Shown one piece after another: positions 1 to 64,000 of a DNA stretch of 64,000 nucleotides (position 1 is its first letter; every line of letters starts with the position of its first letter). A program made the translations under genes and the position numbers. The stretch is from a virus: positions 1 to 64,000 of the IMG/VR virus record IMGVR_UViG_3300028581_000028. The stretch is one strand, 5' to 3'. Below the pieces are notes generated by a model. The model was not told the DNA's origin and searched no databases. It saw only the letters and a program-made list of their open reading frames with translations.

Positions 1-103
1 ATTTATAACCAGTACCATCGGCATCGTAAAAAATATGCCCTTTATATTTATCGGAGGCTCTTTCTACCGTTACTCCATCTTTAGTTACTGCAGTTTTTTT
101 CAT
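1..103 (-). CDS. Hypothetical protein, 5' end only
   Basis: The first 34 codons of a gene that runs off the left edge. The visible start is MKKTAVTKDG, and the rest is hydrophilic with an aspartate/glycine-rich stretch near the edge. The ATG at 103 is preceded on the minus strand by an A-rich leader, as for the other genes here. It follows the glycine-rich gene by 13 nt and so probably belongs to the same transcript. No function can be assigned from this fragment. Confidence 0.6.
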   Translation of the reverse strand, partial: MKKTAVTKDGVTVERASDKYKGHIFYDADGTGYK

Positions 104-116
104 TTATTTTAATTTT

Positions 117-437
117 TTATAATCCAAATGCTACTGCTGGTACAACTCCGCAATCAACGAGAGTATATTGTCCCAGCCAATTTTTTTCATAACAGAGTCC
201 GTTTGCGTCTACCCAGTACGCACCATTCCAGTAAAAGCCACCGCCACCAATTACAAATGGTCTTCTTCCTCCACGATGACCACCAAAGTGTCCACCGCCA
301 CCGTGTCCGCCACGACCTCCACCGCCTCTATGTCCGCCTCCGCCTCTTACGTTGGATACAGTATCATCGCCATTAGATAACACTTCATTGGTTGTGTTTG
401 TTATCCGTATTATTGGGTAAGCTGTTATTATTTTCAT
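117..437 (-). CDS. Glycine/histidine-rich protein, possible structural
   Basis: A 106-residue protein. Its N-terminus (MKIITAYPII) closely resembles that of the 208-residue protein at 7958-8584 (MKITTAYPVI), which suggests a shared targeting or assembly signal. Residues about 32-65 are a Gly/His/Arg-rich low-complexity tract built from GGH and RGG units. The C-terminal part is aromatic, with YWNGAYWVDANG and two cysteines (in GLCYE and VDCG). There is no signal peptide or membrane segment. It lies at the end of the virion block, so a minor structural role is inferred only from context. Confidence 0.7.
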   Translation of the reverse strand: MKIITAYPIIRITNTTNEVLSNGDDTVSNVRGGGGHRGGGGRGGHGGGGHFGGHRGGRRPFVIGGGGFYWNGAYWVDANGLCYEKNWLGQYTLVDCGVVPAVAFGL

Positions 438-447
438 AATTAATTTA

Positions 448-609
448 TTATTTTGAATGCTTGGTTATATGCGAAAATAGGGCAGTTATACCCAATACGG
501 ATACAATAAGAGCAAGAGTTTGAATACGGTTGTGCCATAACATTTCCGTGCTTTTCTTTTCAAGACTTACGAGTCTTTCTTGTGTACTAATATCGGAATT
601 ATTTTCCAC
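448..609 (-). CDS. Small coiled-coil plus membrane-segment protein (XhlA-like topology)
   Basis: A 53-codon reading frame starting at GTG (609) inside the last codons of the upstream gene, an overlap of 11 nt. Residues about 8-24 are a charged heptad-like helix (ERLVSLEKKS), followed by one hydrophobic segment at about 30-46 (TLALIVSVLGITALF). This short-coil-then-membrane layout resembles the XhlA/holin-accessory family. It lies next to the peptidoglycan hydrolase genes, so a lysis role is possible. An alternative is a small virion membrane protein. Family assignment is uncertain. Confidence 0.55.
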   Translation of the reverse strand: MENNSDISTQERLVSLEKKSTEMLWHNRIQTLALIVSVLGITALFSHITKHSK

Positions 610-1168
610 CTTTTTTCATTTTTTTATAAACTACAAAACCGATGATTCCGAGTACTACTACAACACCGACTGCTATGCCGATTTTTGCTCCAGTACTCAT
701 TCCCTTTTCAGATCCTCCGCTTGGAGTGTCTTTTGCGAGTGCGTTTGCCAAAGCAATATCTCCAGCAACACCTTTCTCACTTGCCTTTGCAGACATCTGC
801 TGGGCTTTTGCCTGATCACGTTTCGAGAGATTTTTCTGCAGTTGACCTTGTGCTTTTAAGCCTCTGGCTTCTGCTTTTGACTTAGCTCTTAAGTCTCTTC
901 TTGCGTTTCGTCTTGCCCTACTTTTTGCATCCAGCCCAAAGAGGTTATAATAATCCTCTTCGTTTCCCTCGCCATCGAGGTGCGAAAACACCCTTTGACC
1001 AATAAAGGCTCTGGTTGTTTTGTCTTTGAAGCCACCCTCTGCACAAAAGAATTCATTTAAGTCTCTGCCATTATAACTCTGTAATCCCTTTGTATATACA
1101 TAGTCAAGACGTGTCCCATCAATGCCTTGAGTAAACTCGTCCTTTAGGTTTGAATTGCTATAATTCAT
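599..1168 (-). CDS. Virion-type protein with basic domain and C-terminal membrane anchor
   Basis: A 189-residue protein of unknown function. An N-terminal half carries the motif CAEGG at residues 42-46. A central Arg/Lys/Ala-rich helix follows (residues about 78-125, AKSRARRNARRD). One membrane segment lies at about 160-181, with the tail KKMKKGGK. The segment is preceded by KGMSTGAKIGIAVG, nearly identical to the anchors of the proteins at 7958 and 10818. The basic helix resembles the basic modules of the 10818 protein, so a DNA- or membrane-contacting virion component is inferred. Confidence 0.8.
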   Translation of the reverse strand: MNYSNSNLKDEFTQGIDGTRLDYVYTKGLQSYNGRDLNEFFCAEGGFKDKTTRAFIGQRVFSHLDGEGNEEDYYNLFGLDAKSRARRNARRDLRAKSKAEARGLKAQGQLQKNLSKRDQAKAQQMSAKASEKGVAGDIALANALAKDTPSGGSEKGMSTGAKIGIAVGVVVVLGIIGFVVYKKMKKGGK

Positions 1169-1174
1169 AATCGG

Positions 1175-1792
1175 TTATTTTTTCTTAATTAATGTTTTGT
1201 AAATTATAAATAAAGCAACCATCACCGCTACCGTAATACCGATTGTGATCGCTGGATGTTCTTTGATAGTATCAACTCCTTTTTGTACTCCCTCGTTAAT
1301 AGCTTCCGTTACTTGCGTAAAAGTAGACTTGGCATAATCTGCCTCTTCTTTCCGCCTTCCCCGTAATAGTTCTTGTTGTTTTGGAGGTAATTTTTTGTTA
1401 TCGTTATAAGTACTGGTTACGATTGCGTCTGCCAGTTTATTTACATCCCCAGTTTTTGCAGATTCCCTAATCGCTGGTTTTGTAATACTACCGTAATTAT
1501 ACGCAATAGATAATAGGGCAGTACGAGCTGGTTCTGGAAGCTTGTTATAAGCATCACCTATTTGTCTTTTTACTACTGGCTCGAAATCTTGTTTAATTCT
1601 TCTGGCAATGTCTTTCTCTGCCATTTCTCGTGTTGTAACATCTGTTTTTACAACTTTTCGAAACGTACCATCTGGCAGAGTTATAGTATCGCTACCGTAT
1701 CCGAGTCTGTATGCGTTTACGTCCCAATAAGGCTTACTGCTATAACCCTCGAATTTTTTTATAAAATTTGCTACGTTATCGTAAAATGCCAT
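1175..1792 (-). CDS. Membrane-anchored GH24-type phage lysozyme
   Basis: A 205-residue muramidase-like protein. Residues 10-36 match the T4-lysozyme (GH24) active-site region: Glu15 in KKFEGY is the predicted acid and Asp24 in YWDVNAY lies nine residues on, as in T4 lysozyme, followed by GYGSDT. A core with ALLSIAYNYG (about 110-120) fits the family. Unlike soluble lysozymes it ends in one hydrophobic helix (about 180-198) and a lysine tail, so it is probably tethered to a membrane. That suggests a virion-carried enzyme that opens peptidoglycan during entry, rather than only a lysis endolysin. Confidence 0.85.
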   Translation of the reverse strand: MAFYDNVANFIKKFEGYSSKPYWDVNAYRLGYGSDTITLPDGTFRKVVKTDVTTREMAEKDIARRIKQDFEPVVKRQIGDAYNKLPEPARTALLSIAYNYGSITKPAIRESAKTGDVNKLADAIVTSTYNDNKKLPPKQQELLRGRRKEEADYAKSTFTQVTEAINEGVQKGVDTIKEHPAITIGITVAVMVALFIIYKTLIKKK

Positions 1793-1801
1793 AATATTTT
1801 T

Positions 1802-2404
1802 TTATTCTATATCATTTATAAACAATGCTATTTTCTCTCCACCTTGTTTTATTAATGAATTTGGAGGACTCCCAGCCCGTAAGCCTTCCTTTGTCCTCGA
1901 TTCAATAGCCACTTGCACAAGTTGATTGGGATCAGTTATTCCTTTTGCAACTGCAGATGAGAAGTCGGAAGCAAATTTTTGAAACCACCCCGATCCGTTC
2001 CACGTTGCATAAATAAAATTAAACAACAACCGCTTGTCGCTGTTTACAATATCTCTCGCATTGGGAGATAAATAACGCTTTGCTAAAGCCTCATATTCTG
2101 GCAACATTATATTGCCAACATAGACCTTTAACTGTTTTGCTAAAGCACCTCCTTTGTAATTCCATTTCCAGAGTGTCTTTGCATTAGCGTCATCGATTGC
2201 CTTCCAAAATAAAACTCCAGATGGGGTTAAGTTGATCCGCCCCCCAGCTTTGCGATCTATTCCGAACATAGTTTCGCCACTATTAGCATAACGCTGGTCT
2301 TTTACACGACCATCTGCTAACATTAAAGGATGATAATAACCGCCCTCAAGTTTATCAATAACTAAAGCGGTTATTCCCTTAAATATGTTTACGTCTACTG
2401 CCAT
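1802..2404 (-). CDS. Putative GH108-like peptidoglycan hydrolase
   Basis: A 200-residue protein whose N-terminus has the KLEGGYYHP motif (Glu20), followed by SGETMFGIDRKAGG. This resembles the EGGY...G.T..GI active-site block of GH108 and related phage muramidases. Later segments (YATWNGSGWF, about 132-141) fit the helical C-terminal half of such enzymes. There is no membrane anchor. It sits 9 nt from the GH24-type lysozyme, and two different wall hydrolases side by side suggest separate entry and lysis roles. Family assignment is by motif only. Confidence 0.65.
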   Translation of the reverse strand: MAVDVNIFKGITALVIDKLEGGYYHPLMLADGRVKDQRYANSGETMFGIDRKAGGRINLTPSGVLFWKAIDDANAKTLWKWNYKGGALAKQLKVYVGNIMLPEYEALAKRYLSPNARDIVNSDKRLLFNFIYATWNGSGWFQKFASDFSSAVAKGITDPNQLVQVAIESRTKEGLRAGSPPNSLIKQGGEKIALFINDIE

Positions 2405-2439
2405 CGTTAATCTTGCTAACTAATTGATACACTCCGAGA

Positions 2440-2463
2440 ATTACCGCAATGTGATTGCGTAAT
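2440..2463 (-). terminator. Hairpin between lysin genes
   Basis: A ten-base-pair stem with one bulged C (ATTACCGCAAT / ATTGCGTAAT) and a 3-nt loop. It lies in the 80-nt gap after the 2485-3195 gene and before the 1802-2404 gene. No U-run follows on the minus strand, so it may be an attenuator, an RNA-processing or stability element, or a weak terminator rather than a classical one. Confidence 0.35.
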
Positions 2464-2484
2464 AAGAAGTACTTAAAGCGGACA

Positions 2485-3195
2485 CTACGGAGCAATGTTG
2501 GTGTAATTCTTACTTTGTAAATAAACGTCTTTCAACGCTTTGCCATAAGAATTAGTCTCATTATTCCAAGTATAGTCCGTTACGATTGCCTTTGCCTTAA
2601 TCCAGCCTTGTTTACTGGTATTTCCAACGAATTTAGCAACTGGTTTAGCCCCATCCATAACGATCTTTCCGATAACGAATTTTTTATCTACTGCTGGGTA
2701 GTTAAAAGCGTTATCTGTAGACTGCTTTGGATAAAGGTTATCGCCATTCTTAAAGTTATTGCTTTTCGCTGGGGTTGTTAGCTTAAGGTATTCAGCACCG
2801 TAAACCGCCCAAGCCTTTTGTGTAGACGTTCCGAAGTTACCGTAACCGCTTCCTTTTAAAAGGAAATTGCCATTAGTTAATGCTGGATTTTTAGCACCAA
2901 CCCATTTTAAACCTTTTTTATCAAGCCAGTCTTGGAACTTCATTACTTCGGAAGGACTCGAAGGCATACCATCACCTTGTGTCACTACTGGTAGGGGTGT
3001 ATTTACGATAACCTCTGGTGTAGTATTCACATTTGTCTGGTTTTGGTCTACCTTCGGCAGTTCCGATGTTAATAAGGCATCGGCTTTTTCTTTTTCCTTT
3101 GCCTTTTTACGTTTCCACAAAAGATAACCGCCTATTGCTCCCAGTACCAAAAAACTTGCGATAACGAGTATCGTCTTTTTTGTGTTTGGTTGCAT
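2485..3195 (-). CDS. Membrane-anchored peptidoglycan-binding-like protein
   Basis: A 236-residue protein. An N-terminal membrane helix (residues about 8-27) is followed by a lysine-rich stretch, then a Thr/Pro/Asn-rich linker. From about residue 85 comes a domain with FQDWLDKKGLKW and GYGNFGTSTQKAW. This resembles the PG_binding_1 fold, in which a helix is followed by G.G..G..T..A. A similar module occurs in the 7958-8584 protein. It sits beside the two wall hydrolases and could dock the particle or the lysins to peptidoglycan. The fold call is by pattern only. Confidence 0.65.
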   Translation of the reverse strand: MQPNTKKTILVIASFLVLGAIGGYLLWKRKKAKEKEKADALLTSELPKVDQNQTNVNTTPEVIVNTPLPVVTQGDGMPSSPSEVMKFQDWLDKKGLKWVGAKNPALTNGNFLLKGSGYGNFGTSTQKAWAVYGAEYLKLTTPAKSNNFKNGDNLYPKQSTDNAFNYPAVDKKFVIGKIVMDGAKPVAKFVGNTSKQGWIKAKAIVTDYTWNNETNSYGKALKDVYLQSKNYTNIAP

Positions 3196-3200
3196 AGTTC

Positions 3201-3428
3201 TTATTTCTTAGTAACGGTTTCTTTGGTTGGTTGGCTTTTTTTAGCTTTGATACTTGCAGAAATGATTGCACCAGCAACTGCTCCAACAAGAGTACCAACA
3301 ACTAATTTCCAAGTTTTGTCAGCTTTGATAACTTTTTTAGTTACAAGGAATCCAGCAACTGCTCCAATTCCAGTACCAATAAGGTTGTGTTGACCTTTTG
3401 CGATGATTTCTCTTACTTTGTTTGCCAT
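3201..3428 (-). CDS. Small two-membrane-segment protein
   Basis: A 75-residue protein with two Gly/Ala-rich hydrophobic segments (residues about 16-30 and 42-60; GTGIGAVAGFLV and VVGTLVGAVAGAIISA) and a lysine/threonine-rich tail. The glycine-zipper pattern suggests tight helix packing in a membrane. It resembles the C-terminal halves of the 9487 and 12090 proteins. A virion membrane protein is the favoured role; a holin is an alternative because of the neighbouring lysins. Confidence 0.75.
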   Translation of the reverse strand: MANKVREIIAKGQHNLIGTGIGAVAGFLVTKKVIKADKTWKLVVGTLVGAVAGAIISASIKAKKSQPTKETVTKK

Positions 3429-3472
3429 TTTCGTTTGATTTTAATTAAACACTATTTATTTATTACAGAATT

Positions 3473-3979
3473 TTAAAATTTATAAGGTATTTTCCTTGCG
3501 GTCAATATTTGATTTATTTTTTGCACATACACTGCATCCATATCATCAACAATTGCGGATGACATAGTACCCTTAAAATCTGGAGCTGGATTCCCTTTGC
3601 CAGAAGCTACTGTACGGACACCATAACTTTGCATAACTCCCAAGAGATCAAGATAAGTTGGGATAGACATAAACGCTTGTAAGATTGCTAAGTTATCCGT
3701 TCCCCAGCCATCCATTGCAGTATGAATTTTATTCGCCAACCCCAGCCATTGAGCTTTTGTTAATTTGGGCTTCTCGCCTTTTGACATTAACTGTACCAAC
3801 TCGTTATTAATTTGTTGGTCTTGTTGTCTTTCGCCTTGTTCTTTAACTAAATCGGTACTCTTTTTATAAATTTTATATGCGACTATTAGTACAGCACCAA
3901 CAACTACAACACCAATTAAACCCTTCGCCCAAGTTGGCATCCCAGTAAAACTCTCCTTTGCGAAATTTTGCTTTGCCAT
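3473..3979 (-). CDS. Membrane protein with annexin-like repeat
   Basis: A 168-residue protein. One membrane helix (about 18-36) is followed by a charged stretch. A single helical unit at about 78-122 carries GWGTD at residues 91-95 in the context AMDGWGTDNLAIL. This matches the start of an annexin repeat (GxGTDE...I), where the loop binds calcium and phospholipid. Bacterial annexin-like units are known in a few cell-surface proteins. A membrane-binding or fusion-related function during entry is inferred, and only one repeat is visible. Confidence 0.65.
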   Translation of the reverse strand: MAKQNFAKESFTGMPTWAKGLIGVVVVGAVLIVAYKIYKKSTDLVKEQGERQQDQQINNELVQLMSKGEKPKLTKAQWLGLANKIHTAMDGWGTDNLAILQAFMSIPTYLDLLGVMQSYGVRTVASGKGNPAPDFKGTMSSAIVDDMDAVYVQKINQILTARKIPYKF

Positions 3980-3991
3980 ATTTTTATTTTT

Positions 3992-5938
3992 TTATTGCCA
4001 TACGTTTTTATCTGTAGCCTCGTTATTTACCCCAGTAGCACCCTTCCAAATAGTCATATTATCAGAAGTGTTCAAGTAAGCGGTTAATAGGGTTGAACCC
4101 ACATTAGCAACCGAGTGATTGGCGATAATATCACCAGCCAATGCCACTGCTACGGGAGTAAATACAAACTGAAGCGTATTTCCGACTACTGTATTATCTG
4201 GCATAAATATGTGGGGAATTACTCCACCCAATCCTACGATATTGTTTATGTTTTTACCCGTTGAATTAAGGCATTTAAACTCCCCAATAAAAGATGTATC
4301 GGCTGGGAGTGTTAAAACACCCAAAGCATAAATTAAAGGATCGTTTAAATCTAAAGTATATTGCCAGTTGCTATAACTATGCCTTACGCATCTTTTTGTA
4401 TATACTACCGATACGATTTTAATATATACAAAAAAGTCTGATATATCACAATTCTCAACCTCTCCAGTTAGCGTTATACTATCCGACTCAAAGATAGCTT
4501 TGTGTTTTAATCGGTTCATTATAAAATTTCCGTTAACCGATACGTTTATCTGTACCTTAGACTGCCCGATTAAATTATTATAAGTAACATCTCCGCCACC
4601 AGCAATAGAACCTACCGTTAAAATAGAAGACTCTACAATCGTATTGTTTTCTACAAATCTTCCGTTTGAGGTTGTTGTATTTATTAAAAGTGAACTTCCA
4701 TTCCCAGCCACGTAATTGAATCTTACGCTACCCCTTGTATCGTTTAATCGTATTGCACCACCAGAATTTATTAAATTAAACGATACAATTCCAGCTCCTA
4801 TCGCCCCACCGCTATATGTATCGTCTTCAAGTAGTCCATCGTGTATAATATTAGAATCAAAATTCACGACACTATTTCTGCAATTCATAATACAACTACC
4901 AACCAGCTTATTTTTTGTAACAACATCTCTACCCCATTGAAAAAATAAAAGGGAGTTGAGTAATCCACGAATAAATAAGTCGACCTCATTCAACCGTTTA
5001 TCTGCCCGATAAATTATTGTATTGGTAAATACGTTGTATTTAACGAAATCTGTTTCGAGAATATATCCAGTAGTATCGCTTTTTGCCAATACAGACCAGT
5101 TTACTAAGTCGGTATGTGGGGCTGTTCCCCAAGCACCAGTTAAATTAACGTAATGGAGGTTATTCCAGATAACCACATTTCCGATTACTACAGGCTGAAC
5201 ATTAGCCGACCATAAGCCCAGTTGACCAGCAAAGCCAACAACTCCCGTATAAACTCCTACTCCTTGAAAATCGGGGTTCAAAAACAATCCAGCACCTTGT
5301 ATAGATACGGAGTTGTTTGTTACACCTTGAATAACGACACCCAAGTCTGCAAATGAGTTATCGGTTATTTTATAAAATTGTCCTTTAACTACAGTAAAGC
5401 CAGATATCAATGCCAACATTTGTGCATTTGTTAGCGTTACAATAGAAGCACCATCAATAGTTATTACGGTTGCATTATTTATCGCATCATCCGAAGCAAC
5501 AACTCCAGCACCAACAAAATTTAATCTTAACCGTTGCGGTAATGCCAAGCCCTCGTCTTGTATAACGTGTCCAGCTACACCGCCACCGCCACCAGCAGTT
5601 ACACTATACTGCCCAATATAATTAGTATCGCTTGTAACACGCACCACAAAACTTGATGCGTTTGCGGTCATTACATAACTCGATACCCCGTTAATTAAAA
5701 AGCCAAGAGGGGCATCAATAGTGATGTTGTTTATAGAAGCATTATTGCTTTTGTCTACAATATATAATTTCCATTGGGTACTCCATTTTCCTTGAGGTAT
5801 TCCAAGCAATTGAATACCAACCGCACCAGCAGAAGTATCACATAAAAGAACACTATCGTCTTGGCGAACAAGGTTAACCAGCCCGATAATCGTTCTTATG
5901 TTATTCCCGTATTTTTGTTCAAATAAGTTGGTAGCCAT
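3992..5938 (-). CDS. Receptor-binding spike / beta-helix fibre protein
   Basis: A 648-residue protein, the largest in the virion block. Residues about 1-180 hold beta-rich domains and a linker typical of phage fibres (QDEGLALPQRLRLNFVGAG, then DDAINNATVITIDG). The middle part (about 320-500) has many short Asn- and Val-rich rungs such as FNYVAGNGSSLL and NNTIVESSILTV, consistent with a right-handed parallel beta-helix. The C-terminus is a further beta domain. Its likely role is host recognition, possibly with glycan cleavage. No catalytic residues can be assigned by eye. Confidence 0.75.
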   Translation of the reverse strand: MATNLFEQKYGNNIRTIIGLVNLVRQDDSVLLCDTSAGAVGIQLLGIPQGKWSTQWKLYIVDKSNNASINNITIDAPLGFLINGVSSYVMTANASSFVVRVTSDTNYIGQYSVTAGGGGGVAGHVIQDEGLALPQRLRLNFVGAGVVASDDAINNATVITIDGASIVTLTNAQMLALISGFTVVKGQFYKITDNSFADLGVVIQGVTNNSVSIQGAGLFLNPDFQGVGVYTGVVGFAGQLGLWSANVQPVVIGNVVIWNNLHYVNLTGAWGTAPHTDLVNWSVLAKSDTTGYILETDFVKYNVFTNTIIYRADKRLNEVDLFIRGLLNSLLFFQWGRDVVTKNKLVGSCIMNCRNSVVNFDSNIIHDGLLEDDTYSGGAIGAGIVSFNLINSGGAIRLNDTRGSVRFNYVAGNGSSLLINTTTSNGRFVENNTIVESSILTVGSIAGGGDVTYNNLIGQSKVQINVSVNGNFIMNRLKHKAIFESDSITLTGEVENCDISDFFVYIKIVSVVYTKRCVRHSYSNWQYTLDLNDPLIYALGVLTLPADTSFIGEFKCLNSTGKNINNIVGLGGVIPHIFMPDNTVVGNTLQFVFTPVAVALAGDIIANHSVANVGSTLLTAYLNTSDNMTIWKGATGVNNEATDKNVWQ

Positions 5939-5940
5939 TC

Positions 5941-7146
5941 TTATAATAATTTTTTGCTTGTCCTTGCTTCGTTAAAAAACAACTTTCTTAAATCTCTCTG
6001 CTCGTAGAAAAACGCAAATGTCACCGTATTCCCAGCGAGTACCTTATATTCGAGTACATCCATCCCATTAGGAATAAATGGTCGGTTTAGGTTACAGTCG
6101 ATATTAAAAAATACAATATCGTTTGCAACCTGCATATTATCCACTTGTAATTGCAACTGGATTGGATCGATTTTTTGTTTACCCTCAGAGTTTTTATTTT
6201 TAAAAATCAAGGGTTGGTTTATTTGTTGTTGAAGCGTTGCTCCAGCAAAAGTAAACTTAGCATTCGGGATGTGCATTGGGTTACCGAGTATGTTAAACAT
6301 AACATCAGAATAACTCACCAACCCCCCAGCTACTTGTATTTTGTTGTTTAAATTTCCAGATGTAGAGTATAAATAATCAAGAGGCATAGATGGGTTAAAT
6401 AACTCAACTACAAAGTCTAATGCCGAGTTGTTATTCATTGTAAAGATTAACTCTTTTAGCTTTTTACCTTTGTAGTACCCAACATTTTTTACGTTCAAAG
6501 AACATTTATCGCCCTTTAATATCATATCGTCCAGTCCTTGAACGATCACGGTTTGATCTCTTGGTACAAGAACCCTCTGAAGAGTTTTTGAGTTTTTGCC
6601 CTTGCCAACTAATTTTGCACGTCCCCCAACCAATCGTCCACTATCATCCACCATCCCAACTCCAACCTTTTTTGTCAAAGGCTTTCTTGTTTTTGGGCGA
6701 ACTTGCATTGGTCTGCTTAAGGCTGGGTTTTTTTTGCGAAGTATCGGCTGGTTACCAACGGGTACTCCTCTGCGGACTGTTTTTATGGCTACATTGCCAG
6801 TTTTCCTTCGAACCTTGCCCTTCTTTGCAGTCCGATTAACACGTCTTAGCGAAGTTTTAAAGTCGCCTTTAAACTGGCTAAAATCGATATCTAAAATATA
6901 ATCATCAGGGTTTTCGTCCTCGCTACCATCGTAAACCTCTTCGTTATCATCATCGGCTACTTGTTGGTCGCCCCCTGCATCGTAATATTCTTCATCGCCC
7001 TCTGCCTCAAAATACCTTTCTCCGCCTTGTTCTATGACAAAAGCATCATCCCCACTCTCTACTTCGCTTTGAGAGGCGATGCCATCATTAAGAAAATCAT
7101 CAAAAATGTCTTCTTGGTAAGGGTTATATGTATTTGTATCTGCCAT
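5941..7146 (-). CDS. Beta-rich structural protein, candidate second capsid protein
   Basis: A 401-residue protein in three parts. The first (1-95) is acidic and disordered, with FEAEGDEEYYDAGG at about 46-58. The second (about 100-195) is strongly basic (KKGKVRRKTG, RKKNPALSRP). The third (about 205-401) is beta-rich, with alternating hydrophobic strands such as ELIFTMNNNSALDFVVEL and VTFAFFYEQRDL. The last part has the size of one jelly-roll domain. It lies 3 nt from the spike gene. It could be a capsid, penton or spike-base protein; the AEG at 48-50 may mark removal of the acidic leader. Confidence 0.6.
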   Translation of the reverse strand: MADTNTYNPYQEDIFDDFLNDGIASQSEVESGDDAFVIEQGGERYFEAEGDEEYYDAGGDQQVADDDNEEVYDGSEDENPDDYILDIDFSQFKGDFKTSLRRVNRTAKKGKVRRKTGNVAIKTVRRGVPVGNQPILRKKNPALSRPMQVRPKTRKPLTKKVGVGMVDDSGRLVGGRAKLVGKGKNSKTLQRVLVPRDQTVIVQGLDDMILKGDKCSLNVKNVGYYKGKKLKELIFTMNNNSALDFVVELFNPSMPLDYLYSTSGNLNNKIQVAGGLVSYSDVMFNILGNPMHIPNAKFTFAGATLQQQINQPLIFKNKNSEGKQKIDPIQLQLQVDNMQVANDIVFFNIDCNLNRPFIPNGMDVLEYKVLAGNTVTFAFFYEQRDLRKLFFNEARTSKKLL

Positions 7147-7149
7147 ATT

Positions 7150-7935
7150 TTACATTAATTGAGCATATTCTTGATTTTCAAACCGTTTAATGTAGTCATT
7201 AATTTTTCGCATCCTTGCTATATTTTCGTCTGTTTGTGCCTTTAAAAACACATTTGCAAAAACACATATAGCATCTATTTTTGAAAAACCGCTTCCTAAA
7301 TATAGATATAAAGCATTAATGTCTGCACCCGTCTCGTGTCCTATTTGTAAGCCGATCTTCGGGTTTTTCCATTTGTGACAATACTCGTGAAGTACGATGA
7401 TAAACCTCATCGGGATTGTGTAGGGTACAAAACGATAAGCACTCGCTTCGATAAGACCAGTAGAATGCCCAATTCTTGCTGGGGTGCTTAACGGAGCTTT
7501 AGACATAAAGTCTCTTATGACGGGGAAGTATTTTATATTAAATCTCGCATCGGGACTCTGGTAAATAGTGCCATTTTGTTTTGGCTTTTCAAATCCACAT
7601 TTTTGCGAAAAGCTAATATCTAACTGCATAAACTCTTTTGTACCCTCGTCCAGCCAGATATTAAATTTCCTTAATGGTACTTCTTCGACTTTCATTTCGA
7701 AGCTTTCATCTCTCGTATCAACCGCATTAAAACAACCGATAAGTATTCTTTTTGGAGTGACTGGGAGTGAAAAATAAATCATCCTCGATCCATCAACAAC
7801 TATCTCCCTATCCGCATATTTACTATTATTACGAGCAACCTCTTGTACCCAGACACGAAACTTTTTCTTGCCACTACAGTTAATAGTGACATTCAACCTC
7901 ATCTCTCTGTTATTGCTTTCGTGTATTGCAAACAT
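7150..7935 (-). CDS. Putative zinc metallopeptidase in the virion block
   Basis: A 261-residue protein. HEYCH at residues 183-187 sits in a hydrophobic helix (FIIVLHEYCHKW) and is followed by GHETGADINAL at 199-209. HExxH plus a downstream Glu and an Asp-containing helix is the usual zincin metal site (His183, Glu184, His187, probably Glu201). The N-terminal 140 residues are beta-rich and unrecognised. It is encoded between structural genes, so it is a candidate maturation protease acting on virion proteins. The substrate is not known. Confidence 0.65.
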   Translation of the reverse strand: MFAIHESNNREMRLNVTINCSGKKKFRVWVQEVARNNSKYADREIVVDGSRMIYFSLPVTPKRILIGCFNAVDTRDESFEMKVEEVPLRKFNIWLDEGTKEFMQLDISFSQKCGFEKPKQNGTIYQSPDARFNIKYFPVIRDFMSKAPLSTPARIGHSTGLIEASAYRFVPYTIPMRFIIVLHEYCHKWKNPKIGLQIGHETGADINALYLYLGSGFSKIDAICVFANVFLKAQTDENIARMRKINDYIKRFENQEYAQLM

Positions 7936-7957
7936 TACTGTTTATTTTTTTTTGTTA

Positions 7958-8584
7958 TTATTTTGCTACTGCTGGGGCTGGTGTGCTTGGCTTTTTAGTT
8001 GCAAAGTAGATAATTGCACCTACTACTACAACGATCCCAACTCCTATTGCGATTTTAACTCCAGTACTCATTCCTTTTTTAGCAGTTGGATCTTCTGCTG
8101 GGGCATTTGTTGATACAAGGTCTGCCTCAGATGATTGTCCTCCACCACCGCCTCCGCCCATATTTAAGCCGAGTAATTCGCCCAGTTTATCAATTAAACC
8201 AGATTCCTTTGCTTTACCCCATACACCTTTGGCTTTATCCCAGTAATATCCTTTAGCTTTTTTCTCCTTAATTTCTTTTTCAGAAGGGGTGCTGGAACTT
8301 GTTCCGCTTTCAAATGCTGGTTTACCAGTTATATTGCCACCAGAGGAGGCTACTCCGCCAAGAGCAGTCCAAAATTTCTCAAAGTCTGCTCCGTAAGTTT
8401 TATAAGCCTTTTTAGATTTTGCTCCGTATTTACCATCGACCTTAAGGTTTGCACCTTTAGAGTTTGCAAAAATATGAAATTGTTTTACTTGTGCAGAATT
8501 CTCGCCATCAATATTTAAGTAGAAATCTTGGTAGTTCTCTCTTTTCTTATTGATAATAACTGGATATGCGGTTGTTATTTTCAT
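7958..8584 (-). CDS. Virion-type protein: PG-binding-like domain plus KGMSTG membrane anchor
   Basis: A 208-residue protein. The N-terminus MKITTAYPVI is shared with the 117-437 protein. Residues about 33-68 match the PG_binding_1 pattern (VKQFHIFANSKG, then LKVDGKYGAKSKKAYKTYGAD). A Gly/Ser-rich linker follows, with a run of seven glycines, and then the anchor KKGMSTGVKIAIGVG with one membrane helix (about 178-197). The domain probably faces the cell wall and the tail holds the protein in the virion membrane. Function is inferred from domain pattern and context. Confidence 0.75.
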   Translation of the reverse strand: MKITTAYPVIINKKRENYQDFYLNIDGENSAQVKQFHIFANSKGANLKVDGKYGAKSKKAYKTYGADFEKFWTALGGVASSGGNITGKPAFESGTSSSTPSEKEIKEKKAKGYYWDKAKGVWGKAKESGLIDKLGELLGLNMGGGGGGGQSSEADLVSTNAPAEDPTAKKGMSTGVKIAIGVGIVVVVGAIIYFATKKPSTPAPAVAK

Positions 8585-8612
8585 TGTATTTTTGTTTTTT
8601 TAGATTTCATTT

Positions 8613-9485
8613 TTATAAACCACCAACTGAATATTTAAAGCCAGTTTTATTTATATTTCCGCCCATTTTAAACTGTACCTCATCTCTTGAGTTTTCGACC
8701 ACCTCGCCAGTATTTACATAATTAAAATCAACATCGGCTTTTTTCCCAATTTTAGCAATGCCTCGTTTTTTTGCTACTGCAAGGTTTGGTGCGTAAACGT
8801 AAGTATATAGCTGGTCTGGTTTGTTTTTTCCAAAGACATTAAAAATCGTTTGTCCTACATAAGATTTGGGTACAAGACTTTGAGTTGTTTTATCTATAAT
8901 AAGCTCCTCGCCCTTTAATATTTCCAGTACAGCGTTTATGTCGTTGCGATCAACTCTGTTTTCGTGAATAAACTTCATTATACTGTATGCCTTCCGAAAT
9001 TTATCAGCCTTGTGATATGCCTCAACCTCAACTGTAAACCTTGTAAAAGAATAACTATTATCAACTCCAGTATAATATTGAATTTCGCCAAGTTGTTCGA
9101 AATAATTAGCATTCGGTCTCTCCTCTAAAAAGAACCGTATGGTTGCGTAAGGGTTATTGCTTCCAGATGGGCTAAATAGTAAATAAAAGAGTTTTTTACC
9201 GCCTAAAACACCGCCTCTGACATATTTATCGTAATGTCCCTCAACGTAAGTGTCAATAGTCCAGCCCTTCTCCTCAAATTTATTAATTAAAGCAGTTTCC
9301 ATATCGGTATCGTTCTCGAAAGATGTTTCTAACTGGCTTAACGATAACTCGGTGTAAGCATTCCACAAGTCTTTAATATTAGCACTCTTATCGTCAAAAA
9401 CAAACCCAAACATATCGACCATTTTGCTAACAATTGCAAAAAACTCGTTATCGGTCAATGTTAATATTTTGGTTTTTACTCCCAT
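8613..9485 (-). CDS. Hypothetical soluble protein in the virion block
   Basis: A 290-residue protein that I do not recognise. It has mixed alpha/beta composition, no membrane segment and a glycine-rich end (GGNINKTGFKYSVGGL). Visible segments include an N-terminal helix pair, a beta-rich centre (YATIRFFLEERPNANYF) and a basic stretch (AVAKKRGIAKIGKKAD). It lies between two membrane-anchored structural genes, 2 nt from the 9487 gene. A structural or assembly role is plausible only from position. Confidence 0.75.
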   Translation of the reverse strand: MGVKTKILTLTDNEFFAIVSKMVDMFGFVFDDKSANIKDLWNAYTELSLSQLETSFENDTDMETALINKFEEKGWTIDTYVEGHYDKYVRGGVLGGKKLFYLLFSPSGSNNPYATIRFFLEERPNANYFEQLGEIQYYTGVDNSYSFTRFTVEVEAYHKADKFRKAYSIMKFIHENRVDRNDINAVLEILKGEELIIDKTTQSLVPKSYVGQTIFNVFGKNKPDQLYTYVYAPNLAVAKKRGIAKIGKKADVDFNYVNTGEVVENSRDEVQFKMGGNINKTGFKYSVGGL

Positions 9486-9486
9486 T

Positions 9487-9978
9487 TTATTTTTTACTAA
9501 ATCTGAATACTAAATAAGCACCCAGTAAAGCCCCAGCAACTGCTCCAATGATTTTATTTTTTTGGGTAGGCAATGCGATCCAACCTTTCTTTTCGGCAAA
9601 GTACACGCCAGCGAAGCCAACTATTCCGCCAACGATAACTGCGTCCAAGTATTTTACATTGTCTTTGGATGTTTTAGACGATTTTGTTTTGTCTACAGTA
9701 ACCTTAACTTTACTCTCAGACTGACTATCACCCTCCGCATTGCTGATACCAGTACCAGCGTTAATGTCCTTTGTAATGATTTGTTTTACGCAAGATAAAG
9801 GCACTACAACCACCCCTTTGTATAACACAAAGGCTGGTTTACCTTTTGAATCTTTAAGCTCACCGCTAATAATTTCTCCTTTTTTAAAGACCTTTGCTTT
9901 AATTTGCGTTGGTCTATGAGGCATCCCAGTAGATACAACATAGGGAGATTTAAAGTCTTTTGTTGCTACAAAGTCCAT
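9487..9978 (-). CDS. Two-membrane-segment virion-type protein with SNAEG motif
   Basis: A 163-residue protein. A beta-rich N-terminal domain (1-70) is followed by a linker with SNAEG at 79-83 and a Ser/Lys-rich stretch. Two hydrophobic segments come last (about 109-127 and 141-159; VIVGGIVGFAGVYFAE and IIGAVAGALLGAYLVF). The layout matches the 12090-12563 protein, so the two are probably distant paralogues. Its start codon overlaps the stop of the 35-residue gene upstream (TAATG), which suggests translational coupling. Confidence 0.75.
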   Translation of the reverse strand: MDFVATKDFKSPYVVSTGMPHRPTQIKAKVFKKGEIISGELKDSKGKPAFVLYKGVVVVPLSCVKQIITKDINAGTGISNAEGDSQSESKVKVTVDKTKSSKTSKDNVKYLDAVIVGGIVGFAGVYFAEKKGWIALPTQKNKIIGAVAGALLGAYLVFRFSKK

Positions 9979-10085
9979 TATTTCTTAATTTTTACTTTTT
10001 TTATTTCTTTTTTCGACTTCTTGTATTGGCTATAAACCAATATTCCGATGCCGATAATCACAAGTACTCCAAGAACCTTTTTCAT
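9978..10085 (-). CDS. Tiny single-pass membrane protein (35 aa)
   Basis: A 35-codon frame from the ATG at 10085 to the TAA that overlaps the next gene's start. One hydrophobic segment (MKKVLGVLVIIGIGILVY) is followed by a lysine-rich tail (KKSKKEIKKVKIKK). This is the same hydrophobic-plus-basic design as the anchors of neighbouring virion proteins. The tight fit between flanking genes (2 nt and a 1-nt overlap) supports it as real. A minor virion membrane protein is likely. Confidence 0.65.
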   Translation of the reverse strand: MKKVLGVLVIIGIGILVYSQYKKSKKEIKKVKIKK

Positions 10086-10087
10086 AG

Positions 10088-10813
10088 CTACTTTTTCTTT
10101 TTAATAGCATAAACAACACCAACAATAAGTGCTATTGCGACCAGACTCCCTACAACTATTAACACGGTTTTGGTTGTTTTGGCTTTACGTTCATTGGCTT
10201 TAGCAATCTCTTCTTGTTTGGCTTTTTTCTGTTCCATTATTTGCTGGATCATCTGCCTCTTTGCCTCTTGTTGTTTTGCCAGAGTTTCGCTACTCCCAAA
10301 CTTTTTCATTTTTTGGGTGTCCATTATTTTGTTGGCGATACCACCACCAACTTCTAATAAACTGCCAATCAGTCCTCCACCAGCATAATAAAACTCGTCA
10401 TCTGATTCGCCATCGGCATCTAAGTAGTCCTCGTTCACAGTATCACTCGTATCATCGTATTGATTTGCATCAAAATATTCGTACATTACCTTATAGGTAG
10501 CCTTCATCCCCGAATCGTTAATTGCGGATTCTCCATCAGCTCCAACGACTTGATTTTTATGGCTGATAAGAAAAGATGCCCCCAGCAATAAGTTACGATT
10601 GCTGGGTGCATTATCTATAAAGGCATTAACAAGCTGGATATCGGATGCGTTATCGGGTACTGGGATATTTGCATTTCTCAATACTTCGATAAAGTCCGAT
10701 TTATCTTTAATAAGATAAATCGCCAATTCACGCATAATAACCCTATTGGCTTTCTGCGTATCTCGGCTTTTTATATATTTGGCGAGTTCGCCAAAAAACT
10801 TGCTATTATCCAC
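10088..10813 (-). CDS. Virion-type protein with C-terminal membrane anchor
   Basis: A 241-residue protein. The N-terminal helical domain is about 95 residues. A linker contains two ADGES motifs (in VVGADGES and LDADGES) and an acidic stretch ending in FYYAGGGLIG. Then come a Lys/Gln/Glu-rich helix (about 175-212) and one membrane segment (about 217-236) with a KKKK tail. The N-terminal domain has the same rough length and helical character as that of the 12570-13220 protein. A structural membrane protein is inferred. Confidence 0.75.
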   Translation of the reverse strand: MDNSKFFGELAKYIKSRDTQKANRVIMRELAIYLIKDKSDFIEVLRNANIPVPDNASDIQLVNAFIDNAPSNRNLLLGASFLISHKNQVVGADGESAINDSGMKATYKVMYEYFDANQYDDTSDTVNEDYLDADGESDDEFYYAGGGLIGSLLEVGGGIANKIMDTQKMKKFGSSETLAKQQEAKRQMIQQIMEQKKAKQEEIAKANERKAKTTKTVLIVVGSLVAIALIVGVVYAIKKKK

Positions 10814-10817
10814 CTTA

Positions 10818-12068
10818 TTATTTTTTCTTTAGTACATACTTATTAATCAACACAATTGCTACTACACCAATTGCTACACCAATGGCTATTTTAACACCAG
10901 TCGACATACCCTTCTTTTTGCCTTCGGCATTCGAGAAGTTTAAGTCAAATTTGCGACTTGCTGGTGCATCGTAATCGTCTTTATCATCGATCCCTATATA
11001 TCCAGTATCTCCGTTTACACCATTAGATTCCTCTGCTGGTATAACGATTGAGTCTTGTGCAATATCTGGGTTTAATTCTGCATCAACTGGAGTTTCTGAT
11101 CCGCCTTCGGAACGCTTTTGTGCCAATTTTCTTGCTGGTGCGTTTGCTAAAGCTACCTTCATACGATCACGTTTAGCCAAGCGTTTAGCTTTTCTAATTT
11201 CACGTCTGCTGTTTCTTTCTGCTTTGCCACGACCTCTTGCACTTGAATAACCCTGCAGTTTTTCTTCCAACATCTTAACACGGGCATTGCGAGTTGCAAT
11301 CTGCTTTCTAAGGCTTTCTTTCATTGGTTCGCTTTTAGCGTTTGCCAATTTAAGAGTAAGGCGTTGGATATATTCTTTTTGCCATTCGATCTTTTTAGTT
11401 ATTTCTTTTACCGTAGGATGTATTTTTTGTTTCACGCCATCCACGTTCAAGAAATAATCTTCAGCACCGCCAAGTTCAGATGTGAAGGAGTCTTCAGCAC
11501 CATTAAATTCGTTGGTCGGATCAAATACTGCCCCGCCATCAAATCCAGATTCCTCTTCGTATCCGCCTTCATCAGCGTAACCTTCTTCTCCGCCTTTTTC
11601 TTCATAGCCTTCTTCTTCAGCGTAGCCTTCTTCTCCGCCTTGATCCTCAACATATCCGCCACCCTGATCTTCAGCATAACCACCGCCCTGATCTTCAGCA
11701 TAACCGCCCTGATCTTCAGCATAACCGCCCTGTTCTTCCATTAACGGTTCTTCTTCTTCCCCCATAGCTTTACGAGCTAATTTGCGAGTTTTTCTTGTAT
11801 CTTTTTGGGTTTGTTTTGCTTCGAGACGATTTGCTCTCATCCCTTGTCGTGTGGCTTGTTTATCGGCTCTACGAGAAAGCCGATTCGATGCCCTTGTCCT
11901 TTTTCTTTCATCACGTCTTTGGATTCGTTCCATTCTGCGTTTTTGCCTTCTGGCACGTCCACGTCCCCTCGCTTGTGAGAACTCACCAAATGCTTCCTCG
12001 AAAGTAGCAACTTGGATCGAGTTATCGCCAGTATTACGGGGAGATAGTGTAATAATTGTTGGCTTCAT
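10818..12068 (-). CDS. Repeat-rich, highly charged virion-type protein with KGMSTG anchor
   Basis: A 416-residue protein. It has two basic modules (about 31-105 and 277-310) that both begin with ARGRG. An acidic region lies between them, made of imperfect GGYAEDQ repeats (about 110-180). The C-terminus carries SNAEG (379-383), then KKKGMSTGVKIAIGVAIG, one membrane helix and a KKK end. The alternating basic and acidic blocks suggest binding of packaged DNA or a scaffold-like role inside the particle, tethered to a membrane. No known family is recognised. Confidence 0.75.
   Translation of the reverse strand: MKPTIITLSPRNTGDNSIQVATFEEAFGEFSQARGRGRARRQKRRMERIQRRDERKRTRASNRLSRRADKQATRQGMRANRLEAKQTQKDTRKTRKLARKAMGEEEEPLMEEQGGYAEDQGGYAEDQGGGYAEDQGGGYVEDQGGEEGYAEEEGYEEKGGEEGYADEGGYEEESGFDGGAVFDPTNEFNGAEDSFTSELGGAEDYFLNVDGVKQKIHPTVKEITKKIEWQKEYIQRLTLKLANAKSEPMKESLRKQIATRNARVKMLEEKLQGYSSARGRGKAERNSRREIRKAKRLAKRDRMKVALANAPARKLAQKRSEGGSETPVDAELNPDIAQDSIVIPAEESNGVNGDTGYIGIDDKDDYDAPASRKFDLNFSNAEGKKKGMSTGVKIAIGVAIGVVAIVLINKYVLKKK
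11630..11745. repeat. Imperfect 21/24-bp coding repeats (GGYAEDQ units)
   Basis: Tandem units of about 21 or 24 bp containing CTGATCTTCAGCATA on the plus strand encode repeated AEDQGGY or AEDQGGGY peptides in the 10818-12068 gene. At least four units are clear and further degenerate ones (EEGYAEEEGYEE) extend to about 11560. Unit number may vary between relatives because of replication slippage. Confidence 0.75.
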
Positions 12069-12089
12069 ATTTTAATATTTAAGGTTAAA

Positions 12090-12563
12090 TTATTTGCTTG
12101 GAGCTATTTTAACACTTTGGTGTTTGTCTACATAAGTGCCAAACAAAAATCCTGCAACTGCAACAACTGATGTCACCATTGCGGTCTTGCCACCTTTGTA
12201 TTTTTTGTATTTAGAAAATCCGAAACCGATACCAGCTCCGATTAATCCATAAATTACAGCATTTTTAGTAAATATTCTCTTGTGCATTGGGATATTTACT
12301 ACCGTTGCAGACTGCTGGGCATCTGCTCCTAAAGTTACTTCAGTTACTTCCATTGGTTTGATTTTTTTAAAATATATTAATTGTTTATCCTTCGTTGCAA
12401 ATAGTTTGTAAGTAAATTTTAGACCTCTTCTTTTGCCCTCTACCAGTTTTATATCGCCATCTAATTGAGTACCCTTCTTAATGATTTTATCACTCTCGGT
12501 AAAATTATGATGTTCTAAATTTGGTATAAGAACTTCAGCGTCCTCGATCAATTCTACTTTCAT
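12090..12563 (-). CDS. Two-membrane-segment virion-type protein
   Basis: A 157-residue protein. A beta-rich N-terminal domain (about 1-75) is followed by a linker and two Gly/Ala-rich hydrophobic segments (about 99-117 and 127-145; VIYGLIGAGIGFGF and VVAVAGFLFGTYV). The overall plan matches the protein at 9487, including a KKG turn in the N-terminal domain, so they look like diverged paralogues. It lacks the SNAEG motif but has a similarly placed LGADAQQ. A virion membrane protein is inferred. Confidence 0.7.
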   Translation of the reverse strand: MKVELIEDAEVLIPNLEHHNFTESDKIIKKGTQLDGDIKLVEGKRRGLKFTYKLFATKDKQLIYFKKIKPMEVTEVTLGADAQQSATVVNIPMHKRIFTKNAVIYGLIGAGIGFGFSKYKKYKGGKTAMVTSVVAVAGFLFGTYVDKHQSVKIAPSK

Positions 12564-12569
12564 ATCTTG

Positions 12570-13220
12570 TTATCTGTTTGTTTTTAAATACAACACCATC
12601 CCAAATATTGCGACTACGCTAACAATTCCAAGTACTACAACTGTTTCCGTTGCAATTCTTTGTACTGGGATACTTTGTTCGCTACCTCCCTCTGCATTAG
12701 AGTATGTAGCATTTTTTGAACATCCGCCACAATTTGAACATCCGCCACTACAGTTTGACATTGTTTGTTTTCTGTAAGGGCAATTTGGACGTTTTTGGTA
12801 ATTTGGGTTACCATCCATATTTATATATCTTTTACAATAAGGGCAATTGGGATTTCCGCAAGGGGGATGTCCTTCGAATTCTGCCCAGCCTTCGTGTAAA
12901 ACAGTTTCCTTTAAAACCTTGTTTTGCTCATCCGTTTTTATTGGTTCTGGATTAGACTGTAGCGGTTCAACCTTAACTTTAGGATTGTTGTATTTTAATA
13001 TAAATTCCTTATGCGGATGAATCTCCGCAAATTCTTTTTCCAAGTCGATCTTGGCTGGGGACGAAGCATAAAGTTTGGCTAACTTAATCTCCAAATCCTT
13101 AACATCCGTTGCGTTAAGCCCCGTATGTTTTTTTAATAAACCCTTTGCTTTATCGGTTGAGGCATTTGCCAGTACCGAGAGAAGCGTTGAATATTCAGAC
13201 TTTTTCCTTTTATCATTCAT
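12570..13220 (-). CDS. Cysteine-rich virion-type protein with C-terminal membrane segment
   Basis: A 216-residue protein. A helical N-terminal domain spans about 1-78. A cysteine-rich region at about 121-167 has PCGNPNCPYCK and CSGGCSNCGGC, which could bind metal or form disulphides. SNAEG follows at 174-178 and one membrane helix at about 190-211. The gene begins just after the terminator that ends the small capsid-candidate unit, so it is probably expressed from a different promoter or by read-through. The role is unknown. Confidence 0.75.
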   Translation of the reverse strand: MNDKRKKSEYSTLLSVLANASTDKAKGLLKKHTGLNATDVKDLEIKLAKLYASSPAKIDLEKEFAEIHPHKEFILKYNNPKVKVEPLQSNPEPIKTDEQNKVLKETVLHEGWAEFEGHPPCGNPNCPYCKRYINMDGNPNYQKRPNCPYRKQTMSNCSGGCSNCGGCSKNATYSNAEGGSEQSIPVQRIATETVVVLGIVSVVAIFGMVLYLKTNR

Positions 13221-13247
13221 TACGTTTATCCTTTAAAAGTTTTTTAA

Positions 13248-13278
13248 AAAAGGGATAAGGCATAACCCTATCCCTTTT
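13248..13278 (-). terminator. Intrinsic terminator after the small capsid-candidate gene
   Basis: A ten-base-pair stem (AAAAGGGATA / TATCCCTTTT, with inner GG/CC pairs) encloses a short loop. On the minus strand it is followed by TTTTTT. It lies 26 nt after the stop of the 13304-14056 gene and before the next gene, so it should end that transcript. It is the clearest rho-independent terminator in the window. Confidence 0.75.
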
Positions 13279-13303
13279 ATTTATAGGAAAATCCAGTAAT
13301 GAA

Positions 13304-14056
13304 TTAGCTCCTCGAGATGCCTTTTACATCCTGAGTTGTCTGGATAATAACTGGAGCTACGTTTTTACCGCTTAAGCGTGGGGCTCTTGCGGAGTTAATC
13401 GATGATCCTCCGTTCAGTTTAGCTTTTCCGCTAATAACTGAGATTGGGAACATAGAGATTGTAAGTAATGCACCAGCTAAGAGGTTAAAGGTTAAATAAG
13501 TGTTTCCATCAACTGTAACAGGCTTGGTAACATCGATGATGTCTGGCTGTTGTTGATAAGCGTCACGCATAATACTTAAATTCAACGGGGTTGAATAAGT
13601 TTTACCGTTTGCATCAACGTGGTTGATATTAACAGTTACTTGTAACTGGGCAGGGGTTGTACATTGAAATCTCCATTTGCCAATTTTGAAGAATTTGTTA
13701 TTTGACTGGGCGAGTAAACGACCATAAGTACCGCCTTGTAAGTTGGTCAATACGATACCAACGGGGTTTCCGTACTGGGGTCCAGCTCCAAACCAATCGT
13801 TGTAGCCAAATAATACTGCGATTAAAGCACCTACGGTTGTGTTTTCGTAAGAAACAACATAAGGATCGGATACGACTTGAGGTCTTCCACTTGCAAATGA
13901 CATATCGTCACCATCGATTAAAGACATATCGTCTCCATCAAAGTTGTCCATATCATCAAAATAAGCGAAATCACCCTCGTTATCGTATGAATCGATACCA
14001 GACATTCTTTCTGTACCGTTAATTGCTAATAGCAATTCTTTTTCTTTTGCTTTCAT
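13304..14056 (-). CDS. Candidate major capsid protein (beta-rich, possible jelly-roll)
   Basis: A 250-residue protein. An acidic N-terminal leader has DNEGDF at 25-30 and two DGDDMS repeats (about 41-54). A beta-rich core of about 180 residues follows, with strands such as GKWRFQCTTPAQLQVTVNI and a hydrophobic end (LLTISMFPISVI). A basic Arg/Lys-containing tail completes it. The core fits one jelly-roll. It has its own promoter and terminator, as expected for a very abundant protein. The capsid assignment is inference from size, composition and isolated expression; no sequence family is recognised. Confidence 0.5.
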   Translation of the reverse strand: MKAKEKELLLAINGTERMSGIDSYDNEGDFAYFDDMDNFDGDDMSLIDGDDMSFASGRPQVVSDPYVVSYENTTVGALIAVLFGYNDWFGAGPQYGNPVGIVLTNLQGGTYGRLLAQSNNKFFKIGKWRFQCTTPAQLQVTVNINHVDANGKTYSTPLNLSIMRDAYQQQPDIIDVTKPVTVDGNTYLTFNLLAGALLTISMFPISVISGKAKLNGGSSINSARAPRLSGKNVAPVIIQTTQDVKGISRS

Positions 14057-14163
14057 TTAGATAAAGTGAGTTTAAAAATGATTAATAAATTAAATTCTTT
14101 TTTCAGTTTTTCGGTCTTACAATTTCCGTGATTTTCGCAAATCTCAAAATGCAACATCACCAT
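14053..14163 (-). CDS. Possible 36-aa protein overlapping the capsid-candidate start
   Basis: A short frame from the ATG at 14163 to a TGA that overlaps the ATG of the next gene (ATGA). It encodes a mildly hydrophobic peptide with two cysteines (ICENHGNCK) and a lysine-rich turn. The open frame extends upstream of the ATG by 12 more codons without a better start. The ATGA overlap hints at translational coupling, but codon use is not decisive and it may be an untranslated leader. Confidence 0.3.
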   Translation of the reverse strand: MVMLHFEICENHGNCKTEKLKKEFNLLIIFKLTLSK

Positions 14164-14208
14164 AAAGGCGATAGCATCGGTTAGGAAATAACACGACCTT
14201 TAAACCTA

Positions 14209-14331
14209 CTACTTTTTTACTTCGGCTTTTTTAACAAGCATCGGAGCAACAAATTTCTGATGAACTGCTAATGCTACCATTACGATAACCAGCGTAGTTG
14301 CCATCTTTTTTAAATTGTCTGTTGAGAACAT
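14209..14331 (-). CDS. Small single-pass membrane protein (40 aa)
   Basis: A 40-codon gene from ATG (14331) to TAG. One hydrophobic segment covers about residues 9-23 (MATTLVIVMVALAVH) and the end is basic (LVKKAEVKK). It is the first gene after the promoter at 14372-14402 and so shares a transcript with the capsid candidate. A small hydrophobic protein co-expressed with a capsid protein fits an abundant virion membrane or assembly protein. Confidence 0.6.
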   Translation of the reverse strand: MFSTDNLKKMATTLVIVMVALAVHQKFVAPMLVKKAEVKK

Positions 14332-14371
14332 AGGTTTAAGTTTTAATTGTTAGACATAAAAATTATAGATA

Positions 14372-14402
14372 CAAACTTAAACCAGTTATGCCCGAAACAA
14401 AA
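14372..14402 (-). promoter_or_regulatory. Bacteroidota-type promoter for the capsid-candidate unit
   Basis: On the minus strand TTTTG (402-398) is followed after 18 nt by TAAGTTTG (379-372), which matches the Bacteroidota -33/-7 consensus (TTG...TAnnTTTG). The predicted transcript would begin about 14365 and cover the 40-aa gene, a 150-nt leader and the 250-aa capsid candidate before the terminator at 13248-13278. Confidence 0.65.
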
Positions 14403-14464
14403 GTCTATAATTTAGTACACTAATATTAATAAATACCATATATTGCTGTATATGTGATATATAT

Positions 14465-14503
14465 TATGTACAAAATCTGTACATAACATTGATGTCGTGT
14501 ACA
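14465..14503. promoter_or_regulatory. TGTACA repeat cluster in the 14332-14539 intergenic region
   Basis: A palindrome with 8-bp arms (TATGTACA, 5-nt spacer, TGTACATA; 14465-14485) is followed 12 nt on by a third TGTACA (14498-14503). The 10-mer TGTACATAAC here (14478-14487) recurs exactly at 20365-20374 in the divergent promoter region. This 208-nt gap otherwise holds only the promoter at 14372-14402 and AT-rich sequence. A repressor or activator site is the simplest reading. Confidence 0.5.
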
Positions 14504-14539
14504 GATATATAAGGCTATTTGTTATTGGATATAATGCAA

Positions 14540-15316
14540 CTACCTAATATCCAAAGGGAGATAATAGGTTCTTGCCTTACGCATTTCGTCTAAGCTCTTT
14601 TGTATAGCAATGCGTCCAGACTCTTTACTGGCATCGGCTGTTTTATCATCATCTTGTACAATAATACAAGTATCTGAAGCAATATAATAATTATAATAAC
14701 TCATTGCAGTACATCGTAAGGCAAACTGGTCAATCACATTACCAGTTAATTCTGGGCTTTCATCAAATGCACCGACTAAATACAATAACTCTCTTTTAAA
14801 AAACACCAGCCCCTTAATTAAATTATCGGCTGGAGCAACAACGGTTATCAAATTCTCCCCATCCGTTGACAGTAATGACGAGATCTCGTCATTTTTAAAT
14901 TCCGATACGATCCCAGACACCCCACTGCTTGTAATATTAGCACAATTATAAATGAGTTCTATTAGCCAGTTGGGTTGTAACACGACTCCCGTTGGAATAA
15001 TGCAAATATACTCGCTTGTCGCCATCCTAAATACACTATTTAACACACCAGCAAGTTCGGTGTTTTTCTTTGTTACGTTATTGGCTAAACTATTAAAATA
15101 CTCGTTTATCCTTTCGTCCTCCGTGTTATCTATTATAAAGAGTTCTACGATAATACCTCCAACCGTTTTTAAATATTCTACTGGGGCATCGGGAATTATA
15201 AACTCGTCCTTTCGTATCTTAAGCTCAAAGCCAATACTATCAAAGCAATGTTTTACAAGCCAGTAATTGCCTTTGGCTAAAAATATAATAGAAACGACTG
15301 GTTTTAAAAGACTCAT
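14540..15316 (-). CDS. GT2-like glycosyltransferase
   Basis: A 258-residue GT-A fold protein. It starts with VVSIIFLAKGNYWLVKHCFDS, the nucleotide-binding strand and helix of GT2 enzymes. Later come ELFIIDNTED (about 57-66), ATSEYICIIPTGVVLQPNW (about 98-116, where the usual DxD-type metal site is replaced by PTG) and GLVFFKRELLYLVGAFDES (about 169-187), typical of the acceptor region. It probably transfers a sugar to a virion or host-surface acceptor. The altered metal site leaves activity open. Confidence 0.7.
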   Translation of the reverse strand: MSLLKPVVSIIFLAKGNYWLVKHCFDSIGFELKIRKDEFIIPDAPVEYLKTVGGIIVELFIIDNTEDERINEYFNSLANNVTKKNTELAGVLNSVFRMATSEYICIIPTGVVLQPNWLIELIYNCANITSSGVSGIVSEFKNDEISSLLSTDGENLITVVAPADNLIKGLVFFKRELLYLVGAFDESPELTGNVIDQFALRCTAMSYYNYYIASDTCIIVQDDDKTADASKESGRIAIQKSLDEMRKARTYYLPLDIR

Positions 15317-15317
15317 A

Positions 15318-15707
15318 TCAACCGTTATTTTGATTTTTCTGGGTTTCTATTTCTATTCCTTTGCCCATAAGCTCTTTAACCTCTGCCATTAATTTTATCA
15401 TTGGGTTTATAGAGCTTTCTTTTATAAATTCATCCATCCCACGAGATAAGTTGCTTTGCCTTGCCTCCAGACGTTTAGCTTTTTTCTTTGCCCTCTTTAA
15501 GCCATTAAAAAGCACATCTATTTGTGTTTCGTAAACATCAACTTTACCCTCCAGTTCGTATATCTTTTCTAAGCACTCCGTTAAAAGCACCCTTGTTTTT
15601 CTGTATGAAAACAATTTATCCAATCGGATATTTAACATTTTGAATATTACGATTATCATACCGATACCGATGATAATTGTACAAATAAATTCTAATTGTT
15701 CTTTCAT
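15318..15707 (-). CDS. Membrane-anchored coiled-coil protein
   Basis: A 129-residue protein. An N-terminal membrane helix (about 7-26, FICTIIIGIGMIIVIF) is followed by a long charged helix (about 35-90) with heptad spacing and a basic KRAKKKAKRLEAR stretch. The layout resembles phage spanin-like or scaffold-like proteins, but no family is recognised. It lies 2 nt from the glycosyltransferase gene and in the same run as the packaging ATPase. Confidence 0.65.
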   Translation of the reverse strand: MKEQLEFICTIIIGIGMIIVIFKMLNIRLDKLFSYRKTRVLLTECLEKIYELEGKVDVYETQIDVLFNGLKRAKKKAKRLEARQSNLSRGMDEFIKESSINPMIKLMAEVKELMGKGIEIETQKNQNNG

Positions 15708-15708
15708 T

Positions 15709-15999
15709 TTAATTTGTTTTATTTTGTATATTGTTATCTAACATTTCCATATAAATACTTAACTCGCCATCGTAATAGAATTGCATTTGTGCCACTATGC
15801 TACTGGTTTTAATAATAGTATTTTTTGTCACCAGCTCCATTATTTCGACCTCGTTTTTTTCGTATTCAGATTTTAGGCAATAATCCTTTCGGATAAGATA
15901 TAGCCGTTTGTAAAGGGCTAAAATGTATTTTTTTTTGATATAAATTTCCAGCCCATAACTACGCAACCAATCTGCCCATTCTGATAGATTTTTACTCAT
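15709..15999 (-). CDS. Hypothetical helical protein
   Basis: A protein of 96 residues when started at the ATG at 15999 (MSKNLSEWADWL). An upstream in-frame ATG at 16023 lies inside the hairpin at 16012-16033, which makes it an unlikely start. The protein is rich in Lys, Tyr and Leu (KKKYILALYKRLYLIRKDY), probably all-helical, without a membrane segment. Function is unknown. Confidence 0.65.
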   Translation of the reverse strand: MSKNLSEWADWLRSYGLEIYIKKKYILALYKRLYLIRKDYCLKSEYEKNEVEIMELVTKNTIIKTSSIVAQMQFYYDGELSIYMEMLDNNIQNKTN

Positions 16000-16011
16000 A
16001 TAATAAATAGT

Positions 16012-16033
16012 CCCCAGCAACAAATGGCTGGGG
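16012..16033 (-). terminator. GC-rich hairpin between genes
   Basis: A seven-base-pair perfect stem (CCCCAGC / GCTGGGG) with an 8-nt loop, just after the stop of the 16048-16533 gene. The minus strand continues with ACTATTTATTATATG, which is AU-rich but not a clean U-run. It acts as a possible partial terminator or RNA-stabilising element. Confidence 0.45.
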
Positions 16034-16047
16034 CTTTTGATTATAAG

Positions 16048-16533
16048 TTAAGTCCTTTTTAAATGACTGGCTGGGGTTTGCATATAGTTTTTAATTGCAA
16101 TAAAGAAATTAAATTTATGTTCCCAGTTGTCCTCAAATAATTCAAACTTTGTATCAGCAATGGCTTGTGCCATAACTTTATCCTTTTTCGCAAGGATTTT
16201 AGCGTTATTATATAGCCGATCATAGTCTTTATCGATCACATTCAGGGTTGGGGTAATTACTTTTTCGATATAGTCCTTAATATCCTTTTCCTTGTTGATA
16301 ATAGATGTATGAACCTTTGCCAATTCTATATCGGTTTTAATGAGGATAATCTTTTTCTCATTGACATCATAATCGGTCAAGTTATCAACCTTTGCATCCT
16401 TAATTTGTTTAGCAACCAGTTTTTTTCTTACGTTTAAGCAATCCACAAGCTCTTTTAACTGGACTACAGATTCCGATACCGATTGTATTCTTGGAAACTT
16501 CTCTACTGGAAAATCATACGTTGTTTTTTTCAT
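16048..16533 (-). CDS. Hypothetical all-helical protein
   Basis: A 161-residue protein of unknown function, rich in Lys, Ile and Asp. Residues about 15-120 look like two long helices in a hairpin (SVVQLKELVDCLNVRKKL, then VHTSIINKEKDIKDYIEK). The C-terminus has paired aromatics (WEHKFNFFIAIKNYM). It has no membrane segment. The start carries the recurrent AAATAAGTATG leader. It sits among coiled-coil genes before the ATPase, perhaps assembly factors. Confidence 0.7.
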   Translation of the reverse strand: MKKTTYDFPVEKFPRIQSVSESVVQLKELVDCLNVRKKLVAKQIKDAKVDNLTDYDVNEKKIILIKTDIELAKVHTSIINKEKDIKDYIEKVITPTLNVIDKDYDRLYNNAKILAKKDKVMAQAIADTKFELFEDNWEHKFNFFIAIKNYMQTPASHLKRT

Positions 16534-16545
16534 ACTTATTTTTAT

Positions 16546-16731
16546 TTAATTATTAAACTCTTGCTGATTATTATCGCTTGGATCACCAATAGCTCCACCG
16601 TCCATTTCGTTTGTCACCTCTTCTGTTTCCAGTTCAACCCCACCAAAATGTGTTGGTAGTTTTTCGCCATCCTCAAATTTGGGCTGGTCGGCATCTTTAA
16701 TCTCTGGGGATTTTTGTTGTTCCTCCTGCAT
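16546..16731 (-). CDS. Small acidic protein
   Basis: A 61-residue protein, strongly acidic and glutamine-rich, with no hydrophobic core (MQEEQQKSPE ... ETEEVTNEMDGG). It is probably disordered. It is separated by 2 nt from the acidic coiled-coil gene at 16734, so the two are likely co-translated. No family is recognised. Confidence 0.55.
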   Translation of the reverse strand: MQEEQQKSPEIKDADQPKFEDGEKLPTHFGGVELETEEVTNEMDGGAIGDPSDNNQQEFNN

Positions 16732-16733
16732 AA

Positions 16734-17213
16734 TTATTTTTTGCTTTTCTTTTGCTCTGTTTGCTCTCCTTTTTGCTCTTCCTTTTTTTCTGGCTCGACT
16801 ACTATCACAGTTTTCGTAACCTCAACAACCGTAACCTCATCGTTTTTTTTATCGGCTTCGGGATCGGTTTTAATATTATCCGTGCCTAATTCTTGTTCTT
16901 TTGCCACGTCTTCAATAGTTTCGGTTTTAATATCGCCTACCGTAGCAACATCTCCTACTGTTAAATCAGAACCACCTTTTGCCAGTATTTTATTTAAAAA
17001 CTCTTGCGTTTTTAAAATCTCATCATCAACATCTTTAATGTCTTGGTTGATTTCGTTTTTCTCTTCGATAAGAGCTTTGCGGTTATCTGCTATTTTACAT
17101 ATTTTGATCCCTTCACAGCAATTAATAAGTTCCTCTCGAAGTAGTTCTCTCTCTTTTTTGAGATCTGCGAGTATCTTTTCTATTTCTTGGGTGTTTGGTT
17201 CTTTTGTTTCCAT
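16734..17213 (-). CDS. Acidic coiled-coil protein
   Basis: A 159-residue protein. The N-terminal half is a predicted antiparallel coiled coil (IEKILADLKKERELLREEL and IKDVDDEILKTQEFLNKIL). The C-terminal half is acidic and Thr/Val-rich, ending in KKEEQKGEQTEQKKSKK. This composition is seen in scaffolding proteins, but no specific match is recognised. It belongs to the gene run leading to the packaging ATPase. Confidence 0.65.
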   Translation of the reverse strand: METKEPNTQEIEKILADLKKERELLREELINCCEGIKICKIADNRKALIEEKNEINQDIKDVDDEILKTQEFLNKILAKGGSDLTVGDVATVGDIKTETIEDVAKEQELGTDNIKTDPEADKKNDEVTVVEVTKTVIVVEPEKKEEQKGEQTEQKKSKK

Positions 17214-17226
17214 AAAATATAATTTT

Positions 17227-17502
17227 TTAATTCAATGTTCCATCATTGGGTAATATATCAGTAGCCTTCACTATTTCGAGGCTACCGCCTTGTTGGGCTT
17301 CTTTTATAAATGCTTCTGCTTTATCTTTATGCCAAAGACAAGCCCCCACCGATCCTTGCTTGATCCTATAAACAACCTCTTTATCTGGGTTGCTGGGATT
17401 ATCTCCCTCAAAATGTACAAAGGCTTCTTTATCGTTTATAAGCCTAATAAAATATGCCTCTCCAATAAGATTTAATCCTTTTATAATATGCCCTTTACTC
17501 AT
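17227..17502 (-). CDS. Hypothetical small protein
   Basis: A 91-residue soluble protein with alternating beta and alpha character (AYFIRLINDKEAFVHF, then VYRIKQGSVGACLWHKDKAEAFIKEA). No membrane segment or known motif is visible. It lies 2 nt from the two-helix membrane gene at 17504 and may be translated with it. Confidence 0.65.
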   Translation of the reverse strand: MSKGHIIKGLNLIGEAYFIRLINDKEAFVHFEGDNPSNPDKEVVYRIKQGSVGACLWHKDKAEAFIKEAQQGGSLEIVKATDILPNDGTLN

Positions 17503-17503
17503 T

Positions 17504-17740
17504 TTACAGATTATTTATAATATTTTTGATACTAAACGGAATTGATATCGGTAAACTAATCCACAATGCAATTATACCGCAAATAAACAAAAAAATATTT
17601 TTATCGGATACTACCCTTGTTGTATCTTCCAGTACTTGCTTCCGATCCGCCCTAAAAAATATAAGAATACTGGCAACTACAAAAGCTACACTCCAAATCT
17701 CGGTACCCAGCAATAATAATATCCAAAAATTCCATTCCAT
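17504..17740 (-). CDS. Small two-helix membrane protein
   Basis: A 78-residue protein with hydrophobic segments at about 4-28 (WILLLLGTEIWSVAFVVASILIFF) and about 49-70, separated by a charged loop (RADRKQVLEDTTRVVSDKN). It is encoded 3 nt downstream of the HerA/FtsK-type ATPase. In membrane-containing phages small membrane proteins anchor the packaging ATPase at a vertex, so that role is possible here. Confidence 0.6.
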   Translation of the reverse strand: MEWNFWILLLLGTEIWSVAFVVASILIFFRADRKQVLEDTTRVVSDKNIFLFICGIIALWISLPISIPFSIKNIINNL

Positions 17741-17743
17741 CGG

Positions 17744-18607
17744 CTAAACTTTATTTCCGTAATATTGTTGTGCATATTGTTTTGTCAGACCTTGCATAGC
17801 ATCCTCAATCGGACAACCGTGCATATCTTTGTACTCACGCAAATACTTTTTATTGGTATTTAGATACTGTTTACACGCATCATCAAATTCCTTTCGGGTA
17901 AATTTGCCCTCGATTTTATTTGCAAAATTGTGTATGTAAACAAAAAACCGCTTGTCGCCACCGAAGTATCTGTTATTAACGATTAACTGGGCTATTTTAA
18001 ATAATGTAGGGTTACTTACTTTGCCCTTAATATCGTTTACGTTATCTGCTTGGTAATGCATCCTTACCCAGCGACTATTTTGCCAAATTCTCGGTTCTAC
18101 TGGTCTTAAAGACTGGTACGAAATCAAAACATCAACTGCACGATGCCTTAAGTTTACAATACCACCAACGATCTCTTCCATGAAGGTAACTGATAGGATG
18201 TAGGTGTTTATATCCTCCAGTACAAGCATACCGTTTTTGTAAATCTTTAACAAGTACTCTACCGCCTCTTTCTTTTCTTTAATACCCAAGTTTTTAGCAT
18301 CAATCCTTCGGCATTCTATAATATCCGAGTGACACCATTTTTCCACATCTGACAAAGCGATCCTTCGTACCTCGAAATTCTCGATATCGTTTTTCGCAAA
18401 TTGTTCTTTTGTGTACTCCCCATTGGTGTCGAAAATTAAACATTTTCTACCCTTTACTTTATTATAAAACTTATCCTTAACGTACTCTCGGATAACGTAC
18501 ATATTAAGATAGGTTTTTCCGACTCCTTGTATCCCCGTACAAGTCATCATACCAGCCTCTCTTGTGCCGACTGGCTTTATTTTATTCATTACTTCTTTCG
18601 ACTGCAT
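17744..18607 (-). CDS. HerA/FtsK-type genome-packaging ATPase candidate
   Basis: A 287-residue P-loop ATPase. Walker A is GIQGVGKT at 25-32 and Walker B is MLVLED at 127-132. Arg154 and Arg156 lie in NLRHRAVD and a sensor-like Gln165 in ISYQS, which is the HerA/FtsK clade layout. It lacks the nuclease and large-terminase signatures. The size fits the packaging ATPases of PRD1-, PM2- and sphaerolipovirus-type membrane phages; a Zot-like or plasmid-transfer ATPase is the main alternative. Its place in the virion block supports packaging. Confidence 0.75.
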   Translation of the reverse strand: MQSKEVMNKIKPVGTREAGMMTCTGIQGVGKTYLNMYVIREYVKDKFYNKVKGRKCLIFDTNGEYTKEQFAKNDIENFEVRRIALSDVEKWCHSDIIECRRIDAKNLGIKEKKEAVEYLLKIYKNGMLVLEDINTYILSVTFMEEIVGGIVNLRHRAVDVLISYQSLRPVEPRIWQNSRWVRMHYQADNVNDIKGKVSNPTLFKIAQLIVNNRYFGGDKRFFVYIHNFANKIEGKFTRKEFDDACKQYLNTNKKYLREYKDMHGCPIEDAMQGLTKQYAQQYYGNKV

Positions 18608-18611
18608 AATT

Positions 18612-19805
18612 TTAAGATGTTGTCGCTAAAGATGTTGTATCCGCATTATTGTTTTCGCCTCCCCCAGCTTCGCCCTCTCCCCCAGCTTCATCGGTTTTAG
18701 TTGCTGGATTCTCGTGATCGGTCTGTTCCTCTTCGTGATATTCTTGGGATTGCGTATTCCGTTGCTCCATTTTCATCTCTTTGAGCTGGGTAATTACGTT
18801 TTGAATTTGTTGTCCCATTGCGTAAGCCTTAACTCCCAGCCCGATTACGATTGTAGTCACTGCGTTGATTATAAGCTCTTGCATTGGCGTTGGTGCAATG
18901 CCCTTTTCAAGCATTACTTCATATAAGCTATCAGCCAAGTCATCCTCATCCATTTGGCTTATCTTAAACGATTCGTCTGCCAGTCTAACTTGACTTTTAA
19001 ACCATTGTTTAACTGTAGCGGTTTGGTTGTCCTCAAGAGTTAAAAGGATTTTTAAATCGATTGTATCCTGTAGTTCGTATTCGATTAATTTATCATCCGT
19101 GATATCTTTGGTAACCCACCAAATACAGCCCATCTCGGATAATTTACAGACCGCCCTTACAATAGTCTTGGCAAACTTTTTGGTGCTTTTGCGTTTTTTC
19201 TTTTCGTCCATACTATCGAATTCTGGATTAACTGGATCGGGCTTAGAGTCCTTCTCTTTTTTATCCTTGTTATTCCCCGATCCCGATCCGCCTCCGCCCT
19301 TCTTTCCGCCATCGCTTTTGCCCTCGTCCTTTGGCATTTCGAAGCTCTCCCCAAATGTTGTTGGCTCGTTAAAATTGGTTTGACCAGTATTGCTTGACTT
19401 TTCGCCCTCCCGTTGCATTCCAGTATCCATCACGTAATCTCGTACTATTGGAGCTTCACGGTTTAAAGGATCAATATCAGACGAATAAGTATCATCGTGT
19501 TCGGTTTCTTCACCACCGCCACCGTTGTCTGTATTGTGTTCTTTCTCGCTGGATGATTCGCTGGTTTTCTCTTCCGTGTTTTGTTCTGTTTTAGTACCCT
19601 CTGCCTTTGATCCAACTTCCTCGAAATGTGTTTCATCAATAGTATATTCATCATACAATTTTTGCAACTCTCCAAAATTGGTCGCTGGATGAAATTTATC
19701 GAGATTTATACCCTTTTTTTCAAGTGCATCTTGTATCGCCTTAATGTACTTTCTCTCCTTGTAGTTAAGGTTTCCTTTTTTAACATAAATCCTTGAGTTC
19801 GACAT
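18612..19805 (-). CDS. Charged membrane protein sharing an N-terminal module with the 23448 gene
   Basis: A 397-residue protein. Residues 1-55 (SRIYVKKGNLNYKERKYIK, then NFGEL) closely match an internal segment of the protein at 23448-24548. An acidic, Gly/Ser-rich linker follows, with KAEGTKTE at about 67-74. Then come a folded middle domain (about 205-300), one hydrophobic segment (about 310-328) and a disordered C-terminus. It lies 4 nt upstream of the packaging ATPase. A membrane-linked assembly or vertex function is inferred only. Confidence 0.65.
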   Translation of the reverse strand: MSNSRIYVKKGNLNYKERKYIKAIQDALEKKGINLDKFHPATNFGELQKLYDEYTIDETHFEEVGSKAEGTKTEQNTEEKTSESSSEKEHNTDNGGGGEETEHDDTYSSDIDPLNREAPIVRDYVMDTGMQREGEKSSNTGQTNFNEPTTFGESFEMPKDEGKSDGGKKGGGGSGSGNNKDKKEKDSKPDPVNPEFDSMDEKKKRKSTKKFAKTIVRAVCKLSEMGCIWWVTKDITDDKLIEYELQDTIDLKILLTLEDNQTATVKQWFKSQVRLADESFKISQMDEDDLADSLYEVMLEKGIAPTPMQELIINAVTTIVIGLGVKAYAMGQQIQNVITQLKEMKMEQRNTQSQEYHEEEQTDHENPATKTDEAGGEGEAGGGENNNADTTSLATTS

Positions 19806-19819
19806 ATATTGTTTTTTAA

Positions 19820-20281
19820 TTATTCTTTATTTTGTAGTTTTTTCATAACTCTCTCCCTTAACATTTCGATTGATTCGATCAACTCCCTATCGGGCTTGAT
19901 GTTGTTGTCAAGGTTTTTATACATCTTAATTGCCGATCCCACCGTATTGTGATATTTAAAATGGAATATCGTTTTGGCTATGTATCTCGTGGATAGCCCC
20001 AGCGTATAATGTAATAAACAGAAAGCTACTTGTCTGGGCTTGGTTACATTTGGGTTTGACTTGCTATACACAAGTGCGTTAAAACTGATTTTATATGTTT
20101 CGCATACCAGCTCTAAAATATACTTCTCCGCATAATGCGTATCCTCTTTTTTGTTTATTGCGGTAACCAGAAAGTTGTTAAACTCTGGTACGGTGTAATG
20201 TTTAAGAACCTCAACTATATTTTTTAATAGTTGCTGGATTTCGGAATCTTGTAACTTTTTCGCATCCATCGTTATCTCCAT
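19820..20281 (-). CDS. Stand-alone DnaA domain-IV-like DNA-binding protein
   Basis: A 153-residue protein. Residues about 48-125 follow the DnaA C-terminal (domain IV) pattern: a VCETYKISFNAL helix, the basic KPRQVAFCLLHYTLGLS segment, IAKTIFHFKYHNTV (the DnaA-box recognition loop, usually DHTTV) and an amphipathic KMYKNL helix. There is no AAA+ domain, so it cannot act as a full initiator. It may bind origin or promoter DNA. The gene faces the plus-strand OB-fold gene across 155 nt. Confidence 0.75.
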   Translation of the reverse strand: MEITMDAKKLQDSEIQQLLKNIVEVLKHYTVPEFNNFLVTAINKKEDTHYAEKYILELVCETYKISFNALVYSKSNPNVTKPRQVAFCLLHYTLGLSTRYIAKTIFHFKYHNTVGSAIKMYKNLDNNIKPDRELIESIEMLRERVMKKLQNKE

Positions 20282-20345
20282 AAACTATTTTGATGTTTTT
20301 ACTGATCGCAACCTATACTTACCATAATTTTGCCTTGTATTTTTA

Positions 20346-20374
20346 CAAATATATACAATTTAGGTGTACATAAC
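20346..20374 (-). promoter_or_regulatory. Possible promoter and TGTACATAAC site for the DnaA-like gene
   Basis: On the minus strand TATATTTG (353-346) matches the -7 box TAnnTTTG about 65 nt before the DnaA-like start. No good TTG lies at the expected -33; instead TGTACA (365-370) occupies that place. The 10-mer TGTACATAAC (365-374) also occurs at 14478-14487. A regulator bound here could control the leftward transcript. Confidence 0.45.
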
Positions 20375-20381
20375 TCTAATG

Positions 20382-20411
20382 TTGATAAATCTTAAAAACA
20401 ACCTAACTTTG
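20382..20411 (+). promoter_or_regulatory. Plus-strand promoter for the OB-fold gene
   Basis: TTG (382-384), 19 nt, then TAACTTTG (404-411) matches the Bacteroidota consensus exactly. The ATG of the OB-fold gene is at 20437, giving a leader of roughly 20 nt. It is divergent from the DnaA-like gene. The 155-nt gap 20282-20436 thus holds two promoters and one TGTACATAAC element. Confidence 0.7.
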
Positions 20412-20436
20412 TTTTTGTTAATAAATATGTGAATAT

Positions 20437-20754
20437 ATGGAAGGTATTACAAAGACAGATACGAAACAGTCAGAGGATTTCAACAAAAACGAAAAACAAC
20501 TAAACTTCAATCGGATCAAGGGTACAATTACCGAACTTAACGATGGCGAGAAGTTTTGCTCTATCACCCTCAATATCGGACACGAAAATATCCGCCAAGT
20601 AAACTTGGTTATAAAGAAAAATGGCTTTGATGCCATTACCAGTAAATTCAAAATTGGGCAGAAGGTGTTTGCGACTTTTTATCTCACCAGCCGATTTAAA
20701 AATGGTCGCTGGTACACAATGGCAAACGTATTATCGATTGAGGATACTGCTTAA
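20437..20754 (+). CDS. OB-fold-like single-stranded-DNA-binding protein candidate
   Basis: A 105-residue protein and the only convincing plus-strand gene. Residues about 20-100 show alternating strands typical of an OB fold: GTITELNDGEKFCSITLNIG, a glycine turn, KIGQKVFATFYLTS and GRWYTMANVLSIED at the end. Aromatic and basic residues (F, W, Y, K, R) lie where nucleic acid would bind. There is no acidic SSB tail. It probably protects ssDNA in replication or recombination. The 3' end overlaps the convergent 20751 gene by 4 nt. Confidence 0.65.
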   Translation: MEGITKTDTKQSEDFNKNEKQLNFNRIKGTITELNDGEKFCSITLNIGHENIRQVNLVIKKNGFDAITSKFKIGQKVFATFYLTSRFKNGRWYTMANVLSIEDTA

Positions 20755-21119
20755 GGTGATATCACAAAAAATGCCAATCCCTCTGCACACTTTTTAATTG
20801 AACTTGCCCTCTCGTTGAGACTTTTTATCTGGGCTTCAATAACATCTCGGCTATTTGATACATAGTACCCCTTTGATGTTGCTATTAATGGCAATAAAGA
20901 GTTGCTCCTAATATGATTAACGCATTTGCGTAATCTGGGTTCGGTCATCTTTATTTTTTTACCCTTTTTTACAAGGTACAAGTTCATATTACTTACGATC
21001 TGGGGAGCTTTGATCGGATTAGCCTCCGTGTGCGTTTTAAAGCCCTCAACCAGTATAGGTATTAACTCAAGCTCTAATTCGTTTAATTCGGCTGTAATAT
21101 CCTCGAAATTAGTTATCAT
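20751..21119 (-). CDS. Hypothetical protein, possible winged-helix
   Basis: A 122-residue protein. Residues about 40-90 have a helix-turn-helix-like run (IKMTEPRLRKCVNHIRSN) followed by two strands (LIATSKGYYVS), which resembles a winged helix. The N-terminal part is leucine/glutamate-rich. Similar small proteins occur in replication regions of phages, but I cannot name the family. It converges on the OB-fold gene. Confidence 0.6.
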   Translation of the reverse strand: MITNFEDITAELNELELELIPILVEGFKTHTEANPIKAPQIVSNMNLYLVKKGKKIKMTEPRLRKCVNHIRSNSLLPLIATSKGYYVSNSRDVIEAQIKSLNERASSIKKCAEGLAFFVISP

Positions 21120-21403
21120 TTGTCAACTGTATTTATCACCTTTATTTCGTAATCGATATGTCTGCCTTTGTGTATCCCAGTATTAATTAAGTTGCAGATA
21201 TCCTCGTAAAGTAATGGCATATCCCCAAATTCTGTATCGTAAATAACGAGATCGTATCTACCAACGTGCATCCGAGTAGCCTTATAATGTTTTTTTATTG
21301 ATAATAATTCAAGCTCGACTGGGTTTACGCTTCGATCCTCGCATCGAAACCAAATCTTTTTGCCGATTAACTTTTCTGGGCAGAAGGTATCTTCCATAAT
21401 CAC
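21116..21403 (-). CDS. Hypothetical small protein
   Basis: A 95-residue beta-rich protein with KIWFRCEDRS and YDLVIYDTEFGDMPLLYED segments. No membrane segment or metal motif is seen. It overlaps the downstream 20751 gene by 4 nt (ATGA) and its own start overlaps the stop of the 21400 gene by 4 nt. The function is unknown. Confidence 0.6.
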   Translation of the reverse strand: MIMEDTFCPEKLIGKKIWFRCEDRSVNPVELELLSIKKHYKATRMHVGRYDLVIYDTEFGDMPLLYEDICNLINTGIHKGRHIDYEIKVINTVDK

Positions 21404-21606
21404 TCGGTTCTTGTTTCTATAAAATGCACCCCAGATACCGAGCTATCAAAAGCACCGTTTAATAGCTTGTATAGTTTTGTAAGGGCTGGGTACTCGTCTG
21501 TAAAAAACATCTTACCATCCGTTGCCTTGTTGATTTCGTTTTTCAACTGGAGTGCGTAGTCTTTCGATATGCCCTCAATGTCGGCTTTCGTTACTCTTAA
21601 TTGCAT
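21400..21606 (-). CDS. Hypothetical small helical protein
   Basis: A 68-residue soluble protein: an N-terminal helix (ITKADIEGISKDYALQLKNEI-type composition), a proline-containing turn and a C-terminal strand (GVHFIETRTE). It overlaps the 21116 gene by 4 nt. No homologous family is recognised. Coding is supported by tight spacing and matching codon use. Confidence 0.6.
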   Translation of the reverse strand: MQLRVTKADIEGISKDYALQLKNEINKATDGKMFFTDEYPALTKLYKLLNGAFDSSVSGVHFIETRTE

Positions 21607-21621
21607 TTTGCTTATTGTTAA

Positions 21622-21891
21622 TTATTTAATGGTAATTTTATCTAACTGAAAACTATATGTAATAGTCTTAATTGTATTATGTGGGATTGCAAGGCTAAAT
21701 GGCTTTAGTGTTTTATCCATTGGCAATCCGCAAAAGGTAGAATTAATATAATCATAAAATATCCTCATTAACAAAGAGGCATCTTTTTTTTCTTCTATTT
21801 TAAACTTTATAGATACATATCCACCCTTAGGTAGCATACAGTTAAGCCTTGTATCTGGAGTTTGTGTTTTAATACTGATTATACTTAACAT
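21622..21891 (-). CDS. Hypothetical small beta-rich protein
   Basis: An 89-residue protein with strands at each end (GYVSIKFKIEEKK and TIKTITYSFQLDKITIK) around a helix (SLLMRIFYDYINS). It lies between the 21400 gene and the AP2/HNH gene with normal short spacing. No conserved catalytic motif is visible and the function is unknown. Confidence 0.6.
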   Translation of the reverse strand: MLSIISIKTQTPDTRLNCMLPKGGYVSIKFKIEEKKDASLLMRIFYDYINSTFCGLPMDKTLKPFSLAIPHNTIKTITYSFQLDKITIK

Positions 21892-21902
21892 ACTATTTAT
21901 TT

Positions 21903-22394
21903 TTAGTTTAACTTATTTATTTTTGCCTTATTCCCAAAACATTTTATTGCGTACTCGTTATATGCTTTTACTGCATCTATTTCGTTTTCAAAATACCCTA
22001 TATGAATAAGTTTGCCATCAAACTTTATTCTGGCTAAATAACGGGCTGGGCGAAAGGATACCCCAATATACTTAGAGGTCTTTTCCCTACCGATTTGTGT
22101 TTTTGAGTTTTTTTGAGTGTTGTCTGATCTTCTGATGTATATTAAATTTTCCTTTAGGCAGTTTAATGTATTGCCATCTTTAAAACATATTTGCCAATGT
22201 CTGCTAACTGGCAAACCAATTACCAACTGGTGTAAATATGTTCTAATACTATGCCCCATTAATGTTCTGGATGTTCTGGCATAAAACTTCTTTTTAACTC
22301 TGGAAGCGTGAAACGGAACATCGTGATACTTTTCATAAATATCATCATCTATTAACGCTTTTTGGTTTTGAGTTAAGGGTAAATATTTTGCCAT
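21903..22394 (-). CDS. AP2-domain HNH-type homing endonuclease, catalytic site altered
   Basis: A 163-residue protein. Residues 50-92 fit an HNH_3 module: His55 in LHQLVIG, then KDGNTLNCLKENLIYI with the DGN and ENL elements. The usual Asp-His pair before the DGN turn is replaced by Ile-Cys (69-70), so nuclease activity is doubtful. Residues 108-162 form an AP2 DNA-binding domain (KYIGVSFRPARYLARI, GYFENEIDAVKAYNEYA). Such free-standing genes are phage homing elements. The gene interrupts a run of small hypothetical genes. Confidence 0.8.
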   Translation of the reverse strand: MAKYLPLTQNQKALIDDDIYEKYHDVPFHASRVKKKFYARTSRTLMGHSIRTYLHQLVIGLPVSRHWQICFKDGNTLNCLKENLIYIRRSDNTQKNSKTQIGREKTSKYIGVSFRPARYLARIKFDGKLIHIGYFENEIDAVKAYNEYAIKCFGNKAKINKLN

Positions 22395-22400
22395 TGCAAA

Positions 22401-22616
22401 TTATCTTTTTTCAGTTGGTTTTGGTTGTTTTTCAGATATGGACTTTAGCCAGTACATAATAACCCCATCAAACTTTACTCTTTCTGTTAAAGAGTGTATC
22501 GGGAGGTTTATATCCATCTGTTTAAAGATATTCCAAAGAGTATCCATATTGGCTGGGGTTACCGCAACATTAATTGTTTCGGTGTATCTTTTGTCTGTAT
22601 TTACGTTAAAATCCAT
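22401..22616 (-). CDS. Hypothetical small protein
   Basis: A 71-residue soluble protein starting MDFNVNTDKRYTETINVAV, then a helix (NMDTLWNIFKQM) and a second helix with VIMYWLKSISEK. A strand-helix-helix layout is all that can be said. It lies 6 nt upstream of the AP2/HNH gene and 4 nt after the 22621 gene. Confidence 0.6.
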   Translation of the reverse strand: MDFNVNTDKRYTETINVAVTPANMDTLWNIFKQMDINLPIHSLTERVKFDGVIMYWLKSISEKQPKPTEKR

Positions 22617-22620
22617 ACCG

Positions 22621-22815
22621 TTAAATATTGCGGATATTATCCCAGTTTTTTAGAAAGGCGATCATCAAAGCATAATCACAATGACCACCACCGTTTTCGT
22701 TTTCTATCTGAATGTATGTTCCAATCGTGTGTTGGATTACAAGCGTGTACTCACGGTTTGTTTCGTACCCACAAGAACCGTTTTGTCCCCTAAAAATTGC
22801 TTTTACTTTTTTCAT
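22621..22815 (-). CDS. Hypothetical small beta-rich protein
   Basis: A 64-residue protein. The order KAIFRGQNGSCGY, EYTLVI, YIQIENENGGGHCDY and IAFLKNWDNI suggests a small beta barrel ending in a helix. The two cysteines are 30 residues apart. Similar short proteins with a terminal FLKNWD motif are familiar from phages of Bacteroidota and others, but no function is known. Confidence 0.65.
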   Translation of the reverse strand: MKKVKAIFRGQNGSCGYETNREYTLVIQHTIGTYIQIENENGGGHCDYALMIAFLKNWDNIRNI

Positions 22816-22846
22816 TTTGCTTATTGTTAATTATATTATTAATTAT

Positions 22847-23221
22847 TTACAGAATTTGATCCCTCCTATGTTCAAAACAGTTTTGCATATCCACTTGGCA
22901 AGTATTTGGGATAAAGGTTACTGGCTTGTTTAACTTACTGCAGACTCCGTACTGGATCATAACCTCTGATTTATCGAACTGAAACTTCATTTTATCGGCT
23001 TCGGTCAATAGGGCATCCCAGCGTTCCAGATCGTAGTATCGATCCTTGTACCATTTTGCCTTTTGGATGAGTTTATTTTTAATGGTCGTAAAGTAGTCAA
23101 ATTGCCATTTATGGTGTGCCTCTTGCGATGCCTTAAACTTTTCGATATCACGTTGTAAATGTTTACAGTCGTTGCAATTGCAATCAATTTTCTGGAGCAG
23201 TATAAGACTCTCTTTATCCAC
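22847..23221 (-). CDS. Hypothetical protein with CNCNDC cluster
   Basis: A 124-residue, mainly helical protein. Residues 14-19 have CNCNDCKHLQRD, a cysteine cluster that could bind metal. A Lys/Tyr-rich middle follows (KNKLIQKAKWYKDRYYDLERW). A second Cys pair is in GVCSKLN and NTCQVDMQNC near the end. The function is unknown. Spacing to neighbours is 2-31 nt. Confidence 0.6.
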   Translation of the reverse strand: MDKESLILLQKIDCNCNDCKHLQRDIEKFKASQEAHHKWQFDYFTTIKNKLIQKAKWYKDRYYDLERWDALLTEADKMKFQFDKSEVMIQYGVCSKLNKPVTFIPNTCQVDMQNCFEHRRDQIL

Positions 23222-23223
23222 GA

Positions 23224-23439
23224 TTAAAAATCTTTAAATTGTTGCTTTGCTTTATCTAATTTATTTAGCCATTCGTTGAGTTTTTTCTTTGACCATTCTT
23301 GGCGATTAGATAACTCCTCTGATGCCTCGCTGTATCTGGTATAAAGGATTACGTTATCCTTGCATTTTTTCAAGTAAGCGAGTAGCCGATTGCCTTCTGA
23401 TACCCGTGTTTTTAACACCTCTAATTCTTGCTCCGTCAT
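23224..23439 (-). CDS. Small coiled-coil protein
   Basis: A 71-residue, highly charged, all-helical protein (EQELEVLKTRVSEGNRLLAY, then EWSKKKLNEWLNKLDKAKQQF). Heptad-like spacing suggests a coiled-coil hairpin. It has no membrane segment and no family is recognised. It is 2 nt from the 22847 gene. Confidence 0.55.
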   Translation of the reverse strand: MTEQELEVLKTRVSEGNRLLAYLKKCKDNVILYTRYSEASEELSNRQEWSKKKLNEWLNKLDKAKQQFKDF

Positions 23440-23447
23440 ATCGCTGG

Positions 23448-24548
23448 TTATTCAAAATCGGTTGCTTGAACATCTACCTTTGCGGATACCTTTGCGACTA
23501 TCTTGGCTATATAAACACCATCGGATGGGAATACGCATTGTCTGGCAAATTCCTTCGCTTTATCTATGTCTAAGCAAGTCATTAATATTACCCCCTTTTC
23601 AAGTACAACATACTGGTGACCATCTTTGCCAAGTGTTTCTGGCTTACTTAATCCATTTTTAACCTCATCTGTAAAACTGGGTTCTTTTTCAAACTTTACT
23701 TTTTTAGTTCTACTCCGTGCAATAGATTTACTGTTTTGCTGGGCTTCGGCTACAAATTCCATCGAGTCTTGCTTTATTAAGGCTTCGACACAATTAATCT
23801 GCTTATCCTCAGTTTCGTAAATACGTTTAACGGTAATCTTATCGTGTAGCTCGACTAATTCTTTAAAGTTATTTGCTGGTTTTAAACGATGAAGGTTATA
23901 ATTATTCTTTGCGAGTGCATATTTTATGTCTTTAATATACTGCCTTTCTTTATAATTAAAATTGCCCTTTTTAGTATAAATCTGGGAGTTTGTAGTCATC
24001 TTTTTATTAGTTGAAGCCTCCCTTATGTTATCAAATATTTTTTTTGCCCTAATGGTGCTAATCGAGTCAACCCGTGATTTGTACGTTGCTTGTGCAATTC
24101 TTTTAATGTACCCCAGCCTTATTGCGTAAGTAAGCACCGCCTTGTTTACTTTGTATTTTGCGATAATAGAGTCTTGTACAGATGAGGCAATGTATCCACC
24201 GTTATCCAGCATTAAAATAATAAAATCGTTGAGGCATTCTTTAATATCATCAACCCTTTTCCCGTAGGTTTCTTTGTTGTGTGTACGCTTCGGCTTCATT
24301 GCGTATGCCTTTTGGCTCTCCTCGAAGTTATCTGCGATTGGGGGTGCAAAATCTTCGCCCTCTGGAGTTATTACATAAAGCCCGATTTTTTCTCTGCGTA
24401 GCAACCCCTTGTTTTTCATCTCAAATAGTAGGGTGTTTGCATAACTACTGCTTGATTTGAGTACTTTTTGGACTACGGTTGCGTTAATAGTCTTTTTTGG
24501 CTGACTACGAATGTAGAGGACTACTTTTTCTGCGTTTTCTTTGTTCAT
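23448..24548 (-). CDS. Winged-helix protein carrying the shared NYKER module
   Basis: A 366-residue protein in two parts. Residues 1-60 look like a winged helix (VVLYIRSQPKKTINATVVQ, then LLFEMKNKGLLRREKIGLYVI), and a second helical domain follows to about 180. From residue 184 (MTTNSQIYTKKGNFNYKER) a module matches the N-terminus of the 18612 protein. An internal ATG there could give a shorter product. The C-terminus holds a small mixed domain. The role is unknown; DNA binding is likely for the first part. Confidence 0.6.
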   Translation of the reverse strand: MNKENAEKVVLYIRSQPKKTINATVVQKVLKSSSSYANTLLFEMKNKGLLRREKIGLYVITPEGEDFAPPIADNFEESQKAYAMKPKRTHNKETYGKRVDDIKECLNDFIILMLDNGGYIASSVQDSIIAKYKVNKAVLTYAIRLGYIKRIAQATYKSRVDSISTIRAKKIFDNIREASTNKKMTTNSQIYTKKGNFNYKERQYIKDIKYALAKNNYNLHRLKPANNFKELVELHDKITVKRIYETEDKQINCVEALIKQDSMEFVAEAQQNSKSIARSRTKKVKFEKEPSFTDEVKNGLSKPETLGKDGHQYVVLEKGVILMTCLDIDKAKEFARQCVFPSDGVYIAKIVAKVSAKVDVQATDFE

Positions 24549-24573
24549 ACTTATTCATGTTGGTTATACTTAT

Positions 24574-24798
24574 TTATGTTATTTTTTTAGGCTTTAAAAT
24601 AGTAACTTTTGTTTTTCCATCAGAAAAGTCGTGATTTTCCACCGTGTATCCCAGCGATAAATAGTGTTCTTTAAAATATTCGATTGATGCGTATTTATCA
24701 TTTTCCTTGTGAACATTAAACACAATACCAACACCATCGACCACCAGCGTCCCCATATTGCTATCGTTTAATATTTTACATAGTTTTTTATCCGACAT
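24574..24798 (-). CDS. Hypothetical small protein under an operator-controlled promoter
   Basis: A 74-residue protein when started at the ATG at 24798 (MSDKKLCKILNDSN). An upstream in-frame ATG at 24846 would place the promoter's -7 box inside the coding region, so it is rejected. The fold is mixed: a helix, then strands (TLVVDGVGIVFNVH, SLGYTVENHDF, KVTILKPKKIT). It is the first gene after the 24817-24846 promoter. Function is unknown. Confidence 0.6.
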   Translation of the reverse strand: MSDKKLCKILNDSNMGTLVVDGVGIVFNVHKENDKYASIEYFKEHYLSLGYTVENHDFSDGKTKVTILKPKKIT

Positions 24799-24807
24799 AC
24801 GCTTTAT

Positions 24808-24846
24808 TATGTTGCACAAATATACAACATATTTATCAGATTGCAA
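24808..24846 (-). promoter_or_regulatory. Promoter with TATGTTG/CAACATA operator, copy 1
   Basis: TTG (846-844), 19 nt, then TATATTTG (824-817) on the minus strand is a full Bacteroidota-type promoter. A perfect 7-bp inverted repeat, TATGTTG-N10-CAACATA (24808-24831), straddles the -7 box. The same repeat and layout occur at 49629-49668. The position implies repression by a dimeric regulator that blocks the polymerase. Confidence 0.7.
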
Positions 24847-24885
24847 GTCTTTCGAACAATATTTTGTTGATAAAGTTGGATATTG

Positions 24886-25497
24886 CTATGCTATTGCGTT
24901 ATCTATTGCACTTCCTATTTGTTTATAAATAGGAAGATTTGAGTGTGGATCGGCTACCTTGCCTATTGCTGGATCAAGTACCGTTGCTCCATTTTGCTTA
25001 AACTTGTCGTAATACTTATTGACCGTAGCCTCTGTAATGTTTTTATTATTACCCCATCCCCACGATCCTTTTACGACATAATACTTAGCTTCTGGGAATG
25101 CTGTTTTTAATGCTGAAAATAGCCCTTTAATATCCTCATTGGGATTAAACCCACCATTAGTACCAATATTAATAACTACACTCCCTACATCGCTACTTGG
25201 GGGATATTTTGCAACTGCGTTTTTAAGCCAACTAAGGCTTTGACCAGCCTTCCAAAGATTTGCCTCCGATCCAGTTTCTCCCAGCTTTACAATTTTTTTA
25301 GAGTTTTTGGCAATAAACGGAGTCTGGGAGTCTCCAATTATAATATTCTTTTTAGTTTTATTAATTACGGGTTGAGATTCATCAGCTTTACCCTTTTGCT
25401 TTGTTTTTTCGTAATAAACAAGCCCAGCAACTGCCAGTACCAATATAGCACCAGATATATAGTAAGCGTTTTTAGTAAACCAGTTCTCTTTACCCAT
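24886..25497 (-). CDS. Membrane-anchored SGNH-family hydrolase
   Basis: A 203-residue protein. A membrane helix at about 10-28 is followed by an SGNH hydrolase domain: block I IIIGDSQ with Ser57, block III NIGTNGG with Asn114, and block V DPHSN with Asp183 and His185. The family includes acyl- and carbohydrate-esterases. With its anchor it may sit in the virion or cell membrane and remove O-acetyl groups from host surface glycans or peptidoglycan. The substrate is inferred. Confidence 0.75.
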   Translation of the reverse strand: MGKENWFTKNAYYISGAILVLAVAGLVYYEKTKQKGKADESQPVINKTKKNIIIGDSQTPFIAKNSKKIVKLGETGSEANLWKAGQSLSWLKNAVAKYPPSSDVGSVVINIGTNGGFNPNEDIKGLFSALKTAFPEAKYYVVKGSWGWGNNKNITEATVNKYYDKFKQNGATVLDPAIGKVADPHSNLPIYKQIGSAIDNAIA

Positions 25498-25537
25498 AAT
25501 AAACAGTTTTAATTAAACCTTTTATTGAATAAACAAT

Positions 25538-25563
25538 TGCGGTAGTAAATTATTAATACCGCA
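25538..25563. repeat. Inverted repeat in intergenic region
   Basis: Arms TGCGGTA (538-544) and TACCGCA (557-563) with a 12-nt spacer lie between the SGNH hydrolase gene and the 61-aa membrane protein gene. It can form a 7-bp hairpin on the minus-strand transcript. No U-run follows, so it may be an operator or a processing site rather than a terminator. Confidence 0.35.
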
Positions 25564-25582
25564 TTATTTAATGTTTTCAAAG

Positions 25583-25768
25583 CTATACTTTAGCTTCTTC
25601 GTGTACTACTTTATTGGCTTCTTCTTTTTGCTTATCTAAGTAAGGCTTTACGACATATCTCCAGCCTAAGTACCCAGCAACTAAAATAACGCCAATCCAA
25701 AGCAGTGTATAATCACCGCCTTTTGTCTGGGTTGCCCCAGCACCACCAGTATCAAATTTTGCAACCAT
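25583..25768 (-). CDS. Small single-pass membrane protein
   Basis: A 61-residue protein. A short Gly/Ala/Thr-rich N-terminus precedes one membrane helix (about 22-38, YTLLWIGVILVAGYLGWRYV). A charged tail follows (KQKEEANKVVHEEAKV). It lies 4 nt after the acidic 25772 gene. A virion or cell-membrane component is inferred from the neighbouring membrane proteins. Confidence 0.65.
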   Translation of the reverse strand: MVAKFDTGGAGATQTKGGDYTLLWIGVILVAGYLGWRYVVKPYLDKQKEEANKVVHEEAKV

Positions 25769-25771
25769 AAT

Positions 25772-26365
25772 TTATTTTTTAGAGAGTGTATAAATTTCTT
25801 CACCCGTTTCGAGTAATTTATAATTGGTAGTTTCAACCCCATTCTCCTCGCCATCTTTATAGTGTTCAAATAGGGTATTATAGGTGTTTTTAGCCCTAAC
25901 TTTAATCTCATCGGCAGACCATTTAACCTTGCCAGTCTTAAACATCTCATCGAGTTCTGCTTCGATTTTAATGCCTAATTCTTTATTGGCTTCGGAATTG
26001 TCCCCAGCATTGTTATCGTCCCCAGCATTATCATCAGCTCCAGTATCGTCACCCTGATTGCCCTCGTTATCGTTTAAATCCTCTTTAATTTCATCGGCAT
26101 CGTGAGGAATCTTATCATCGTTTTCGTCTTTTTCGTCCACGAAGTCAAGGATTTCGTTCACAACCCATTTGTCGTTTGCTTTTACTTTAGCAAGGGTGTC
26201 TTTACTGGCTTTTTTGCCTTTAGATTCTGCAGTCGTGATAATTGTTTCGATTTTTTTAATCGTAGCAATACCAATTCTGGCATCCTCTGGGAGATCCGAT
26301 AACTTAAGCTCGTGTTCAGCCATCAGTTTCTCATACGCATACTTATAAACTTTCTCGTCACTCAT
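25772..26365 (-). CDS. Acidic protein with helical ends
   Basis: A 197-residue protein. The N-terminal helical part (1-75) is followed by a long Asp/Asn/Gly-rich acidic tract (about 80-130, with GDDTGADDNAGDDNNAG). A C-terminal helical part follows, with KVKWSADEIKVRAKNTYNTL. The acidic tract is probably disordered. No family is recognised. It sits in a run with Lys/Glu-rich proteins that might interact with it by charge. Confidence 0.6.
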   Translation of the reverse strand: MSDEKVYKYAYEKLMAEHELKLSDLPEDARIGIATIKKIETIITTAESKGKKASKDTLAKVKANDKWVVNEILDFVDEKDENDDKIPHDADEIKEDLNDNEGNQGDDTGADDNAGDDNNAGDNSEANKELGIKIEAELDEMFKTGKVKWSADEIKVRAKNTYNTLFEHYKDGEENGVETTNYKLLETGEEIYTLSKK

Positions 26366-26409
26366 AATTATTTGTTTTTAAAATATATAAATTGTGTTAC
26401 CTTATTTTT

Positions 26410-27054
26410 TTATGCTTTACCGCCCTTACGGTATCCGTAGTCACCCTCTTCGAACTGGGTGCGAACCATTTTAGGCTTTATGTTTTTCTTTTTTGTGTTT
26501 CCGCCACGTTTTTTCTTTTCCTTTAACGATTCTAAAACCTTTTCCAGTTTTTTAATGGCGAGTTTATACTCGTTAATAAGGGTTTGGATTTCCGATTCTG
26601 TTACTTCGCCTTTTTTAGCACGATTTTCTACGTTTGTAGTTACCTTTTCTGAGGTGCGTTCAACCGCCTCGTGATTTTTTGTTGCTGGACGTTTTTTAGG
26701 TTCGTTCTTACGAGCTTCTGCTCTGGCTTTAGCCTTTGCCTTTTGTGTTCTGGCTTTAGTTAAAAGCTCATCAATGTCGTACCCAGATTTTTTGGCTGAT
26801 TCCTCACGTTTTTCAAGCTCGGCACAATCTGCCTCGCCCTCTTTACGTTTTGGGGCAGAAGCCTTTTCCTTTTTAGCTTTAGGCTCGGATTTGGCTTTAA
26901 CTTTGGTTTCTTTTTTTTCGAGTTCGGCTAATGTTTTTTCCAGTTCATCGATCTCGCCTTTAGCAAAATCCTTTTCATCTTGGGGAACATTGGCATCTGC
27001 GATGAGTTCCTTGTACTCCGCAATTTCTTTTTTAATATCATCAATTTTTGCCAT
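26410..27054 (-). CDS. Lys/Glu-rich coiled-coil protein
   Basis: A 214-residue protein dominated by Lys, Glu and Ala. It has an N-terminal coiled coil (about 1-50), an alanine/lysine-rich middle (KARTQKAKAKARAEARK-type segments) and a second coil (about 145-180, LINEYKLAIKKLEKVLESL). A basic tail has GNTKKKNIKPK. It resembles histone-like or scaffold-like charged proteins only in composition. DNA binding is possible. Confidence 0.6.
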   Translation of the reverse strand: MAKIDDIKKEIAEYKELIADANVPQDEKDFAKGEIDELEKTLAELEKKETKVKAKSEPKAKKEKASAPKRKEGEADCAELEKREESAKKSGYDIDELLTKARTQKAKAKARAEARKNEPKKRPATKNHEAVERTSEKVTTNVENRAKKGEVTESEIQTLINEYKLAIKKLEKVLESLKEKKKRGGNTKKKNIKPKMVRTQFEEGDYGYRKGGKA

Positions 27055-27058
27055 ATTA

Positions 27059-27478
27059 CTAATTGTTTTTAGATTTTATATTTTCGATCTGTTTTGTAAC
27101 AATTTTAAGACGAGTCTTTAATATTGTATTTTTGGCATCCTTTTTAAGCATACCAGAAATAATTTTAAGCCTTGTTTCAAGTACTTTCAGCGTTGGTGCT
27201 GGTTTATCTTCTGCAGATGCCTCTGCTGGTTTTGTGCCTTCTTTTGCACCAGATTTTAAATAAATAGAGTAAATGTGTTTATCTATATCAAGTGCCAAAG
27301 GGATTTGCTCCGCACCGTTATTTGTCTGTTTACGCAAAAAGTTTACAATCTGGGGGAGGCTGAAATCCATACCAGTCATTTCTTTTACAATTACCTGCTT
27401 TTCTGGGAAGATTAAACTAAAATCTACCCCTTTGTCAGCCAGTTCGAGTGTTTTATAATTATTAGATTGCATTTTCAA
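27059..27478 (-). CDS. Hypothetical protein with helical C-terminus
   Basis: A 139-residue protein. The N-terminal mixed domain has a GVDFSLIFPEKQVIVKEMTG strand-rich part. An Ala/Glu/Pro linker follows, then a basic helical end with a repeated pattern (LETRLKIISGMLKKD, then LKTRLKIVTKQIENI). The start lies 17 nt inside the 3' end of the 27462 gene, so coupled translation is likely. The function is unknown. Confidence 0.6.
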   Translation of the reverse strand: MKMQSNNYKTLELADKGVDFSLIFPEKQVIVKEMTGMDFSLPQIVNFLRKQTNNGAEQIPLALDIDKHIYSIYLKSGAKEGTKPAEASAEDKPAPTLKVLETRLKIISGMLKKDAKNTILKTRLKIVTKQIENIKSKNN

Positions 27479-29471
27479 GAGCTTTTAATTGTGAATAATA
27501 TAATTGTCCAATAATATCATTAAAATCGGGATGTTTTACAATTTCGGGTTCGCCTTGTTTTGTTCTTTCTACCGCAGTCAGTAAAAAGCCCAGCAATGCG
27601 TAAAAATATTTTATGTACTCTGACCTTTTCTCTTCCCATAACGCAAACTTACTAATTTTTGATTCATCATCAAAATTAATAAACATCGTTAAGTTATTCT
27701 CCGTGTAAATGATTTGTTTATCAACAACCAAGCATACATTATGATTATCGTTAAAAATAGATACCCCCAGCCAGTTAGCACCCTCTTCAGCGTAGGATAT
27801 TTGTGTGTTTAGTAAATTAAGCACCCCTAATTCTTTTAAACAGTCCGCTAATATTGACTTGTAAGCTATTTCTGGATCAAAATAATCTGGGTTTATATAC
27901 TGTACATAACGCAATAAACTCTTGGCTACTTCCCGATCTAAATCTTGCAATTCCTTTACGGTAATATCTGGGATTTCGCTTTGGGTTCTTCCACTATATT
28001 CGTTAAGATACAATAACGATCTTTTTAACGCTGGAGTTAAATGACTACGCATAAAAGCACCCGTGTCGGCTGGATATACGTTATAATTTCTAAACTCTTC
28101 TGCAATTTTAATAAATACTTTAAATGCAAGAGATTCAAATAATTCCCCAGTATCTGCTCTGGGTTCGACCAATATTAAATCCTTAGTATTTACCCATCCA
28201 GAGTTAATTTTTAAGTTTGGATCATTAATTTTTGTAATATTATCCAGCCAAACAAAATTGCCACCGATCCCGTTTTGTAGACCGTTGTATGGATTACCCC
28301 AAGATATGTACTTAGTGCCAATTATTCCAGAATACCCCTCTTGTTTATCATTAAGATACTCTACTTTATCGCCATAAGTTGCAATTTCGCCTCTTAGAAA
28401 TTGTTCTTGATCATCCCAGCCATTATAAGATAATACATAATATTTGTTTATATCCGAATCAATATCGTAAGCGTACCCAATAGCACCGTTGTTTTTATGA
28501 TTATGCTTTACAACAACATAATTCGGAGCTTTAAAATAAATATCATCCTCAAACCAAAAATCGCCTTTGGGCTTATCGTTTGGATCGGCATATATTACAG
28601 TAACATTTGCCCTTTGTTTTTCTGTTTTTTGATTTACAAAATTAACAAGTGCGTAATGTTTTTGATCCCTACTAAGAACGGAATCCCCAATGGTTACAAA
28701 CGCATCTGGTCTAATATAAACATCCTCGCCATCAATGTTTACAAGAAAATTAGCCTTTTGTTGACCAATTTTTTGTTTATCTAATATGCAAGTTTTACCA
28801 GCATATTGCCCGTGAATTATATAGCCAGTAATCTCGTTTTCTTTTTCATCTTCTCCTTCGCCTTGACCTTCTCCCTCGCCCTCTCCTTCACCTTGACCTT
28901 CTCCCTCGCCCTCACCTTCACCCTCACCTTCTCCCTCTCCTTCACCCTCACCTTCTCCTTCGCCATTGCCTTTTCTTTTACCCTTTCCTTTTCCTTTGCC
29001 AGAACCACCACCTTCACTTTCGCCATCATCTTCTCCAGAGTCTTGACCTTCGTCATCGCCCTCGCCTTGATCTTCGCCTTCTCCTTTGCCCTTTCCTTTT
29101 CCTTTACTTTTTCCTTTACCAGTACCTTTACTTTCGCCATTATCTTCGCCAGAGTCTTGACCTTCTTGATCGCCTTCTCCCTCGCCTTGACCTTGACCTT
29201 CTTGATCGCCTTCTCCCTCACCTTGACCTTGACCTTCTTGATCGCCTTCTCCCTCACCTTGACCTTGACCTTCTTGTTCTCCCTCGCCTTGACCTTGACC
29301 TTCTCCATCGCCATCTTGACCGCCTTGACCTTCTTCGCCACCCTCAGAACCACCACCACCACCCGTACCGCCTTCGGTCTTGGGGGCTTGACCTTGTTCT
29401 GTAGTTTTCTCTTCTGGATCGAGTCCGACTGTTACAATTTCGGGATCGTTATTTTCATCATTCTCTGCCAT
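27462..29471 (-). CDS. Large protein with G/E/Q/K low-complexity region
   Basis: A 669-residue protein. Residues about 30-222 are almost only Gly, Glu, Gln, Asp, Lys and Ser, in GEGEGDQ and GKGKGK blocks, with a clear 12-residue period (see 29160-29275). The rest is folded: a beta-rich part (about 225-420) with Asn/Tyr-rich segments such as WGNPYNGLQNGIGG, then a helical part. No known catalytic motif is visible. The linker could be an extended or phase-separating spacer. It forms one run with the 1195-residue protein. Confidence 0.7.
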   Translation of the reverse strand: MAENDENNDPEIVTVGLDPEEKTTEQGQAPKTEGGTGGGGGSEGGEEGQGGQDGDGEGQGQGEGEQEGQGQGEGEGDQEGQGQGEGEGDQEGQGQGEGEGDQEGQDSGEDNGESKGTGKGKSKGKGKGKGEGEDQGEGDDEGQDSGEDDGESEGGGSGKGKGKGKRKGNGEGEGEGEGEGEGEGEGEGEGEGQGEGEGEGEGQGEGEDEKENEITGYIIHGQYAGKTCILDKQKIGQQKANFLVNIDGEDVYIRPDAFVTIGDSVLSRDQKHYALVNFVNQKTEKQRANVTVIYADPNDKPKGDFWFEDDIYFKAPNYVVVKHNHKNNGAIGYAYDIDSDINKYYVLSYNGWDDQEQFLRGEIATYGDKVEYLNDKQEGYSGIIGTKYISWGNPYNGLQNGIGGNFVWLDNITKINDPNLKINSGWVNTKDLILVEPRADTGELFESLAFKVFIKIAEEFRNYNVYPADTGAFMRSHLTPALKRSLLYLNEYSGRTQSEIPDITVKELQDLDREVAKSLLRYVQYINPDYFDPEIAYKSILADCLKELGVLNLLNTQISYAEEGANWLGVSIFNDNHNVCLVVDKQIIYTENNLTMFINFDDESKISKFALWEEKRSEYIKYFYALLGFLLTAVERTKQGEPEIVKHPDFNDIIGQLYYSQLKALENAI
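29160..29275. repeat. 36-bp tandem repeat in coding DNA
   Basis: Three units of 36 bp, each beginning CTTCTTGATCGCCTTCTCCC on the plus strand, encode the 12-residue unit GEGEGDQEGQGQ. They differ by only one or two bases, which points to recent slippage or recombination. They lie within a larger low-complexity zone (about 28840-29390). Confidence 0.85.
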
Positions 29472-29480
29472 ATCAATATT

Positions 29481-32400
29481 TTATTTTTTAGATTCCATTT
29501 TTTCACGAATCAACTTAAACGTATTATAATAAGGTTCAACCGAATTTATGGTAAAATTGGTATAATCGCCACCGCTTAATTCTCCGATTATGTTTTTACC
29601 TTCTTTTATTTTAACCGTATAATTATTAAACGAACTCATCGTATATTCTCTTTCTCCATTACGAGATGCCCTATCATCATCGGACATATAATCACGAATA
29701 TACTCATTCTTTGTGCTGGTCTTTAATTTGCGATATATTTGAGTAAACACCCATAATCTGCGTAACCTCTCGCCCAGCCTTTTATCATCGGTCATTGCCT
29801 CTCGATCTGTAGCAAATACAGTACTCCGTTTAGCTTGTTTGTAAACGGAATCCCGATTATCTATGCCAAATTGCTTTAACAAATCGGCTATACTTATTTT
29901 ACTGGCTTTTTTAATCAGCTTTTCGATATGTTCGGGGCTATCTTTTGTTGGCTTTGGCTTATCGCTGGGAGTTGCTTTTTTGCGAACAACCTCAGTTGGA
30001 GGAAGCCCGTTTTTAGCCCGTAATTTATTGACCGCCCTACGAACATCCTCGTAGTATTCTTTAGATACAAATTTATTACCCTCTCTGCCAGTAGCCAAAA
30101 CAACCTCTAATTCAGCAATTCTGGTTAATGCCTTTTCCTTATTTTTATCTGTAGAAGCACCGCTTGTTTCTGGTTTTGTTTCGGCTGGTTTATCCGTACC
30201 CTTTACTCCTTTTTTAAGAATTGGCACTTCGGTTTTTAAGGCTATTTTATGTGCCTCTTCATAGCTCATATTTTCGTAAACCATTAACTCGAACTCAGTA
30301 AGCTCGTGCTTAATAGTAGCCTCTCTGCCAACCGCATCCAAGTCTTGATCGATCCAAATTTCGTTTTTGGGAATAAATTCGTAATCGCTTGATACAAAAT
30401 GGTGACCGCCCATCGTAAAGTCTGGGTAGTGTTTTAAATTAACATAGTTTCTGTTTACAGAATAAATGTAAACCTTTTTATTTCTGATTGGAACTACTTT
30501 AATAAGTACGGTATTTAGTCCATCTTCGGGCTTTGGGGTTTTCGTTTTTAAAACCTCAACAAACCATTTATTTTTATCGGGAATATATTCAAACCCTACT
30601 TGTTCGGCTAATTCTTTTAAATTACTGTAAGTTTTTCCACCGTAAGTAAATCCGCCATCGGCTTGTGTAACAACCCCATAATATTCTTTTAAATAATTAC
30701 GCAATTGGTTGGCGGTATACCATTTGCCTTCCGCATTTTCTTCTGGTTCGCCATCCTTTTCGCTTTGGGCTGATGCCTCGCTGGGCTTTTGCTCTGGCTT
30801 TTTAGTTGGCTTTTCTGGAGTTGGAGGAACTGCATCTGTAAGGTCGTTCAGTTTTTTAACAAATATCAGCATATTTAAAAACTGGGTGTCCTCCTCCTTG
30901 TTTTCTTTAGGGAAGAATATTTTATCAAGTGCAGTATTTACGATCTCGATGTTTTTATCCATCAATTTACGGTCTACAGTTATATCATAGTTTAAATCTT
31001 CTGAGAATTTTTGTTTTACTAAATAGCATAAAAATAATTTACAAAAGACTTCTTCGACTCCGCCAAGTTCCTTAATTGTATTTGGATCGATTCCTACCGC
31101 AATGGCATCGTTTATGGCTGGTCTTCCAATAAGGTCTGCTATAATATGCCCAAGCTCGTGCAATAACGGTTCTGGTGTTGTAGATTCGAATAAGTGAATT
31201 GTGTACTTGCCATCTTCCGCCAACTCGATTGCACCATCTGGCTTATTGGTAGGGATGCCATCAAGCTCAAAATCATCAAAAATAACTGATACTTTATCGT
31301 CATCGATTGACTCGGATGTCATTGGCAATAAGTACCCAGCAAGTTCAACTTCCGACTTTGAGCTTTTTTGAACCTCCCTTGATTCTACCTCGCCAAGAAG
31401 TGCCTCGTATGTATTAAAAAATATATTTGATACTTGTTGCTCCGTATAGCCTTGTCCCAGCATCCTATTGGCAATAACTCCAGCGTCCCTCATATATCCA
31501 AAAACCGTATCCATTTGTTTTAACATAACATCACCGAAGTACTTGTTAAGGCTATCGAGTTTTGCATTATCCAGCTTTTTTAACACCACCATCATATTAG
31601 CGTTCAAGTGCAACTCCATTAAGCCATCAACGACCATTTTAGTATTTTCGTAATATGCTTTATCGTTATCGGGCTTGTACATTAACTCAACCGCCATTTG
31701 TCCGAACTTGGCAAAACAGTCTTCCAGTATTACATTGTATTTTTCAGCACTATAAAGCCCTCCGCTTTTAGCATTTCTGGTATATATGTCTATGATATTT
31801 TTTAAAACGTAGAAGTATTTTTTAATATTCTCGCCACCGATTGCTTGGATCATTTTTGCGAGAAATTGATTGCCACCAGTACCAAATCCCTCAATGCGTT
31901 GGATTGCGTGTTGTACCTCGTGAAGTAATACCGTTTTTAAATCATATAATTTGGGATTGCCAAATATCATTATATAATTTAACTCTGGGTTGTAATAAAA
32001 CGAGTACATCTTGCTATCTGTAGTCGCAAAAAATATTGGCAAATTAAATAATTTGGGATAATGCTTGTAAAGTGTTGGGTGTTGAAGAATATCGCTTAAA
32101 TATGTATCCCAGCCCAATTTTAAATACTCCTCCATTAGCTTTGTAGCCAATTTCCCAGCGTCTTTTGTGGGTACTAATTTTAGTATATTATAAATTTTCG
32201 TTGGGTTGTCATTAACATCAAATCGGCTTCCGTGTTTAAAATAAACATTTGGGGTGTCGTAACTTGGAATAGTCATATCTGCATCCAAAATCGGCTTCCG
32301 CCATTTATAATCAAAGCGATTAAAGTACCAGCCAGTCTTTGCATAAATATCGCTGATAGATAACTTATTTCTATACATATCCTTTGCCTCTTGTAGTTGG

Positions 32401-33068
32401 GAATCGGCTGATAATAACGCTGATTTTTCGCCAACGTAAAAGTATCTTAACTTATTAATGGAATCGGGGATAAGCCCTCCATCTGGATTCCTTACCGCCA
32501 TTAATATTTTACTTACACACTCGCCATAAAACGATTTTCCAGTTTTTGTTTTGTGAAAATGGTCAAGGTTATCGGCAATTGCAATAACTGGAGTCATTAC
32601 ATATTCGGGGATATAAAGAAAGCGGTTTAACGCATCTATGTAGTTATCCCGACTATAAATATTGAATATATTATTGAATGTAGTTTCTTGAAGTTTGCGG
32701 TTTATGTTTTGTAAGTCGGTTTTTTTAGCCTCCAAAAAAAATTCGATCAGTTTCTTTTTATGTGCCTCACTTGTTTTGCCATAATAGTAATCCAGTAACC
32801 GATAAAACAATGTGTTTTGAGTGTCAAATGTCGATTGAAAATAGCCTAATGAATAATAAACCCCGTCTTTGTTATAAGGGTTGTTTTTATAAATACTCAT
32901 CAATATTCTTGGTACGATTGCGATGTTTTTAATATCGGTAATTCTGCTTGTTGTATCATCGTACCAGTAAAAAAATGAAATATAATTGCCTTCTTCCAAA
33001 TTCTTAAATTCGGCTGGTAAAAACGCACCTATTTCTGTATTTAAAAGGTCTTGTATGGTGATTTTCAT
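29481..33068 (-). CDS. Large polyvalent protein with several HExxH-like motifs
   Basis: A 1195-residue protein. HEVQH at 383-387, in VLLHEVQHAIQ, is a zincin-type motif also seen in polyvalent proteins of phages. HELGH at 637-641 (PLLHELGHIIADLIG) is a second metallopeptidase motif. KHELTEFE at about 920-927 lacks the second His. Linkers rich in Pro, Glu and Lys separate the domains. A C-terminal basic helical domain ends the chain. Such proteins are often injected with the genome and act early in the host; that role is inferred. Confidence 0.75.
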   Translation of the reverse strand: MKITIQDLLNTEIGAFLPAEFKNLEEGNYISFFYWYDDTTSRITDIKNIAIVPRILMSIYKNNPYNKDGVYYSLGYFQSTFDTQNTLFYRLLDYYYGKTSEAHKKKLIEFFLEAKKTDLQNINRKLQETTFNNIFNIYSRDNYIDALNRFLYIPEYVMTPVIAIADNLDHFHKTKTGKSFYGECVSKILMAVRNPDGGLIPDSINKLRYFYVGEKSALLSADSQLQEAKDMYRNKLSISDIYAKTGWYFNRFDYKWRKPILDADMTIPSYDTPNVYFKHGSRFDVNDNPTKIYNILKLVPTKDAGKLATKLMEEYLKLGWDTYLSDILQHPTLYKHYPKLFNLPIFFATTDSKMYSFYYNPELNYIMIFGNPKLYDLKTVLLHEVQHAIQRIEGFGTGGNQFLAKMIQAIGGENIKKYFYVLKNIIDIYTRNAKSGGLYSAEKYNVILEDCFAKFGQMAVELMYKPDNDKAYYENTKMVVDGLMELHLNANMMVVLKKLDNAKLDSLNKYFGDVMLKQMDTVFGYMRDAGVIANRMLGQGYTEQQVSNIFFNTYEALLGEVESREVQKSSKSEVELAGYLLPMTSESIDDDKVSVIFDDFELDGIPTNKPDGAIELAEDGKYTIHLFESTTPEPLLHELGHIIADLIGRPAINDAIAVGIDPNTIKELGGVEEVFCKLFLCYLVKQKFSEDLNYDITVDRKLMDKNIEIVNTALDKIFFPKENKEEDTQFLNMLIFVKKLNDLTDAVPPTPEKPTKKPEQKPSEASAQSEKDGEPEENAEGKWYTANQLRNYLKEYYGVVTQADGGFTYGGKTYSNLKELAEQVGFEYIPDKNKWFVEVLKTKTPKPEDGLNTVLIKVVPIRNKKVYIYSVNRNYVNLKHYPDFTMGGHHFVSSDYEFIPKNEIWIDQDLDAVGREATIKHELTEFELMVYENMSYEEAHKIALKTEVPILKKGVKGTDKPAETKPETSGASTDKNKEKALTRIAELEVVLATGREGNKFVSKEYYEDVRRAVNKLRAKNGLPPTEVVRKKATPSDKPKPTKDSPEHIEKLIKKASKISIADLLKQFGIDNRDSVYKQAKRSTVFATDREAMTDDKRLGERLRRLWVFTQIYRKLKTSTKNEYIRDYMSDDDRASRNGEREYTMSSFNNYTVKIKEGKNIIGELSGGDYTNFTINSVEPYYNTFKLIREKMESKK

Positions 33069-33069
33069 A

Positions 33070-33393
33070 TTATACTATACTTGCCAATATTTGTAAATCG
33101 TTAAAAAACCCAACGTAGCACCCTTGCTTTGATTCAAAGTCTGGGGATAATTCACCAGTATTTACATCAAAAGCATAAAGTCCGTATCGTTTATCCGATA
33201 TTGAATAATTATGATAAGTCAATACTTGTGATACAACAAAAACATAATTTTTTATCTTATCGTTCACCCCTAATTCGTAATTACTTTCGACCTTATACGT
33301 TCCCTTCTCTGGAAGAGGTTTCAAGGATTCTTGTAAGTTTTTATCAAGGATATAATCGATAATTTTGTCCCTTATTTCTTTTTTAATTTCCAT
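33070..33393 (-). CDS. Hypothetical small protein
   Basis: A 107-residue protein with mixed alpha/beta character (KIKNYVFVVSQVLTYHNYSI, YGLYAFDVNTGELSPDFESK). It has no membrane segment. It lies 2 nt from the 1195-residue gene and 6 nt from the VWA-like gene, so it belongs to the same transcript and may be an accessory of either. No family is recognised. Confidence 0.65.
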   Translation of the reverse strand: MEIKKEIRDKIIDYILDKNLQESLKPLPEKGTYKVESNYELGVNDKIKNYVFVVSQVLTYHNYSISDKRYGLYAFDVNTGELSPDFESKQGCYVGFFNDLQILASIV

Positions 33394-33399
33394 ATTTTT

Positions 33400-34656
33400 T
33401 TATCTGTATTTGGAACAATCAATATCTTGTCTTTTTGGTTCTTCGCTTGGATCGGGAGGTAAAAACTCGTAGCCCATTTTAGCCAAGATCTCTTTATTTT
33501 TAGTTTCGGCATTACAGATGATCCTTTTGAGTTCGTTTTTAGAGTCCTCAATAGATTTGATCTCCGCACCTCCTAAGAAATAATAAAGCGTATCTTTTTC
33601 TGTTTCAAGATTCCCTTTTTTCTGCTCTCGATATAATGTTTTTTCAAAAGTCTGTTTACTTGGCATACTTCCTAAACTGGTATCATACTCATCATCGAAT
33701 AAGTATTGTTGTGCCATATAGTAACTAAATTGCCTTATTCTGAAAAAACTCGGATCGGCTAAAACGTAAAGCAGACTCAAACTATCCATTGTTTCTGTAT
33801 AGTCTTTTACGTCCATAATATTAAAACGATGTCCGTATTGGCGACTGCCATCGAATTTTAAATTAGAGTTGCTTAATCCAATACAAGCAGTTAAGCGTAC
33901 CGAATACCCTACCGACTCCAAAAAGTTAGCACATATTACTGCAGTAACCCCAGCCCAATAGGTTTTTTCTCCCCAGTTTTGCCCGACTAAAATAAATAGC
34001 CTTACTGCCCGATTCGGTCTTGGAAGTTTTTCTTTAAACAAAAACGACTTTTTATTGCTACTGTTAAACTGTTTAACCCCATCCTCTTCCAGTATGGTTA
34101 AGACCGCCTCACTGCCATCAAGATTTAACTTAAATAACAACTGCCCTTCTTTATTTGTCTTTTGTTTTTTATCAGCATCAAATACCTCAACACCCTCACC
34201 CAGACCAAAATATCTATCGTGTTTTTTACTATACAATGCTGGAGTTTCATCCACTTGCATCATTGCACGTTCAAAACTAAACACTCCGATCTCTTTATCC
34301 GTTGGCTTAATAACTTCCTTTGGGATAATACCTTGCGATACCTTTTCCAGCATATTTAAGTAAGGAGATAATTCTAAATAAGCCATATTGTACAAAGGCA
34401 TATTCATAAAATATTTCCTTGCCATTGCTTCTTCGTAGTCTGTTGGCAAAGGCTCTCCGTATGCTATAATATTGGAAGCGGTAGCACCAGCCCTTAAACT
34501 GTTATTAACAGAATTAGGACGACTTTTGATATACGATCCATAACTGGAACGCTGGGTGTCGGCTTTTGCTTTTTCGCAAATCTTATCCCAGTAGTTACAG
34601 TAATCGTGTACTCCCTTAAATTTGATTATCGTTCCTTTTACACTATAGGATGCCAT
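33400..34656 (-). CDS. VWA-like (DUF7192-type) partner of the MoxR ATPase
   Basis: A 418-residue protein. The central region (about 225-330) has VRLFILVGQNWGEKTYWAG, then AVICANFLESVGYSVRL. This is the layout of VWA-like phage proteins (a beta strand, a loop with small residues, then a helix and strand). The canonical MIDAS DxSxS is not visible, so metal binding is doubtful. It directly follows the MoxR-type ATPase gene (31 nt). MoxR ATPases work with VWA proteins as remodelling pairs, which supports the assignment. Confidence 0.6.
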   Translation of the reverse strand: MASYSVKGTIIKFKGVHDYCNYWDKICEKAKADTQRSSYGSYIKSRPNSVNNSLRAGATASNIIAYGEPLPTDYEEAMARKYFMNMPLYNMAYLELSPYLNMLEKVSQGIIPKEVIKPTDKEIGVFSFERAMMQVDETPALYSKKHDRYFGLGEGVEVFDADKKQKTNKEGQLLFKLNLDGSEAVLTILEEDGVKQFNSSNKKSFLFKEKLPRPNRAVRLFILVGQNWGEKTYWAGVTAVICANFLESVGYSVRLTACIGLSNSNLKFDGSRQYGHRFNIMDVKDYTETMDSLSLLYVLADPSFFRIRQFSYYMAQQYLFDDEYDTSLGSMPSKQTFEKTLYREQKKGNLETEKDTLYYFLGGAEIKSIEDSKNELKRIICNAETKNKEILAKMGYEFLPPDPSEEPKRQDIDCSKYR

Positions 34657-34687
34657 TTTTTCGAGTATTTATTTTGTAAACCGTAGC

Positions 34688-35992
34688 TTACGATTGAGCT
34701 TCTGCTTTAGTTTCTTTTTTCACTTTAACACCCTTGTAGTCGATTCCTCTAAGCCTTACAATATCGGCATTAAATTGCGACACGGATGTTTTTTCAGCCT
34801 CGCCCAATATAGTAGCTAAATTAACCATATTATCGCCCTCAAGCGATTTAAACTGGGCTGTATTTTTAAGGTTTGTAGCTCGATCTTTTGCTAAATCATC
34901 AACAAAAGACATAATGCTATCTTTTAATGTTTTACCACCAACAAAGCCTTGTCTTGGATCGGGATCAGTTCCTACTGGAGCAAAAGCCAATGGGCTTCTT
35001 AGTTTACGAAGCATTTGCATTTCGTAAACACGGTTAAAGTTTAACATTGATCGGATAGTGATTGCCTCAACGCTATCTTCCGTTTTCTGTAAAAAGTCTC
35101 TCAACCCTTGACTGATGTTATAAACTGCCTTGTATGTAAGCGAGTATTCGAGTACTCTATCTTCCTTAATTTCGTAAAAGCTTCCAACAAAACGGTCAAC
35201 CAGCGAGTAGTCTTGTCTGTTATTTCCAGAGAAGTTACCGCTTGTTGTTTTCATATTGGTATTCCCAGCACCTATAACCATAAAGTCTGGATGTTTTGGG
35301 ATCGCCTCACCTCTTCCAGAGGTTAAAATAGCACCCTCATCTGCCGACATTGATAAGGCATCGTTTAAAAGACCAGCAGTATTTGGATCAAGTTTTGGCA
35401 ATTCATCGATAATAAATACTGCACCGTATTTCCACGCCAACTCCATCTGCCCCTCTGTATAACCTCGTATGCTAAAACCACCAACGATTTGCATCGGAGA
35501 TGTCCATTGGCTACAGTTCAAAATATAGTACGGAGGAATTGGCTGGTTTGGATTTGGCGATTTGGAATCGGTTTTTTTATTGGCTTGATATGATCTATTA
35601 CAATCCTTTGGATCGCCCAGTAAATATTTTGCGACATTTTTTGCCATTACTGTTTTACCAGTTCCAGCCTTGCCCCAGAGGTAAACATTATTTTTAAGTA
35701 GCAAGTCATCGCATATTTGCTTAAACACTCCTTGATTAGTGTTTATTTTACTATCGCAACTGCCTTGTTCCCCTTGTTTCATTGGGTTTTTTGGGATATT
35801 GGAACTTTGCGTTGTCCCAGTTGCAGAAGTCTCTCCTTTTGCCATAATTAAAGTTTTAAGATTTGTATCTAAATTTTCATATTTTACTTCTTTGTTGGCT
35901 AATTCTTTTTGAATAGCCTTGCTGATTAATTCTTGTTGAGTGATGTGTTCACTTTTCAACTCATCCAACAATTCTTTTACTGCGTCTGCCAT
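34688..35992 (-). CDS. MoxR-type AAA+ ATPase
   Basis: A 434-residue AAA+ protein. Walker A is GKAGTGKT at 107-114. Walker B is AVFIIDE at 191-197. Sensor 1 is Asn244 in GAGNTN. An insertion with PMQIVGGFSIRGYTEGQ at 166-182 resembles the MoxR helix-2 insert, and LVDRF supplies a possible arginine finger. The N-terminal 80 residues are a helical/disordered leader. It probably remodels protein complexes with the downstream VWA-like protein. Co-transcription with the SBNO helicase gene is likely. Confidence 0.85.
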   Translation of the reverse strand: MADAVKELLDELKSEHITQQELISKAIQKELANKEVKYENLDTNLKTLIMAKGETSATGTTQSSNIPKNPMKQGEQGSCDSKINTNQGVFKQICDDLLLKNNVYLWGKAGTGKTVMAKNVAKYLLGDPKDCNRSYQANKKTDSKSPNPNQPIPPYYILNCSQWTSPMQIVGGFSIRGYTEGQMELAWKYGAVFIIDELPKLDPNTAGLLNDALSMSADEGAILTSGRGEAIPKHPDFMVIGAGNTNMKTTSGNFSGNNRQDYSLVDRFVGSFYEIKEDRVLEYSLTYKAVYNISQGLRDFLQKTEDSVEAITIRSMLNFNRVYEMQMLRKLRSPLAFAPVGTDPDPRQGFVGGKTLKDSIMSFVDDLAKDRATNLKNTAQFKSLEGDNMVNLATILGEAEKTSVSQFNADIVRLRGIDYKGVKVKKETKAEAQS

Positions 35993-36002
35993 ATTACTGT
36001 TT

Positions 36003-39000
36003 TTATAATGATTTTAATTTAATTATAAAGTCTTGTGCGGTGTCCCAATTTAAAGGAATTTTCACTTTTTCCCGTTCCTCTTTGCTGGATGTTTTTACTT
36101 GCTTATCATCGCCATTATCATCGCCATCTTCATCGCTTGGTTTAGAGGCTTTATCAATGTTTTCGGCAATAACTTGACCAGCATAATAGGAGTCAACCAG
36201 TCCGATTGCATAACTTGGCGACACCCCAATGGTTTCTTGGGCTAAAGATTCGATGCCAATATAATCATCACCCAGCTCTTTAACCTTATTTATAAAATCA
36301 ATTTTAACCGCTTCGTCCCCAATAGTATTAAGGATGTTTACTACCGCTTTCCTTTCGGTAATATTTGCTGGTACTAAATTAAATAAGCTACATTGTATAA
36401 CAGATAAAGCGAACCTTAACGATATCATCCCATATTCGTTTTCTGGCACTTCTCTAAAGCTGTTATCGATATAATCTGGGGGAGTATTTTCTCCAAATGG
36501 TAATAATGGGTAGTAGTCGTAAATTCCCTCTTCTGATTTTTGTTCATCCTTAAACTCGTACATATCCCTACCCTTGTAGATAATATAGTCGTTATCGCCA
36601 TCTTTTGATTTAATTTCCATTAACACCTTAAACTCAGCATTAAAATAGTTTAGCAAAGACTTAAGTTGTTGTGTTGATGTGGAATCTATATTAAAGGTCA
36701 AAAATTTCATTTTAAAGAAATATTTTGGCGATCCAGCAGATAACATATCAACGGTGCGGTAAATTAACTTACCCTTTTTACCGATTATATTTTCAATTGC
36801 CTCAGATATTTCGGTTGTGAGATAATCAGACAAGTATAATTTATTGGGCTTTTTTAATTCTTTGTCTTTTCCTACTGTATAAATCCCAGTACAGAGGTTA
36901 AAACTTATTGCACCATTTTCATCTCTTAAAAAGCCTTCGTTTTTAGATGGCAACCATATCCATTTTAGTTTTTCAATCGCCATTAACTGCTCTATAAATC
37001 TTTCGCTGTTTATAGCCCCGAAAACTGGAGTAAATCCATCGGACACCTCAATATATTTACCCATCCATAACTTGATCCCAGTTTCAACCGTACCAGCAAT
37101 GGTCGAGTATTTAATTAGCCTCTTTTTACGTTTATAATTTGCGTTACCGCTAAACATATCTCCAGTAACCTCAAATGCTTTAAATAGCTCCCCAGTAAGT
37201 ACTCGCATCCTATCTCTTTCGTCTGACTTCTGGATTTCCCAAGCCTTTGCCATTGCATCTTCCTTCTGCGATATGCTTCCGCCCATTATCCAGTCGATAA
37301 TATTTTGGTACTGGGAAGTTAGAGTCATTTTTAAATGAGGTCGTATTTTAGACAAGGATGCGATTTCAATCTCAAGGTTCATTGGCGAAAACTTGTTATC
37401 ACTTTTACTTAGCGATTTAATACCAACAACAACTCCAACCCCGTACTGAATACTTTTTCGTTTAGTGTCCGACTCCCAAGCCCCATCCTCAAGAATATCA
37501 ATATCAAAAGGCACTTGTACTGGTCTGTTTGGGTAGAACCAGATCAGCGTATTTTTTATTTTCGCAAATTTCAATGTTGCTTTACTTACCGCATCGGCAA
37601 TTAATTGGCGATGATTGGCGATAATCTCTTGTTTTTCATCATCTGATTCTGCGTTGGATGTATCAGCCTCTCCAAAAGATTTGGCTATACTAATCAACCT
37701 TTCGTCAACGTATTTGCCAAAATCGTAAATTAAATTATTATGATTTGCCCTATGATCTTTCGATCCAGCGATCAAATCTTTTGCGTCACTAAGCTCCTCT
37801 TTACTGTATGGTTTGCCTTTAGGGGTTACCCATTTATCCTCAATAAATACAGACTTAGTAAATTGATTTTCGTTATTGCCTCTGAATAAAACTTTTTTGT
37901 TTCTGGTCGATGCGTTAATATCTTCCATCGATGTTTCCAAATCCCAATCATCCGCCTCAATAAAGCGTTTTTTAAGTTTTACATAATAAGCGTTCATCCT
38001 ATCGTAAAAACTCTCTTGATTGGCTATTTTCTTTGTTTCATCTTTTTCGTTAAGATCTCCGCAAGGCAATTTCTCCAGTTCACGCAAGTAATTTTCAAAC
38101 TTTTTATCTTTACTTCCGCCCTTTTCATACCAGTCGTTATTTTCATCCAGTATAGCTTTATAGCCCTCGTTACCAGCTTCCTCTAAAAACTCGATTAATG
38201 CTATGTAACCGTATTTATTTGCCATATCCTCAATCTCGTTGCCCTCAATATCGAGTATTTGAGATGCCTTCTCGGATTGTCTTACGTTCCCAGTAGTATT
38301 TGCGTCCAATGACCGCAGTTTTCTACGCAACATCATCAGCTTTCTAATCTCGCTTGGGATCGTTGATACAACGTACATATAGGATGGGTTGTTTACTTGA
38401 CCAGTTCTATTGATCCTACCCCATTTTTGCACTTCGGTAGCTACATCAAGCTCAACTTGATGAATTACCATTACTCTTGGTCTTTTATCGATATAATCAA
38501 GCTTCGAGTGAAGTGATATCCCAGTACTTCCAGCAGTATTTAAAATAATAACATCGGATTTTCCAGCGTTAAACCTTGCGGTTTTATCTGTAGCCGATTC
38601 CTTTTTAATCGAAACTATCTCAAAACGTCCATCTGGATCGGGTATTGTTTTATTACCATCAGCATCAACGAGCTTTAATGGGATTATCGCCATACTTCGT
38701 TTTGTCACCTCCTCAACGATAAACTTCTTTTCTTTGGTGTATTTATCGTCCCAGCTTTCACGGTAGGCATTTTCTATTTTTTGCACCATCGCATCAAGCG
38801 GTGATAACGGTAAACCAGATGTTGCCCTTTTCATTTGTGCTACCTTTTCGGCATACAAAACTCCGTTATCAGCGTAGTCTTCATCTTTAATGATTGCCCG
38901 TGCTATAACGATCTCTTTTCGTGCAGTGTTTACTGGCTTAAATGTAAGTTTACCGCCATTTAAACTCTCAATAATATTGATAAGTGTTTTTGCGTAGTCG

Positions 39001-40607
39001 TTATCTTGTTTTGATATAATATCCCCGATTTTATATCCCAGAGTTTTAAGCCCAGCCTCTGCAGTATTTCTTACCGCAACTACTGGCTTGTAGTTTGTGT
39101 GCATCTGGTACTTGCGATTCCCCTCTTGGCAATCGATCATTATCGGGTTGCCCTTTTCGTCTTCACGCTTTCTCATAACATCAATAACAGTATCGGCAAC
39201 AAACTCCGTTTTGATCGCAAACAATAAGTTTTCAATCCATTGGAATCTGTTTTTAAGGATGTTGGTCGTGTTAAACGTGAAAGTATAGTTGTTTTTATTT
39301 CTTTCGTACCATTTTGCCTTTTGATCCTCTTTGGTTGGCTTTGTATCCCATTTTTTTACAAGCTCTACCTTGTGTTCTAAGCAATATCTTTCTAAGGCAT
39401 TGCTTACCGCTTTTTTGTATAGTTTGCTATTGGCAAAGCTATCGATTACGTTATACAATGCCATAATATCATCGTACATCGCAAAGTCTTTTGGCTTATC
39501 GGATAAAGGCATATAACGATAATCGACCTTTAACGTAGATAAATCCCTTCCTCTTCTGATCATCTGCCCAGATTTAACAAGCAAGGATGCGATATATTCT
39601 TGTATAGCCTCACCATTTTCGGCAACCGCATCAGTAATTGTTTGAGGTCTGATTTTACTATCTGCGATATCGGTCTTTGGGATATATAACATCATTGATT
39701 TCGGCACTTTCGCATAAGTAGCCGATGCGAACATAACTCCGCTTGATAATGCTATAAGTTCAGATAAGTTAATGGCAATATTTCCATCCCCAGCACCTTT
39801 GTGACTTTCGTCCAGTACAAAAATACTGTTAGGGGCGAGTGCCTTTAACATTTCATATTTTGCAATTGCGTTGGTGTTTTTTGGGTTGTCAACGTCTTGC
39901 GATAACTGGCTATAAGTAAGTAAAATGATATCGAAATCTTTTGGCATCTCGTTCTTTTTACAAAACTCAACCGTTTTTTTGGTGTCGAAAGGTTCAAATA
40001 AGGTTATTGTTTGCTCCCCTATTGTTTTTTGTACGATGCCATCATCGTTAAAAATAAACGGGTTTGGTAACTCGTTATCGCTTTCTGCTGGTGCGATTCC
40101 GCTAAAGCCTCCAATATCCCAAAAGTCTCTATAAATATCAGAAAATAAATGCGATCCAATAGTCATAAATATTGGGTTTTTTTTGATATGGTACGCATAT
40201 CTAAGGATTCCAGCGACCACTCTTCCCTTGCCAATTCCAGCCATATCACCTAAGATAAAGCCTTTTCCGTTCTCGATCTGGGTTATTGCCAGAGCTATTG
40301 CGTCCACTTGTTCAGATGAAAAGGCTTGGCACACCATAATACGTGAGTTATAGCCTAATTTAACCCTCACAAATTCTGCAGTATCAATACCGTTGCCTCT
40401 GAATTTATTTAATGCTTCTACGGTCTCGTAGGATAATTTTGCTGGGATAACCGCACCAATTGGGATACAAGATGATGCCGATTGATAAGGCATATAGTTA
40501 CGGTCTTCTTTTACCGCCTTCAGAATATCTTTGGCTTGGTTTTGATCGCCTTCCATTATTTCTGTTCCCTCTTTAGAGGTTGTCATAGTTCCTTTAATGT
40601 CTGCCAT
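36003..40607 (-). CDS. Strawberry-notch-type (SBNO) SF2 helicase, large
   Basis: A 1534-residue protein. The N-terminal helicase half has GDMAGIGKG (Walker A-like, 120-128) and DESH at 266-269 (motif II). The second RecA domain has GSTGISLHS (about 696) and VQKWGRINRTGQ (about 728), the motif V and VI region. This pattern is the SBNO family, also known in DarB-like proteins of phages and plasmids. The C-terminal 700 residues are unrecognised. It may modify or protect incoming DNA, or act in replication. The length is typical of polyvalent members. Confidence 0.8.
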   Translation of the reverse strand: MADIKGTMTTSKEGTEIMEGDQNQAKDILKAVKEDRNYMPYQSASSCIPIGAVIPAKLSYETVEALNKFRGNGIDTAEFVRVKLGYNSRIMVCQAFSSEQVDAIALAITQIENGKGFILGDMAGIGKGRVVAGILRYAYHIKKNPIFMTIGSHLFSDIYRDFWDIGGFSGIAPAESDNELPNPFIFNDDGIVQKTIGEQTITLFEPFDTKKTVEFCKKNEMPKDFDIILLTYSQLSQDVDNPKNTNAIAKYEMLKALAPNSIFVLDESHKGAGDGNIAINLSELIALSSGVMFASATYAKVPKSMMLYIPKTDIADSKIRPQTITDAVAENGEAIQEYIASLLVKSGQMIRRGRDLSTLKVDYRYMPLSDKPKDFAMYDDIMALYNVIDSFANSKLYKKAVSNALERYCLEHKVELVKKWDTKPTKEDQKAKWYERNKNNYTFTFNTTNILKNRFQWIENLLFAIKTEFVADTVIDVMRKREDEKGNPIMIDCQEGNRKYQMHTNYKPVVAVRNTAEAGLKTLGYKIGDIISKQDNDYAKTLINIIESLNGGKLTFKPVNTARKEIVIARAIIKDEDYADNGVLYAEKVAQMKRATSGLPLSPLDAMVQKIENAYRESWDDKYTKEKKFIVEEVTKRSMAIIPLKLVDADGNKTIPDPDGRFEIVSIKKESATDKTARFNAGKSDVIILNTAGSTGISLHSKLDYIDKRPRVMVIHQVELDVATEVQKWGRINRTGQVNNPSYMYVVSTIPSEIRKLMMLRRKLRSLDANTTGNVRQSEKASQILDIEGNEIEDMANKYGYIALIEFLEEAGNEGYKAILDENNDWYEKGGSKDKKFENYLRELEKLPCGDLNEKDETKKIANQESFYDRMNAYYVKLKKRFIEADDWDLETSMEDINASTRNKKVLFRGNNENQFTKSVFIEDKWVTPKGKPYSKEELSDAKDLIAGSKDHRANHNNLIYDFGKYVDERLISIAKSFGEADTSNAESDDEKQEIIANHRQLIADAVSKATLKFAKIKNTLIWFYPNRPVQVPFDIDILEDGAWESDTKRKSIQYGVGVVVGIKSLSKSDNKFSPMNLEIEIASLSKIRPHLKMTLTSQYQNIIDWIMGGSISQKEDAMAKAWEIQKSDERDRMRVLTGELFKAFEVTGDMFSGNANYKRKKRLIKYSTIAGTVETGIKLWMGKYIEVSDGFTPVFGAINSERFIEQLMAIEKLKWIWLPSKNEGFLRDENGAISFNLCTGIYTVGKDKELKKPNKLYLSDYLTTEISEAIENIIGKKGKLIYRTVDMLSAGSPKYFFKMKFLTFNIDSTSTQQLKSLLNYFNAEFKVLMEIKSKDGDNDYIIYKGRDMYEFKDEQKSEEGIYDYYPLLPFGENTPPDYIDNSFREVPENEYGMISLRFALSVIQCSLFNLVPANITERKAVVNILNTIGDEAVKIDFINKVKELGDDYIGIESLAQETIGVSPSYAIGLVDSYYAGQVIAENIDKASKPSDEDGDDNGDDKQVKTSSKEEREKVKIPLNWDTAQDFIIKLKSL

Positions 40608-40608
40608 T

Positions 40609-42477
40609 TTATAATGTGTTATCTTCGACTATGTTAAATAATTGTTCAAGTATCTCCTCCAGCGTACTACAGTAAGTTAAATTTACCGCATCGGATACAG
40701 ATACTTTTGATGTTTTTGGATCATTTACTTTTGATGCGTCTTGAGTTATTTTATCCCTAAACGCAGTAACCCTTTTTTCAATTCTTGCAGACCAAGTTTG
40801 GTATGCTGAATGATTAACAATAAAATCTTTTATCTTTTCCGTGCTGGTGCTTGTTATTGTTTCGCCAAGATACGTTTCTGTTAAGTTATTAAACTCATCA
40901 TAAAACTCTTGCTCAAAATCAACATCCTCCACGTTGCGTCCACTTTTTATAATATTAGCACGGATTTCGTTTTTGAAGTTTTCTATTGCCCTCTCAATCC
41001 TTTTCTCGAAAATGTTTTCGAGTTTTGGGAAGCTAAGTGCAAAATCATCCCCAGCAACGATAATTCCGTTTAACTCTTCAGCGTTAAAACCGCCAAGTAT
41101 ATAATCACCGCCACTTTTGAATATATCGGGGTTAAAAAAGATTTCAGTCTTATTCATATCTTCGACTTTTTCAATATTTACATAATGTTTATTATCAATG
41201 AGGTCAAGACGTTTTTCGTTATCGTGATTACATACTTTGCAAGTATGTGTATCCTCGTTTGCCTTAAGCCATTTATGACCGCATTTAGCACAAGTAACTC
41301 TGCCACCAAGCTCCATTTTTTGCTCCGCCCTACGTTGTTCGCTAATGGCTATTGCAAGGGCTTGTTTGCGATCAGTTACCAGTTGTCCGCTTGAGCTTCT
41401 TAATCTGCCTTCCTTAAACTCGTGCATAACGGTAGCTATTTTGCCACCATCTTTAAAACCTTCAACTTCTGCCAGTTTTGTGTAATAATGTTCATCCTTT
41501 TCCAGATGTTCAACCGCAACGTGTTTAGGTGCTTCCTTTGGGGTTATTTCGTGGCTATATAGTTTACGGAATGTTTTATCGTGTTCGTGTTCCTCGTTGA
41601 TGCCCATTGCCAGTTCTTTCTTTGGGTAAGATTTAACGGGTACTTTGCCACCTTTTTTTAGTGTATTTAAAGGATCGTGGATATACTCATCCATTTCCCA
41701 TAAATCCCAGTTATCGCCATTTTTAATTGCAAAATAATGTCCAAGTCCATCATCGTACTCAAGTTGGAGTACAATATCTTGATATTTACCAGCACTATCA
41801 CCCAACCCTACAATTTTATATTTCTCGCCATCAATTTTTATAAGACCACCCTTTTTCATCTCCGTGATATTATTATCGCCAATGTGTTTATCGATAACAT
41901 CTTTCATATATCCGAAGCCATTTTCAACTTTGTTAAGCCATTTAAGATCGGCAATAATGCGTTCAATTTTATCGTCCTCTTTATGCCTCAACCCAAATGT
42001 TTGCCATTTTACATAGAACCAGTTTTCTTTAGGTAGCCAGTACCCTCTTTTAATAACCCTTTCAAGATTTTCAAAAGCCTCGTTATTATAAGCGTTACTG
42101 CCCAATGCCCATACATCTGGGTGTTGATCTTTAATTTTTTTTGCGTAGTTGTAAATTAACTTTGATGGGACATTATTGGGATTAAACTGTATTGTACGAC
42201 CACCTTTTTTGTACTCATCGGCATCCGCCATAACTTCGTCTGGGGGCAGTATAGGAACTCCGTTACCAGCCGATTGATTTATTTTAGATAATTCTTTCCA
42301 ATGTTTTTTACTGGCTTCTCTATTTATAATAACCTCACCGCCCTCCAGTTCTACTATTTGCTTGGTATCGGTTACGATTGCTTTTATTCCACCGAGATGC
42401 TTACCATCTTTATCGTAATGGCGTTTGCCTTTCAGAGTGCCACCTTTTTTTCCGTTGCTTGTTTGTTTGACCGCCAT
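40609..42477 (-). CDS. Large polyvalent protein with EGGEVIIN and DUF6496-type segments
   Basis: A 622-residue protein. The N-terminus (about 1-65) has VELEGGEVIINREASKKHW, a module common in polyvalent proteins of Bacteroidota phages and plasmids. Residues about 355-385 read MHEFKEGRLRSSSGQLVTDR, followed by KQALAIAISEQRR, a DUF6496 signature. A zinc-ribbon candidate CAKCGHKW, then CKVCNHD follows (about 397-420). The order suggests a cargo-like multidomain protein delivered with the DNA. It is the first gene of the large operon. Confidence 0.75.
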   Translation of the reverse strand: MAVKQTSNGKKGGTLKGKRHYDKDGKHLGGIKAIVTDTKQIVELEGGEVIINREASKKHWKELSKINQSAGNGVPILPPDEVMADADEYKKGGRTIQFNPNNVPSKLIYNYAKKIKDQHPDVWALGSNAYNNEAFENLERVIKRGYWLPKENWFYVKWQTFGLRHKEDDKIERIIADLKWLNKVENGFGYMKDVIDKHIGDNNITEMKKGGLIKIDGEKYKIVGLGDSAGKYQDIVLQLEYDDGLGHYFAIKNGDNWDLWEMDEYIHDPLNTLKKGGKVPVKSYPKKELAMGINEEHEHDKTFRKLYSHEITPKEAPKHVAVEHLEKDEHYYTKLAEVEGFKDGGKIATVMHEFKEGRLRSSSGQLVTDRKQALAIAISEQRRAEQKMELGGRVTCAKCGHKWLKANEDTHTCKVCNHDNEKRLDLIDNKHYVNIEKVEDMNKTEIFFNPDIFKSGGDYILGGFNAEELNGIIVAGDDFALSFPKLENIFEKRIERAIENFKNEIRANIIKSGRNVEDVDFEQEFYDEFNNLTETYLGETITSTSTEKIKDFIVNHSAYQTWSARIEKRVTAFRDKITQDASKVNDPKTSKVSVSDAVNLTYCSTLEEILEQLFNIVEDNTL

Positions 42478-42505
42478 CTAATCCGATTTTAAGTTCGGTA
42501 AGGAA

Positions 42506-42536
42506 CAAAAATAATTACAAAGAACAACGAAAGCAA
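42506..42536 (-). promoter_or_regulatory. Promoter for the large operon
   Basis: TTG (536-534), 20 nt, then TATTTTTG (513-506) on the minus strand fits the Bacteroidota consensus, 29 nt before the ATG at 42477. It probably drives the run from 42477 leftward, including the SBNO helicase and the MoxR pair. The gap 42478-42659 otherwise contains the palindrome below and AT-rich sequence. Confidence 0.65.
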
Positions 42537-42571
42537 CTGAATTGCAATATTTATTCAATCGCTTATATGTT

Positions 42572-42585
42572 TGTGCAATTGCACA
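42572..42585. promoter_or_regulatory. 14-bp perfect palindrome, operator candidate
   Basis: TGTGCAATTGCACA reads the same on both strands. It lies about 35 nt upstream of the -33 box of the large-operon promoter and 75 nt downstream of the 42660 gene. A dimeric regulator site is the simplest reading; a transcription-factor class cannot be named. Confidence 0.5.
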
Positions 42586-42659
42586 TTAATATAATTTATA
42601 GGGCTACAATATCAGTATAAGTAACGGTTTAAACTTGTTTTTTATTTTCATTAAAAAGT

Positions 42660-42845
42660 TTAATTGTAAATATTAAATAATACTTTCCACCAGACAACTC
42701 GTTCAATCGAATATGATTTACAATTACATTTATCACACTCTTGGGGTGCGTGAGTGATTGGTTTAATATGATAAAACCAATCGCAGTGACATCTTCCGCA
42801 CCCGTGTTTTATCCCTTTTTGCCATCTTCTGAAAAGTTTTCTCAT
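42660..42845 (-). CDS. Small basic Cys/His-rich protein
   Basis: A 61-residue protein, strongly basic. It has HGCGRCHCDWFYH, then CDKCNCKSYS, a zinc-ribbon-like arrangement of paired Cys/His residues. The N-terminus is Arg/Lys-rich (RKLFRRWQKGIKH). Nucleic-acid binding is plausible. It lies 4 nt after the 42849 gene. Confidence 0.6.
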   Translation of the reverse strand: MRKLFRRWQKGIKHGCGRCHCDWFYHIKPITHAPQECDKCNCKSYSIERVVWWKVLFNIYN

Positions 42846-42848
42846 TGT

Positions 42849-43391
42849 TTAAATCTCCATTGGTTCACTCCATAATTTACGCAGTTCCTCGTACTCGCTT
42901 TCAGATAAATCGATTTCTATTGAAGACTGTTTTTCATTCCATTTAACATCTGGATGTACACTACGATAAAGCCTTATTTTACCATTTGTAATTGCAACCA
43001 TCCCATCTCTAATTATACAGTTAAAATTACTTTGATTAAACTGAAACTTGTAAGTATAACGTGAATTGCGGTTAATTGGGATGTTATAATTTTCCTTAAA
43101 TTGTTTAATTAATTCTGTTTTTAAATACTCCTCATTATCGATATCTTTAACAAACGTGCCATCGCAAACCCTATCCAGCGAATAACACCCAGAGATCTCC
43201 TCAAACCAGCCCACTGCTGAATGAGTCGATAATATACTCGCTTTATTGGATACGGTCACCGCTTTAATTTCACCGTTATCTAATTTAATATCAACTTTAC
43301 ACCCGATCCCATAAGTACCATTAAACACCCTAACTTGTTCCTCAAGTTCCGCTAATGTTTTTTGCACGATTCCGTTATTTGTATTTTGCAT
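42849..43391 (-). CDS. Hypothetical protein
   Basis: A 180-residue protein. The N-terminal half has YGIGCKVDIKLDNGEIKAVT and AVGWFEEISGCYSLDRV, a beta-rich module I have seen in short phage proteins. The C-terminal half has KWNEKQSSIEIDLSESEYEEL. There is no known function. It starts an accessory run with the 43396 gene (4 nt). Confidence 0.6.
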   Translation of the reverse strand: MQNTNNGIVQKTLAELEEQVRVFNGTYGIGCKVDIKLDNGEIKAVTVSNKASILSTHSAVGWFEEISGCYSLDRVCDGTFVKDIDNEEYLKTELIKQFKENYNIPINRNSRYTYKFQFNQSNFNCIIRDGMVAITNGKIRLYRSVHPDVKWNEKQSSIEIDLSESEYEELRKLWSEPMEI

Positions 43392-43395
43392 ATTG

Positions 43396-43812
43396 TTAAG
43401 ATGTTTTAGGTGACTTGACCATATCTTGAGCTACTTTATTTTGCCAAAATGCTTTATCCTTAAATTTTCCGTTTCTTGTACACGATATAAACTCGTTGCC
43501 AAATTTATAAAAACGCAAGTATTTTAACTCCCAGCAACCCGTTGGAGTTTCGAACTCCAGTATCCGCCATTTTCTTTCTCCCCCCGACTCCGTAAAAAGC
43601 CTTTCTATAATTGCCTTAACCTCCTCCAGCGTAAAAAAGTATTTTTTATCCTCTGGGTTAAACTCAAGTAATTCTTTGGGCATCTCGATATCGTGTGGGG
43701 TTGTTTCAGCCAAGCAATGAAAATCCCTTGTATCAACGTGAATTTGTGTTATTTTATCGCTGGTGTAGTCAACCTCATTGTGATTGATCCACTCTGGTTC
43801 TTTTTCTACCAT
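43396..43812 (-). CDS. Hypothetical protein
   Basis: A 138-residue soluble protein. Segments include KKYFFTLEEVKAIIERLF (helix) and KWRILEFETPTGCWELKYLRF (strands), ending in a basic helix. No catalytic or metal-binding motif is visible. It lies 2 nt from the 43815 gene. Its function is unknown. Confidence 0.6.
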   Translation of the reverse strand: MVEKEPEWINHNEVDYTSDKITQIHVDTRDFHCLAETTPHDIEMPKELLEFNPEDKKYFFTLEEVKAIIERLFTESGGERKWRILEFETPTGCWELKYLRFYKFGNEFISCTRNGKFKDKAFWQNKVAQDMVKSPKTS

Positions 43813-43814
43813 AA

Positions 43815-44288
43815 CTACTTTTTATCTATCTTTTTATTAAACGATTCTTTAAACTCTTTAAACGCAAGTAAGGGTACTTCAACCCAGCGATCTAATCGGG
43901 TATCAAGATCTTTTTCTATTGCCTCTAATATTGTTTGTTTTTGGGCATTTAGAGTTTTATCAATCACCTCCGCAATTTTAAAACATTGTACAATATTAAC
44001 CCCCATTAATGCCTCTTGAAGTTCTTTGATTTGGATAATCTTTATCCGTTGGGCTTTTTGCACTTCATCCACCTCTATTACGTTTTTATTTTGCCAGAAG
44101 TCGCATACTATACAGTTGCCATTATGAATAACACAAGCATCAGAATGGTTGAAATTTGGGCTTGTACAACATTTATCTCTGCCTAAAAAAGCATTACAAA
44201 AAAGAGAGTCTTTGTCGCCTTGCCAAGTAGTGCAGTCATTCAGACAATTATTACAAATAAATGTTTTATCGTTATCAGTTGTTTCCAT
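43815..44288 (-). CDS. Cysteine-rich protein with helical C-terminus
   Basis: A 157-residue protein. The N-terminal 75 residues hold CNNCLNDC, CNAFLGRDKCC and CIVCDFW, nine or more cysteines that look metal-binding. The C-terminal 80 residues are helical (VDEVQKAQRIKIIQIKELQ, then ALMGVNIVQCFKIAEVI). It might be a small nucleic-acid- or protein-binding factor. No family is named. Confidence 0.6.
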   Translation of the reverse strand: METTDNDKTFICNNCLNDCTTWQGDKDSLFCNAFLGRDKCCTSPNFNHSDACVIHNGNCIVCDFWQNKNVIEVDEVQKAQRIKIIQIKELQEALMGVNIVQCFKIAEVIDKTLNAQKQTILEAIEKDLDTRLDRWVEVPLLAFKEFKESFNKKIDKK

Positions 44289-44300
44289 ATTATAGTTATT

Positions 44301-44606
44301 TTAAATTTTTTTCGCCCAGTACCCATCCCCTATTACATATATAATTTTGTCTGGGAAATGAATAACTTCTTCAATTAAAAAATATTTGCGAGTAAAAAAT
44401 ATAGAGTCATCATCATTAAGCATTTCTTTTATTTTATCCCAAATCGGATAAGGGTTTATCGAATTAATTTTTTTTCTCAGTTTATTTATGGCTGTTTTTG
44501 TTACAAAAAGATGTTCTCTTTTACTTGGATTTGTAACGACTTCGTAATCGATGGCGATTGCTTCTATTAATTGCCAATCGGGATTTATACTTATTTGGGT
44601 TCTCAT
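44301..44606 (-). CDS. Hypothetical small protein
   Basis: A 101-residue protein with an N-terminal strand (TQISINPDWQLIEAIAIDYE), a basic helix (KTAINKLRKKINSI) and a C-terminal strand pair (KIIYVIGDGYWAKKI). There is no recognisable motif. Spacing to the 43815 gene is 12 nt. Coding is supported by packing within the run. Confidence 0.55.
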   Translation of the reverse strand: MRTQISINPDWQLIEAIAIDYEVVTNPSKREHLFVTKTAINKLRKKINSINPYPIWDKIKEMLNDDDSIFFTRKYFLIEEVIHFPDKIIYVIGDGYWAKKI

Positions 44607-44612
44607 ATCGTT

Positions 44613-44753
44613 TTATTTACTAAATTCTTTAATTTTCAAAGCCTTGAAATGTGCAAGATAACCCTCTTCTTCTTTTAACCTTTCAGTCGCCTTTTTAAGC
44701 TCGGCTTCAACTTCCGCCACCCTTCTTTTTAGGTGTTTAACCCCAGCCTCCAT
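44613..44753 (-). CDS. Small charged coiled-coil protein (46 aa)
   Basis: A 46-codon gene from ATG (44753) to TAA, filling the gap between the 44301 and 44769 genes. It is almost entirely a Lys/Glu-rich helix (LKRRVAEVEAELKKATERLK) ending in HFKALKIKEFSK. Heptad-like spacing suggests a coiled coil. It may be a partner or regulator of a neighbour; its function is unknown. Confidence 0.6.
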   Translation of the reverse strand: MEAGVKHLKRRVAEVEAELKKATERLKEEEGYLAHFKALKIKEFSK

Positions 44754-44768
44754 ATTCTCCAGCCCCTC

Positions 44769-45191
44769 TTATATTGCCTTTGCTCTGGTTTTAAAATATG
44801 TGTTATCGTACATAAGATTACCATCGATATCCGTATTGGGATATCCGTATTTATCTGTAAACGTTTCAACAACTCCGTTATCGTTATAAGTATATACTGG
44901 CAATCGCTTTTCGATCTCGTCTTGACCGTTGATAATATCGTGTATCTGCCCATTATCAATAAGCTCTTGGAGTTTATCCCAGATAAATAATAACTCCTCT
45001 GGCTTGTGTTCCGTAGCTAAACATTTTCTGCCTTGATTAAATGTATCCAAAGCGTATTTTAACCGAAGTGTTTTTTTGTCTACGCTAATTAATTTATGAC
45101 ACATCGGGCTTCCGACTGCAATGTAATCCTCGTTATTATTTACAGTATAGCCAGTATTATTGAGTAGTTTTTTTAATAGTCTTGCTTTCAT
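44769..45191 (-). CDS. Hypothetical small phage-type protein
   Basis: A 140-residue protein beginning MKARLLKKLLNNTGYTVNNN, then IAVGSPMCHKLISVDKKT. Short proteins with this opening recur in phages of Bacteroidota. The middle is helical and the end has KYGYPNTDIDGNLMYDN. No membrane segment is seen. The function is unknown. Confidence 0.65.
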   Translation of the reverse strand: MKARLLKKLLNNTGYTVNNNEDYIAVGSPMCHKLISVDKKTLRLKYALDTFNQGRKCLATEHKPEELLFIWDKLQELIDNGQIHDIINGQDEIEKRLPVYTYNDNGVVETFTDKYGYPNTDIDGNLMYDNTYFKTRAKAI

Positions 45192-45202
45192 TTCTATTTG
45201 TT

Positions 45203-45754
45203 TTAATTTAGGGATGCCAACCAGACTGCGTGTTCGCTTACTTGCTTACTCAAGTCCAACTTATCATTGGTTAAACAAGCAACATAATATTTTCTGTATA
45301 AACTCAAAAACTCAAGTGCCGAATCAAACACTTTTTCGTCTTTTGTATGTAAGATAATGTACGCACATAGCCCAAGATAATATGGCTTCATATACGAAAA
45401 AACATAATACAAGTCTGGTGATTTTACATACTGCCCCATTGCCGATAACACTTTTTCGTCATTGTTATCTACACTCTTTTTATGGTCTGCTTGAATAAAA
45501 TCCGCCATCCACTCCAACGGGTAAAAAACTGGCATCCCCCCAATCTGCTCCAAAAACTCATCGGGGAATCTGCTTCCATTTTCTCCGTAGTTATCGCTTG
45601 GGTTGTGATTCTTTTTTGCTATTTCTATTTTTTGCAAAAAATCGTTTTTAGCATCCCCATCTGGCATTTTATCAATATCTTTCAATGACATAAAGCCACC
45701 AGCGAATAGAAGTTTAGCCTTTCTGCTTTTTTTCGACATATATTCTTTTAACAT
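45203..45754 (-). CDS. Hypothetical protein
   Basis: A 183-residue helical protein with aromatic-rich segments (GMPVFYPLEWMADFIQADHKK and KSPDLYYVFSYMKPYYLGL). The start at 45754 follows the recurrent AAATAAGTATG leader, which supports it over the Met six codons on. No motif of known function is seen. It has no signal peptide. Confidence 0.65.
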   Translation of the reverse strand: MLKEYMSKKSRKAKLLFAGGFMSLKDIDKMPDGDAKNDFLQKIEIAKKNHNPSDNYGENGSRFPDEFLEQIGGMPVFYPLEWMADFIQADHKKSVDNNDEKVLSAMGQYVKSPDLYYVFSYMKPYYLGLCAYIILHTKDEKVFDSALEFLSLYRKYYVACLTNDKLDLSKQVSEHAVWLASLN

Positions 45755-45760
45755 ACTTAT

Positions 45761-46135
45761 TTATTTTAAAATTAATTCCTCTTGAGTCAATGCAAAATAT
45801 AAGTTTTGTAGCTCGTGAACGTATTTAATAGACTTAGATGTTTCGTTGCGTATTATCTCGTCCAGAGTCCAGCCAAAGCCACCGCCATACCATAAGCAAA
45901 ACCTTGTTTTTGGGAATTCTACATATTCCGATAATTCTCTTCCCAAATTTAAGGAATAATGTTTTCGTTTAAGCTCAAGCCCAAACTTCGCCAACCATTC
46001 TTTTGTTAATGGGATTCCCTCTGCACCCTCTGGATTCCCATCTATTTCTTCGATATCGTGGGCAGACACCTCCCATACTTTTTTTTTGTCGGTAAGCCAA
46101 ACAAGATTCCCGATCCTTAATTCTCTTGCTACCAT
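45761..46135 (-). CDS. Hypothetical small protein
   Basis: A 124-residue protein opening MVARELRIGNLVWLTDKKKVW, then a proline/glycine-rich turn. A central YVEFPKTRFCLWYGGGFGW strand region and a C-terminal ELQNLYFALTQEEL helix follow. Similar proteins that start with RELRIGNLV are seen in phages of Bacteroidota, without a known function. Spacing is 2 nt to the 46138 gene. Confidence 0.65.
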   Translation of the reverse strand: MVARELRIGNLVWLTDKKKVWEVSAHDIEEIDGNPEGAEGIPLTKEWLAKFGLELKRKHYSLNLGRELSEYVEFPKTRFCLWYGGGFGWTLDEIIRNETSKSIKYVHELQNLYFALTQEELILK

Positions 46136-46137
46136 AA

Positions 46138-46434
46138 TTATTTTATATTAGCTGGAGGAATGTTATTCTGCCTAAGTGTATCGACTGCTATTTTAGATAA
46201 CGTACACAAAGACCTCAATTTAAAGCCAATGGATACCTCCCAGTAATTCCAGTTTTTAAACTTACGCAATAAACGAAAACCTTGACACTCAAAATGTCCC
46301 TCGCTTTGATCCGCCAATATCCTCTGCTTAACTAATGTTACGCCATCATCATAAACCCCAAAGTGTGTTTTTGATAGGTTGTTGTTTATCGTTGTAGTTC
46401 TGAAAAATCCAGTATTTATTAATTTTCCATCCAT
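46138..46434 (-). CDS. Hypothetical small protein
   Basis: A 98-residue protein with beta-rich segments (INTGFFRTTTINNN, HFGVYDDGVTLVKQRI, NYWEVSIGFKLRSL). It is encoded between the 45761 gene and the DUF4326 gene with 1-2 nt gaps. The fold and role are unknown. Confidence 0.55.
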   Translation of the reverse strand: MDGKLINTGFFRTTTINNNLSKTHFGVYDDGVTLVKQRILADQSEGHFECQGFRLLRKFKNWNYWEVSIGFKLRSLCTLSKIAVDTLRQNNIPPANIK

Positions 46435-46435
46435 T

Positions 46436-46804
46436 TTATTTGTTTGCTAATTCGATTAATATATCTGCGTGACATTTACTTTTTAAAGAACAAAAACAAG
46501 CAAGGTCTTTGCCTCGTAGCTCGTTAATATCGTTTTGCTTAAATTTATCCGACCAGTACTGCAGATCTTGGTCTGCAAACTGCGTACCCGTTGCGATATG
46601 CCTAAACAAATGTATAACATCATCAAGATCTCCGATTCGTAAATAAACCCATTTATCGAGTATCTTTCTCCGATACCCAGCATCGATGTATATCACCCCA
46701 GCCAATAATTTTAACGGGTTGCCCCATTTCGTTGGTCGTCCAACGTAAATACAATTATCTGGCATAGTCCACCCTTTTGTCCTTTTGCGTTGAATACGTT
46801 GCAT
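46436..46804 (-). CDS. DUF4326 protein
   Basis: A 122-residue protein matching the DUF4326 pattern: YVGRPTKWGNPLKLL (about 20-34), a helical middle, then ELRGKDLACFCSLKSKCHADIL near the end with the CxC...C..H element. The family is common in phages and is thought to have an enzyme-like nucleotide- or metal-binding site, but its activity is not established. Its place in the accessory block suggests a small metabolic or DNA-modification helper. Confidence 0.8.
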   Translation of the reverse strand: MQRIQRKRTKGWTMPDNCIYVGRPTKWGNPLKLLAGVIYIDAGYRRKILDKWVYLRIGDLDDVIHLFRHIATGTQFADQDLQYWSDKFKQNDINELRGKDLACFCSLKSKCHADILIELANK

Positions 46805-46813
46805 TATACTGGC

Positions 46814-47137
46814 TTATTTAAGAGATAATTCGTGGATCAAATCCTTTTGTGTTCCGTAAACATCATATTCGTACAATAAGTGCGGTGAAGATTCAAAATT
46901 GCCCTCTTTGGATACCAAGTCCAGCGAGTACCTTGCGATAACTCTTTCAAATGGATATTCCTCGTCAAAAATTCTCTTAACGTGATTAACTATCTGTTTT
47001 ATTAGCCCAGCCTCCAGCGTTTTAGTTTGGATGTTAAAGTCTATTTTTGCAACAACACCTTTTCGGATCTCGTTTTTGTACATAAAAAAAACGACTTGCC
47101 CGACTCTATACTTGTAGTTTATTATTAACTGATTCAT
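46814..47137 (-). CDS. Hypothetical small protein
   Basis: A 107-residue protein. The start MNQLIINYKYRVGQVVFFMY, then KGVVAKIDFNIQTK, suggests a small beta-barrel (SH3- or KOW-like). The end has LLYEYDVYGTQKDLIHELSLK. The start overlaps the 3' end of the 47106 gene by 32 nt. Function is unknown. Confidence 0.55.
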   Translation of the reverse strand: MNQLIINYKYRVGQVVFFMYKNEIRKGVVAKIDFNIQTKTLEAGLIKQIVNHVKRIFDEEYPFERVIARYSLDLVSKEGNFESSPHLLYEYDVYGTQKDLIHELSLK

Positions 47138-47441
47138 TTTTTTGCTTTTTATTTAATCGAAGTTTTTTAACTACATCCGTATTTTCGTAAACATATCCGT
47201 AGTGTTTACAGATTCCGCTTTTGTTATTTCTGGGCTGGTAATCCTCGCACATTTTACCGCAAGTTCCATTTTTCTCGCCAACTTCCATTACCTCTTTGCA
47301 GAAAAAGAATTCGGAATCGTTTTCCATTTTAGCCTCAAATACATCCATCTTTTCGATACCGTTTTCTCGCATATACTCTAAATGATATTCGAGAGGATAA
47401 CAATATTCGGAGTCACCGTCTTTGTAATAATACTTAGCCAT
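47106..47441 (-). CDS. Hypothetical protein with cysteine cluster
   Basis: A 111-residue protein with CYPLEYHLEYM near the N-terminus, and CKEVMEVGEKNGTCGKMCEDY and CKHYGYVYE further on. The five to six cysteines with a His may bind zinc. The C-terminus is basic (KKLRLNKKQKNESVNNK). It lies 1 nt from the lipoprotein gene at 47443. Confidence 0.55.
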   Translation of the reverse strand: MAKYYYKDGDSEYCYPLEYHLEYMRENGIEKMDVFEAKMENDSEFFFCKEVMEVGEKNGTCGKMCEDYQPRNNKSGICKHYGYVYENTDVVKKLRLNKKQKNESVNNKLQV

Positions 47442-47442
47442 A

Positions 47443-47886
47443 TCAATTATCGATATACGGTTTAAACTCTCTCGGTAGCGGTTTTTCAGCTCCTTGAGGC
47501 ATATCCCCTACGTTGCAAAAAGCGTAATTAAACTTAGACATCGCAGAGTTGTACTCAGAGGCGAGTTGGTTGTACGAAGCCTTTATTCCAGATAGTTCAG
47601 ACTGCCAGATTGACAACTGTTCCCGATCATCCCTCGCCCAGTCTTTTCGTGCCACCCCTTTATACTGGTCTTTTAAATCTTTGATCCTTGTATCGTACAC
47701 TCCCATATCCGCAATCTTTTTATCTAAGGCAGAGGACATATCCTTGTAGTATTCGTACTTCTTTAGCAATTCTGATGGCTTAAACTCTTTATAAGCAGTA
47801 TCAAGCCCATCGTTTGCGTACCTACACGAAGCAAGTGCAACTACCATAAAGATAATTGCACTTATTTTTAAAAGGTTACTTTTCAT
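47443..47886 (-). CDS. Lipoprotein with coiled-coil
   Basis: A 147-residue protein. A signal peptide with a lipobox (VALASC, Cys21) implies lipid attachment in the cell envelope. The mature part is helical, with YEYYKDMSSALDKKIADMG and a second coil (about 95-125). Phage-encoded lipoproteins can block receptors or protect the host from superinfection, which is one possible role. The 3' end of the next gene overlaps it by 11 nt. Confidence 0.65.
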   Translation of the reverse strand: MKSNLLKISAIIFMVVALASCRYANDGLDTAYKEFKPSELLKKYEYYKDMSSALDKKIADMGVYDTRIKDLKDQYKGVARKDWARDDREQLSIWQSELSGIKASYNQLASEYNSAMSKFNYAFCNVGDMPQGAEKPLPREFKPYIDN

Positions 47887-48445
47887 TTGTTAGTTCCATA
47901 TTAAGAACAATGTTTTTAACCGCTAAAGGCTGGTCGGATATATGAACAAGCATCCCCCCAGTAACATACTGCTGGTGATAAATGCCTCTTGTATCAAACC
48001 AAAAAATATATTCTATTGAGTTTCCGTAAGTACCATCGTCTTGTAAAACTTCCGTAGTTCTGCATTTTTGTCCACCTATATTTACATCAAAGCCATAAGT
48101 GTCCCAAGATACATTAGTCCCGTTATTATCAACAACACTCGTAGGGGTTAATCTTTTACCGCTTGATGTTACTTTTCCTTTTACCGTAGAATAAATCAGT
48201 ACTTGTCCCGAATATGCCGATATAATATACAGATGTTTAATCGATCCAACCGTGTTATCAACTTTATATCTTGCTAAGATATTGACTTGCTCGGTTGTAT
48301 GACCATTTACATCTGTTTGAACTTCGACATTAGCTTTTTGTACTCCGCTTGAAGATACTGGCTCGGCTGGAGTTGTTGTTTGACCGCAACGTGTTGTAAA
48401 TAAAACAACACACAATAAACACATAATTAAATTTAACTTTCTCAT
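47876..48445 (-). CDS. Secreted or lipidated beta-rich protein
   Basis: A 189-residue protein. A signal peptide (about 1-20, LIMCLLCVVLFTTRC) ends near a Cys that could be lipid-modified, although the box is atypical. The mature part has a Thr/Pro-rich linker, then beta strands (HLYIISAYSGQVLIYSTVKG and YIFWFDTRGIYHQQYVTGG). Together with the 47443 lipoprotein it forms an envelope-protein pair. No family is recognised. Confidence 0.6.
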   Translation of the reverse strand: MRKLNLIMCLLCVVLFTTRCGQTTTPAEPVSSSGVQKANVEVQTDVNGHTTEQVNILARYKVDNTVGSIKHLYIISAYSGQVLIYSTVKGKVTSSGKRLTPTSVVDNNGTNVSWDTYGFDVNIGGQKCRTTEVLQDDGTYGNSIEYIFWFDTRGIYHQQYVTGGMLVHISDQPLAVKNIVLNMELTNEK

Positions 48446-48470
48446 ATTGATTTTTGTTTTAAATTATTAA

Positions 48471-48809
48471 TTAACAAACCTTATTTTTTATTTTTTTGAT
48501 GTTTAAATCCCAAGTTTGAGTGTACGGTTGACCATTCTCGATATCTATCCAAAGGGCATTTAAAAACTCGTCCCGTTCCTCTGGTGATAATGTTATATAT
48601 AAAGCCCTATATTGTAATGGGATACTTAAATTATTAACATCCATTATTGACTCCCTTATTCTTTCTTTTTCTTTTTTTGGAGCTTTAAATATGCTAAACC
48701 CCCATACACATAGCACGAGAAAAGCAATAAATATAAACATCACTATAATTAACACCGAAACAAGCTCTTGCGTTTCCTTTCCCATATTATTATAAACTAA
48801 CAATTCCAT
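48471..48809 (-). CDS. Hypothetical single-pass membrane protein
   Basis: A 112-residue protein with a membrane helix at about 17-40 (LVSVLIIVMFIFIAFLVLCV) and a basic segment (KAPKKEKERIRES) on one side. The C-terminal half has helices (RALYITLSPEERDEFLNAL). The Cys at the very end is notable. The function is unknown; it sits beside the two secreted proteins. Confidence 0.6.
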   Translation of the reverse strand: MELLVYNNMGKETQELVSVLIIVMFIFIAFLVLCVWGFSIFKAPKKEKERIRESIMDVNNLSIPLQYRALYITLSPEERDEFLNALWIDIENGQPYTQTWDLNIKKIKNKVC

Positions 48810-48827
48810 TTTATACTTTTAAAATAA

Positions 48828-49289
48828 TTAATACTCTTGATGATCTTGTGACTCGTAAATTCTGGGATCGATAACCCCAGTTTGAATAAGTATCTCTCGC
48901 ACCTTTACCCAGTCAACGTATGGTCGCAAAAAGCTATCTGCTGGGTGTACCAAAGGGCATCCCAGCGAGGCATCATCGATATACAGCTCCGCATAAGCCT
49001 TCGGGCTATCCGTCCAGTTCTTTTGCTCTGGGTTGGTGTTTATACCGTAAAGCGTGACATCCCTCTCTTTAAACCAGTTTATTGCATCAGTTAAAAAAGT
49101 ACCGCCCTTTTTAGTAATATTATAATCCGTTGAGGTTGGGTTTTCTATATCTGATCTCATTGTATAAAGTATTAACTGATGCCCGTTGGCAATCAGCTCT
49201 TTTAATACTTCGGTTGCACCAATCTCCTCCCCTATTGCTGGGAATTCGTGAGTGACAACAGTACCATCAAAATCTACTGCGATAATCAT
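48828..49289 (-). CDS. HAD-family hydrolase
   Basis: A 153-residue protein. Motif I is DFDGT at 6-10 (Asp6 nucleophile, Asp8 acid). Motif II is the Thr in ILYTMRSD, and motif IV is IDD in LYIDDASLG. The short length and DDxLG ending match small phage HAD phosphatases. It may dephosphorylate nucleotides or sugars. It overlaps the 49286 gene start by 4 nt. Confidence 0.8.
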   Translation of the reverse strand: MIIAVDFDGTVVTHEFPAIGEEIGATEVLKELIANGHQLILYTMRSDIENPTSTDYNITKKGGTFLTDAINWFKERDVTLYGINTNPEQKNWTDSPKAYAELYIDDASLGCPLVHPADSFLRPYVDWVKVREILIQTGVIDPRIYESQDHQEY

Positions 49290-49606
49290 ACTTTAATTTG
49301 TTTTAGATGTTCACGACACTCGTTTTGAGTTCCAATAAAATCAATATAATCTCCGTTATCTCCGCCAAGAAAATCCAATCTATCGTGGAACTCTTTTTCT
49401 TTTGGGTTACTGCCGTGTCGGTATGTTTTAAATCCCTCCATTTCGAAATCTGTTTCGCTTAATGTCTTAATTCGTTTTACCGCATCATCGCACAGATAAA
49501 CGATTTTAACACCATCGCCACCGCCCATATATTTAACCGCATCTTGCTCGTTATCAAAGACTCCGTAGTATAGGGTTTTCACTTTATCTACTACTAAAAA
49601 TATCAT
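49286..49606 (-). CDS. Hypothetical small protein under the second operator promoter
   Basis: A 106-residue protein (MIFLVVDKVKTLYYGVF, then KIVYLCDDAVKRIKTL). The start has the AAATAAGTATG leader and lies about 30 nt downstream of the -7 box of the operator-bearing promoter at 49638-49668. Two small domains of strand-helix type are likely. No family is recognised; the shared regulation with 24574 is the main clue. Confidence 0.65.
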   Translation of the reverse strand: MIFLVVDKVKTLYYGVFDNEQDAVKYMGGGDGVKIVYLCDDAVKRIKTLSETDFEMEGFKTYRHGSNPKEKEFHDRLDFLGGDNGDYIDFIGTQNECREHLKQIKV

Positions 49607-49628
49607 ACTTATTCGTTTTTGTTAGTAT

Positions 49629-49668
49629 TATGTTGCACAAACGTACAACATAAATAATCCGAAAGCAA
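49629..49668 (-). promoter_or_regulatory. Promoter with TATGTTG/CAACATA operator, copy 2
   Basis: TTG (668-666), 20 nt, then TACGTTTG (645-638) on the minus strand. The inverted repeat TATGTTG-N10-CAACATA (49629-49652) straddles the -7 box exactly as at 24808-24831, and the -33 region also shares GACTTGC. Two promoters 25 kb apart with the same operator suggest one regulon. Confidence 0.7.
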
Positions 49669-49699
49669 GTCTTTTTTAATTTATTTTTTAACTTATTCT

Positions 49700-50275
49700 T
49701 CAAACAATATATCTTACTTCTTTTGGGTATAATATTATTTCTGTTTCTGGGAATAAAAATGGGAATAGTAAACAAGTTTTGACTGTTAGTTTAAATTCTT
49801 GCTTAAACATATAATTATAAACATTTGTAAATATATTATTATAAACTACTTCATCTGCAAATATAGGAGTACAAACGTCTGGTTTAAATATGTTTTTTGT
49901 TAAATGTTTAAAGTGTGTTTTTTGTTTATATTCAGATTTAATTGCGTCATCAACCATACTGGAATCGGGAAGTATATTTTTGTTATAATATTCGAGTAAA
50001 TCATATTTAGAAGATACTCGCATATTGCCAATTATGTATGTGGAAGAATTTAAGTCTATTAATACCTCCTTGTATGATTTAAACGGGTTTTCGCAAACAA
50101 ACAAAATGTTATCTGTAAACAAATCACCAAAATTAAGCAGTTTTACATCTTTAGATGCCTCCGTTTGTTCTATAATTATCCCAGTACCTCTTGGGGTTGT
50201 TTTTGGGTATCCTTTATTTGTCCCTTTGTATGTTAATACTAATGGGATACTTGCATTGTTTTCGTTATATTCCAT
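49700..50275 (-). CDS. Hypothetical protein
   Basis: A 191-residue protein. Its parts include GTGIIIEQTEASKDVKLL (about 31-48), NILFVCENPFKSYKEVLI and a C-terminal strand-rich stretch (KTCLLFPFLFPETEII). No transmembrane segment or catalytic motif is clear. The 3' end is 31 nt from the operator promoter, so transcripts probably read through it. Confidence 0.55.
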   Translation of the reverse strand: MEYNENNASIPLVLTYKGTNKGYPKTTPRGTGIIIEQTEASKDVKLLNFGDLFTDNILFVCENPFKSYKEVLIDLNSSTYIIGNMRVSSKYDLLEYYNKNILPDSSMVDDAIKSEYKQKTHFKHLTKNIFKPDVCTPIFADEVVYNNIFTNVYNYMFKQEFKLTVKTCLLFPFLFPETEIILYPKEVRYIV

Positions 50276-50288
50276 AATTTAATTTACT

Positions 50289-50471
50289 TTATATTTCCAT
50301 TATTAGTTTAGTTATTCTCCCAACGTAAGATTTTCTATGTAACCCAGTACCGTTATAGTGTAATGTTGTTTTTTTGCCAGTTAAACAACATATATAATAA
50401 AGAAAAGTCTTGCCATTTTTTTCTATAACCTTGTAGCACTTTGCCTCTTCCGACCATACTTCCGTTGCCAT
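50289..50471 (-). CDS. Small basic protein
   Basis: A 60-residue protein with KCYKVIEKNGKTFLYYICCL (strands), then KKTTLHYNGTGLHRKSYVG. A small beta fold with a paired Cys is all that can be seen. It carries the AAATAAGTATG leader and precedes the radical-SAM gene by 2 nt. Confidence 0.6.
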   Translation of the reverse strand: MATEVWSEEAKCYKVIEKNGKTFLYYICCLTGKKTTLHYNGTGLHRKSYVGRITKLIMEI

Positions 50472-50473
50472 AC

Positions 50474-51145
50474 TTATTTGTTTTTAAGGATACGTTCTAA
50501 ATTGCTTTTTTTGTGGATAGTCGTAAACCTTTGGATTTCGGCTATCAACTCCAGCAACTTCTCTTTGCTGGGTTCTGGAAGATTATTACGACCAGAGTCT
50601 GCCCCTATGTTCACTTGGATGGGCTGACAAGCCCTTAATGTATCAACCAACTCGTCCAAATCAAAATCCATTATGGGTTCTATTGTAACGTATTTGTCAA
50701 AACAGTCCAGATTTGCCATTGCACTTGCTCTGGTATTTGAAAACGGGCTATTACCCATTATCTCTGGGTAAAATCTATTTGTTTCAATAGTTGTACAAAT
50801 AACGGATTCGCTGGGAAATAAGCATCTGTTATTGGCAATAAAGGTTGGGTTTTTAGTTTGAAAAAAGTATCGGTTGTTGGGGTACGCTTTACAATGGTTT
50901 AACGTCTGAATAATCCAGTCCATATTTATATCTTTTGCAAACATATCGCAACTGCTTCCTATAAAAATAAAGTTACCGCTACCCAAGTCGGTCTTTAACT
51001 CTTTGGCATCAAAACGTACTGGCTTTTGACTGCCAAAACGCTTCATATAACAGTAACTACAGTTATGAAAACACTTGCCCTTTGTGGTGTTGAAAGTATG
51101 GCTTATAAAGTCATACATATTGCCTTTTGATACATTTAATCCCAT
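50474..51145 (-). CDS. Radical-SAM / DUF5131-type phage protein
   Basis: A 223-residue protein. CFHNCSYC at 25-32 is the CxxxCxxC cluster for a 4Fe-4S site. FIGSSCDMFAKDI (about 57-69), FFQTKNP (about 94-100) and the IEPIMDFD element (about 155) match the DUF5131/phage Gp37-like family. It is likely a SAM-dependent radical enzyme acting on nucleic acid, with unknown substrate. It starts with the AAATAAGTATG leader. Confidence 0.8.
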   Translation of the reverse strand: MGLNVSKGNMYDFISHTFNTTKGKCFHNCSYCYMKRFGSQKPVRFDAKELKTDLGSGNFIFIGSSCDMFAKDINMDWIIQTLNHCKAYPNNRYFFQTKNPTFIANNRCLFPSESVICTTIETNRFYPEIMGNSPFSNTRASAMANLDCFDKYVTIEPIMDFDLDELVDTLRACQPIQVNIGADSGRNNLPEPSKEKLLELIAEIQRFTTIHKKSNLERILKNK

Positions 51146-51147
51146 AC

Positions 51148-51441
51148 TTATTTGTTTTTTTGTTTAAATTTTCTGTAAGCGGTAAATAATACTTTAAAAA
51201 ACTTATAAACCATATACACATCGCAGAGGCAGTAAAATAAGCAAAACAGATATGTTATTAAAAAAATGATCCATAGCCATAATGTTGGAGTATGCCAGTT
51301 TTTATACCACCAAAAACTCTGGGTTGGCACTGCTATAACGATAAGCCATTTGCCAAAAATAAACATAAACTTTTCAAAGCCTTTTCGGTGCTTGTAATCT
51401 ACTTGTTCGTAAGCCTTTTTTACAAAGTTGTCTAAATTCAT
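51148..51441 (-). CDS. Small two-helix membrane protein
   Basis: A 97-residue protein with membrane segments at about 27-43 (FIFGKWLIVIAVPTQSFWWY) and 50-75 (TLWLWIIFLITYLFCLFYCL), and a basic tail (YRKFKQKNK). It has many aromatic residues. The function is unknown; a superinfection or export role is possible. It lies 2 nt from the radical-SAM gene. Confidence 0.6.
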   Translation of the reverse strand: MNLDNFVKKAYEQVDYKHRKGFEKFMFIFGKWLIVIAVPTQSFWWYKNWHTPTLWLWIIFLITYLFCLFYCLCDVYMVYKFFKVLFTAYRKFKQKNK

Positions 51442-51448
51442 ATCCCTA

Positions 51449-51967
51449 TTATTGTTTTGTTTTTAATTCTGCGTTTTCTCGCCTTAAGCTCTCGTTTTCC
51501 AGCGTTAAACTCTTGATTCGGGAGTTTGACTTGACCGCCACATTCTCTTCACGGTTATTGCGTTGTTTTAGGTTGTTGATCTCCTTTTCGAGTTCCCCGA
51601 TCCGTTGCTTTAATTCCTCTGGGGAGTCGTGATGGGCAGATGCCTTGCTTGTAAGATGCCAAAACCCACATTTGCACAAGTAAGCTCGTACTGGGATAAC
51701 TTTCTTTTTAGATGTTTTTTTGATCTTTTCTAAGCTATAAAGGGCATCTTGTTCGCATCTGAAGTGTACTTTTTTACAAGTACTTGGTTGGTTATCTTTT
51801 ATAATATCCATCCGCCCATCCGCCCAATGCTTTACGATTTGCCCATCTTTGTTCATATAGACCATCGGAAGCCCTCGCCCCCAAGTGTCTTTAATGACTT
51901 CTTGCTGGAGCAGTTCTTTAAACTTAGGGGAGTTTAAATATTTAAGATGTTCCTCGTCTGCACCCAT
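51449..51967 (-). CDS. Hypothetical protein with coiled-coil C-terminus
   Basis: A 172-residue protein. The middle region has VHFRCEQDALYSLEKI, then AYLCKCGFWHLTS (about 70-107). This Cys/His pattern recurs in short phage zinc-ribbon proteins. The C-terminal 60 residues are a coiled coil (RIGELEKEINNLKQRNN, then SLRRENAELKTKQ). The start overlaps the exonuclease stop by 1 nt. A nucleic-acid-binding role is possible. Confidence 0.65.
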   Translation of the reverse strand: MGADEEHLKYLNSPKFKELLQQEVIKDTWGRGLPMVYMNKDGQIVKHWADGRMDIIKDNQPSTCKKVHFRCEQDALYSLEKIKKTSKKKVIPVRAYLCKCGFWHLTSKASAHHDSPEELKQRIGELEKEINNLKQRNNREENVAVKSNSRIKSLTLENESLRRENAELKTKQ

Positions 51968-52746
51968 TATATTGTGCTTATAAAATCAAATAACTGTTTA
52001 GTCCAACGGGCATCTCCCAATGCGTTATGTACGTTTACTTCTTTGGGATATGTGCTGGAGCTTTTTAATTCTTTTAAAACTTGATCTGGGTTACAATGTT
52101 TAGCCTTTGCAAAACCTTCTGCCTTTTCATCGATCATTTGTTTTAAATCTCTGCAATACATTGGGTAATAACTCGGAAGGTTGTTCATTTTGCCAAATAA
52201 CCAGCAAAAAACAACCCAGTCATAATCGGCATAATAACCATAAAATGTCGGCATTATTAAAGACTCCAGTAAAGGCTTGTCTAATAAAGCATCGTGATAT
52301 CGTTTTTCAATCGCCTCCGATGTAGTAAACCTCAAGATATCATCTGCTATCTGTTTATTTGTTTTGCCATATAACTCCAGCAGAGTCCGTAAACTACTTG
52401 GGTTAAATAACTCAGACTGAAGTCGTGAATATATTTTACTATCTGCAACTGGCTCTGTTTCGACCATATAACGATTAGATAATTCGTTGAATATTGGTCG
52501 CAATACGTTTTCTCTTAGCCAGTAGTATTTATAAGTCTTACCGCCATCTTTTAGCGATTTATCTTGCCTTAAGTCGTATCTATTCCAAGCCTCACGGACA
52601 TTGAATTCTTTAGATATCGCATAATATTCACGACCATCATCAGCCACGATCCCGATTGAAATAAGATCAATGGTTGGCTTTGTTATTTTGCCAAATAATT
52701 TTTTTTGAGTTCCTTCAACAAACTCCGTGTCTATAAAATAGTTCAT
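51967..52746 (-). CDS. DEDDh-type 3'-5' exonuclease
   Basis: A 259-residue protein. Exo I is FIDTEF with Asp6 and Glu8. Exo II may be YADYDW (about 191-196). Exo III is HNALGDAR at 240-247, the DEDDh form. This layout fits DUF5051 / Rv2179c-like 3'-5' exoribonucleases common in phages. It may degrade or mature RNA, or act as a proofreading-type nuclease. The 1-nt overlap with 51449 suggests co-translation. Confidence 0.85.
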   Translation of the reverse strand: MNYFIDTEFVEGTQKKLFGKITKPTIDLISIGIVADDGREYYAISKEFNVREAWNRYDLRQDKSLKDGGKTYKYYWLRENVLRPIFNELSNRYMVETEPVADSKIYSRLQSELFNPSSLRTLLELYGKTNKQIADDILRFTTSEAIEKRYHDALLDKPLLESLIMPTFYGYYADYDWVVFCWLFGKMNNLPSYYPMYCRDLKQMIDEKAEGFAKAKHCNPDQVLKELKSSSTYPKEVNVHNALGDARWTKQLFDFISTI

Positions 52747-52748
52747 AG

Positions 52749-53078
52749 TTAAATCGTATAAGGTTTTTTAATTTCTCGAAAATGGGTTATACTGCCATCG
52801 TTGTTTGATGCCCAGCCAGTACCGTTCCAAGTCTCGTAATGTTGTTTATTGCATTTCTCTCGATAAACCTCATAACGACCATACTTTTCTGGTTTTTGGT
52901 TGCTGGTCGATATCCACCCAGCGTTATCGTTTTCTTGTCGAACTTCTTTTCCGTATTCTAAGAACATTAAAATCAGCGTATCCTCTGATACGTTTTTGTC
53001 TGCACAGATAACCTCAATGCAACGAAACATATAATCGTTACTTTTACTCATAGCCTTTATTTTTTCAAGATTATTCAC
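52749..53078 (-). CDS. DUF551-like protein
   Basis: A 109-residue protein with GTG start at 53078 that overlaps the stop of the 53075 gene (GTGA). Residues about 55-105 match the DUF551 pattern: GWISTSNQKPEKYGRYEV, then a YETWNGTGW turn and VTHF-type ending (ITHFREIKKP). This is a small domain found in many phages, of unknown function. Confidence 0.7.
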   Translation of the reverse strand: MNNLEKIKAMSKSNDYMFRCIEVICADKNVSEDTLILMFLEYGKEVRQENDNAGWISTSNQKPEKYGRYEVYREKCNKQHYETWNGTGWASNNDGSITHFREIKKPYTI

Positions 53079-53245
53079 TTTTTTATTGGCTTATACTCCA
53101 CGACTTTAACATCTCTGTATCCGTCCTTGTCCTTGCGTTGTCGCATAAAGGATAACATAGTATCTCTTTCTTTAGCGGAGCTTACAATTACGCTTTTTGT
53201 TTTACCACCAGTATTGTAACTGATTTTAAATTGTTTTTTTGGCAT
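53075..53245 (-). CDS. Small basic protein (56 aa)
   Basis: A 56-codon gene from ATG (53245) to TGA, overlapping the downstream GTG by 4 nt. The sequence is Lys/Arg-rich (MPKKQFKISYNTGGKTKS, then KERDTMLSFMRQRKDKDGYR). It has a strand-helix-strand look. It is a likely nucleic-acid-binding helper, with no family known. Confidence 0.6.
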   Translation of the reverse strand: MPKKQFKISYNTGGKTKSVIVSSAKERDTMLSFMRQRKDKDGYRDVKVVEYKPIKK

Positions 53246-53250
53246 AACGA

Positions 53251-53535
53251 TTAATTTAGATGCTTCCGCCCCATAAATGAGAGGCGATGGCGAGGTTTAC
53301 AAACTTGAATTATTTTTGGTATTTTTTCTGTTTTTTGGTTATACATTTTCCAAGATGCGTACATCTTCTCTCTGGCAATGCGGAGTACCTTTTGTTCTTT
53401 CGTTTCGGCTTCTATATTACTTACATAAGTAAACGATCCAGAATAAGATAGCCCACTTTGTGTTGATATACAATACCCAAACCCATAGTCCGTTGGGGTT
53501 GTATCTCCGTATCCGTATGGCTGATTGCTTACCAT
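53251..53535 (-). CDS. Hypothetical small protein
   Basis: A 94-residue protein opening MVSNQPYGYGDTTPTDYGFG, a Gly/Tyr-rich part, followed by SGSFTYVSNIEAETKEQK. A basic helix with tryptophan (REKMYASWKMYNQKTE) comes next. It may be partly disordered. No function is evident. It starts 3 nt from the next gene's stop. Confidence 0.5.
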   Translation of the reverse strand: MVSNQPYGYGDTTPTDYGFGYCISTQSGLSYSGSFTYVSNIEAETKEQKVLRIAREKMYASWKMYNQKTEKIPKIIQVCKPRHRLSFMGRKHLN

Positions 53536-53537
53536 AA

Positions 53538-53693
53538 TTAGCCCAGTACCTCTTTTTGTTTGCCTTCCGCTTGTTTTAACTTATTTGCCTTCCGCATCTT
53601 TTTAACCTCAATGTAATAGATGTTTCTCTCTGCAAAGGTAGTCTTTTCTCCGTTCTTTATCCTACGACCAATTTCATACAATTTCTTTTGCAT
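53538..53693 (-). CDS. Small basic helical protein (51 aa)
   Basis: A 51-codon gene from ATG (53693) to TAA, filling the gap between the 53251 and 53717 genes. It is Lys/Arg-rich (MQKKLYEIGRRIKNGEKT, then VKKMRKANKLKQAEGKQ). The overall charge is strongly positive, consistent with nucleic-acid binding. The function is unknown. Confidence 0.6.
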   Translation of the reverse strand: MQKKLYEIGRRIKNGEKTTFAERNIYYIEVKKMRKANKLKQAEGKQKEVLG

Positions 53694-53716
53694 ATTCTTG
53701 TTTTTTTGAAAGTTGA

Positions 53717-54085
53717 TTAATTAGTTTTGATTGGCTTAACGAAATCCTCACTACATCGTGGGCAGTGATACCCGATTGGTTTTTCGACTATGTTTTTACA
53801 ATACGGACATTCGCAACTTTGATCTTCTCCGTGTCGCAATTCTTTGGCTATTGGCTCGATTTTATTGCCAGTACTTGCATCTTTGCTATCTGGATAAGGA
53901 TTTGTATCTCTCAGCCTTCCAAGATCAGCACCAAGCCACATAACCCCCTCTTGAAGTTTAGTTATGGCTAAACTTCTCTCCCGTGAGGTCGGTAATTCTT
54001 TAATACGCTGAATAATTTCGTCTGTTTCTTTGCGGAGTTGTTTGTTTGCTACAATTTCTTGCTCCCTTTTTTCTTGGTCTTCCAT
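53717..54085 (-). CDS. Coiled-coil protein with C-terminal zinc ribbon
   Basis: A 122-residue protein. The N-terminal 70 residues are helical (QEIVANKQLRKETDEIIQR; ELPTSRERSLAITKLQEG). The C-terminal 35 residues have CECPYCKNIVEKPIGYHCPRC, a CxxC...CxxC zinc ribbon. It is a typical small phage nucleic-acid- or protein-binding factor. Spacing is 12 nt to the 54097 gene. Confidence 0.7.
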   Translation of the reverse strand: MEDQEKREQEIVANKQLRKETDEIIQRIKELPTSRERSLAITKLQEGVMWLGADLGRLRDTNPYPDSKDASTGNKIEPIAKELRHGEDQSCECPYCKNIVEKPIGYHCPRCSEDFVKPIKTN

Positions 54086-54096
54086 CTTACTGTTTT

Positions 54097-54351
54097 TTAA
54101 TTATTAATATCTGATATACTTATTTCTTTGTTGAAAATTTTGTCTGTATTTATATCCATCAGATCGGCAAATTCTACCTCGCAGAAAGTCCCGCAGTCTG
54201 GAAGTATTGGTTGCTCGTATCTGCCATCGGCATCCGTTAATTCGTCCAGATATCTGCCCTTTACACAAGTAGCACCAATTTTACGTTCCAGTTTAGCCAT
54301 TCTATCGTATTCTGCTGGGAAGTATTTGCGTACAAGCCTAAAGTATCCCAC
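54097..54351 (-). CDS. C-terminal part of a split PAPS-reductase-like protein
   Basis: An 84-residue frame starting at GTG (54351). It begins MGYFRLVRKYFPAEYDRMAK and has KIGATCVKGRYLDEL, then PILPDCGTFCEVEFADL. This continues the family sequence that normally follows the CVKGG motif in one polypeptide. The 54338 gene ends at that motif. The two frames overlap by 14 nt, so this is a split or frameshifted gene, unless the halves assemble as two chains. Confidence 0.7.
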   Translation of the reverse strand: MGYFRLVRKYFPAEYDRMAKLERKIGATCVKGRYLDELTDADGRYEQPILPDCGTFCEVEFADLMDINTDKIFNKEISISDINN

Positions 54352-54883
54352 CCTTTACGCAACAAATACAGTTATTGTTTTGAAATCCCAATCTGTACAT
54401 TTCGGGCATCTTGATATCGTTTTTTAAGATGAGGTAGGCACATTGTTCTTTATTTAATCCTTTCTCAATAAGCGGATACACGGGCTTTGTTTTTGGATAC
54501 TGCTGGGAGAATCTAATGGCACGATTGATCTCCTTTTTTACAAACTCAAATCCAAAGACTTGATGGCTAAATGGGATCTCCTTTTCGACTTGTTCCCTTA
54601 CCTTCTTTTTTAACCAAAGGGTACACGGTGATCCACTCGCACCGTTAATGAATTTTCTTTTTTCGCATACTTCAAACTGGTCGTCATAAACAAGGCTTCT
54701 TCTCCGATGAATTTCTACCCCGATCCACTTCTCGCAATTCTCTATAAATCTATCGTTATCTGGGTGTGCGGTAGCTATATCAATATAAATTAAAATACAG
54801 TTTTCCTTACCATACTTTTCGACTGCCAGTTTACAAGCAACCGCAGATGTCAAACCGCAACTAAACCAACAAATAACCTTCAT
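54338..54883 (-). CDS. PP-loop PAPS-reductase-like protein, N-terminal part of a split gene
   Basis: A 181-residue protein. Residues 6-14, WFSCGLTSA, form the PP-loop for ATP/PAPS binding. HPDNDRF (about 40), EVCEKRKFINGASGSPC (about 71-87) and the end CICCVKGG complete the known pattern. It ends at TAG where the family continues with a GYW/GYF-type segment, which lies in the next frame at 54097-54351. It belongs to the phage PAPS-reductase/PP-loop group, possibly involved in sulfur or nucleotide metabolism. Confidence 0.75.
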   Translation of the reverse strand: MKVICWFSCGLTSAVACKLAVEKYGKENCILIYIDIATAHPDNDRFIENCEKWIGVEIHRRRSLVYDDQFEVCEKRKFINGASGSPCTLWLKKKVREQVEKEIPFSHQVFGFEFVKKEINRAIRFSQQYPKTKPVYPLIEKGLNKEQCAYLILKNDIKMPEMYRLGFQNNNCICCVKGGIL

Positions 54884-54919
54884 CTTATTCTCCTATTTAT
54901 TTCTGCGTTTATTATATGC

Positions 54920-55192
54920 TTAAATAATTTGCCCATAAGTCATCGCTGGGTTTATATTATACCTCTGGACGATTAAATCGGTATACTTAAATACATAGTC
55001 GTTGATTTTACCAAAAAGCTCAAGTGATTGGGAGAAGTCTGCATTAATTATCCCCCTCACACTCGATGTACTAAAGTTATGGTCGTAATCTATCTCCAAC
55101 TGCTCCAGCCGTGAGGTCGGGATCGTCTGGAGATAGTTACTCGCCAATGCATCTTTAATAATGTTATACTTTATGATTAAATCAGTATCCAT
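54920..55192 (-). CDS. Hypothetical small protein
   Basis: A 90-residue helical protein (LIIKYNIIKDALASNYLQ, then QSLELFGKINDYVFKYTD). It has no membrane segment, no Cys and no motif. It lies between the PP-loop gene and the 55196 gene with short gaps. No function is evident. Confidence 0.55.
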   Translation of the reverse strand: MDTDLIIKYNIIKDALASNYLQTIPTSRLEQLEIDYDHNFSTSSVRGIINADFSQSLELFGKINDYVFKYTDLIVQRYNINPAMTYGQII

Positions 55193-55195
55193 CGG

Positions 55196-56080
55196 CTATA
55201 ATTCATCCATTAACACGAGTTCTTTATCCCAAGCACCCAATATCTGCCAGTAAATACCAAAAGGCGACTGCACCAGCAAAATAGGATCGTTACGCTTCTC
55301 CTCATCTTTAAACATTTTCTTTTCTGCAATCACATAAAATATCGGGCTTTTTTTACATAACTTTTTCACGTTATCCTTGTAAGCCTTCATAATTTCCATC
55401 GCCTCTTTTGGAAATTTTGGTATAAACAAATCAGATGTTTTAAGCACCAGCTCGTACTTGTTTACCAACGCATTAATTTTATCGGTAGTTGTACAGTCGT
55501 ACTGCTCGAAAAAGTCTTTAAACTCAGCGTATTGCTTTCTGTTTTCCAAGCGTGTAACCATATCAATAACCTCTTTTTTGGCATAACGGTTTTGCTTGAT
55601 AAATTCCTTTTTCATTTTTAAAACAAGGATTTTTTCGTCCAGATTTTCGAGTGTAACTGGTACTGGGATCGTTTCCAGTTCTTTCCAAACATCAATCGGT
55701 TTTAGCTTAAGTTTTGGCTCTACCTCTTCCATTTTATCGCTTACCCCCAATACCATTCTTGGTTGACCTTGCATTGCTATTGGCTCTGCGGTCGCCATCA
55801 TATCGCCACCTTGAAAACTACCATTAGCACCATATTCGTTTAGAAAGTCATACAAGTAAATTTCTTCTTGCTCATCTCCACCGTATTCGGCAATGTTATC
55901 GCTTACACTATATTGAATTTTACGTTGCATCTCCATCACCGCCTCAATCATAATTTTAGCCTCGCCCTTTTTACGTTCAAGGTGTCTTTTAGCCTTTGCC
56001 TTACTGCTAAAAAATACTGGAGTCTTAAAAAGCTTCAAAAAGCCTTTCTTTTCTGGTTTTGAATCTTTCTTTTTTGCCAT
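55196..56080 (-). CDS. Hypothetical protein with conserved C-terminal domain
   Basis: A 294-residue protein. A basic N-terminus (KKGFLKLFKTPVFFSSKAK) precedes a helical middle. The last 110 residues read FPKEAMEIMKAYKDNV, then FYVIAEKKMFKDEEKRNDPI and SPFGIYWQILGAWDKEL. I recall this ending in polyvalent or plasmid proteins of Bacteroidota, but cannot assign a reaction. The conserved end suggests a shared binding module. Confidence 0.65.
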   Translation of the reverse strand: MAKKKDSKPEKKGFLKLFKTPVFFSSKAKAKRHLERKKGEAKIMIEAVMEMQRKIQYSVSDNIAEYGGDEQEEIYLYDFLNEYGANGSFQGGDMMATAEPIAMQGQPRMVLGVSDKMEEVEPKLKLKPIDVWKELETIPVPVTLENLDEKILVLKMKKEFIKQNRYAKKEVIDMVTRLENRKQYAEFKDFFEQYDCTTTDKINALVNKYELVLKTSDLFIPKFPKEAMEIMKAYKDNVKKLCKKSPIFYVIAEKKMFKDEEKRNDPILLVQSPFGIYWQILGAWDKELVLMDEL

Positions 56081-56096
56081 ACTGATTTAATTTATT

Positions 56097-56696
56097 TTAT
56101 TGATTATTACTTGGATATAACGCTTTAAATACTTGCCAACCCCTACCCATAAAGTCAAACATTCCTTGAATATCAACGGGTGCATAATGAATAAATATCA
56201 TCTCGCAACCCCATTTATCTTTGTACTTTACAGATAATTTACCGCCATCAGACTCCTCATCCCAGTCGATGATCAAAGCCTTGTGTAATGAAACATTATT
56301 GCCAGTTTCCTTGTCTATATAACGAATACTGTTCATATAATACTCCATATCTTTATTTTTAAAAATCTCAACATTATACTTATCGCAATCGATTATCATT
56401 CCCTCACTTCCGTTTGATGTAATAAACCTTTGCTTTTTGTTAAGTTTTTCGAGTTCTTTGATACCAGTAAAACAGTAATTGCATTGTTTTAACTGTTCTA
56501 TTATTTCTTGTGCAGTGCCTTTTAACCCTCTGATCCATTCAATATTGCTGGTGTCTTTTCGAGTCATACACATTGCCACACTTTTTACTGCTTCAACCTC
56601 GTCATACACATTGATAACTTGTTTGCGTGTATAATCCTCTGGATCATCGCTTACAACATCAATTAAATAAGTAACCTCAAAATATTTTCGTTCCAT
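56097..56696 (-). CDS. Hypothetical protein
   Basis: A 199-residue protein. The N-terminus has YFEVTYLIDVVSDDPEDY, then a helical part with EIIEQLKQCNYCFTGI. The centre is a beta-rich stretch (INRYID-type, ALIIDWDEESDGGKL). No metal-binding or enzyme motif is clear. It is a soluble accessory protein of unknown role. Confidence 0.6.
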   Translation of the reverse strand: MERKYFEVTYLIDVVSDDPEDYTRKQVINVYDEVEAVKSVAMCMTRKDTSNIEWIRGLKGTAQEIIEQLKQCNYCFTGIKELEKLNKKQRFITSNGSEGMIIDCDKYNVEIFKNKDMEYYMNSIRYIDKETGNNVSLHKALIIDWDEESDGGKLSVKYKDKWGCEMIFIHYAPVDIQGMFDFMGRGWQVFKALYPSNNQ

Positions 56697-56700
56697 AATG

Positions 56701-56961
56701 CTAATATTTTGCTATTAATATTTTTAAGCTCATAAAGACATATCCCTTTTCGATCCCAAATTGACCGCCTTTTAAAATATACGTCACCTCTGCAAGTACA
56801 TATCCGTATTTATACTGATTGTTTTGCCCATCATAGTTTTCCAAACATAAAATATCAAACTGCTGAAAGTTCCGATCATCCTTGCGAACCTCAAATGTTT
56901 TATATCCGTGTGCTACTTGGTTAAAGTAGTCTGTATGAGTTTTTAAATGATGTATTTCCAT
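56701..56961 (-). CDS. DUF3850 (ASCH-like) protein
   Basis: An 86-residue protein with the DUF3850 pattern: HHLKTHTDYFNQVAHGYKTF, then EVRKDDRNFQQFDILCLENY and a closing YVFMSLKIL strand. DUF3850 is an ASCH-like PUA-type fold common in phages, thought to bind RNA or modified nucleotides. It carries the AAATAAGTATG leader. Confidence 0.8.
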   Translation of the reverse strand: MEIHHLKTHTDYFNQVAHGYKTFEVRKDDRNFQQFDILCLENYDGQNNQYKYGYVLAEVTYILKGGQFGIEKGYVFMSLKILIAKY

Positions 56962-56970
56962 ACTTATTTT

Positions 56971-57162
56971 TTATTTTTGGAACTGTAACGAATCTACTTC
57001 TTTAATGGTTAATTCAGAATAAACCATCTCCTTTGTTTGCGGAGATGATGCCATTGTATCAACCGCCCTTGCAACTGCGGTAACTATATTTACGGATGTA
57101 AAACTGGGTAATGCTACAAAAGCCCCAGTATCTAATTTAAATGTCGCACTATATATTTTCAT
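56971..57162 (-). CDS. Small beta-rich protein
   Basis: A 63-residue protein (MKIYSATFKLDTGAFVALP, then NIVTAVARAVDTMAS). It is a strand-helix-strand layout without cysteines. It overlaps the 57159 gene by 4 nt (ATGA). Function is unknown. Confidence 0.55.
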   Translation of the reverse strand: MKIYSATFKLDTGAFVALPSFTSVNIVTAVARAVDTMASSPQTKEMVYSELTIKEVDSLQFQK

Positions 57163-57344
57163 ATTTCTTTATTTTCATCAAACTTTGAATAAATCATTAC
57201 AGAAAAAAATATAAGTTGTATGTAAAAAACCCAGTACAACTTCATATTTACATAACTCCAGCCCAGCAACATCGATGTTGGTTCTGATTGAATTCTGGCA
57301 AAAACATCCTTTTTTAATCTTATTTGTTTTGTCCGTTTACGCAT
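57159..57344 (-). CDS. Small basic membrane protein
   Basis: A 61-residue protein. A strongly basic N-terminus (MRKRTKQIRLKKDVFARIQ) is followed by a hydrophobic segment (about 28-51, LGWSYVNMKLYWVFYIQLIFFSV-like). It overlaps the 56971 gene by 4 nt. A membrane-linked accessory is inferred. Confidence 0.55.
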   Translation of the reverse strand: MRKRTKQIRLKKDVFARIQSEPTSMLLGWSYVNMKLYWVFYIQLIFFSVMIYSKFDENKEI

Positions 57345-57842
57345 TTACACAAATATTAAAATTGATCCCTTATAAGCCCAGCGTTTTTGTACTTTAACCC
57401 ACCAGATATCGCTATCGTTTTTACGCAAACTATCTTTTATTGCCTTCGTAATGTTGTCTTCGTCTGGGGTGCTTTCGTGTGGCATCCCATTGTACTTTGC
57501 TTTTTTCTTTTCCGACCACCCATCTGGCATCGGAATAAAATAAACCGCCTCAAATACTTTAGGGAGTACAAAGCCCATAAGGTTCGCTTGGGCTATCATA
57601 TTTTTTTTAAAATAGAAGTACTCGGTGACAACTGGTCTCTGCCTCTTTTTCGGATCTTTATGATCGGGGTTTGTAAAAATGCGATCCCGATTTGTCATCC
57701 TTATCGCCCCCATCGGCACTATATCGAAAAGATAAAACTCTCTGCTCTGGTCAAGCACATATCTGGTTGCCAAAACCTCCAGACGTTTGCCCTTTTGGTG
57801 ATGACACTTGCCGAAACTATGTTTTATCCTTTTAACGACCAT
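57345..57842 (-). CDS. RusA-like Holliday-junction resolvase
   Basis: A 165-residue protein. TPDEDNITKAIKDSL at 125-139 matches the RusA core, in which a conserved PDxDN holds two metal-binding Asp residues (Asp127, Asp129 here). NDSDIWW (142-148) supplies the third acid, Asp143. MGAIRMTNRDRI (44-55) resembles the N-terminal RusA strand and loop, and VYFIPMPDGWSEKK precedes the core. It probably resolves recombination or replication junctions before packaging. Confidence 0.85.
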   Translation of the reverse strand: MVVKRIKHSFGKCHHQKGKRLEVLATRYVLDQSREFYLFDIVPMGAIRMTNRDRIFTNPDHKDPKKRQRPVVTEYFYFKKNMIAQANLMGFVLPKVFEAVYFIPMPDGWSEKKKAKYNGMPHESTPDEDNITKAIKDSLRKNDSDIWWVKVQKRWAYKGSILIFV

Positions 57843-57851
57843 TTTAACTCT

Positions 57852-58196
57852 TTATTTTTTTCTCCAAACACAAAAAGCAGTATCCCAAATCCAACCCATT
57901 TCTTCGGCTTTCTTTAACATATTATTGTAGCGATTTAGACAAACCATTTCGTTCTTTTCGTTGAATTGTTTTATAAACTCATCTTGGCTTATATTATCAC
58001 ATTTGATTGGCTCTTCTATCTGAAGACCATTTTGATATCTTGTAATTTTGTTTACATAATCCTTATTTTTTGATTTTTCAACATAAACAATATGGGCATT
58101 TGCCATAACCCGTATTGGTCGACCATCGATTTTTATAAAATCTGTTTTAATGTTTTCGTCAAACATATCTACATCAAGCATATCAGTAGTTTTCAT
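57852..58196 (-). CDS. Hypothetical small protein
   Basis: A 114-residue protein with FIKIDGRPIRVMANAHIVYV (strands), then EEPIKCDNISQDEFIKQFNE and a tryptophan-rich end (WIWDTAFCVWRKK). The DEFIKQF element resembles VDEFIVGF of the adjacent 58198 protein, so the two may be related. The function is unknown. Confidence 0.55.
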   Translation of the reverse strand: MKTTDMLDVDMFDENIKTDFIKIDGRPIRVMANAHIVYVEKSKNKDYVNKITRYQNGLQIEEPIKCDNISQDEFIKQFNEKNEMVCLNRYNNMLKKAEEMGWIWDTAFCVWRKK

Positions 58197-58197
58197 A

Positions 58198-58695
58198 TTA
58201 TCCTTTATAATTTACATTTCTACCGCTTAAGTTTTTTCCGTTTGCCTCTTCCCAAGCCCAGTACGATTGATTAGTAAACTCCCTAACAAATTCATCTGGG
58301 GTTTTTCCATATCTCTCTACCGTGTTTAAAAACTCCCCAGTCGTCCCATCTGACTGCGATATTTTCTCAATTGCAACGATATCCTCGCTGGTCTTTTTTG
58401 CGTTAATAACGATTGCATCTTTATCGGAGTGTATTAAAAAATCAAAGAACTTCAAATCTTTTTGGTTGACTTTTATGATATTTTTAAAGCCCACGATAAA
58501 TTCGTCTACGGGTATGCTATATTGCTCCATCGGGAATATAGGATGCGAGTACTGGCTGCCACTTTGCGATATGCCTTTTTGATAAACAAGGTCGCTATGA
58601 TTTTCTGCTTTTTCCAAAACCACAACCCAAGCATTAGGTTGAATTTCGATCTCGAAACCAAATACGTTTATTTTTTTTGTAAGCATTTTATTCAA
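58198..58695 (-). CDS. Hypothetical protein
   Basis: A 165-residue protein. Segments include NVFGFEIEIQPNAWVVVLEK and YSIPVDEFIVGFKNII, then TPDEFVREFTNQSYWAW near the end. The repeated DEF.xxF elements suggest an internal duplication. No catalytic motif is seen. It overlaps the 58688 gene by 8 nt. Confidence 0.55.
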   Translation of the reverse strand: MNKMLTKKINVFGFEIEIQPNAWVVVLEKAENHSDLVYQKGISQSGSQYSHPIFPMEQYSIPVDEFIVGFKNIIKVNQKDLKFFDFLIHSDKDAIVINAKKTSEDIVAIEKISQSDGTTGEFLNTVERYGKTPDEFVREFTNQSYWAWEEANGKNLSGRNVNYKG

Positions 58696-58894
58696 CTTTT
58701 AAAGGGATTTTAGCAATCTTTATTATACTGGCAACTATTTTACTCATACAGTCTTTACAAATATCATCGAGGTGTACAGATAAGTTTTTATCGCTGGAGT
58801 TGGTCATCCCTTGCATTTTCAAATAACCCTTGCCCTTTTTATTCTTGGTTATGTCCGCCCCACAAAGATCGCAATATGTGAATTCCTTTACCAT
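58688..58894 (-). CDS. Small zinc-finger-like protein
   Basis: A 68-residue protein. CDLCGADITKNKKGKGYLK (8-26) and LDDICKDCMSKIV (42-54) form a CxxC...CxxC pair, the layout of phage zinc fingers. The C-terminus has IIKIAKIPLKVE. Nucleic-acid or protein binding is likely. It overlaps the 58894 gene by 1 nt and the 58198 gene by 8 nt. Confidence 0.65.
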   Translation of the reverse strand: MVKEFTYCDLCGADITKNKKGKGYLKMQGMTNSSDKNLSVHLDDICKDCMSKIVASIIKIAKIPLKVE

Positions 58895-59043
58895 TATTTG
58901 CTATTTAATTCTTTTTTGATCAGCCTTTTTGATATAGCTCTTCTCTTGCCAGAAGTATATTGTTTCATCCAGCGTCTTACGTGTCCAGCCCACTCACCGT
59001 TAATAAAGGAATTTTGTTTATGTCCGACTCTTAATTTGCCCAT
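58894..59043 (-). CDS. Small basic protein (49 aa)
   Basis: A 49-codon gene from ATG (59043) to TAA, whose stop overlaps the next ATG (TAATG). It is basic (MGKLRVGHKQNSFINGEW, then KQYTSGKRRAISKRLIKK). Upstream, the AAATAAGTATG leader is followed by a two-codon mini-frame (ATG TGT TAA) before the gene's own ATG. The function is unknown; nucleic-acid binding is plausible. Confidence 0.6.
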   Translation of the reverse strand: MGKLRVGHKQNSFINGEWAGHVRRWMKQYTSGKRRAISKRLIKKELNSK

Positions 59044-59076
59044 AACTTAACACATACTTATTTATTTACAGTAAAT

Positions 59077-60345
59077 TTAAAACAATTTTCCTTGACTCAA
59101 AAATGTTTCGAGTCTTTTTTCTGCGATTTTACAATATTCTGCACTCATCTCGCTTCCGATGAATTTTCTATTTGACCGCAGTGCAACCTCTCCCGTGCTT
59201 CCAGTCCCCATAAATGGATCGTAAACAACACCGCCCTCGAATTCTGCTACACAACCGCAATCCGATAACTCAGTAATATACTCAGTTTCTCCCTTCTCGC
59301 TTGGCTTGTATTTTATGGTCGTCATCTGGGCATCGAAAGTATCATCAAATCCCAGTATCTCTTTAATAACAATCCAGTCCTCTGCAGTCGGGTAGCTCTC
59401 GCCACTAAACCAATGATGTGTGGCTTGGGATTGCATAGTAAACTCGATCTGCTCAACTGTTTGGCTACCCTTCCATTTTTTAAGGTACGCAACGATATCT
59501 TTTATTGCTGGAAGATCTCTTGCCTCGACCAGCCCAGACCTTTCTTGCACGGAATAAGGCTTCGATCTATCCCAAACTACGGTACCACGATCAGCATTAT
59601 CAAATAAGACTGGTTTTGATATTTTAAATCTCGGTTGTTTGCACTTAGAACATACAAATTCGGGACAACTGGATAACATTGGTTTGACCAGCAACGAGTC
59701 GTTATAACTGGCATAATGTTTATTCGGGCTGGGCTTTGTTGGGATATCCCAAAAGTCTGCTACATCACCGCAGTTTTTACCCTTTTCGCTTTGCCCTAAC
59801 CAGTCAACATCTCCGCTAAAATTATTTACGTTGCCCTTGCCATTGTATTTTATCCTATTAGCTCCACGATTATCAGCGTTTTTATGTCTATCCCTCACGG
59901 CATCTAAATCGAAAAAGTAATTTTCGCTTTTAACCATAAAGAAAAAGTACTCGTGTTTTTTCGAAAAGCGATCCGTTACGCTTTCTGGCATCGCATTGCG
60001 TTTTGCCCATACTACATCATTGCGAACTATCCAGCCACGATCCATACACCCGATTGCAAATCGATGAGGCAATAACAATAATCTTTTATCGCCATCGTAG
60101 GAATCCCCCATATTGATCCATACACTCCCAGTTGGCTTTAGTTTATCATAAAGCACATACATCATTTGCCAAAGATTTTCCAGATAAACGATAAAGCTAT
60201 GTTCTTGTCCCCATTGACCAGCGTACCCATAATCTCGTAGTTTCCAGTACGGAGGCGAGGTGATAACACAATCTAAAAAGTTATCGGGCATCCTACGAAG
60301 AGTTGCCAGACAAGGCTCATTATATATTTTGTTTAACTCCATCAC
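59077..60345 (-). CDS. Beta-class DNA methyltransferase (TSPPY)
   Basis: A 422-residue protein. Motif IV TSPPYW comes first (SPPY at 30-33) and motif I DPFMGTGST near the end (376-384), so it is a beta-class enzyme. The SPPY form is typical of N4-cytosine, less often N6-adenine, methylation. A CSKC...CGC pair suggests a zinc element in the target-recognition region. There is no linked endonuclease, so it probably protects the element's DNA from host restriction. Confidence 0.85.
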   Translation of the reverse strand: MMELNKIYNEPCLATLRRMPDNFLDCVITSPPYWKLRDYGYAGQWGQEHSFIVYLENLWQMMYVLYDKLKPTGSVWINMGDSYDGDKRLLLLPHRFAIGCMDRGWIVRNDVVWAKRNAMPESVTDRFSKKHEYFFFMVKSENYFFDLDAVRDRHKNADNRGANRIKYNGKGNVNNFSGDVDWLGQSEKGKNCGDVADFWDIPTKPSPNKHYASYNDSLLVKPMLSSCPEFVCSKCKQPRFKISKPVLFDNADRGTVVWDRSKPYSVQERSGLVEARDLPAIKDIVAYLKKWKGSQTVEQIEFTMQSQATHHWFSGESYPTAEDWIVIKEILGFDDTFDAQMTTIKYKPSEKGETEYITELSDCGCVAEFEGGVVYDPFMGTGSTGEVALRSNRKFIGSEMSAEYCKIAEKRLETFLSQGKLF

Positions 60346-60584
60346 CAGATCACGTTATTAGGTAATATTTCGCTACCGCTTTTTACATTTTGCTGAACCC
60401 CATTATTCCAAAATATTGCCTCGCAAGGAGTAACCATCTGGAAAGAGTCGCATCTAATAGCAGTACTTCGCTGGTTCATCCCAGTACCGTTAAGGATATT
60501 TAGGGTGTACCGCTTATCCTCTCTGGCACTCTCACACCCAAGTAACGTAAGAGATAATGCGAGTAAAAAGATTAATTTTTTCAT
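60342..60584 (-). CDS. Small lipoprotein
   Basis: An 80-residue protein. The signal peptide LIFLLALSLTLLGC has a good lipobox (LLGC, Cys17). The mature part is short and polar with CDSFQMVTPCEAIFW. It is presumably attached to the envelope. It overlaps the methyltransferase start by 4 nt and carries the AAATAAGTATG leader. It may act in superinfection exclusion or lysis (an outer-membrane spanin-like lipoprotein). Confidence 0.65.
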   Translation of the reverse strand: MKKLIFLLALSLTLLGCESAREDKRYTLNILNGTGMNQRSTAIRCDSFQMVTPCEAIFWNNGVQQNVKSGSEILPNNVIW

Positions 60585-60586
60585 AC

Positions 60587-60778
60587 TTATTTTAGTTGGT
60601 TTGATAATACTTTATCGACCTCGTCATCTGTAAGTTGGCTGGTTGTTTTATAGCCTTTTTTAATGCCATACTGGAGAACCTTTCTGACCTCCTCTTTTGT
60701 CATTGGCATCCCTTTGTGTTCAAATGCCTTCCAACTTTTGTTTATTTGCTGTAAAGCTCCTAAAATGTCCGCATCCAT
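60587..60778 (-). CDS. Hypothetical small helical protein
   Basis: A 63-residue protein (ILGALQQINKSWKAFEHKGM, then VRKVLQYGIKKGYKTTSQLT). It is a three-helix-like sequence that lacks Cys and membrane segments. It lies 2 nt from the lipoprotein gene. The function is unknown. Confidence 0.55.
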   Translation of the reverse strand: MDADILGALQQINKSWKAFEHKGMPMTKEEVRKVLQYGIKKGYKTTSQLTDDEVDKVLSNQLK

Positions 60779-60781
60779 ACT

Positions 60782-60853
60782 TTATTTTTTTTTAAATAAA
60801 ACACCCCAAATTACAAAGGTTAAAATCAAAACTATTTTCAGAGTATTGCTCAT
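60782..60853 (-). CDS. Possible 23-aa membrane peptide
   Basis: A 23-codon frame from ATG (60853) to TAA in the gap between the 60587 and 60859 genes. It is one hydrophobic helix (VLILTFVIWGVLFKKK). Small membrane peptides exist in phages, but the frame is too short to be sure. Confidence 0.35.
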   Translation of the reverse strand: MSNTLKIVLILTFVIWGVLFKKK

Positions 60854-60858
60854 ATCCT

Positions 60859-61107
60859 TTAATCCTTTTTATACTCATAAGTCCAATCGTCTGTATCGCC
60901 TTTCAAATACTTAAAGGCTTTCTTTTTCCAGATTTCTTTTTGCTTTGTCAACTCAACGGTCAAAGGAACATCTTTCCCAGCTCCAAACATCCCCTCTTTA
61001 TATCCGCAGTACGGACACCACCATTCGTAACCATCGTGTCTAAAAGTCCAAATTAATGGCACTTGCTTTTCGTGGCAATCGCAGATCTTGATTATTGGTT
61101 CGTTCAT
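60859..61107 (-). CDS. Small zinc-ribbon-like protein
   Basis: An 82-residue protein. CDCHEKQVPLIWTFRHDGYE and WWCPYCGYKEGMFG form a Cys/His pair that looks like a zinc ribbon. The C-terminal half is helical and charged (ELTKQKEIWKKKAFKYLKG). It may bind nucleic acid. Confidence 0.65.
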   Translation of the reverse strand: MNEPIIKICDCHEKQVPLIWTFRHDGYEWWCPYCGYKEGMFGAGKDVPLTVELTKQKEIWKKKAFKYLKGDTDDWTYEYKKD

Positions 61108-61126
61108 AATTTATCTTTGTTTTTGA

Positions 61127-61606
61127 TTAGGTAAAAGCAATATACGATAACCCCTCTTTTCTCAATTCATCGTGTAATATTTTACGCACACTGGTGTATT
61201 TAAAAACATTTATTAATTCGTAAAATAATTGTAGCGGAGGCATATCGAATATTTTGCCATCGTACTCGTAGTCATAACTTGCATATAAGTCAATGTTTTT
61301 GCCAGATATGAGAGGTCTTAACTTATTTGCAAAGGTTAAAACCCCAATCGTTAAACTTTCATCTCTATTATTGGCACTATCAAGTATAATAACCGCCATA
61401 TTTTGATAGTCCATTTCAAAGAATTCATCTTGAAACAAGTACGCTGACTGGTTGTTCCAAAAATACGAAACAAAATAATTCCAAGCCTTTGTTATTTTAT
61501 CAAAGTGTTCGCATTTAGTACCCTTAATATCCAAAGCTGAAGATTGAAAATAATAATCATTCTCTTTGTTATAATCTTTACTGTTTATTGGTCGTGATCT
61601 ATCCAT
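61127..61606 (-). CDS. Hypothetical protein
   Basis: A protein of 159 residues from the ATG at 61606 (MDRSRPINSKDYNKEN). An upstream in-frame ATG at 61699 would run deep into the 61617 gene, so the internal start is chosen. It is mixed alpha/beta with YYFQSSALDIKGTKCEHFDK, then DYQNMAVIILDSANNRDESL and a helical end. No catalytic motif is recognised. Confidence 0.6.
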   Translation of the reverse strand: MDRSRPINSKDYNKENDYYFQSSALDIKGTKCEHFDKITKAWNYFVSYFWNNQSAYLFQDEFFEMDYQNMAVIILDSANNRDESLTIGVLTFANKLRPLISGKNIDLYASYDYEYDGKIFDMPPLQLFYELINVFKYTSVRKILHDELRKEGLSYIAFT

Positions 61607-61616
61607 ATTCGTTTTA

Positions 61617-62030
61617 TTATCTTTTGTAATTGCGAGAATAAGACCAGCTAAATTCTTTCTGGTTTTGGAATTCTTTTTTATAATCGGTCTTCGGCACAAA
61701 TGCTTTCCCTATTTCTGTTTTTGTAACCCGTCCTAATCTAAAATTTTTAACTATTCTTTTTAATTCGGATACTGCTTTATCTAAACCAGTTTCTAAAACG
61801 TACCAGTAATTTGTCCTTACGAGATCATCAAAGGGCTTCCCAAATGCTGTTTCACGACCACCCCAAGTGCCAATTCCTTGCTGGAAAACAGAGTTACCAA
61901 AAGCGATTAACACCGCTTCGTACCTTTCCCAGTCATCGCTTGTACCATTTGACTTCATCGAGATTTCGATGTTAAATATTTTCTCGTATTGCTTTTTATT
62001 CTTCGCCATTTTGCCCGTTTTTGTTTTCAT
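61617..62030 (-). CDS. Hypothetical protein
   Basis: A 137-residue protein. Alternative starts are the ATG at 62030 (35-nt overlap with the 61996 gene) or at 62009 (14-nt overlap); the latter is closer to the spacing elsewhere. Segments include EISMKSNGTSDDWERYEAVL and GTWGGRETAFGKPFDDLVRT. The end is basic and aromatic (KEFSWSYSRNYKR). The function is unknown. Confidence 0.6.
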   Translation of the reverse strand: MKTKTGKMAKNKKQYEKIFNIEISMKSNGTSDDWERYEAVLIAFGNSVFQQGIGTWGGRETAFGKPFDDLVRTNYWYVLETGLDKAVSELKRIVKNFRLGRVTKTEIGKAFVPKTDYKKEFQNQKEFSWSYSRNYKR

Positions 62031-62220
62031 TATCTGCCAGTTTTTTTAATATTTTATTGCATTTTTTACAACTACAACGACTCTCTATAATCGTTGAATT
62101 TATGTATGGGTGCTTTTTGGAATATAACCCACAAGCAGTTACAAATCGGTGATGCCCGCTTTTTGTCCAGTCGTAGTCTGTATGATAATGTATTATTCCA
62201 AAAGGTAGTCTTCCACGCAT
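61996..62220 (-). CDS. Small zinc-finger-like protein
   Basis: A 74-residue protein. IESRCSCKKCNKILKKLAD (about 45-63) has a CxCxxC cluster next to a basic helix. HTDYDWTKSGHHRFVTACG precedes it with more His/Cys. The overall charge is positive. It is a likely small nucleic-acid-binding protein. Confidence 0.6.
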   Translation of the reverse strand: MRGRLPFGIIHYHTDYDWTKSGHHRFVTACGLYSKKHPYINSTIIESRCSCKKCNKILKKLADNENKNGQNGEE

Positions 62221-62235
62221 ATACTTATTTTTTTA

Positions 62236-62919
62236 TTATCCGAATAACGTTCCTTGACTTTGCATCCCAGCGAGTCGCTTTGCTCCAGCATTAAACCACT
62301 TGGGATCAAGTTCAGTCCCGATAAACTTTCTGCCCTCTTTATGACAAGCGACTGCAGTACTAAAGCTCCCCAAAAAACCATCAAATACCATATCGCCTTT
62401 ATTACTGCTATGTAGAATAATCCTACGGATTACATTATAATCTTTTTCGTGTGGATGGCTATTGACATCGTGTTGAACGTGATTCATTTTCCAGACGTTG
62501 CTTACATCATTGGAGTTGTACTTTGCCTTGCCCTTTTCGAGTACTAAACAGACCTCGTATTGATTTCTGAAACCATATCCCATCCCGATATTGTTTTTTA
62601 CTAAAATGCAAAGCATACGGTAATTAAATCCGTGTGCAATAGCATACTCTTTTATTTGGAAACAAAACTTGTGATTGCTGAATAAATAAAGACTGGTATC
62701 GTTTTTCATTTTCGGAAGTATTGCGTCCAAAAAACGATAATTGATACTCTCATCCTCGTTATTTAAAATCTCTTTAGAGTCCCTTCCATACCCGATTCCA
62801 TCCCCGTAAGGAGGATCAACGATTACGAGGTCAAGGCACTCGTTTGGCATTACCGCAATTAAGTCAAAGCAATCTGCTTGGAATACGGTGTTTTCTTTAA
62901 ATTCTATTTTATTTTCCAT
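62236..62919 (-). CDS. Beta-class DNA methyltransferase (DPPY, likely m6A)
   Basis: A 227-residue protein. Motif IV DPPYGDG comes first (DPPY at 35-38) and motif I DGFLGSFST at 180-188 near the end. This is a beta-class order with a DPPY typical of N6-adenine methylation. It is short for the family, with a small recognition region between the motifs. With the TSPPY enzyme at 59077 it gives the element two different base-methylation activities. Confidence 0.85.
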   Translation of the reverse strand: MENKIEFKENTVFQADCFDLIAVMPNECLDLVIVDPPYGDGIGYGRDSKEILNNEDESINYRFLDAILPKMKNDTSLYLFSNHKFCFQIKEYAIAHGFNYRMLCILVKNNIGMGYGFRNQYEVCLVLEKGKAKYNSNDVSNVWKMNHVQHDVNSHPHEKDYNVIRRIILHSSNKGDMVFDGFLGSFSTAVACHKEGRKFIGTELDPKWFNAGAKRLAGMQSQGTLFG

Positions 62920-63209
62920 AAATAATTATCAATAAATTCTTCATCCGTTTCTCTGATGTTTAACTTACATCCGCAATAATTCGCAAAGTCTAATAATAGC
63001 ACCTTACGACCAGCGTGATCGCCACGTTCAATTCTGTTTTTATCGATCTCCACGATCCTATCAACAAAAGAACGACTACCAACCCACCAGCTATGACCAT
63101 CCCATCGCATAATCTCCCAATCCGATGTGGATGGCTTCACCCAGTAGTATCCATTTTCTAAAACCATATCTTTAAGTTTAAATAGACACATCTTTTGAAA
63201 ATGCTTCAT
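62904..63209 (-). CDS. Hypothetical small protein
   Basis: A 101-residue protein. KLKDMVLENGYYWVKPSTSDW, then WDGHSWWVGS give a beta-rich, Trp/Tyr-rich first half, and HAGRKVLLLDFANYCGCKLN the second. It overlaps the downstream methyltransferase gene by 16 nt and the upstream 63178 gene by 32 nt. No function is recognised; it may regulate or recognise DNA for the methylase. Confidence 0.55.
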   Translation of the reverse strand: MKHFQKMCLFKLKDMVLENGYYWVKPSTSDWEIMRWDGHSWWVGSRSFVDRIVEIDKNRIERGDHAGRKVLLLDFANYCGCKLNIRETDEEFIDNYLWKIK

Positions 63210-63438
63210 ATAAATACCTTTTGCCGAGCTTTGTTAAAGTCCACTTTGTAGTCACCAGTCCCAGTTCCGCCACAATACATTTGGCAGTATTCCCAGTATG
63301 GTATCCAGAGGCACATTTGAGCAAAGCGTTTTTAACTACGTCACGCTTCGAGGTATCTCCGAAGTTTGCATTACCCCAAGCAGTGTTTAATTCCTCGTCT
63401 GATATTAACTTCTCTAATTCGCTGATATTGTTTTCCAT
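63178..63438 (-). CDS. Hypothetical small protein
   Basis: An 86-residue, mainly helical protein. It has SELEKLISDEELNTAWGNA, then RDVVKNALLKCASGYHTGN and TAKCIVAELGLV followed by LTKLGKRYLYEAF. The N..A...G..T...V..G layout resembles phage proteins of unknown role. It starts with the AAATAAGTATG leader and is preceded by the operator-like repeat at 63455-63484. Confidence 0.6.
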   Translation of the reverse strand: MENNISELEKLISDEELNTAWGNANFGDTSKRDVVKNALLKCASGYHTGNTAKCIVAELGLVTTKWTLTKLGKRYLYEAFSKDVSI

Positions 63439-63454
63439 ACTTATTTGTTTTATA

Positions 63455-63484
63455 TGCTATTTGAGTGCTATAATTAAATAGCAC
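63455..63484. promoter_or_regulatory. GTGCTAT inverted repeat, operator candidate
   Basis: An inverted repeat GTGCTAT (63465-63471), 6 nt, ATAGCAC (63478-63484) overlaps a wider TGCTATTT (63455-63462) / AAATAGCA (63476-63483) pair. Three copies of the TGCTAT half-site lie in 30 nt just upstream of the 63178 gene and downstream of the 63486 gene. It is likely a regulator-binding site; no clear -7 TAnnTTTG is seen here. Confidence 0.5.
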
Positions 63485-63485
63485 A

Positions 63486-63683
63486 TTAAAGATATTTACT
63501 TACACTATTTGCGGTCACCCCCCTTTTGACCAGCCCATCCTCAATCAGCTTGGTAAAAACACGGTAAGCGGAATTATATCCGCAACAACATTTTCTTTGA
63601 ATTAGCGAGATCGATATATCGTCCCCACTTTTAAATCGCAACAAAACTTCTTTTCTGTTTTTGGTATCTTGTTCTTGTTGCAT
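63486..63683 (-). CDS. FtsK-gamma-like winged-helix protein
   Basis: A 65-residue protein. Residues about 23-55 fit the FtsK gamma winged-helix pattern: ISISLIQRKCCCGYNSAY, then VFTKLIEDGLVKRG. In FtsK the domain binds KOPS sequences; free-standing versions occur in phages and plasmids. Here it could direct DNA translocation or act as a repressor. There is no ATPase domain, so it may work in trans with another protein. Confidence 0.65.
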   Translation of the reverse strand: MQQEQDTKNRKEVLLRFKSGDDISISLIQRKCCCGYNSAYRVFTKLIEDGLVKRGVTANSVSKYL

Positions 63684-63730
63684 TGCGGTAATACTATCGT
63701 GTTCTATACTGTTTTTTTTGATTTAAATTA

Positions 63731-63750
63731 GGCTGGGGATCGCCCCAGCC
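63731..63750 (-). terminator. Perfect 8-bp hairpin after the right-edge gene
   Basis: GGCTGGGG / CCCCAGCC with an ATCG loop. It lies 10 nt after the stop of the gene at 63760. On the minus strand it is followed by TAATTTAAATC, which is AU-rich with a short U-run, so a weak intrinsic terminator is likely. Confidence 0.55.
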
Positions 63751-63759
63751 CTCTTTTAA

Positions 63760-64000
63760 TTAAAGTGATTTTAATCTTTTATTGCCATCGTTATCCAATG
63801 CCACTGCAACATTTGGCACAAATGTCAACGCTTCTGCACAAGCGATAACCTCGCCATCTTTATTGCGAAATTCAGTTGTTACTTGTACAACACAACCATT
63901 CCCAGTCACCATTGCTTTAGTCGATTTCATCCAGCCTTGCTCTTTACTGGAGGCTTTGCCGATCAACTGGAATAAATCCCCGTTCCCAAAAACTTTTAAA
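63760..64000 (-). CDS. Hypothetical protein, 5' end beyond the window
   Basis: An open frame from the right edge to a stop at 63760. It shows LKVFGNGDLFQLIGKASSKE, then KAMVTGNGCVVQVTTEFRNK and ACAEALTFVPNVAVA. The only near starts are TTG and internal Met codons, but the coding pattern continues to the edge, so the gene is truncated by the window. The beta-rich small domain has no recognised function. Confidence 0.6.
   Translation of the reverse strand, partial: LKVFGNGDLFQLIGKASSKEQGWMKSTKAMVTGNGCVVQVTTEFRNKDGEVIACAEALTFVPNVAVALDNDGNKRLKSL

Follow-up and report, generated by a model that had tools for sequence, protein, structure and literature searches.

A candidate single jelly-roll major capsid protein and its diverged paralogue in an apparently tailless, uncultured virus

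A first-pass annotation of a 64,000-nucleotide stretch of viral DNA had singled out two beta-rich proteins of 250 and 401 aa, P250 and P401, as possible paired single jelly-roll (SJR) capsid proteins. The question that this locus raises is whether the two proteins form a shell together as co-abundant major capsid proteins (MCPs), following the plan of P23-77, or whether one of them is the MCP and the other has a minor place. The stretch (hereafter the window) makes up the first 64 kb of the IMG/VR virus record IMGVR_UViG_3300028581_000028, which has 84,313 bases and in which direct terminal repeats or inverted ends were looked for and none were found. We read it as carrying the genes with which an uncultured bacterial virus, unusually large in genome and apparently tailless, builds its shell. 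The explanation that we favour, and consider the probable one, is that P250 is the MCP and P401 a diverged paralogue that would serve as the vertex (penton) protein carrying the spike.

Conservation and content of the virion gene cluster

P250 (13304..14056) and P401 (5941..7146) are both encoded on the minus strand, as are all other features given here with coordinate ranges. Using P250, P401 and the ATPase as queries, we recovered 14 further contigs (22–146 kb) from IMG/VR, and in a genome scan a Bacteroidetes MAG yielded one more, of 5.6 kb. The largest related contig was 146 kb. In the contigs covering the region, the order was ATPase (17744), P250, 12570, 12090, 10818, 10088, 9487, 7150, P401 and 3992, the unnamed genes being given by their first coordinate, and this order was constant though some genes had diverged or been replaced in some contigs. 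Orthologue identity was 53–72% for P250 (14 contigs), 41–52% for P401 (12 contigs) and 54–79% for the ATPase; P250 and the ATPase were the best-conserved proteins, and P250 was the most conserved gene of the virion cluster. The P401 gene was found in every contig whose sequence covers its region. Because orthologues occur in 14 and 12 contigs in the same gene order, the P250 and P401 ORFs are genes and not chance frames; both capsid candidates of the first-pass annotation were thus found where it had placed them, conserved and syntenic in 12–14 contigs. A different major capsid gene was also sought, and none was detected besides P250 and P401: the families tested, PF05065 (HK97 capsid) and PF03237 (terminase), were absent from 11 possibly incomplete records of 48–146 kb, and the positive controls were detected.

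Upstream of P250 lies the gene for a 287-aa P-loop ATPase (17744..18607), which is HerA/FtsK-like and putatively packages the genome. A weak, consistent DUF87/HerA match was obtained with 12 of the 14 orthologues (best E 3.6e-7), in line with the HerA/FtsK ATPase of the P23-77 plan to which the first-pass annotation referred. Its Walker A motif QGVGKT is invariant, and the motifs LEDIN and ISYQS are conserved. In hhalign comparisons with the packaging ATPases of P23-77, SH1 and PM2 there was no significant match; the SH1 and PM2 enzymes took the top two places among the control proteins at a similarity that was not significant, and the packaging role is therefore a putative one assigned from motifs and position. 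A tblastn search with the ATPase gave no match in phage records or in 72,556 plasmids.

Between P250 and P401 are genes for a protein with a C-terminal transmembrane (TM) segment (12570..13220) and a membrane protein (12090..12563), both syntenic in 13 contigs, a charged, repetitive protein with a C-terminal TM segment (GMSTGVKIAIGV...; 10818..12068; 9 contigs), another protein with a C-terminal TM segment (10088..10813; 13 contigs) and a further membrane protein (9487..9978; 12 contigs). That the cluster encodes many TM proteins is no more than suggestive of an internal membrane. The gene preceding P401 encodes a 261-aa HExxH...E metallopeptidase (7150..7935) in which H183, E184, H187 and E201 are invariant in 13 of 13 sequences. 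It is possibly a protease of virion maturation, and a shared [FY]xA[DES]G tag may be the site at which it trims virion proteins. The gene following P401 (3992..5938) encodes a 648-aa protein in which only the first 90–165 residues could be aligned in several orthologues. Since a conserved N-terminal region followed by a variable remainder is typical of spikes, we read this protein as spike-like or receptor-binding-like. A phage lysozyme with a C-terminal TM anchor (1175..1792; PF00959, E 2e-10) and several TM-anchored proteins come after the spike-like gene. For this cluster we infer virion roles, stoichiometry, a membrane, packaging, the penton position and maturation cleavage.

Predicted folds and homology of P250 and P401

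AlphaFold2 models were generated from 16 P250-family sequences and 12 P401 sequences. In the P250 model, an N-terminal helix (residues 3–18) is followed by a leader rich in acidic residues (18–62), which ends with SFASG at 53–57, and by a single core (64–210) of about 147 residues and about nine strands, with pLDDT mostly 85–95 in ten-residue blocks; it is not a double jelly-roll (DJR). P401 has an acidic leader to about residue 90, a conserved DIDFS..G..FK region, a basic stretch and a core at about 221–395 that was predicted at moderate confidence (ten-residue blocks at about 47–87). Both models share the same order of elements, beginning with two strands, a short helix, a short strand, a 10-residue helix and a long strand, and ending with a short helix, two strands, a short strand and two closing strands. 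The acidic leaders and the basic one in the larger protein were correctly anticipated by the first-pass annotation. Its cores of 180–200 residues are indeed beta-rich but are somewhat smaller than it had supposed.

All 50 of the Foldseek matches listed for P401 were SJR capsid proteins of small icosahedral viruses. The 50 matches listed for P250 all belong, judging from their names, to what we take to be the jelly-roll class; 19 of these are viral capsids and the others CBM, TNF/C1q, cupin, Cry and haemagglutinin jelly-rolls. Against the PDB, neither protein gave an E value below 1e-3 and TM-scores were low, so that no individual match is strong. From the models together with the class of the Foldseek matches, P250 and P401 both seem to have as their core a single jelly-roll like those of viral capsids, as had been suggested. 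The CBM, TNF/C1q and cupin matches of P250 would also suit a plasmid-like element, not a virus, in which both proteins are adhesins, lectin-like proteins or enzyme jelly-rolls. We consider this very improbable, given that the matches listed for P401 are capsids throughout and that a lysozyme, a HerA-like ATPase without a counterpart among the plasmids searched, many TM proteins and an extreme codon adaptation of P250 (see below) are present.

Profile comparisons show that P250 and P401 are homologous to each other. Alignment of the two families by hhalign gave an E value of 1e-7, and with orthologues only the value was 4.7e-6 over P250 111–204 and P401 279–381, a stretch that spans matching predicted elements of the two models. 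As a control, 18 cluster families were compared all against all with reversed decoys, the best of which reached 1e-4; P250/P401 was the best pair of that run except for the obvious 18612/23448 paralogues and one membrane-segment pair. With an HMM of P250 orthologues, six P401 proteins scored above the best reversed decoy (best 1.7e-7), whereas with the P401 HMM, 13 P250 proteins scored above its best reversed decoy. The P250-family profile also matched P401 of contig G012 at 1.3e-9. In the first half of its core, P401 showed no clear sequence similarity to P250.

Major and minor roles in the shell

P250 appears to be a transcription unit of its own. Its leader is 415–725 nt long and encodes a single-TM peptide of 33–41 aa in 14 of 14 contigs, which in the window is the 40-aa peptide MFSTDNLKKMATTLVIVMVALAVHQKFVAPMLVKKAEVKK (14209..14331), read from the sequence. 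These peptides are similar to one another, with an HQ motif and the pattern ...VALAVHQKFVAPxL.... Directly 3′ of P250 is an intrinsic terminator (13246..13278), a predicted hairpin (-18.8 kcal/mol, z -4.6) that precedes a run of U, and a strong intrinsic terminator was found right after P250 in 12 of the 13 contigs having downstream sequence. In the case of P401, the gene sits in a tight operon between the metallopeptidase and the spike-like gene with gaps of ≤21 nt, and no clear terminator was found for it.

As a measure of codon adaptation we took, for two-way pyrimidine codons plus Ile, the share that ends in C. P250 ranked first in 12 of 14 contigs and second in the other two; in the whole 84-kb record it was second of 67 genes, the top gene having only 40 informative codons. 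Codon usage of P401 was unremarkable, ranging from 4th of 17–19 to 17th of 20. Among the controls, the known MCP was first or second in phage 11b, PRD1, PM2, FLiP and crAss001, the PRD1 penton was 11th of 14, and the PM2 penton/spike was 4th of 9. In SH1, saturation of the codons with C left the measure uninformative.

These results bear on the proposal that P250 and P401 are two co-abundant MCPs. The proposal draws on two SJR-like proteins of unequal size that are homologous and are encoded in one cluster with a HerA-like ATPase. However, both P23-77 MCPs rank high in codon usage (2nd and 4th of 20), whereas P401 is without such high-expression codon usage and P250 is first or second everywhere. 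Moreover, the genes for VP16/VP17 of P23-77 and VP4/VP7 of SH1 are adjacent, while about 6 kb separates those for P250 and P401 and P250 is followed by a terminator, and there is no sequence similarity to known MCPs. We therefore regard the P23-77 plan as unlikely here: P250 alone combines codon adaptation with a dedicated transcription unit, and P401 is penton-like in codon usage and position.

The codon ranks, the leader and terminator and a gene layout like that of PRD1 together point to P250 as the MCP, and it looks like the sole major capsid protein; P401 would then be a minor protein of the shell, either the penton or a different one. Because P401 lies between the metallopeptidase and the spike-like gene, much as the PRD1 penton gene adjoins its spike gene, a vertex protein is the more likely of these roles, and the choice between penton and other minor roles rests on codon usage and gene position. 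At the vertices, P401 would carry the spike encoded by the next gene, and the upstream ATPase would package the genome.

P401 might instead be a jelly-roll spike base, an attachment fibre or a minor decoration protein, with P250 still the MCP. Its position before the spike-like gene and its long, disordered leader would fit such a role. In addition, we found further P250-like paralogues in two contigs: the 146-kb contig has two of them next to its ATPase gene, contig G011 has one close to its DnaB gene, and the family thus also includes non-MCP members. On the other hand, the matches listed for P401 are capsid SJRs and not attachment jelly-rolls, and its presence wherever the region is covered is as expected of an essential part of the shell. 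We consider a role as spike base, fibre or decoration protein improbable and retain P401 as the candidate penton.

Relationship to known viruses

Neither P250 nor P401 matched Pfam, PHROGs, NCBIfam or PDB sequences, whether searched as single proteins or as alignments, and a tblastn search with P250 against 50,697 phage records gave no match even at E≤10; the statement that these proteins belong to no known family therefore holds for these collections. Comparison by hhalign with P23-77 VP16/VP17, PM2 P2 and the FLiP capsid protein, as the first-pass annotation had recommended, and with SH1 VP4/VP7 gave nothing significant; for P23-77 and SH1 it covered the larger proteins of each phage. The lineage is absent from reference phage collections, and no description of it was found in the open-access literature.

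Singelaviria was set up for viruses whose capsid proteins are single jelly-rolls (PMC12714852), with two MCPs in each virus (PMC8328091). In HCIV-1 the penton, VP9, likewise consists of a single beta-barrel and carries an N-terminal helix (PMC6414509). Like the Singelaviria/Halopanivirales (Thermus phage P23-77, SH1 and HCIV-1), the present lineage has the predicted SJR capsid class and probably the FtsK/HerA-type ATPase class. In contrast, it has one MCP candidate that codon usage marks as strongly expressed and a second SJR gene, about 6 kb away, of ordinary codon usage, and its contig is at least 84 kb, compared with genomes of 17–31 kb among the members compared. Since there is no adjacent MCP pair, genome size differs and MCP sequence similarity is absent, we keep the lineage outside Singelaviria.

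As in PRD1 and PM2, the candidate MCP gene is near that of the putative packaging ATPase, and as in PRD1, codon adaptation is high for the candidate MCP and not for the candidate penton, whose gene adjoins spike/receptor genes. However, the MCPs of PRD1 and PM2 (Bamfordvirae) are double jelly-rolls, whereas P250 is modelled with a single core. FLiP (Finnlakeviridae) is a tailless phage with a Bacteroidota host, and its MCP is among its most codon-adapted genes, as P250 is, but its genome is 9.2 kb and sequence similarity is absent. FLiP has ssDNA and a DJR MCP (PMC5894146). A parallel in strategy is offered by T4, a tailed phage whose vertex protein gp24 arose from the MCP gp23 by gene duplication; the proposed relationship of P250 and P401 is of the same kind, with jelly-rolls in place of the HK97 fold.

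In our best reading, these are undescribed, large (at least 84 kb) and tailless SJR viruses with a paralogous MCP and penton, for which we infer morphology, stoichiometry and host. There is a fair chance that they form a separate lineage. It is possible, though we put it forward only tentatively, that this lineage is one of high rank outside Singelaviria, made up of large tailless dsDNA phages with a big icosahedral lattice of a single SJR MCP and vertices closed by its paralogue, which would be the gp23/gp24 strategy carried out with jelly-rolls. The genomes of the jelly-roll phages compared are 9–31 kb, and reported DJR viruses of prokaryotes are roughly 7–18 kb (PMC5894146). With contigs of 50–146 kb and neither HK97 capsid nor terminase, a lineage such as this would make the size range of tailless prokaryotic viruses several times wider. 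Two capsid proteins, one of them the MCP, whose homology can still be recognised would also provide a direct case of a jelly-roll diverging to serve in the lattice and at the vertices. This is relevant to the debate on how single and double jelly-roll capsids arose.

The host is possibly a member of the Bacteroidota, the hint being the single contig in the Bacteroidetes MAG. A Bacteroidota-type promoter (TTTG-N-TAnnTTTG) precedes P250 in the window but in only a minority of the contigs, and it was therefore left out as host evidence. Bacteroides phage BS-TP4, the phage that shared most of the strawberry-notch helicase, has a portal and a DUF5309-like protein in its annotation and was rejected as a capsid relative.

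A short tag in virion-cluster proteins

Many proteins of the syntenic virion cluster carry a brief sequence tag of the form [FY]x(0-2)A[DEGST]G, with variants such as YSNASG, FSNAEG, FSGADG and MSYASG. In 14 contigs the tag is enriched in virion-cluster proteins, with 57 occurrences against 14 expected by shuffling, compared with 18 against 7 upstream; this pattern was chosen post hoc, after the window had been inspected. The predicted major capsid protein P250 (13304-14056, minus strand) carries the tag at residues 53-57 (13886-13900), and other examples are the proteins encoded at 12570-13220, 10818-12068, 10088-10813 and 599-1168, together with their orthologues. The tag frequently lies where a disordered leader meets a core or a transmembrane segment and is a candidate maturation-cleavage site. 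The otherwise unlike proteins of 599-1168, 7958-8584 and 10818-12068 end in near-identical membrane anchors (GMSTGxKIxIxVxI...KK).

Genes neighboring the predicted capsid proteins and the ATPase

A metallopeptidase gene (7150-7935) directly precedes that of P401, the probable penton or vertex protein (5941-7146, minus strand), in all contigs covering the region. Its HExxH...E site is invariant, and searches of Pfam and NCBIfam returned no match. In all contigs, a tiny conserved membrane peptide of 33-41 aa (14209-14331 in the window) is encoded in the leader that precedes the predicted major capsid gene. Diverged P250-like paralogues were also found: two in the 146-kb contig (G003:103573-105080), in tandem with a glycosyltransferase-like gene and adjoining the HerA/FtsK-like ATPase gene, and one close to DnaB in a related contig (G011:10765-11370). 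The proteins of 23448-24548 and 18612-19805 have in common a segment of clear homology (E 2e-41 by hhalign), and one of them is encoded immediately upstream of the ATPase.

Helicase region and methyltransferase-like genes

Genes for a large polyvalent-type protein (29481-33068), a DUF7192 protein (33400-34656), a MoxR-like AAA ATPase (34688-35992) and a strawberry-notch-type helicase (36003-40607) were identified, and distant relatives of the helicase occur in Bacteroides phage BS-TP4 and one Acinetobacter phage record. The single 84-kb record holds no fewer than seven genes resembling DNA methyltransferases, most of them recognized by sequence reading only; they lie at 59077-60345 and 62236-62919 and within 74607-83485 of the record, and their number suggests that the genome is heavily modified.
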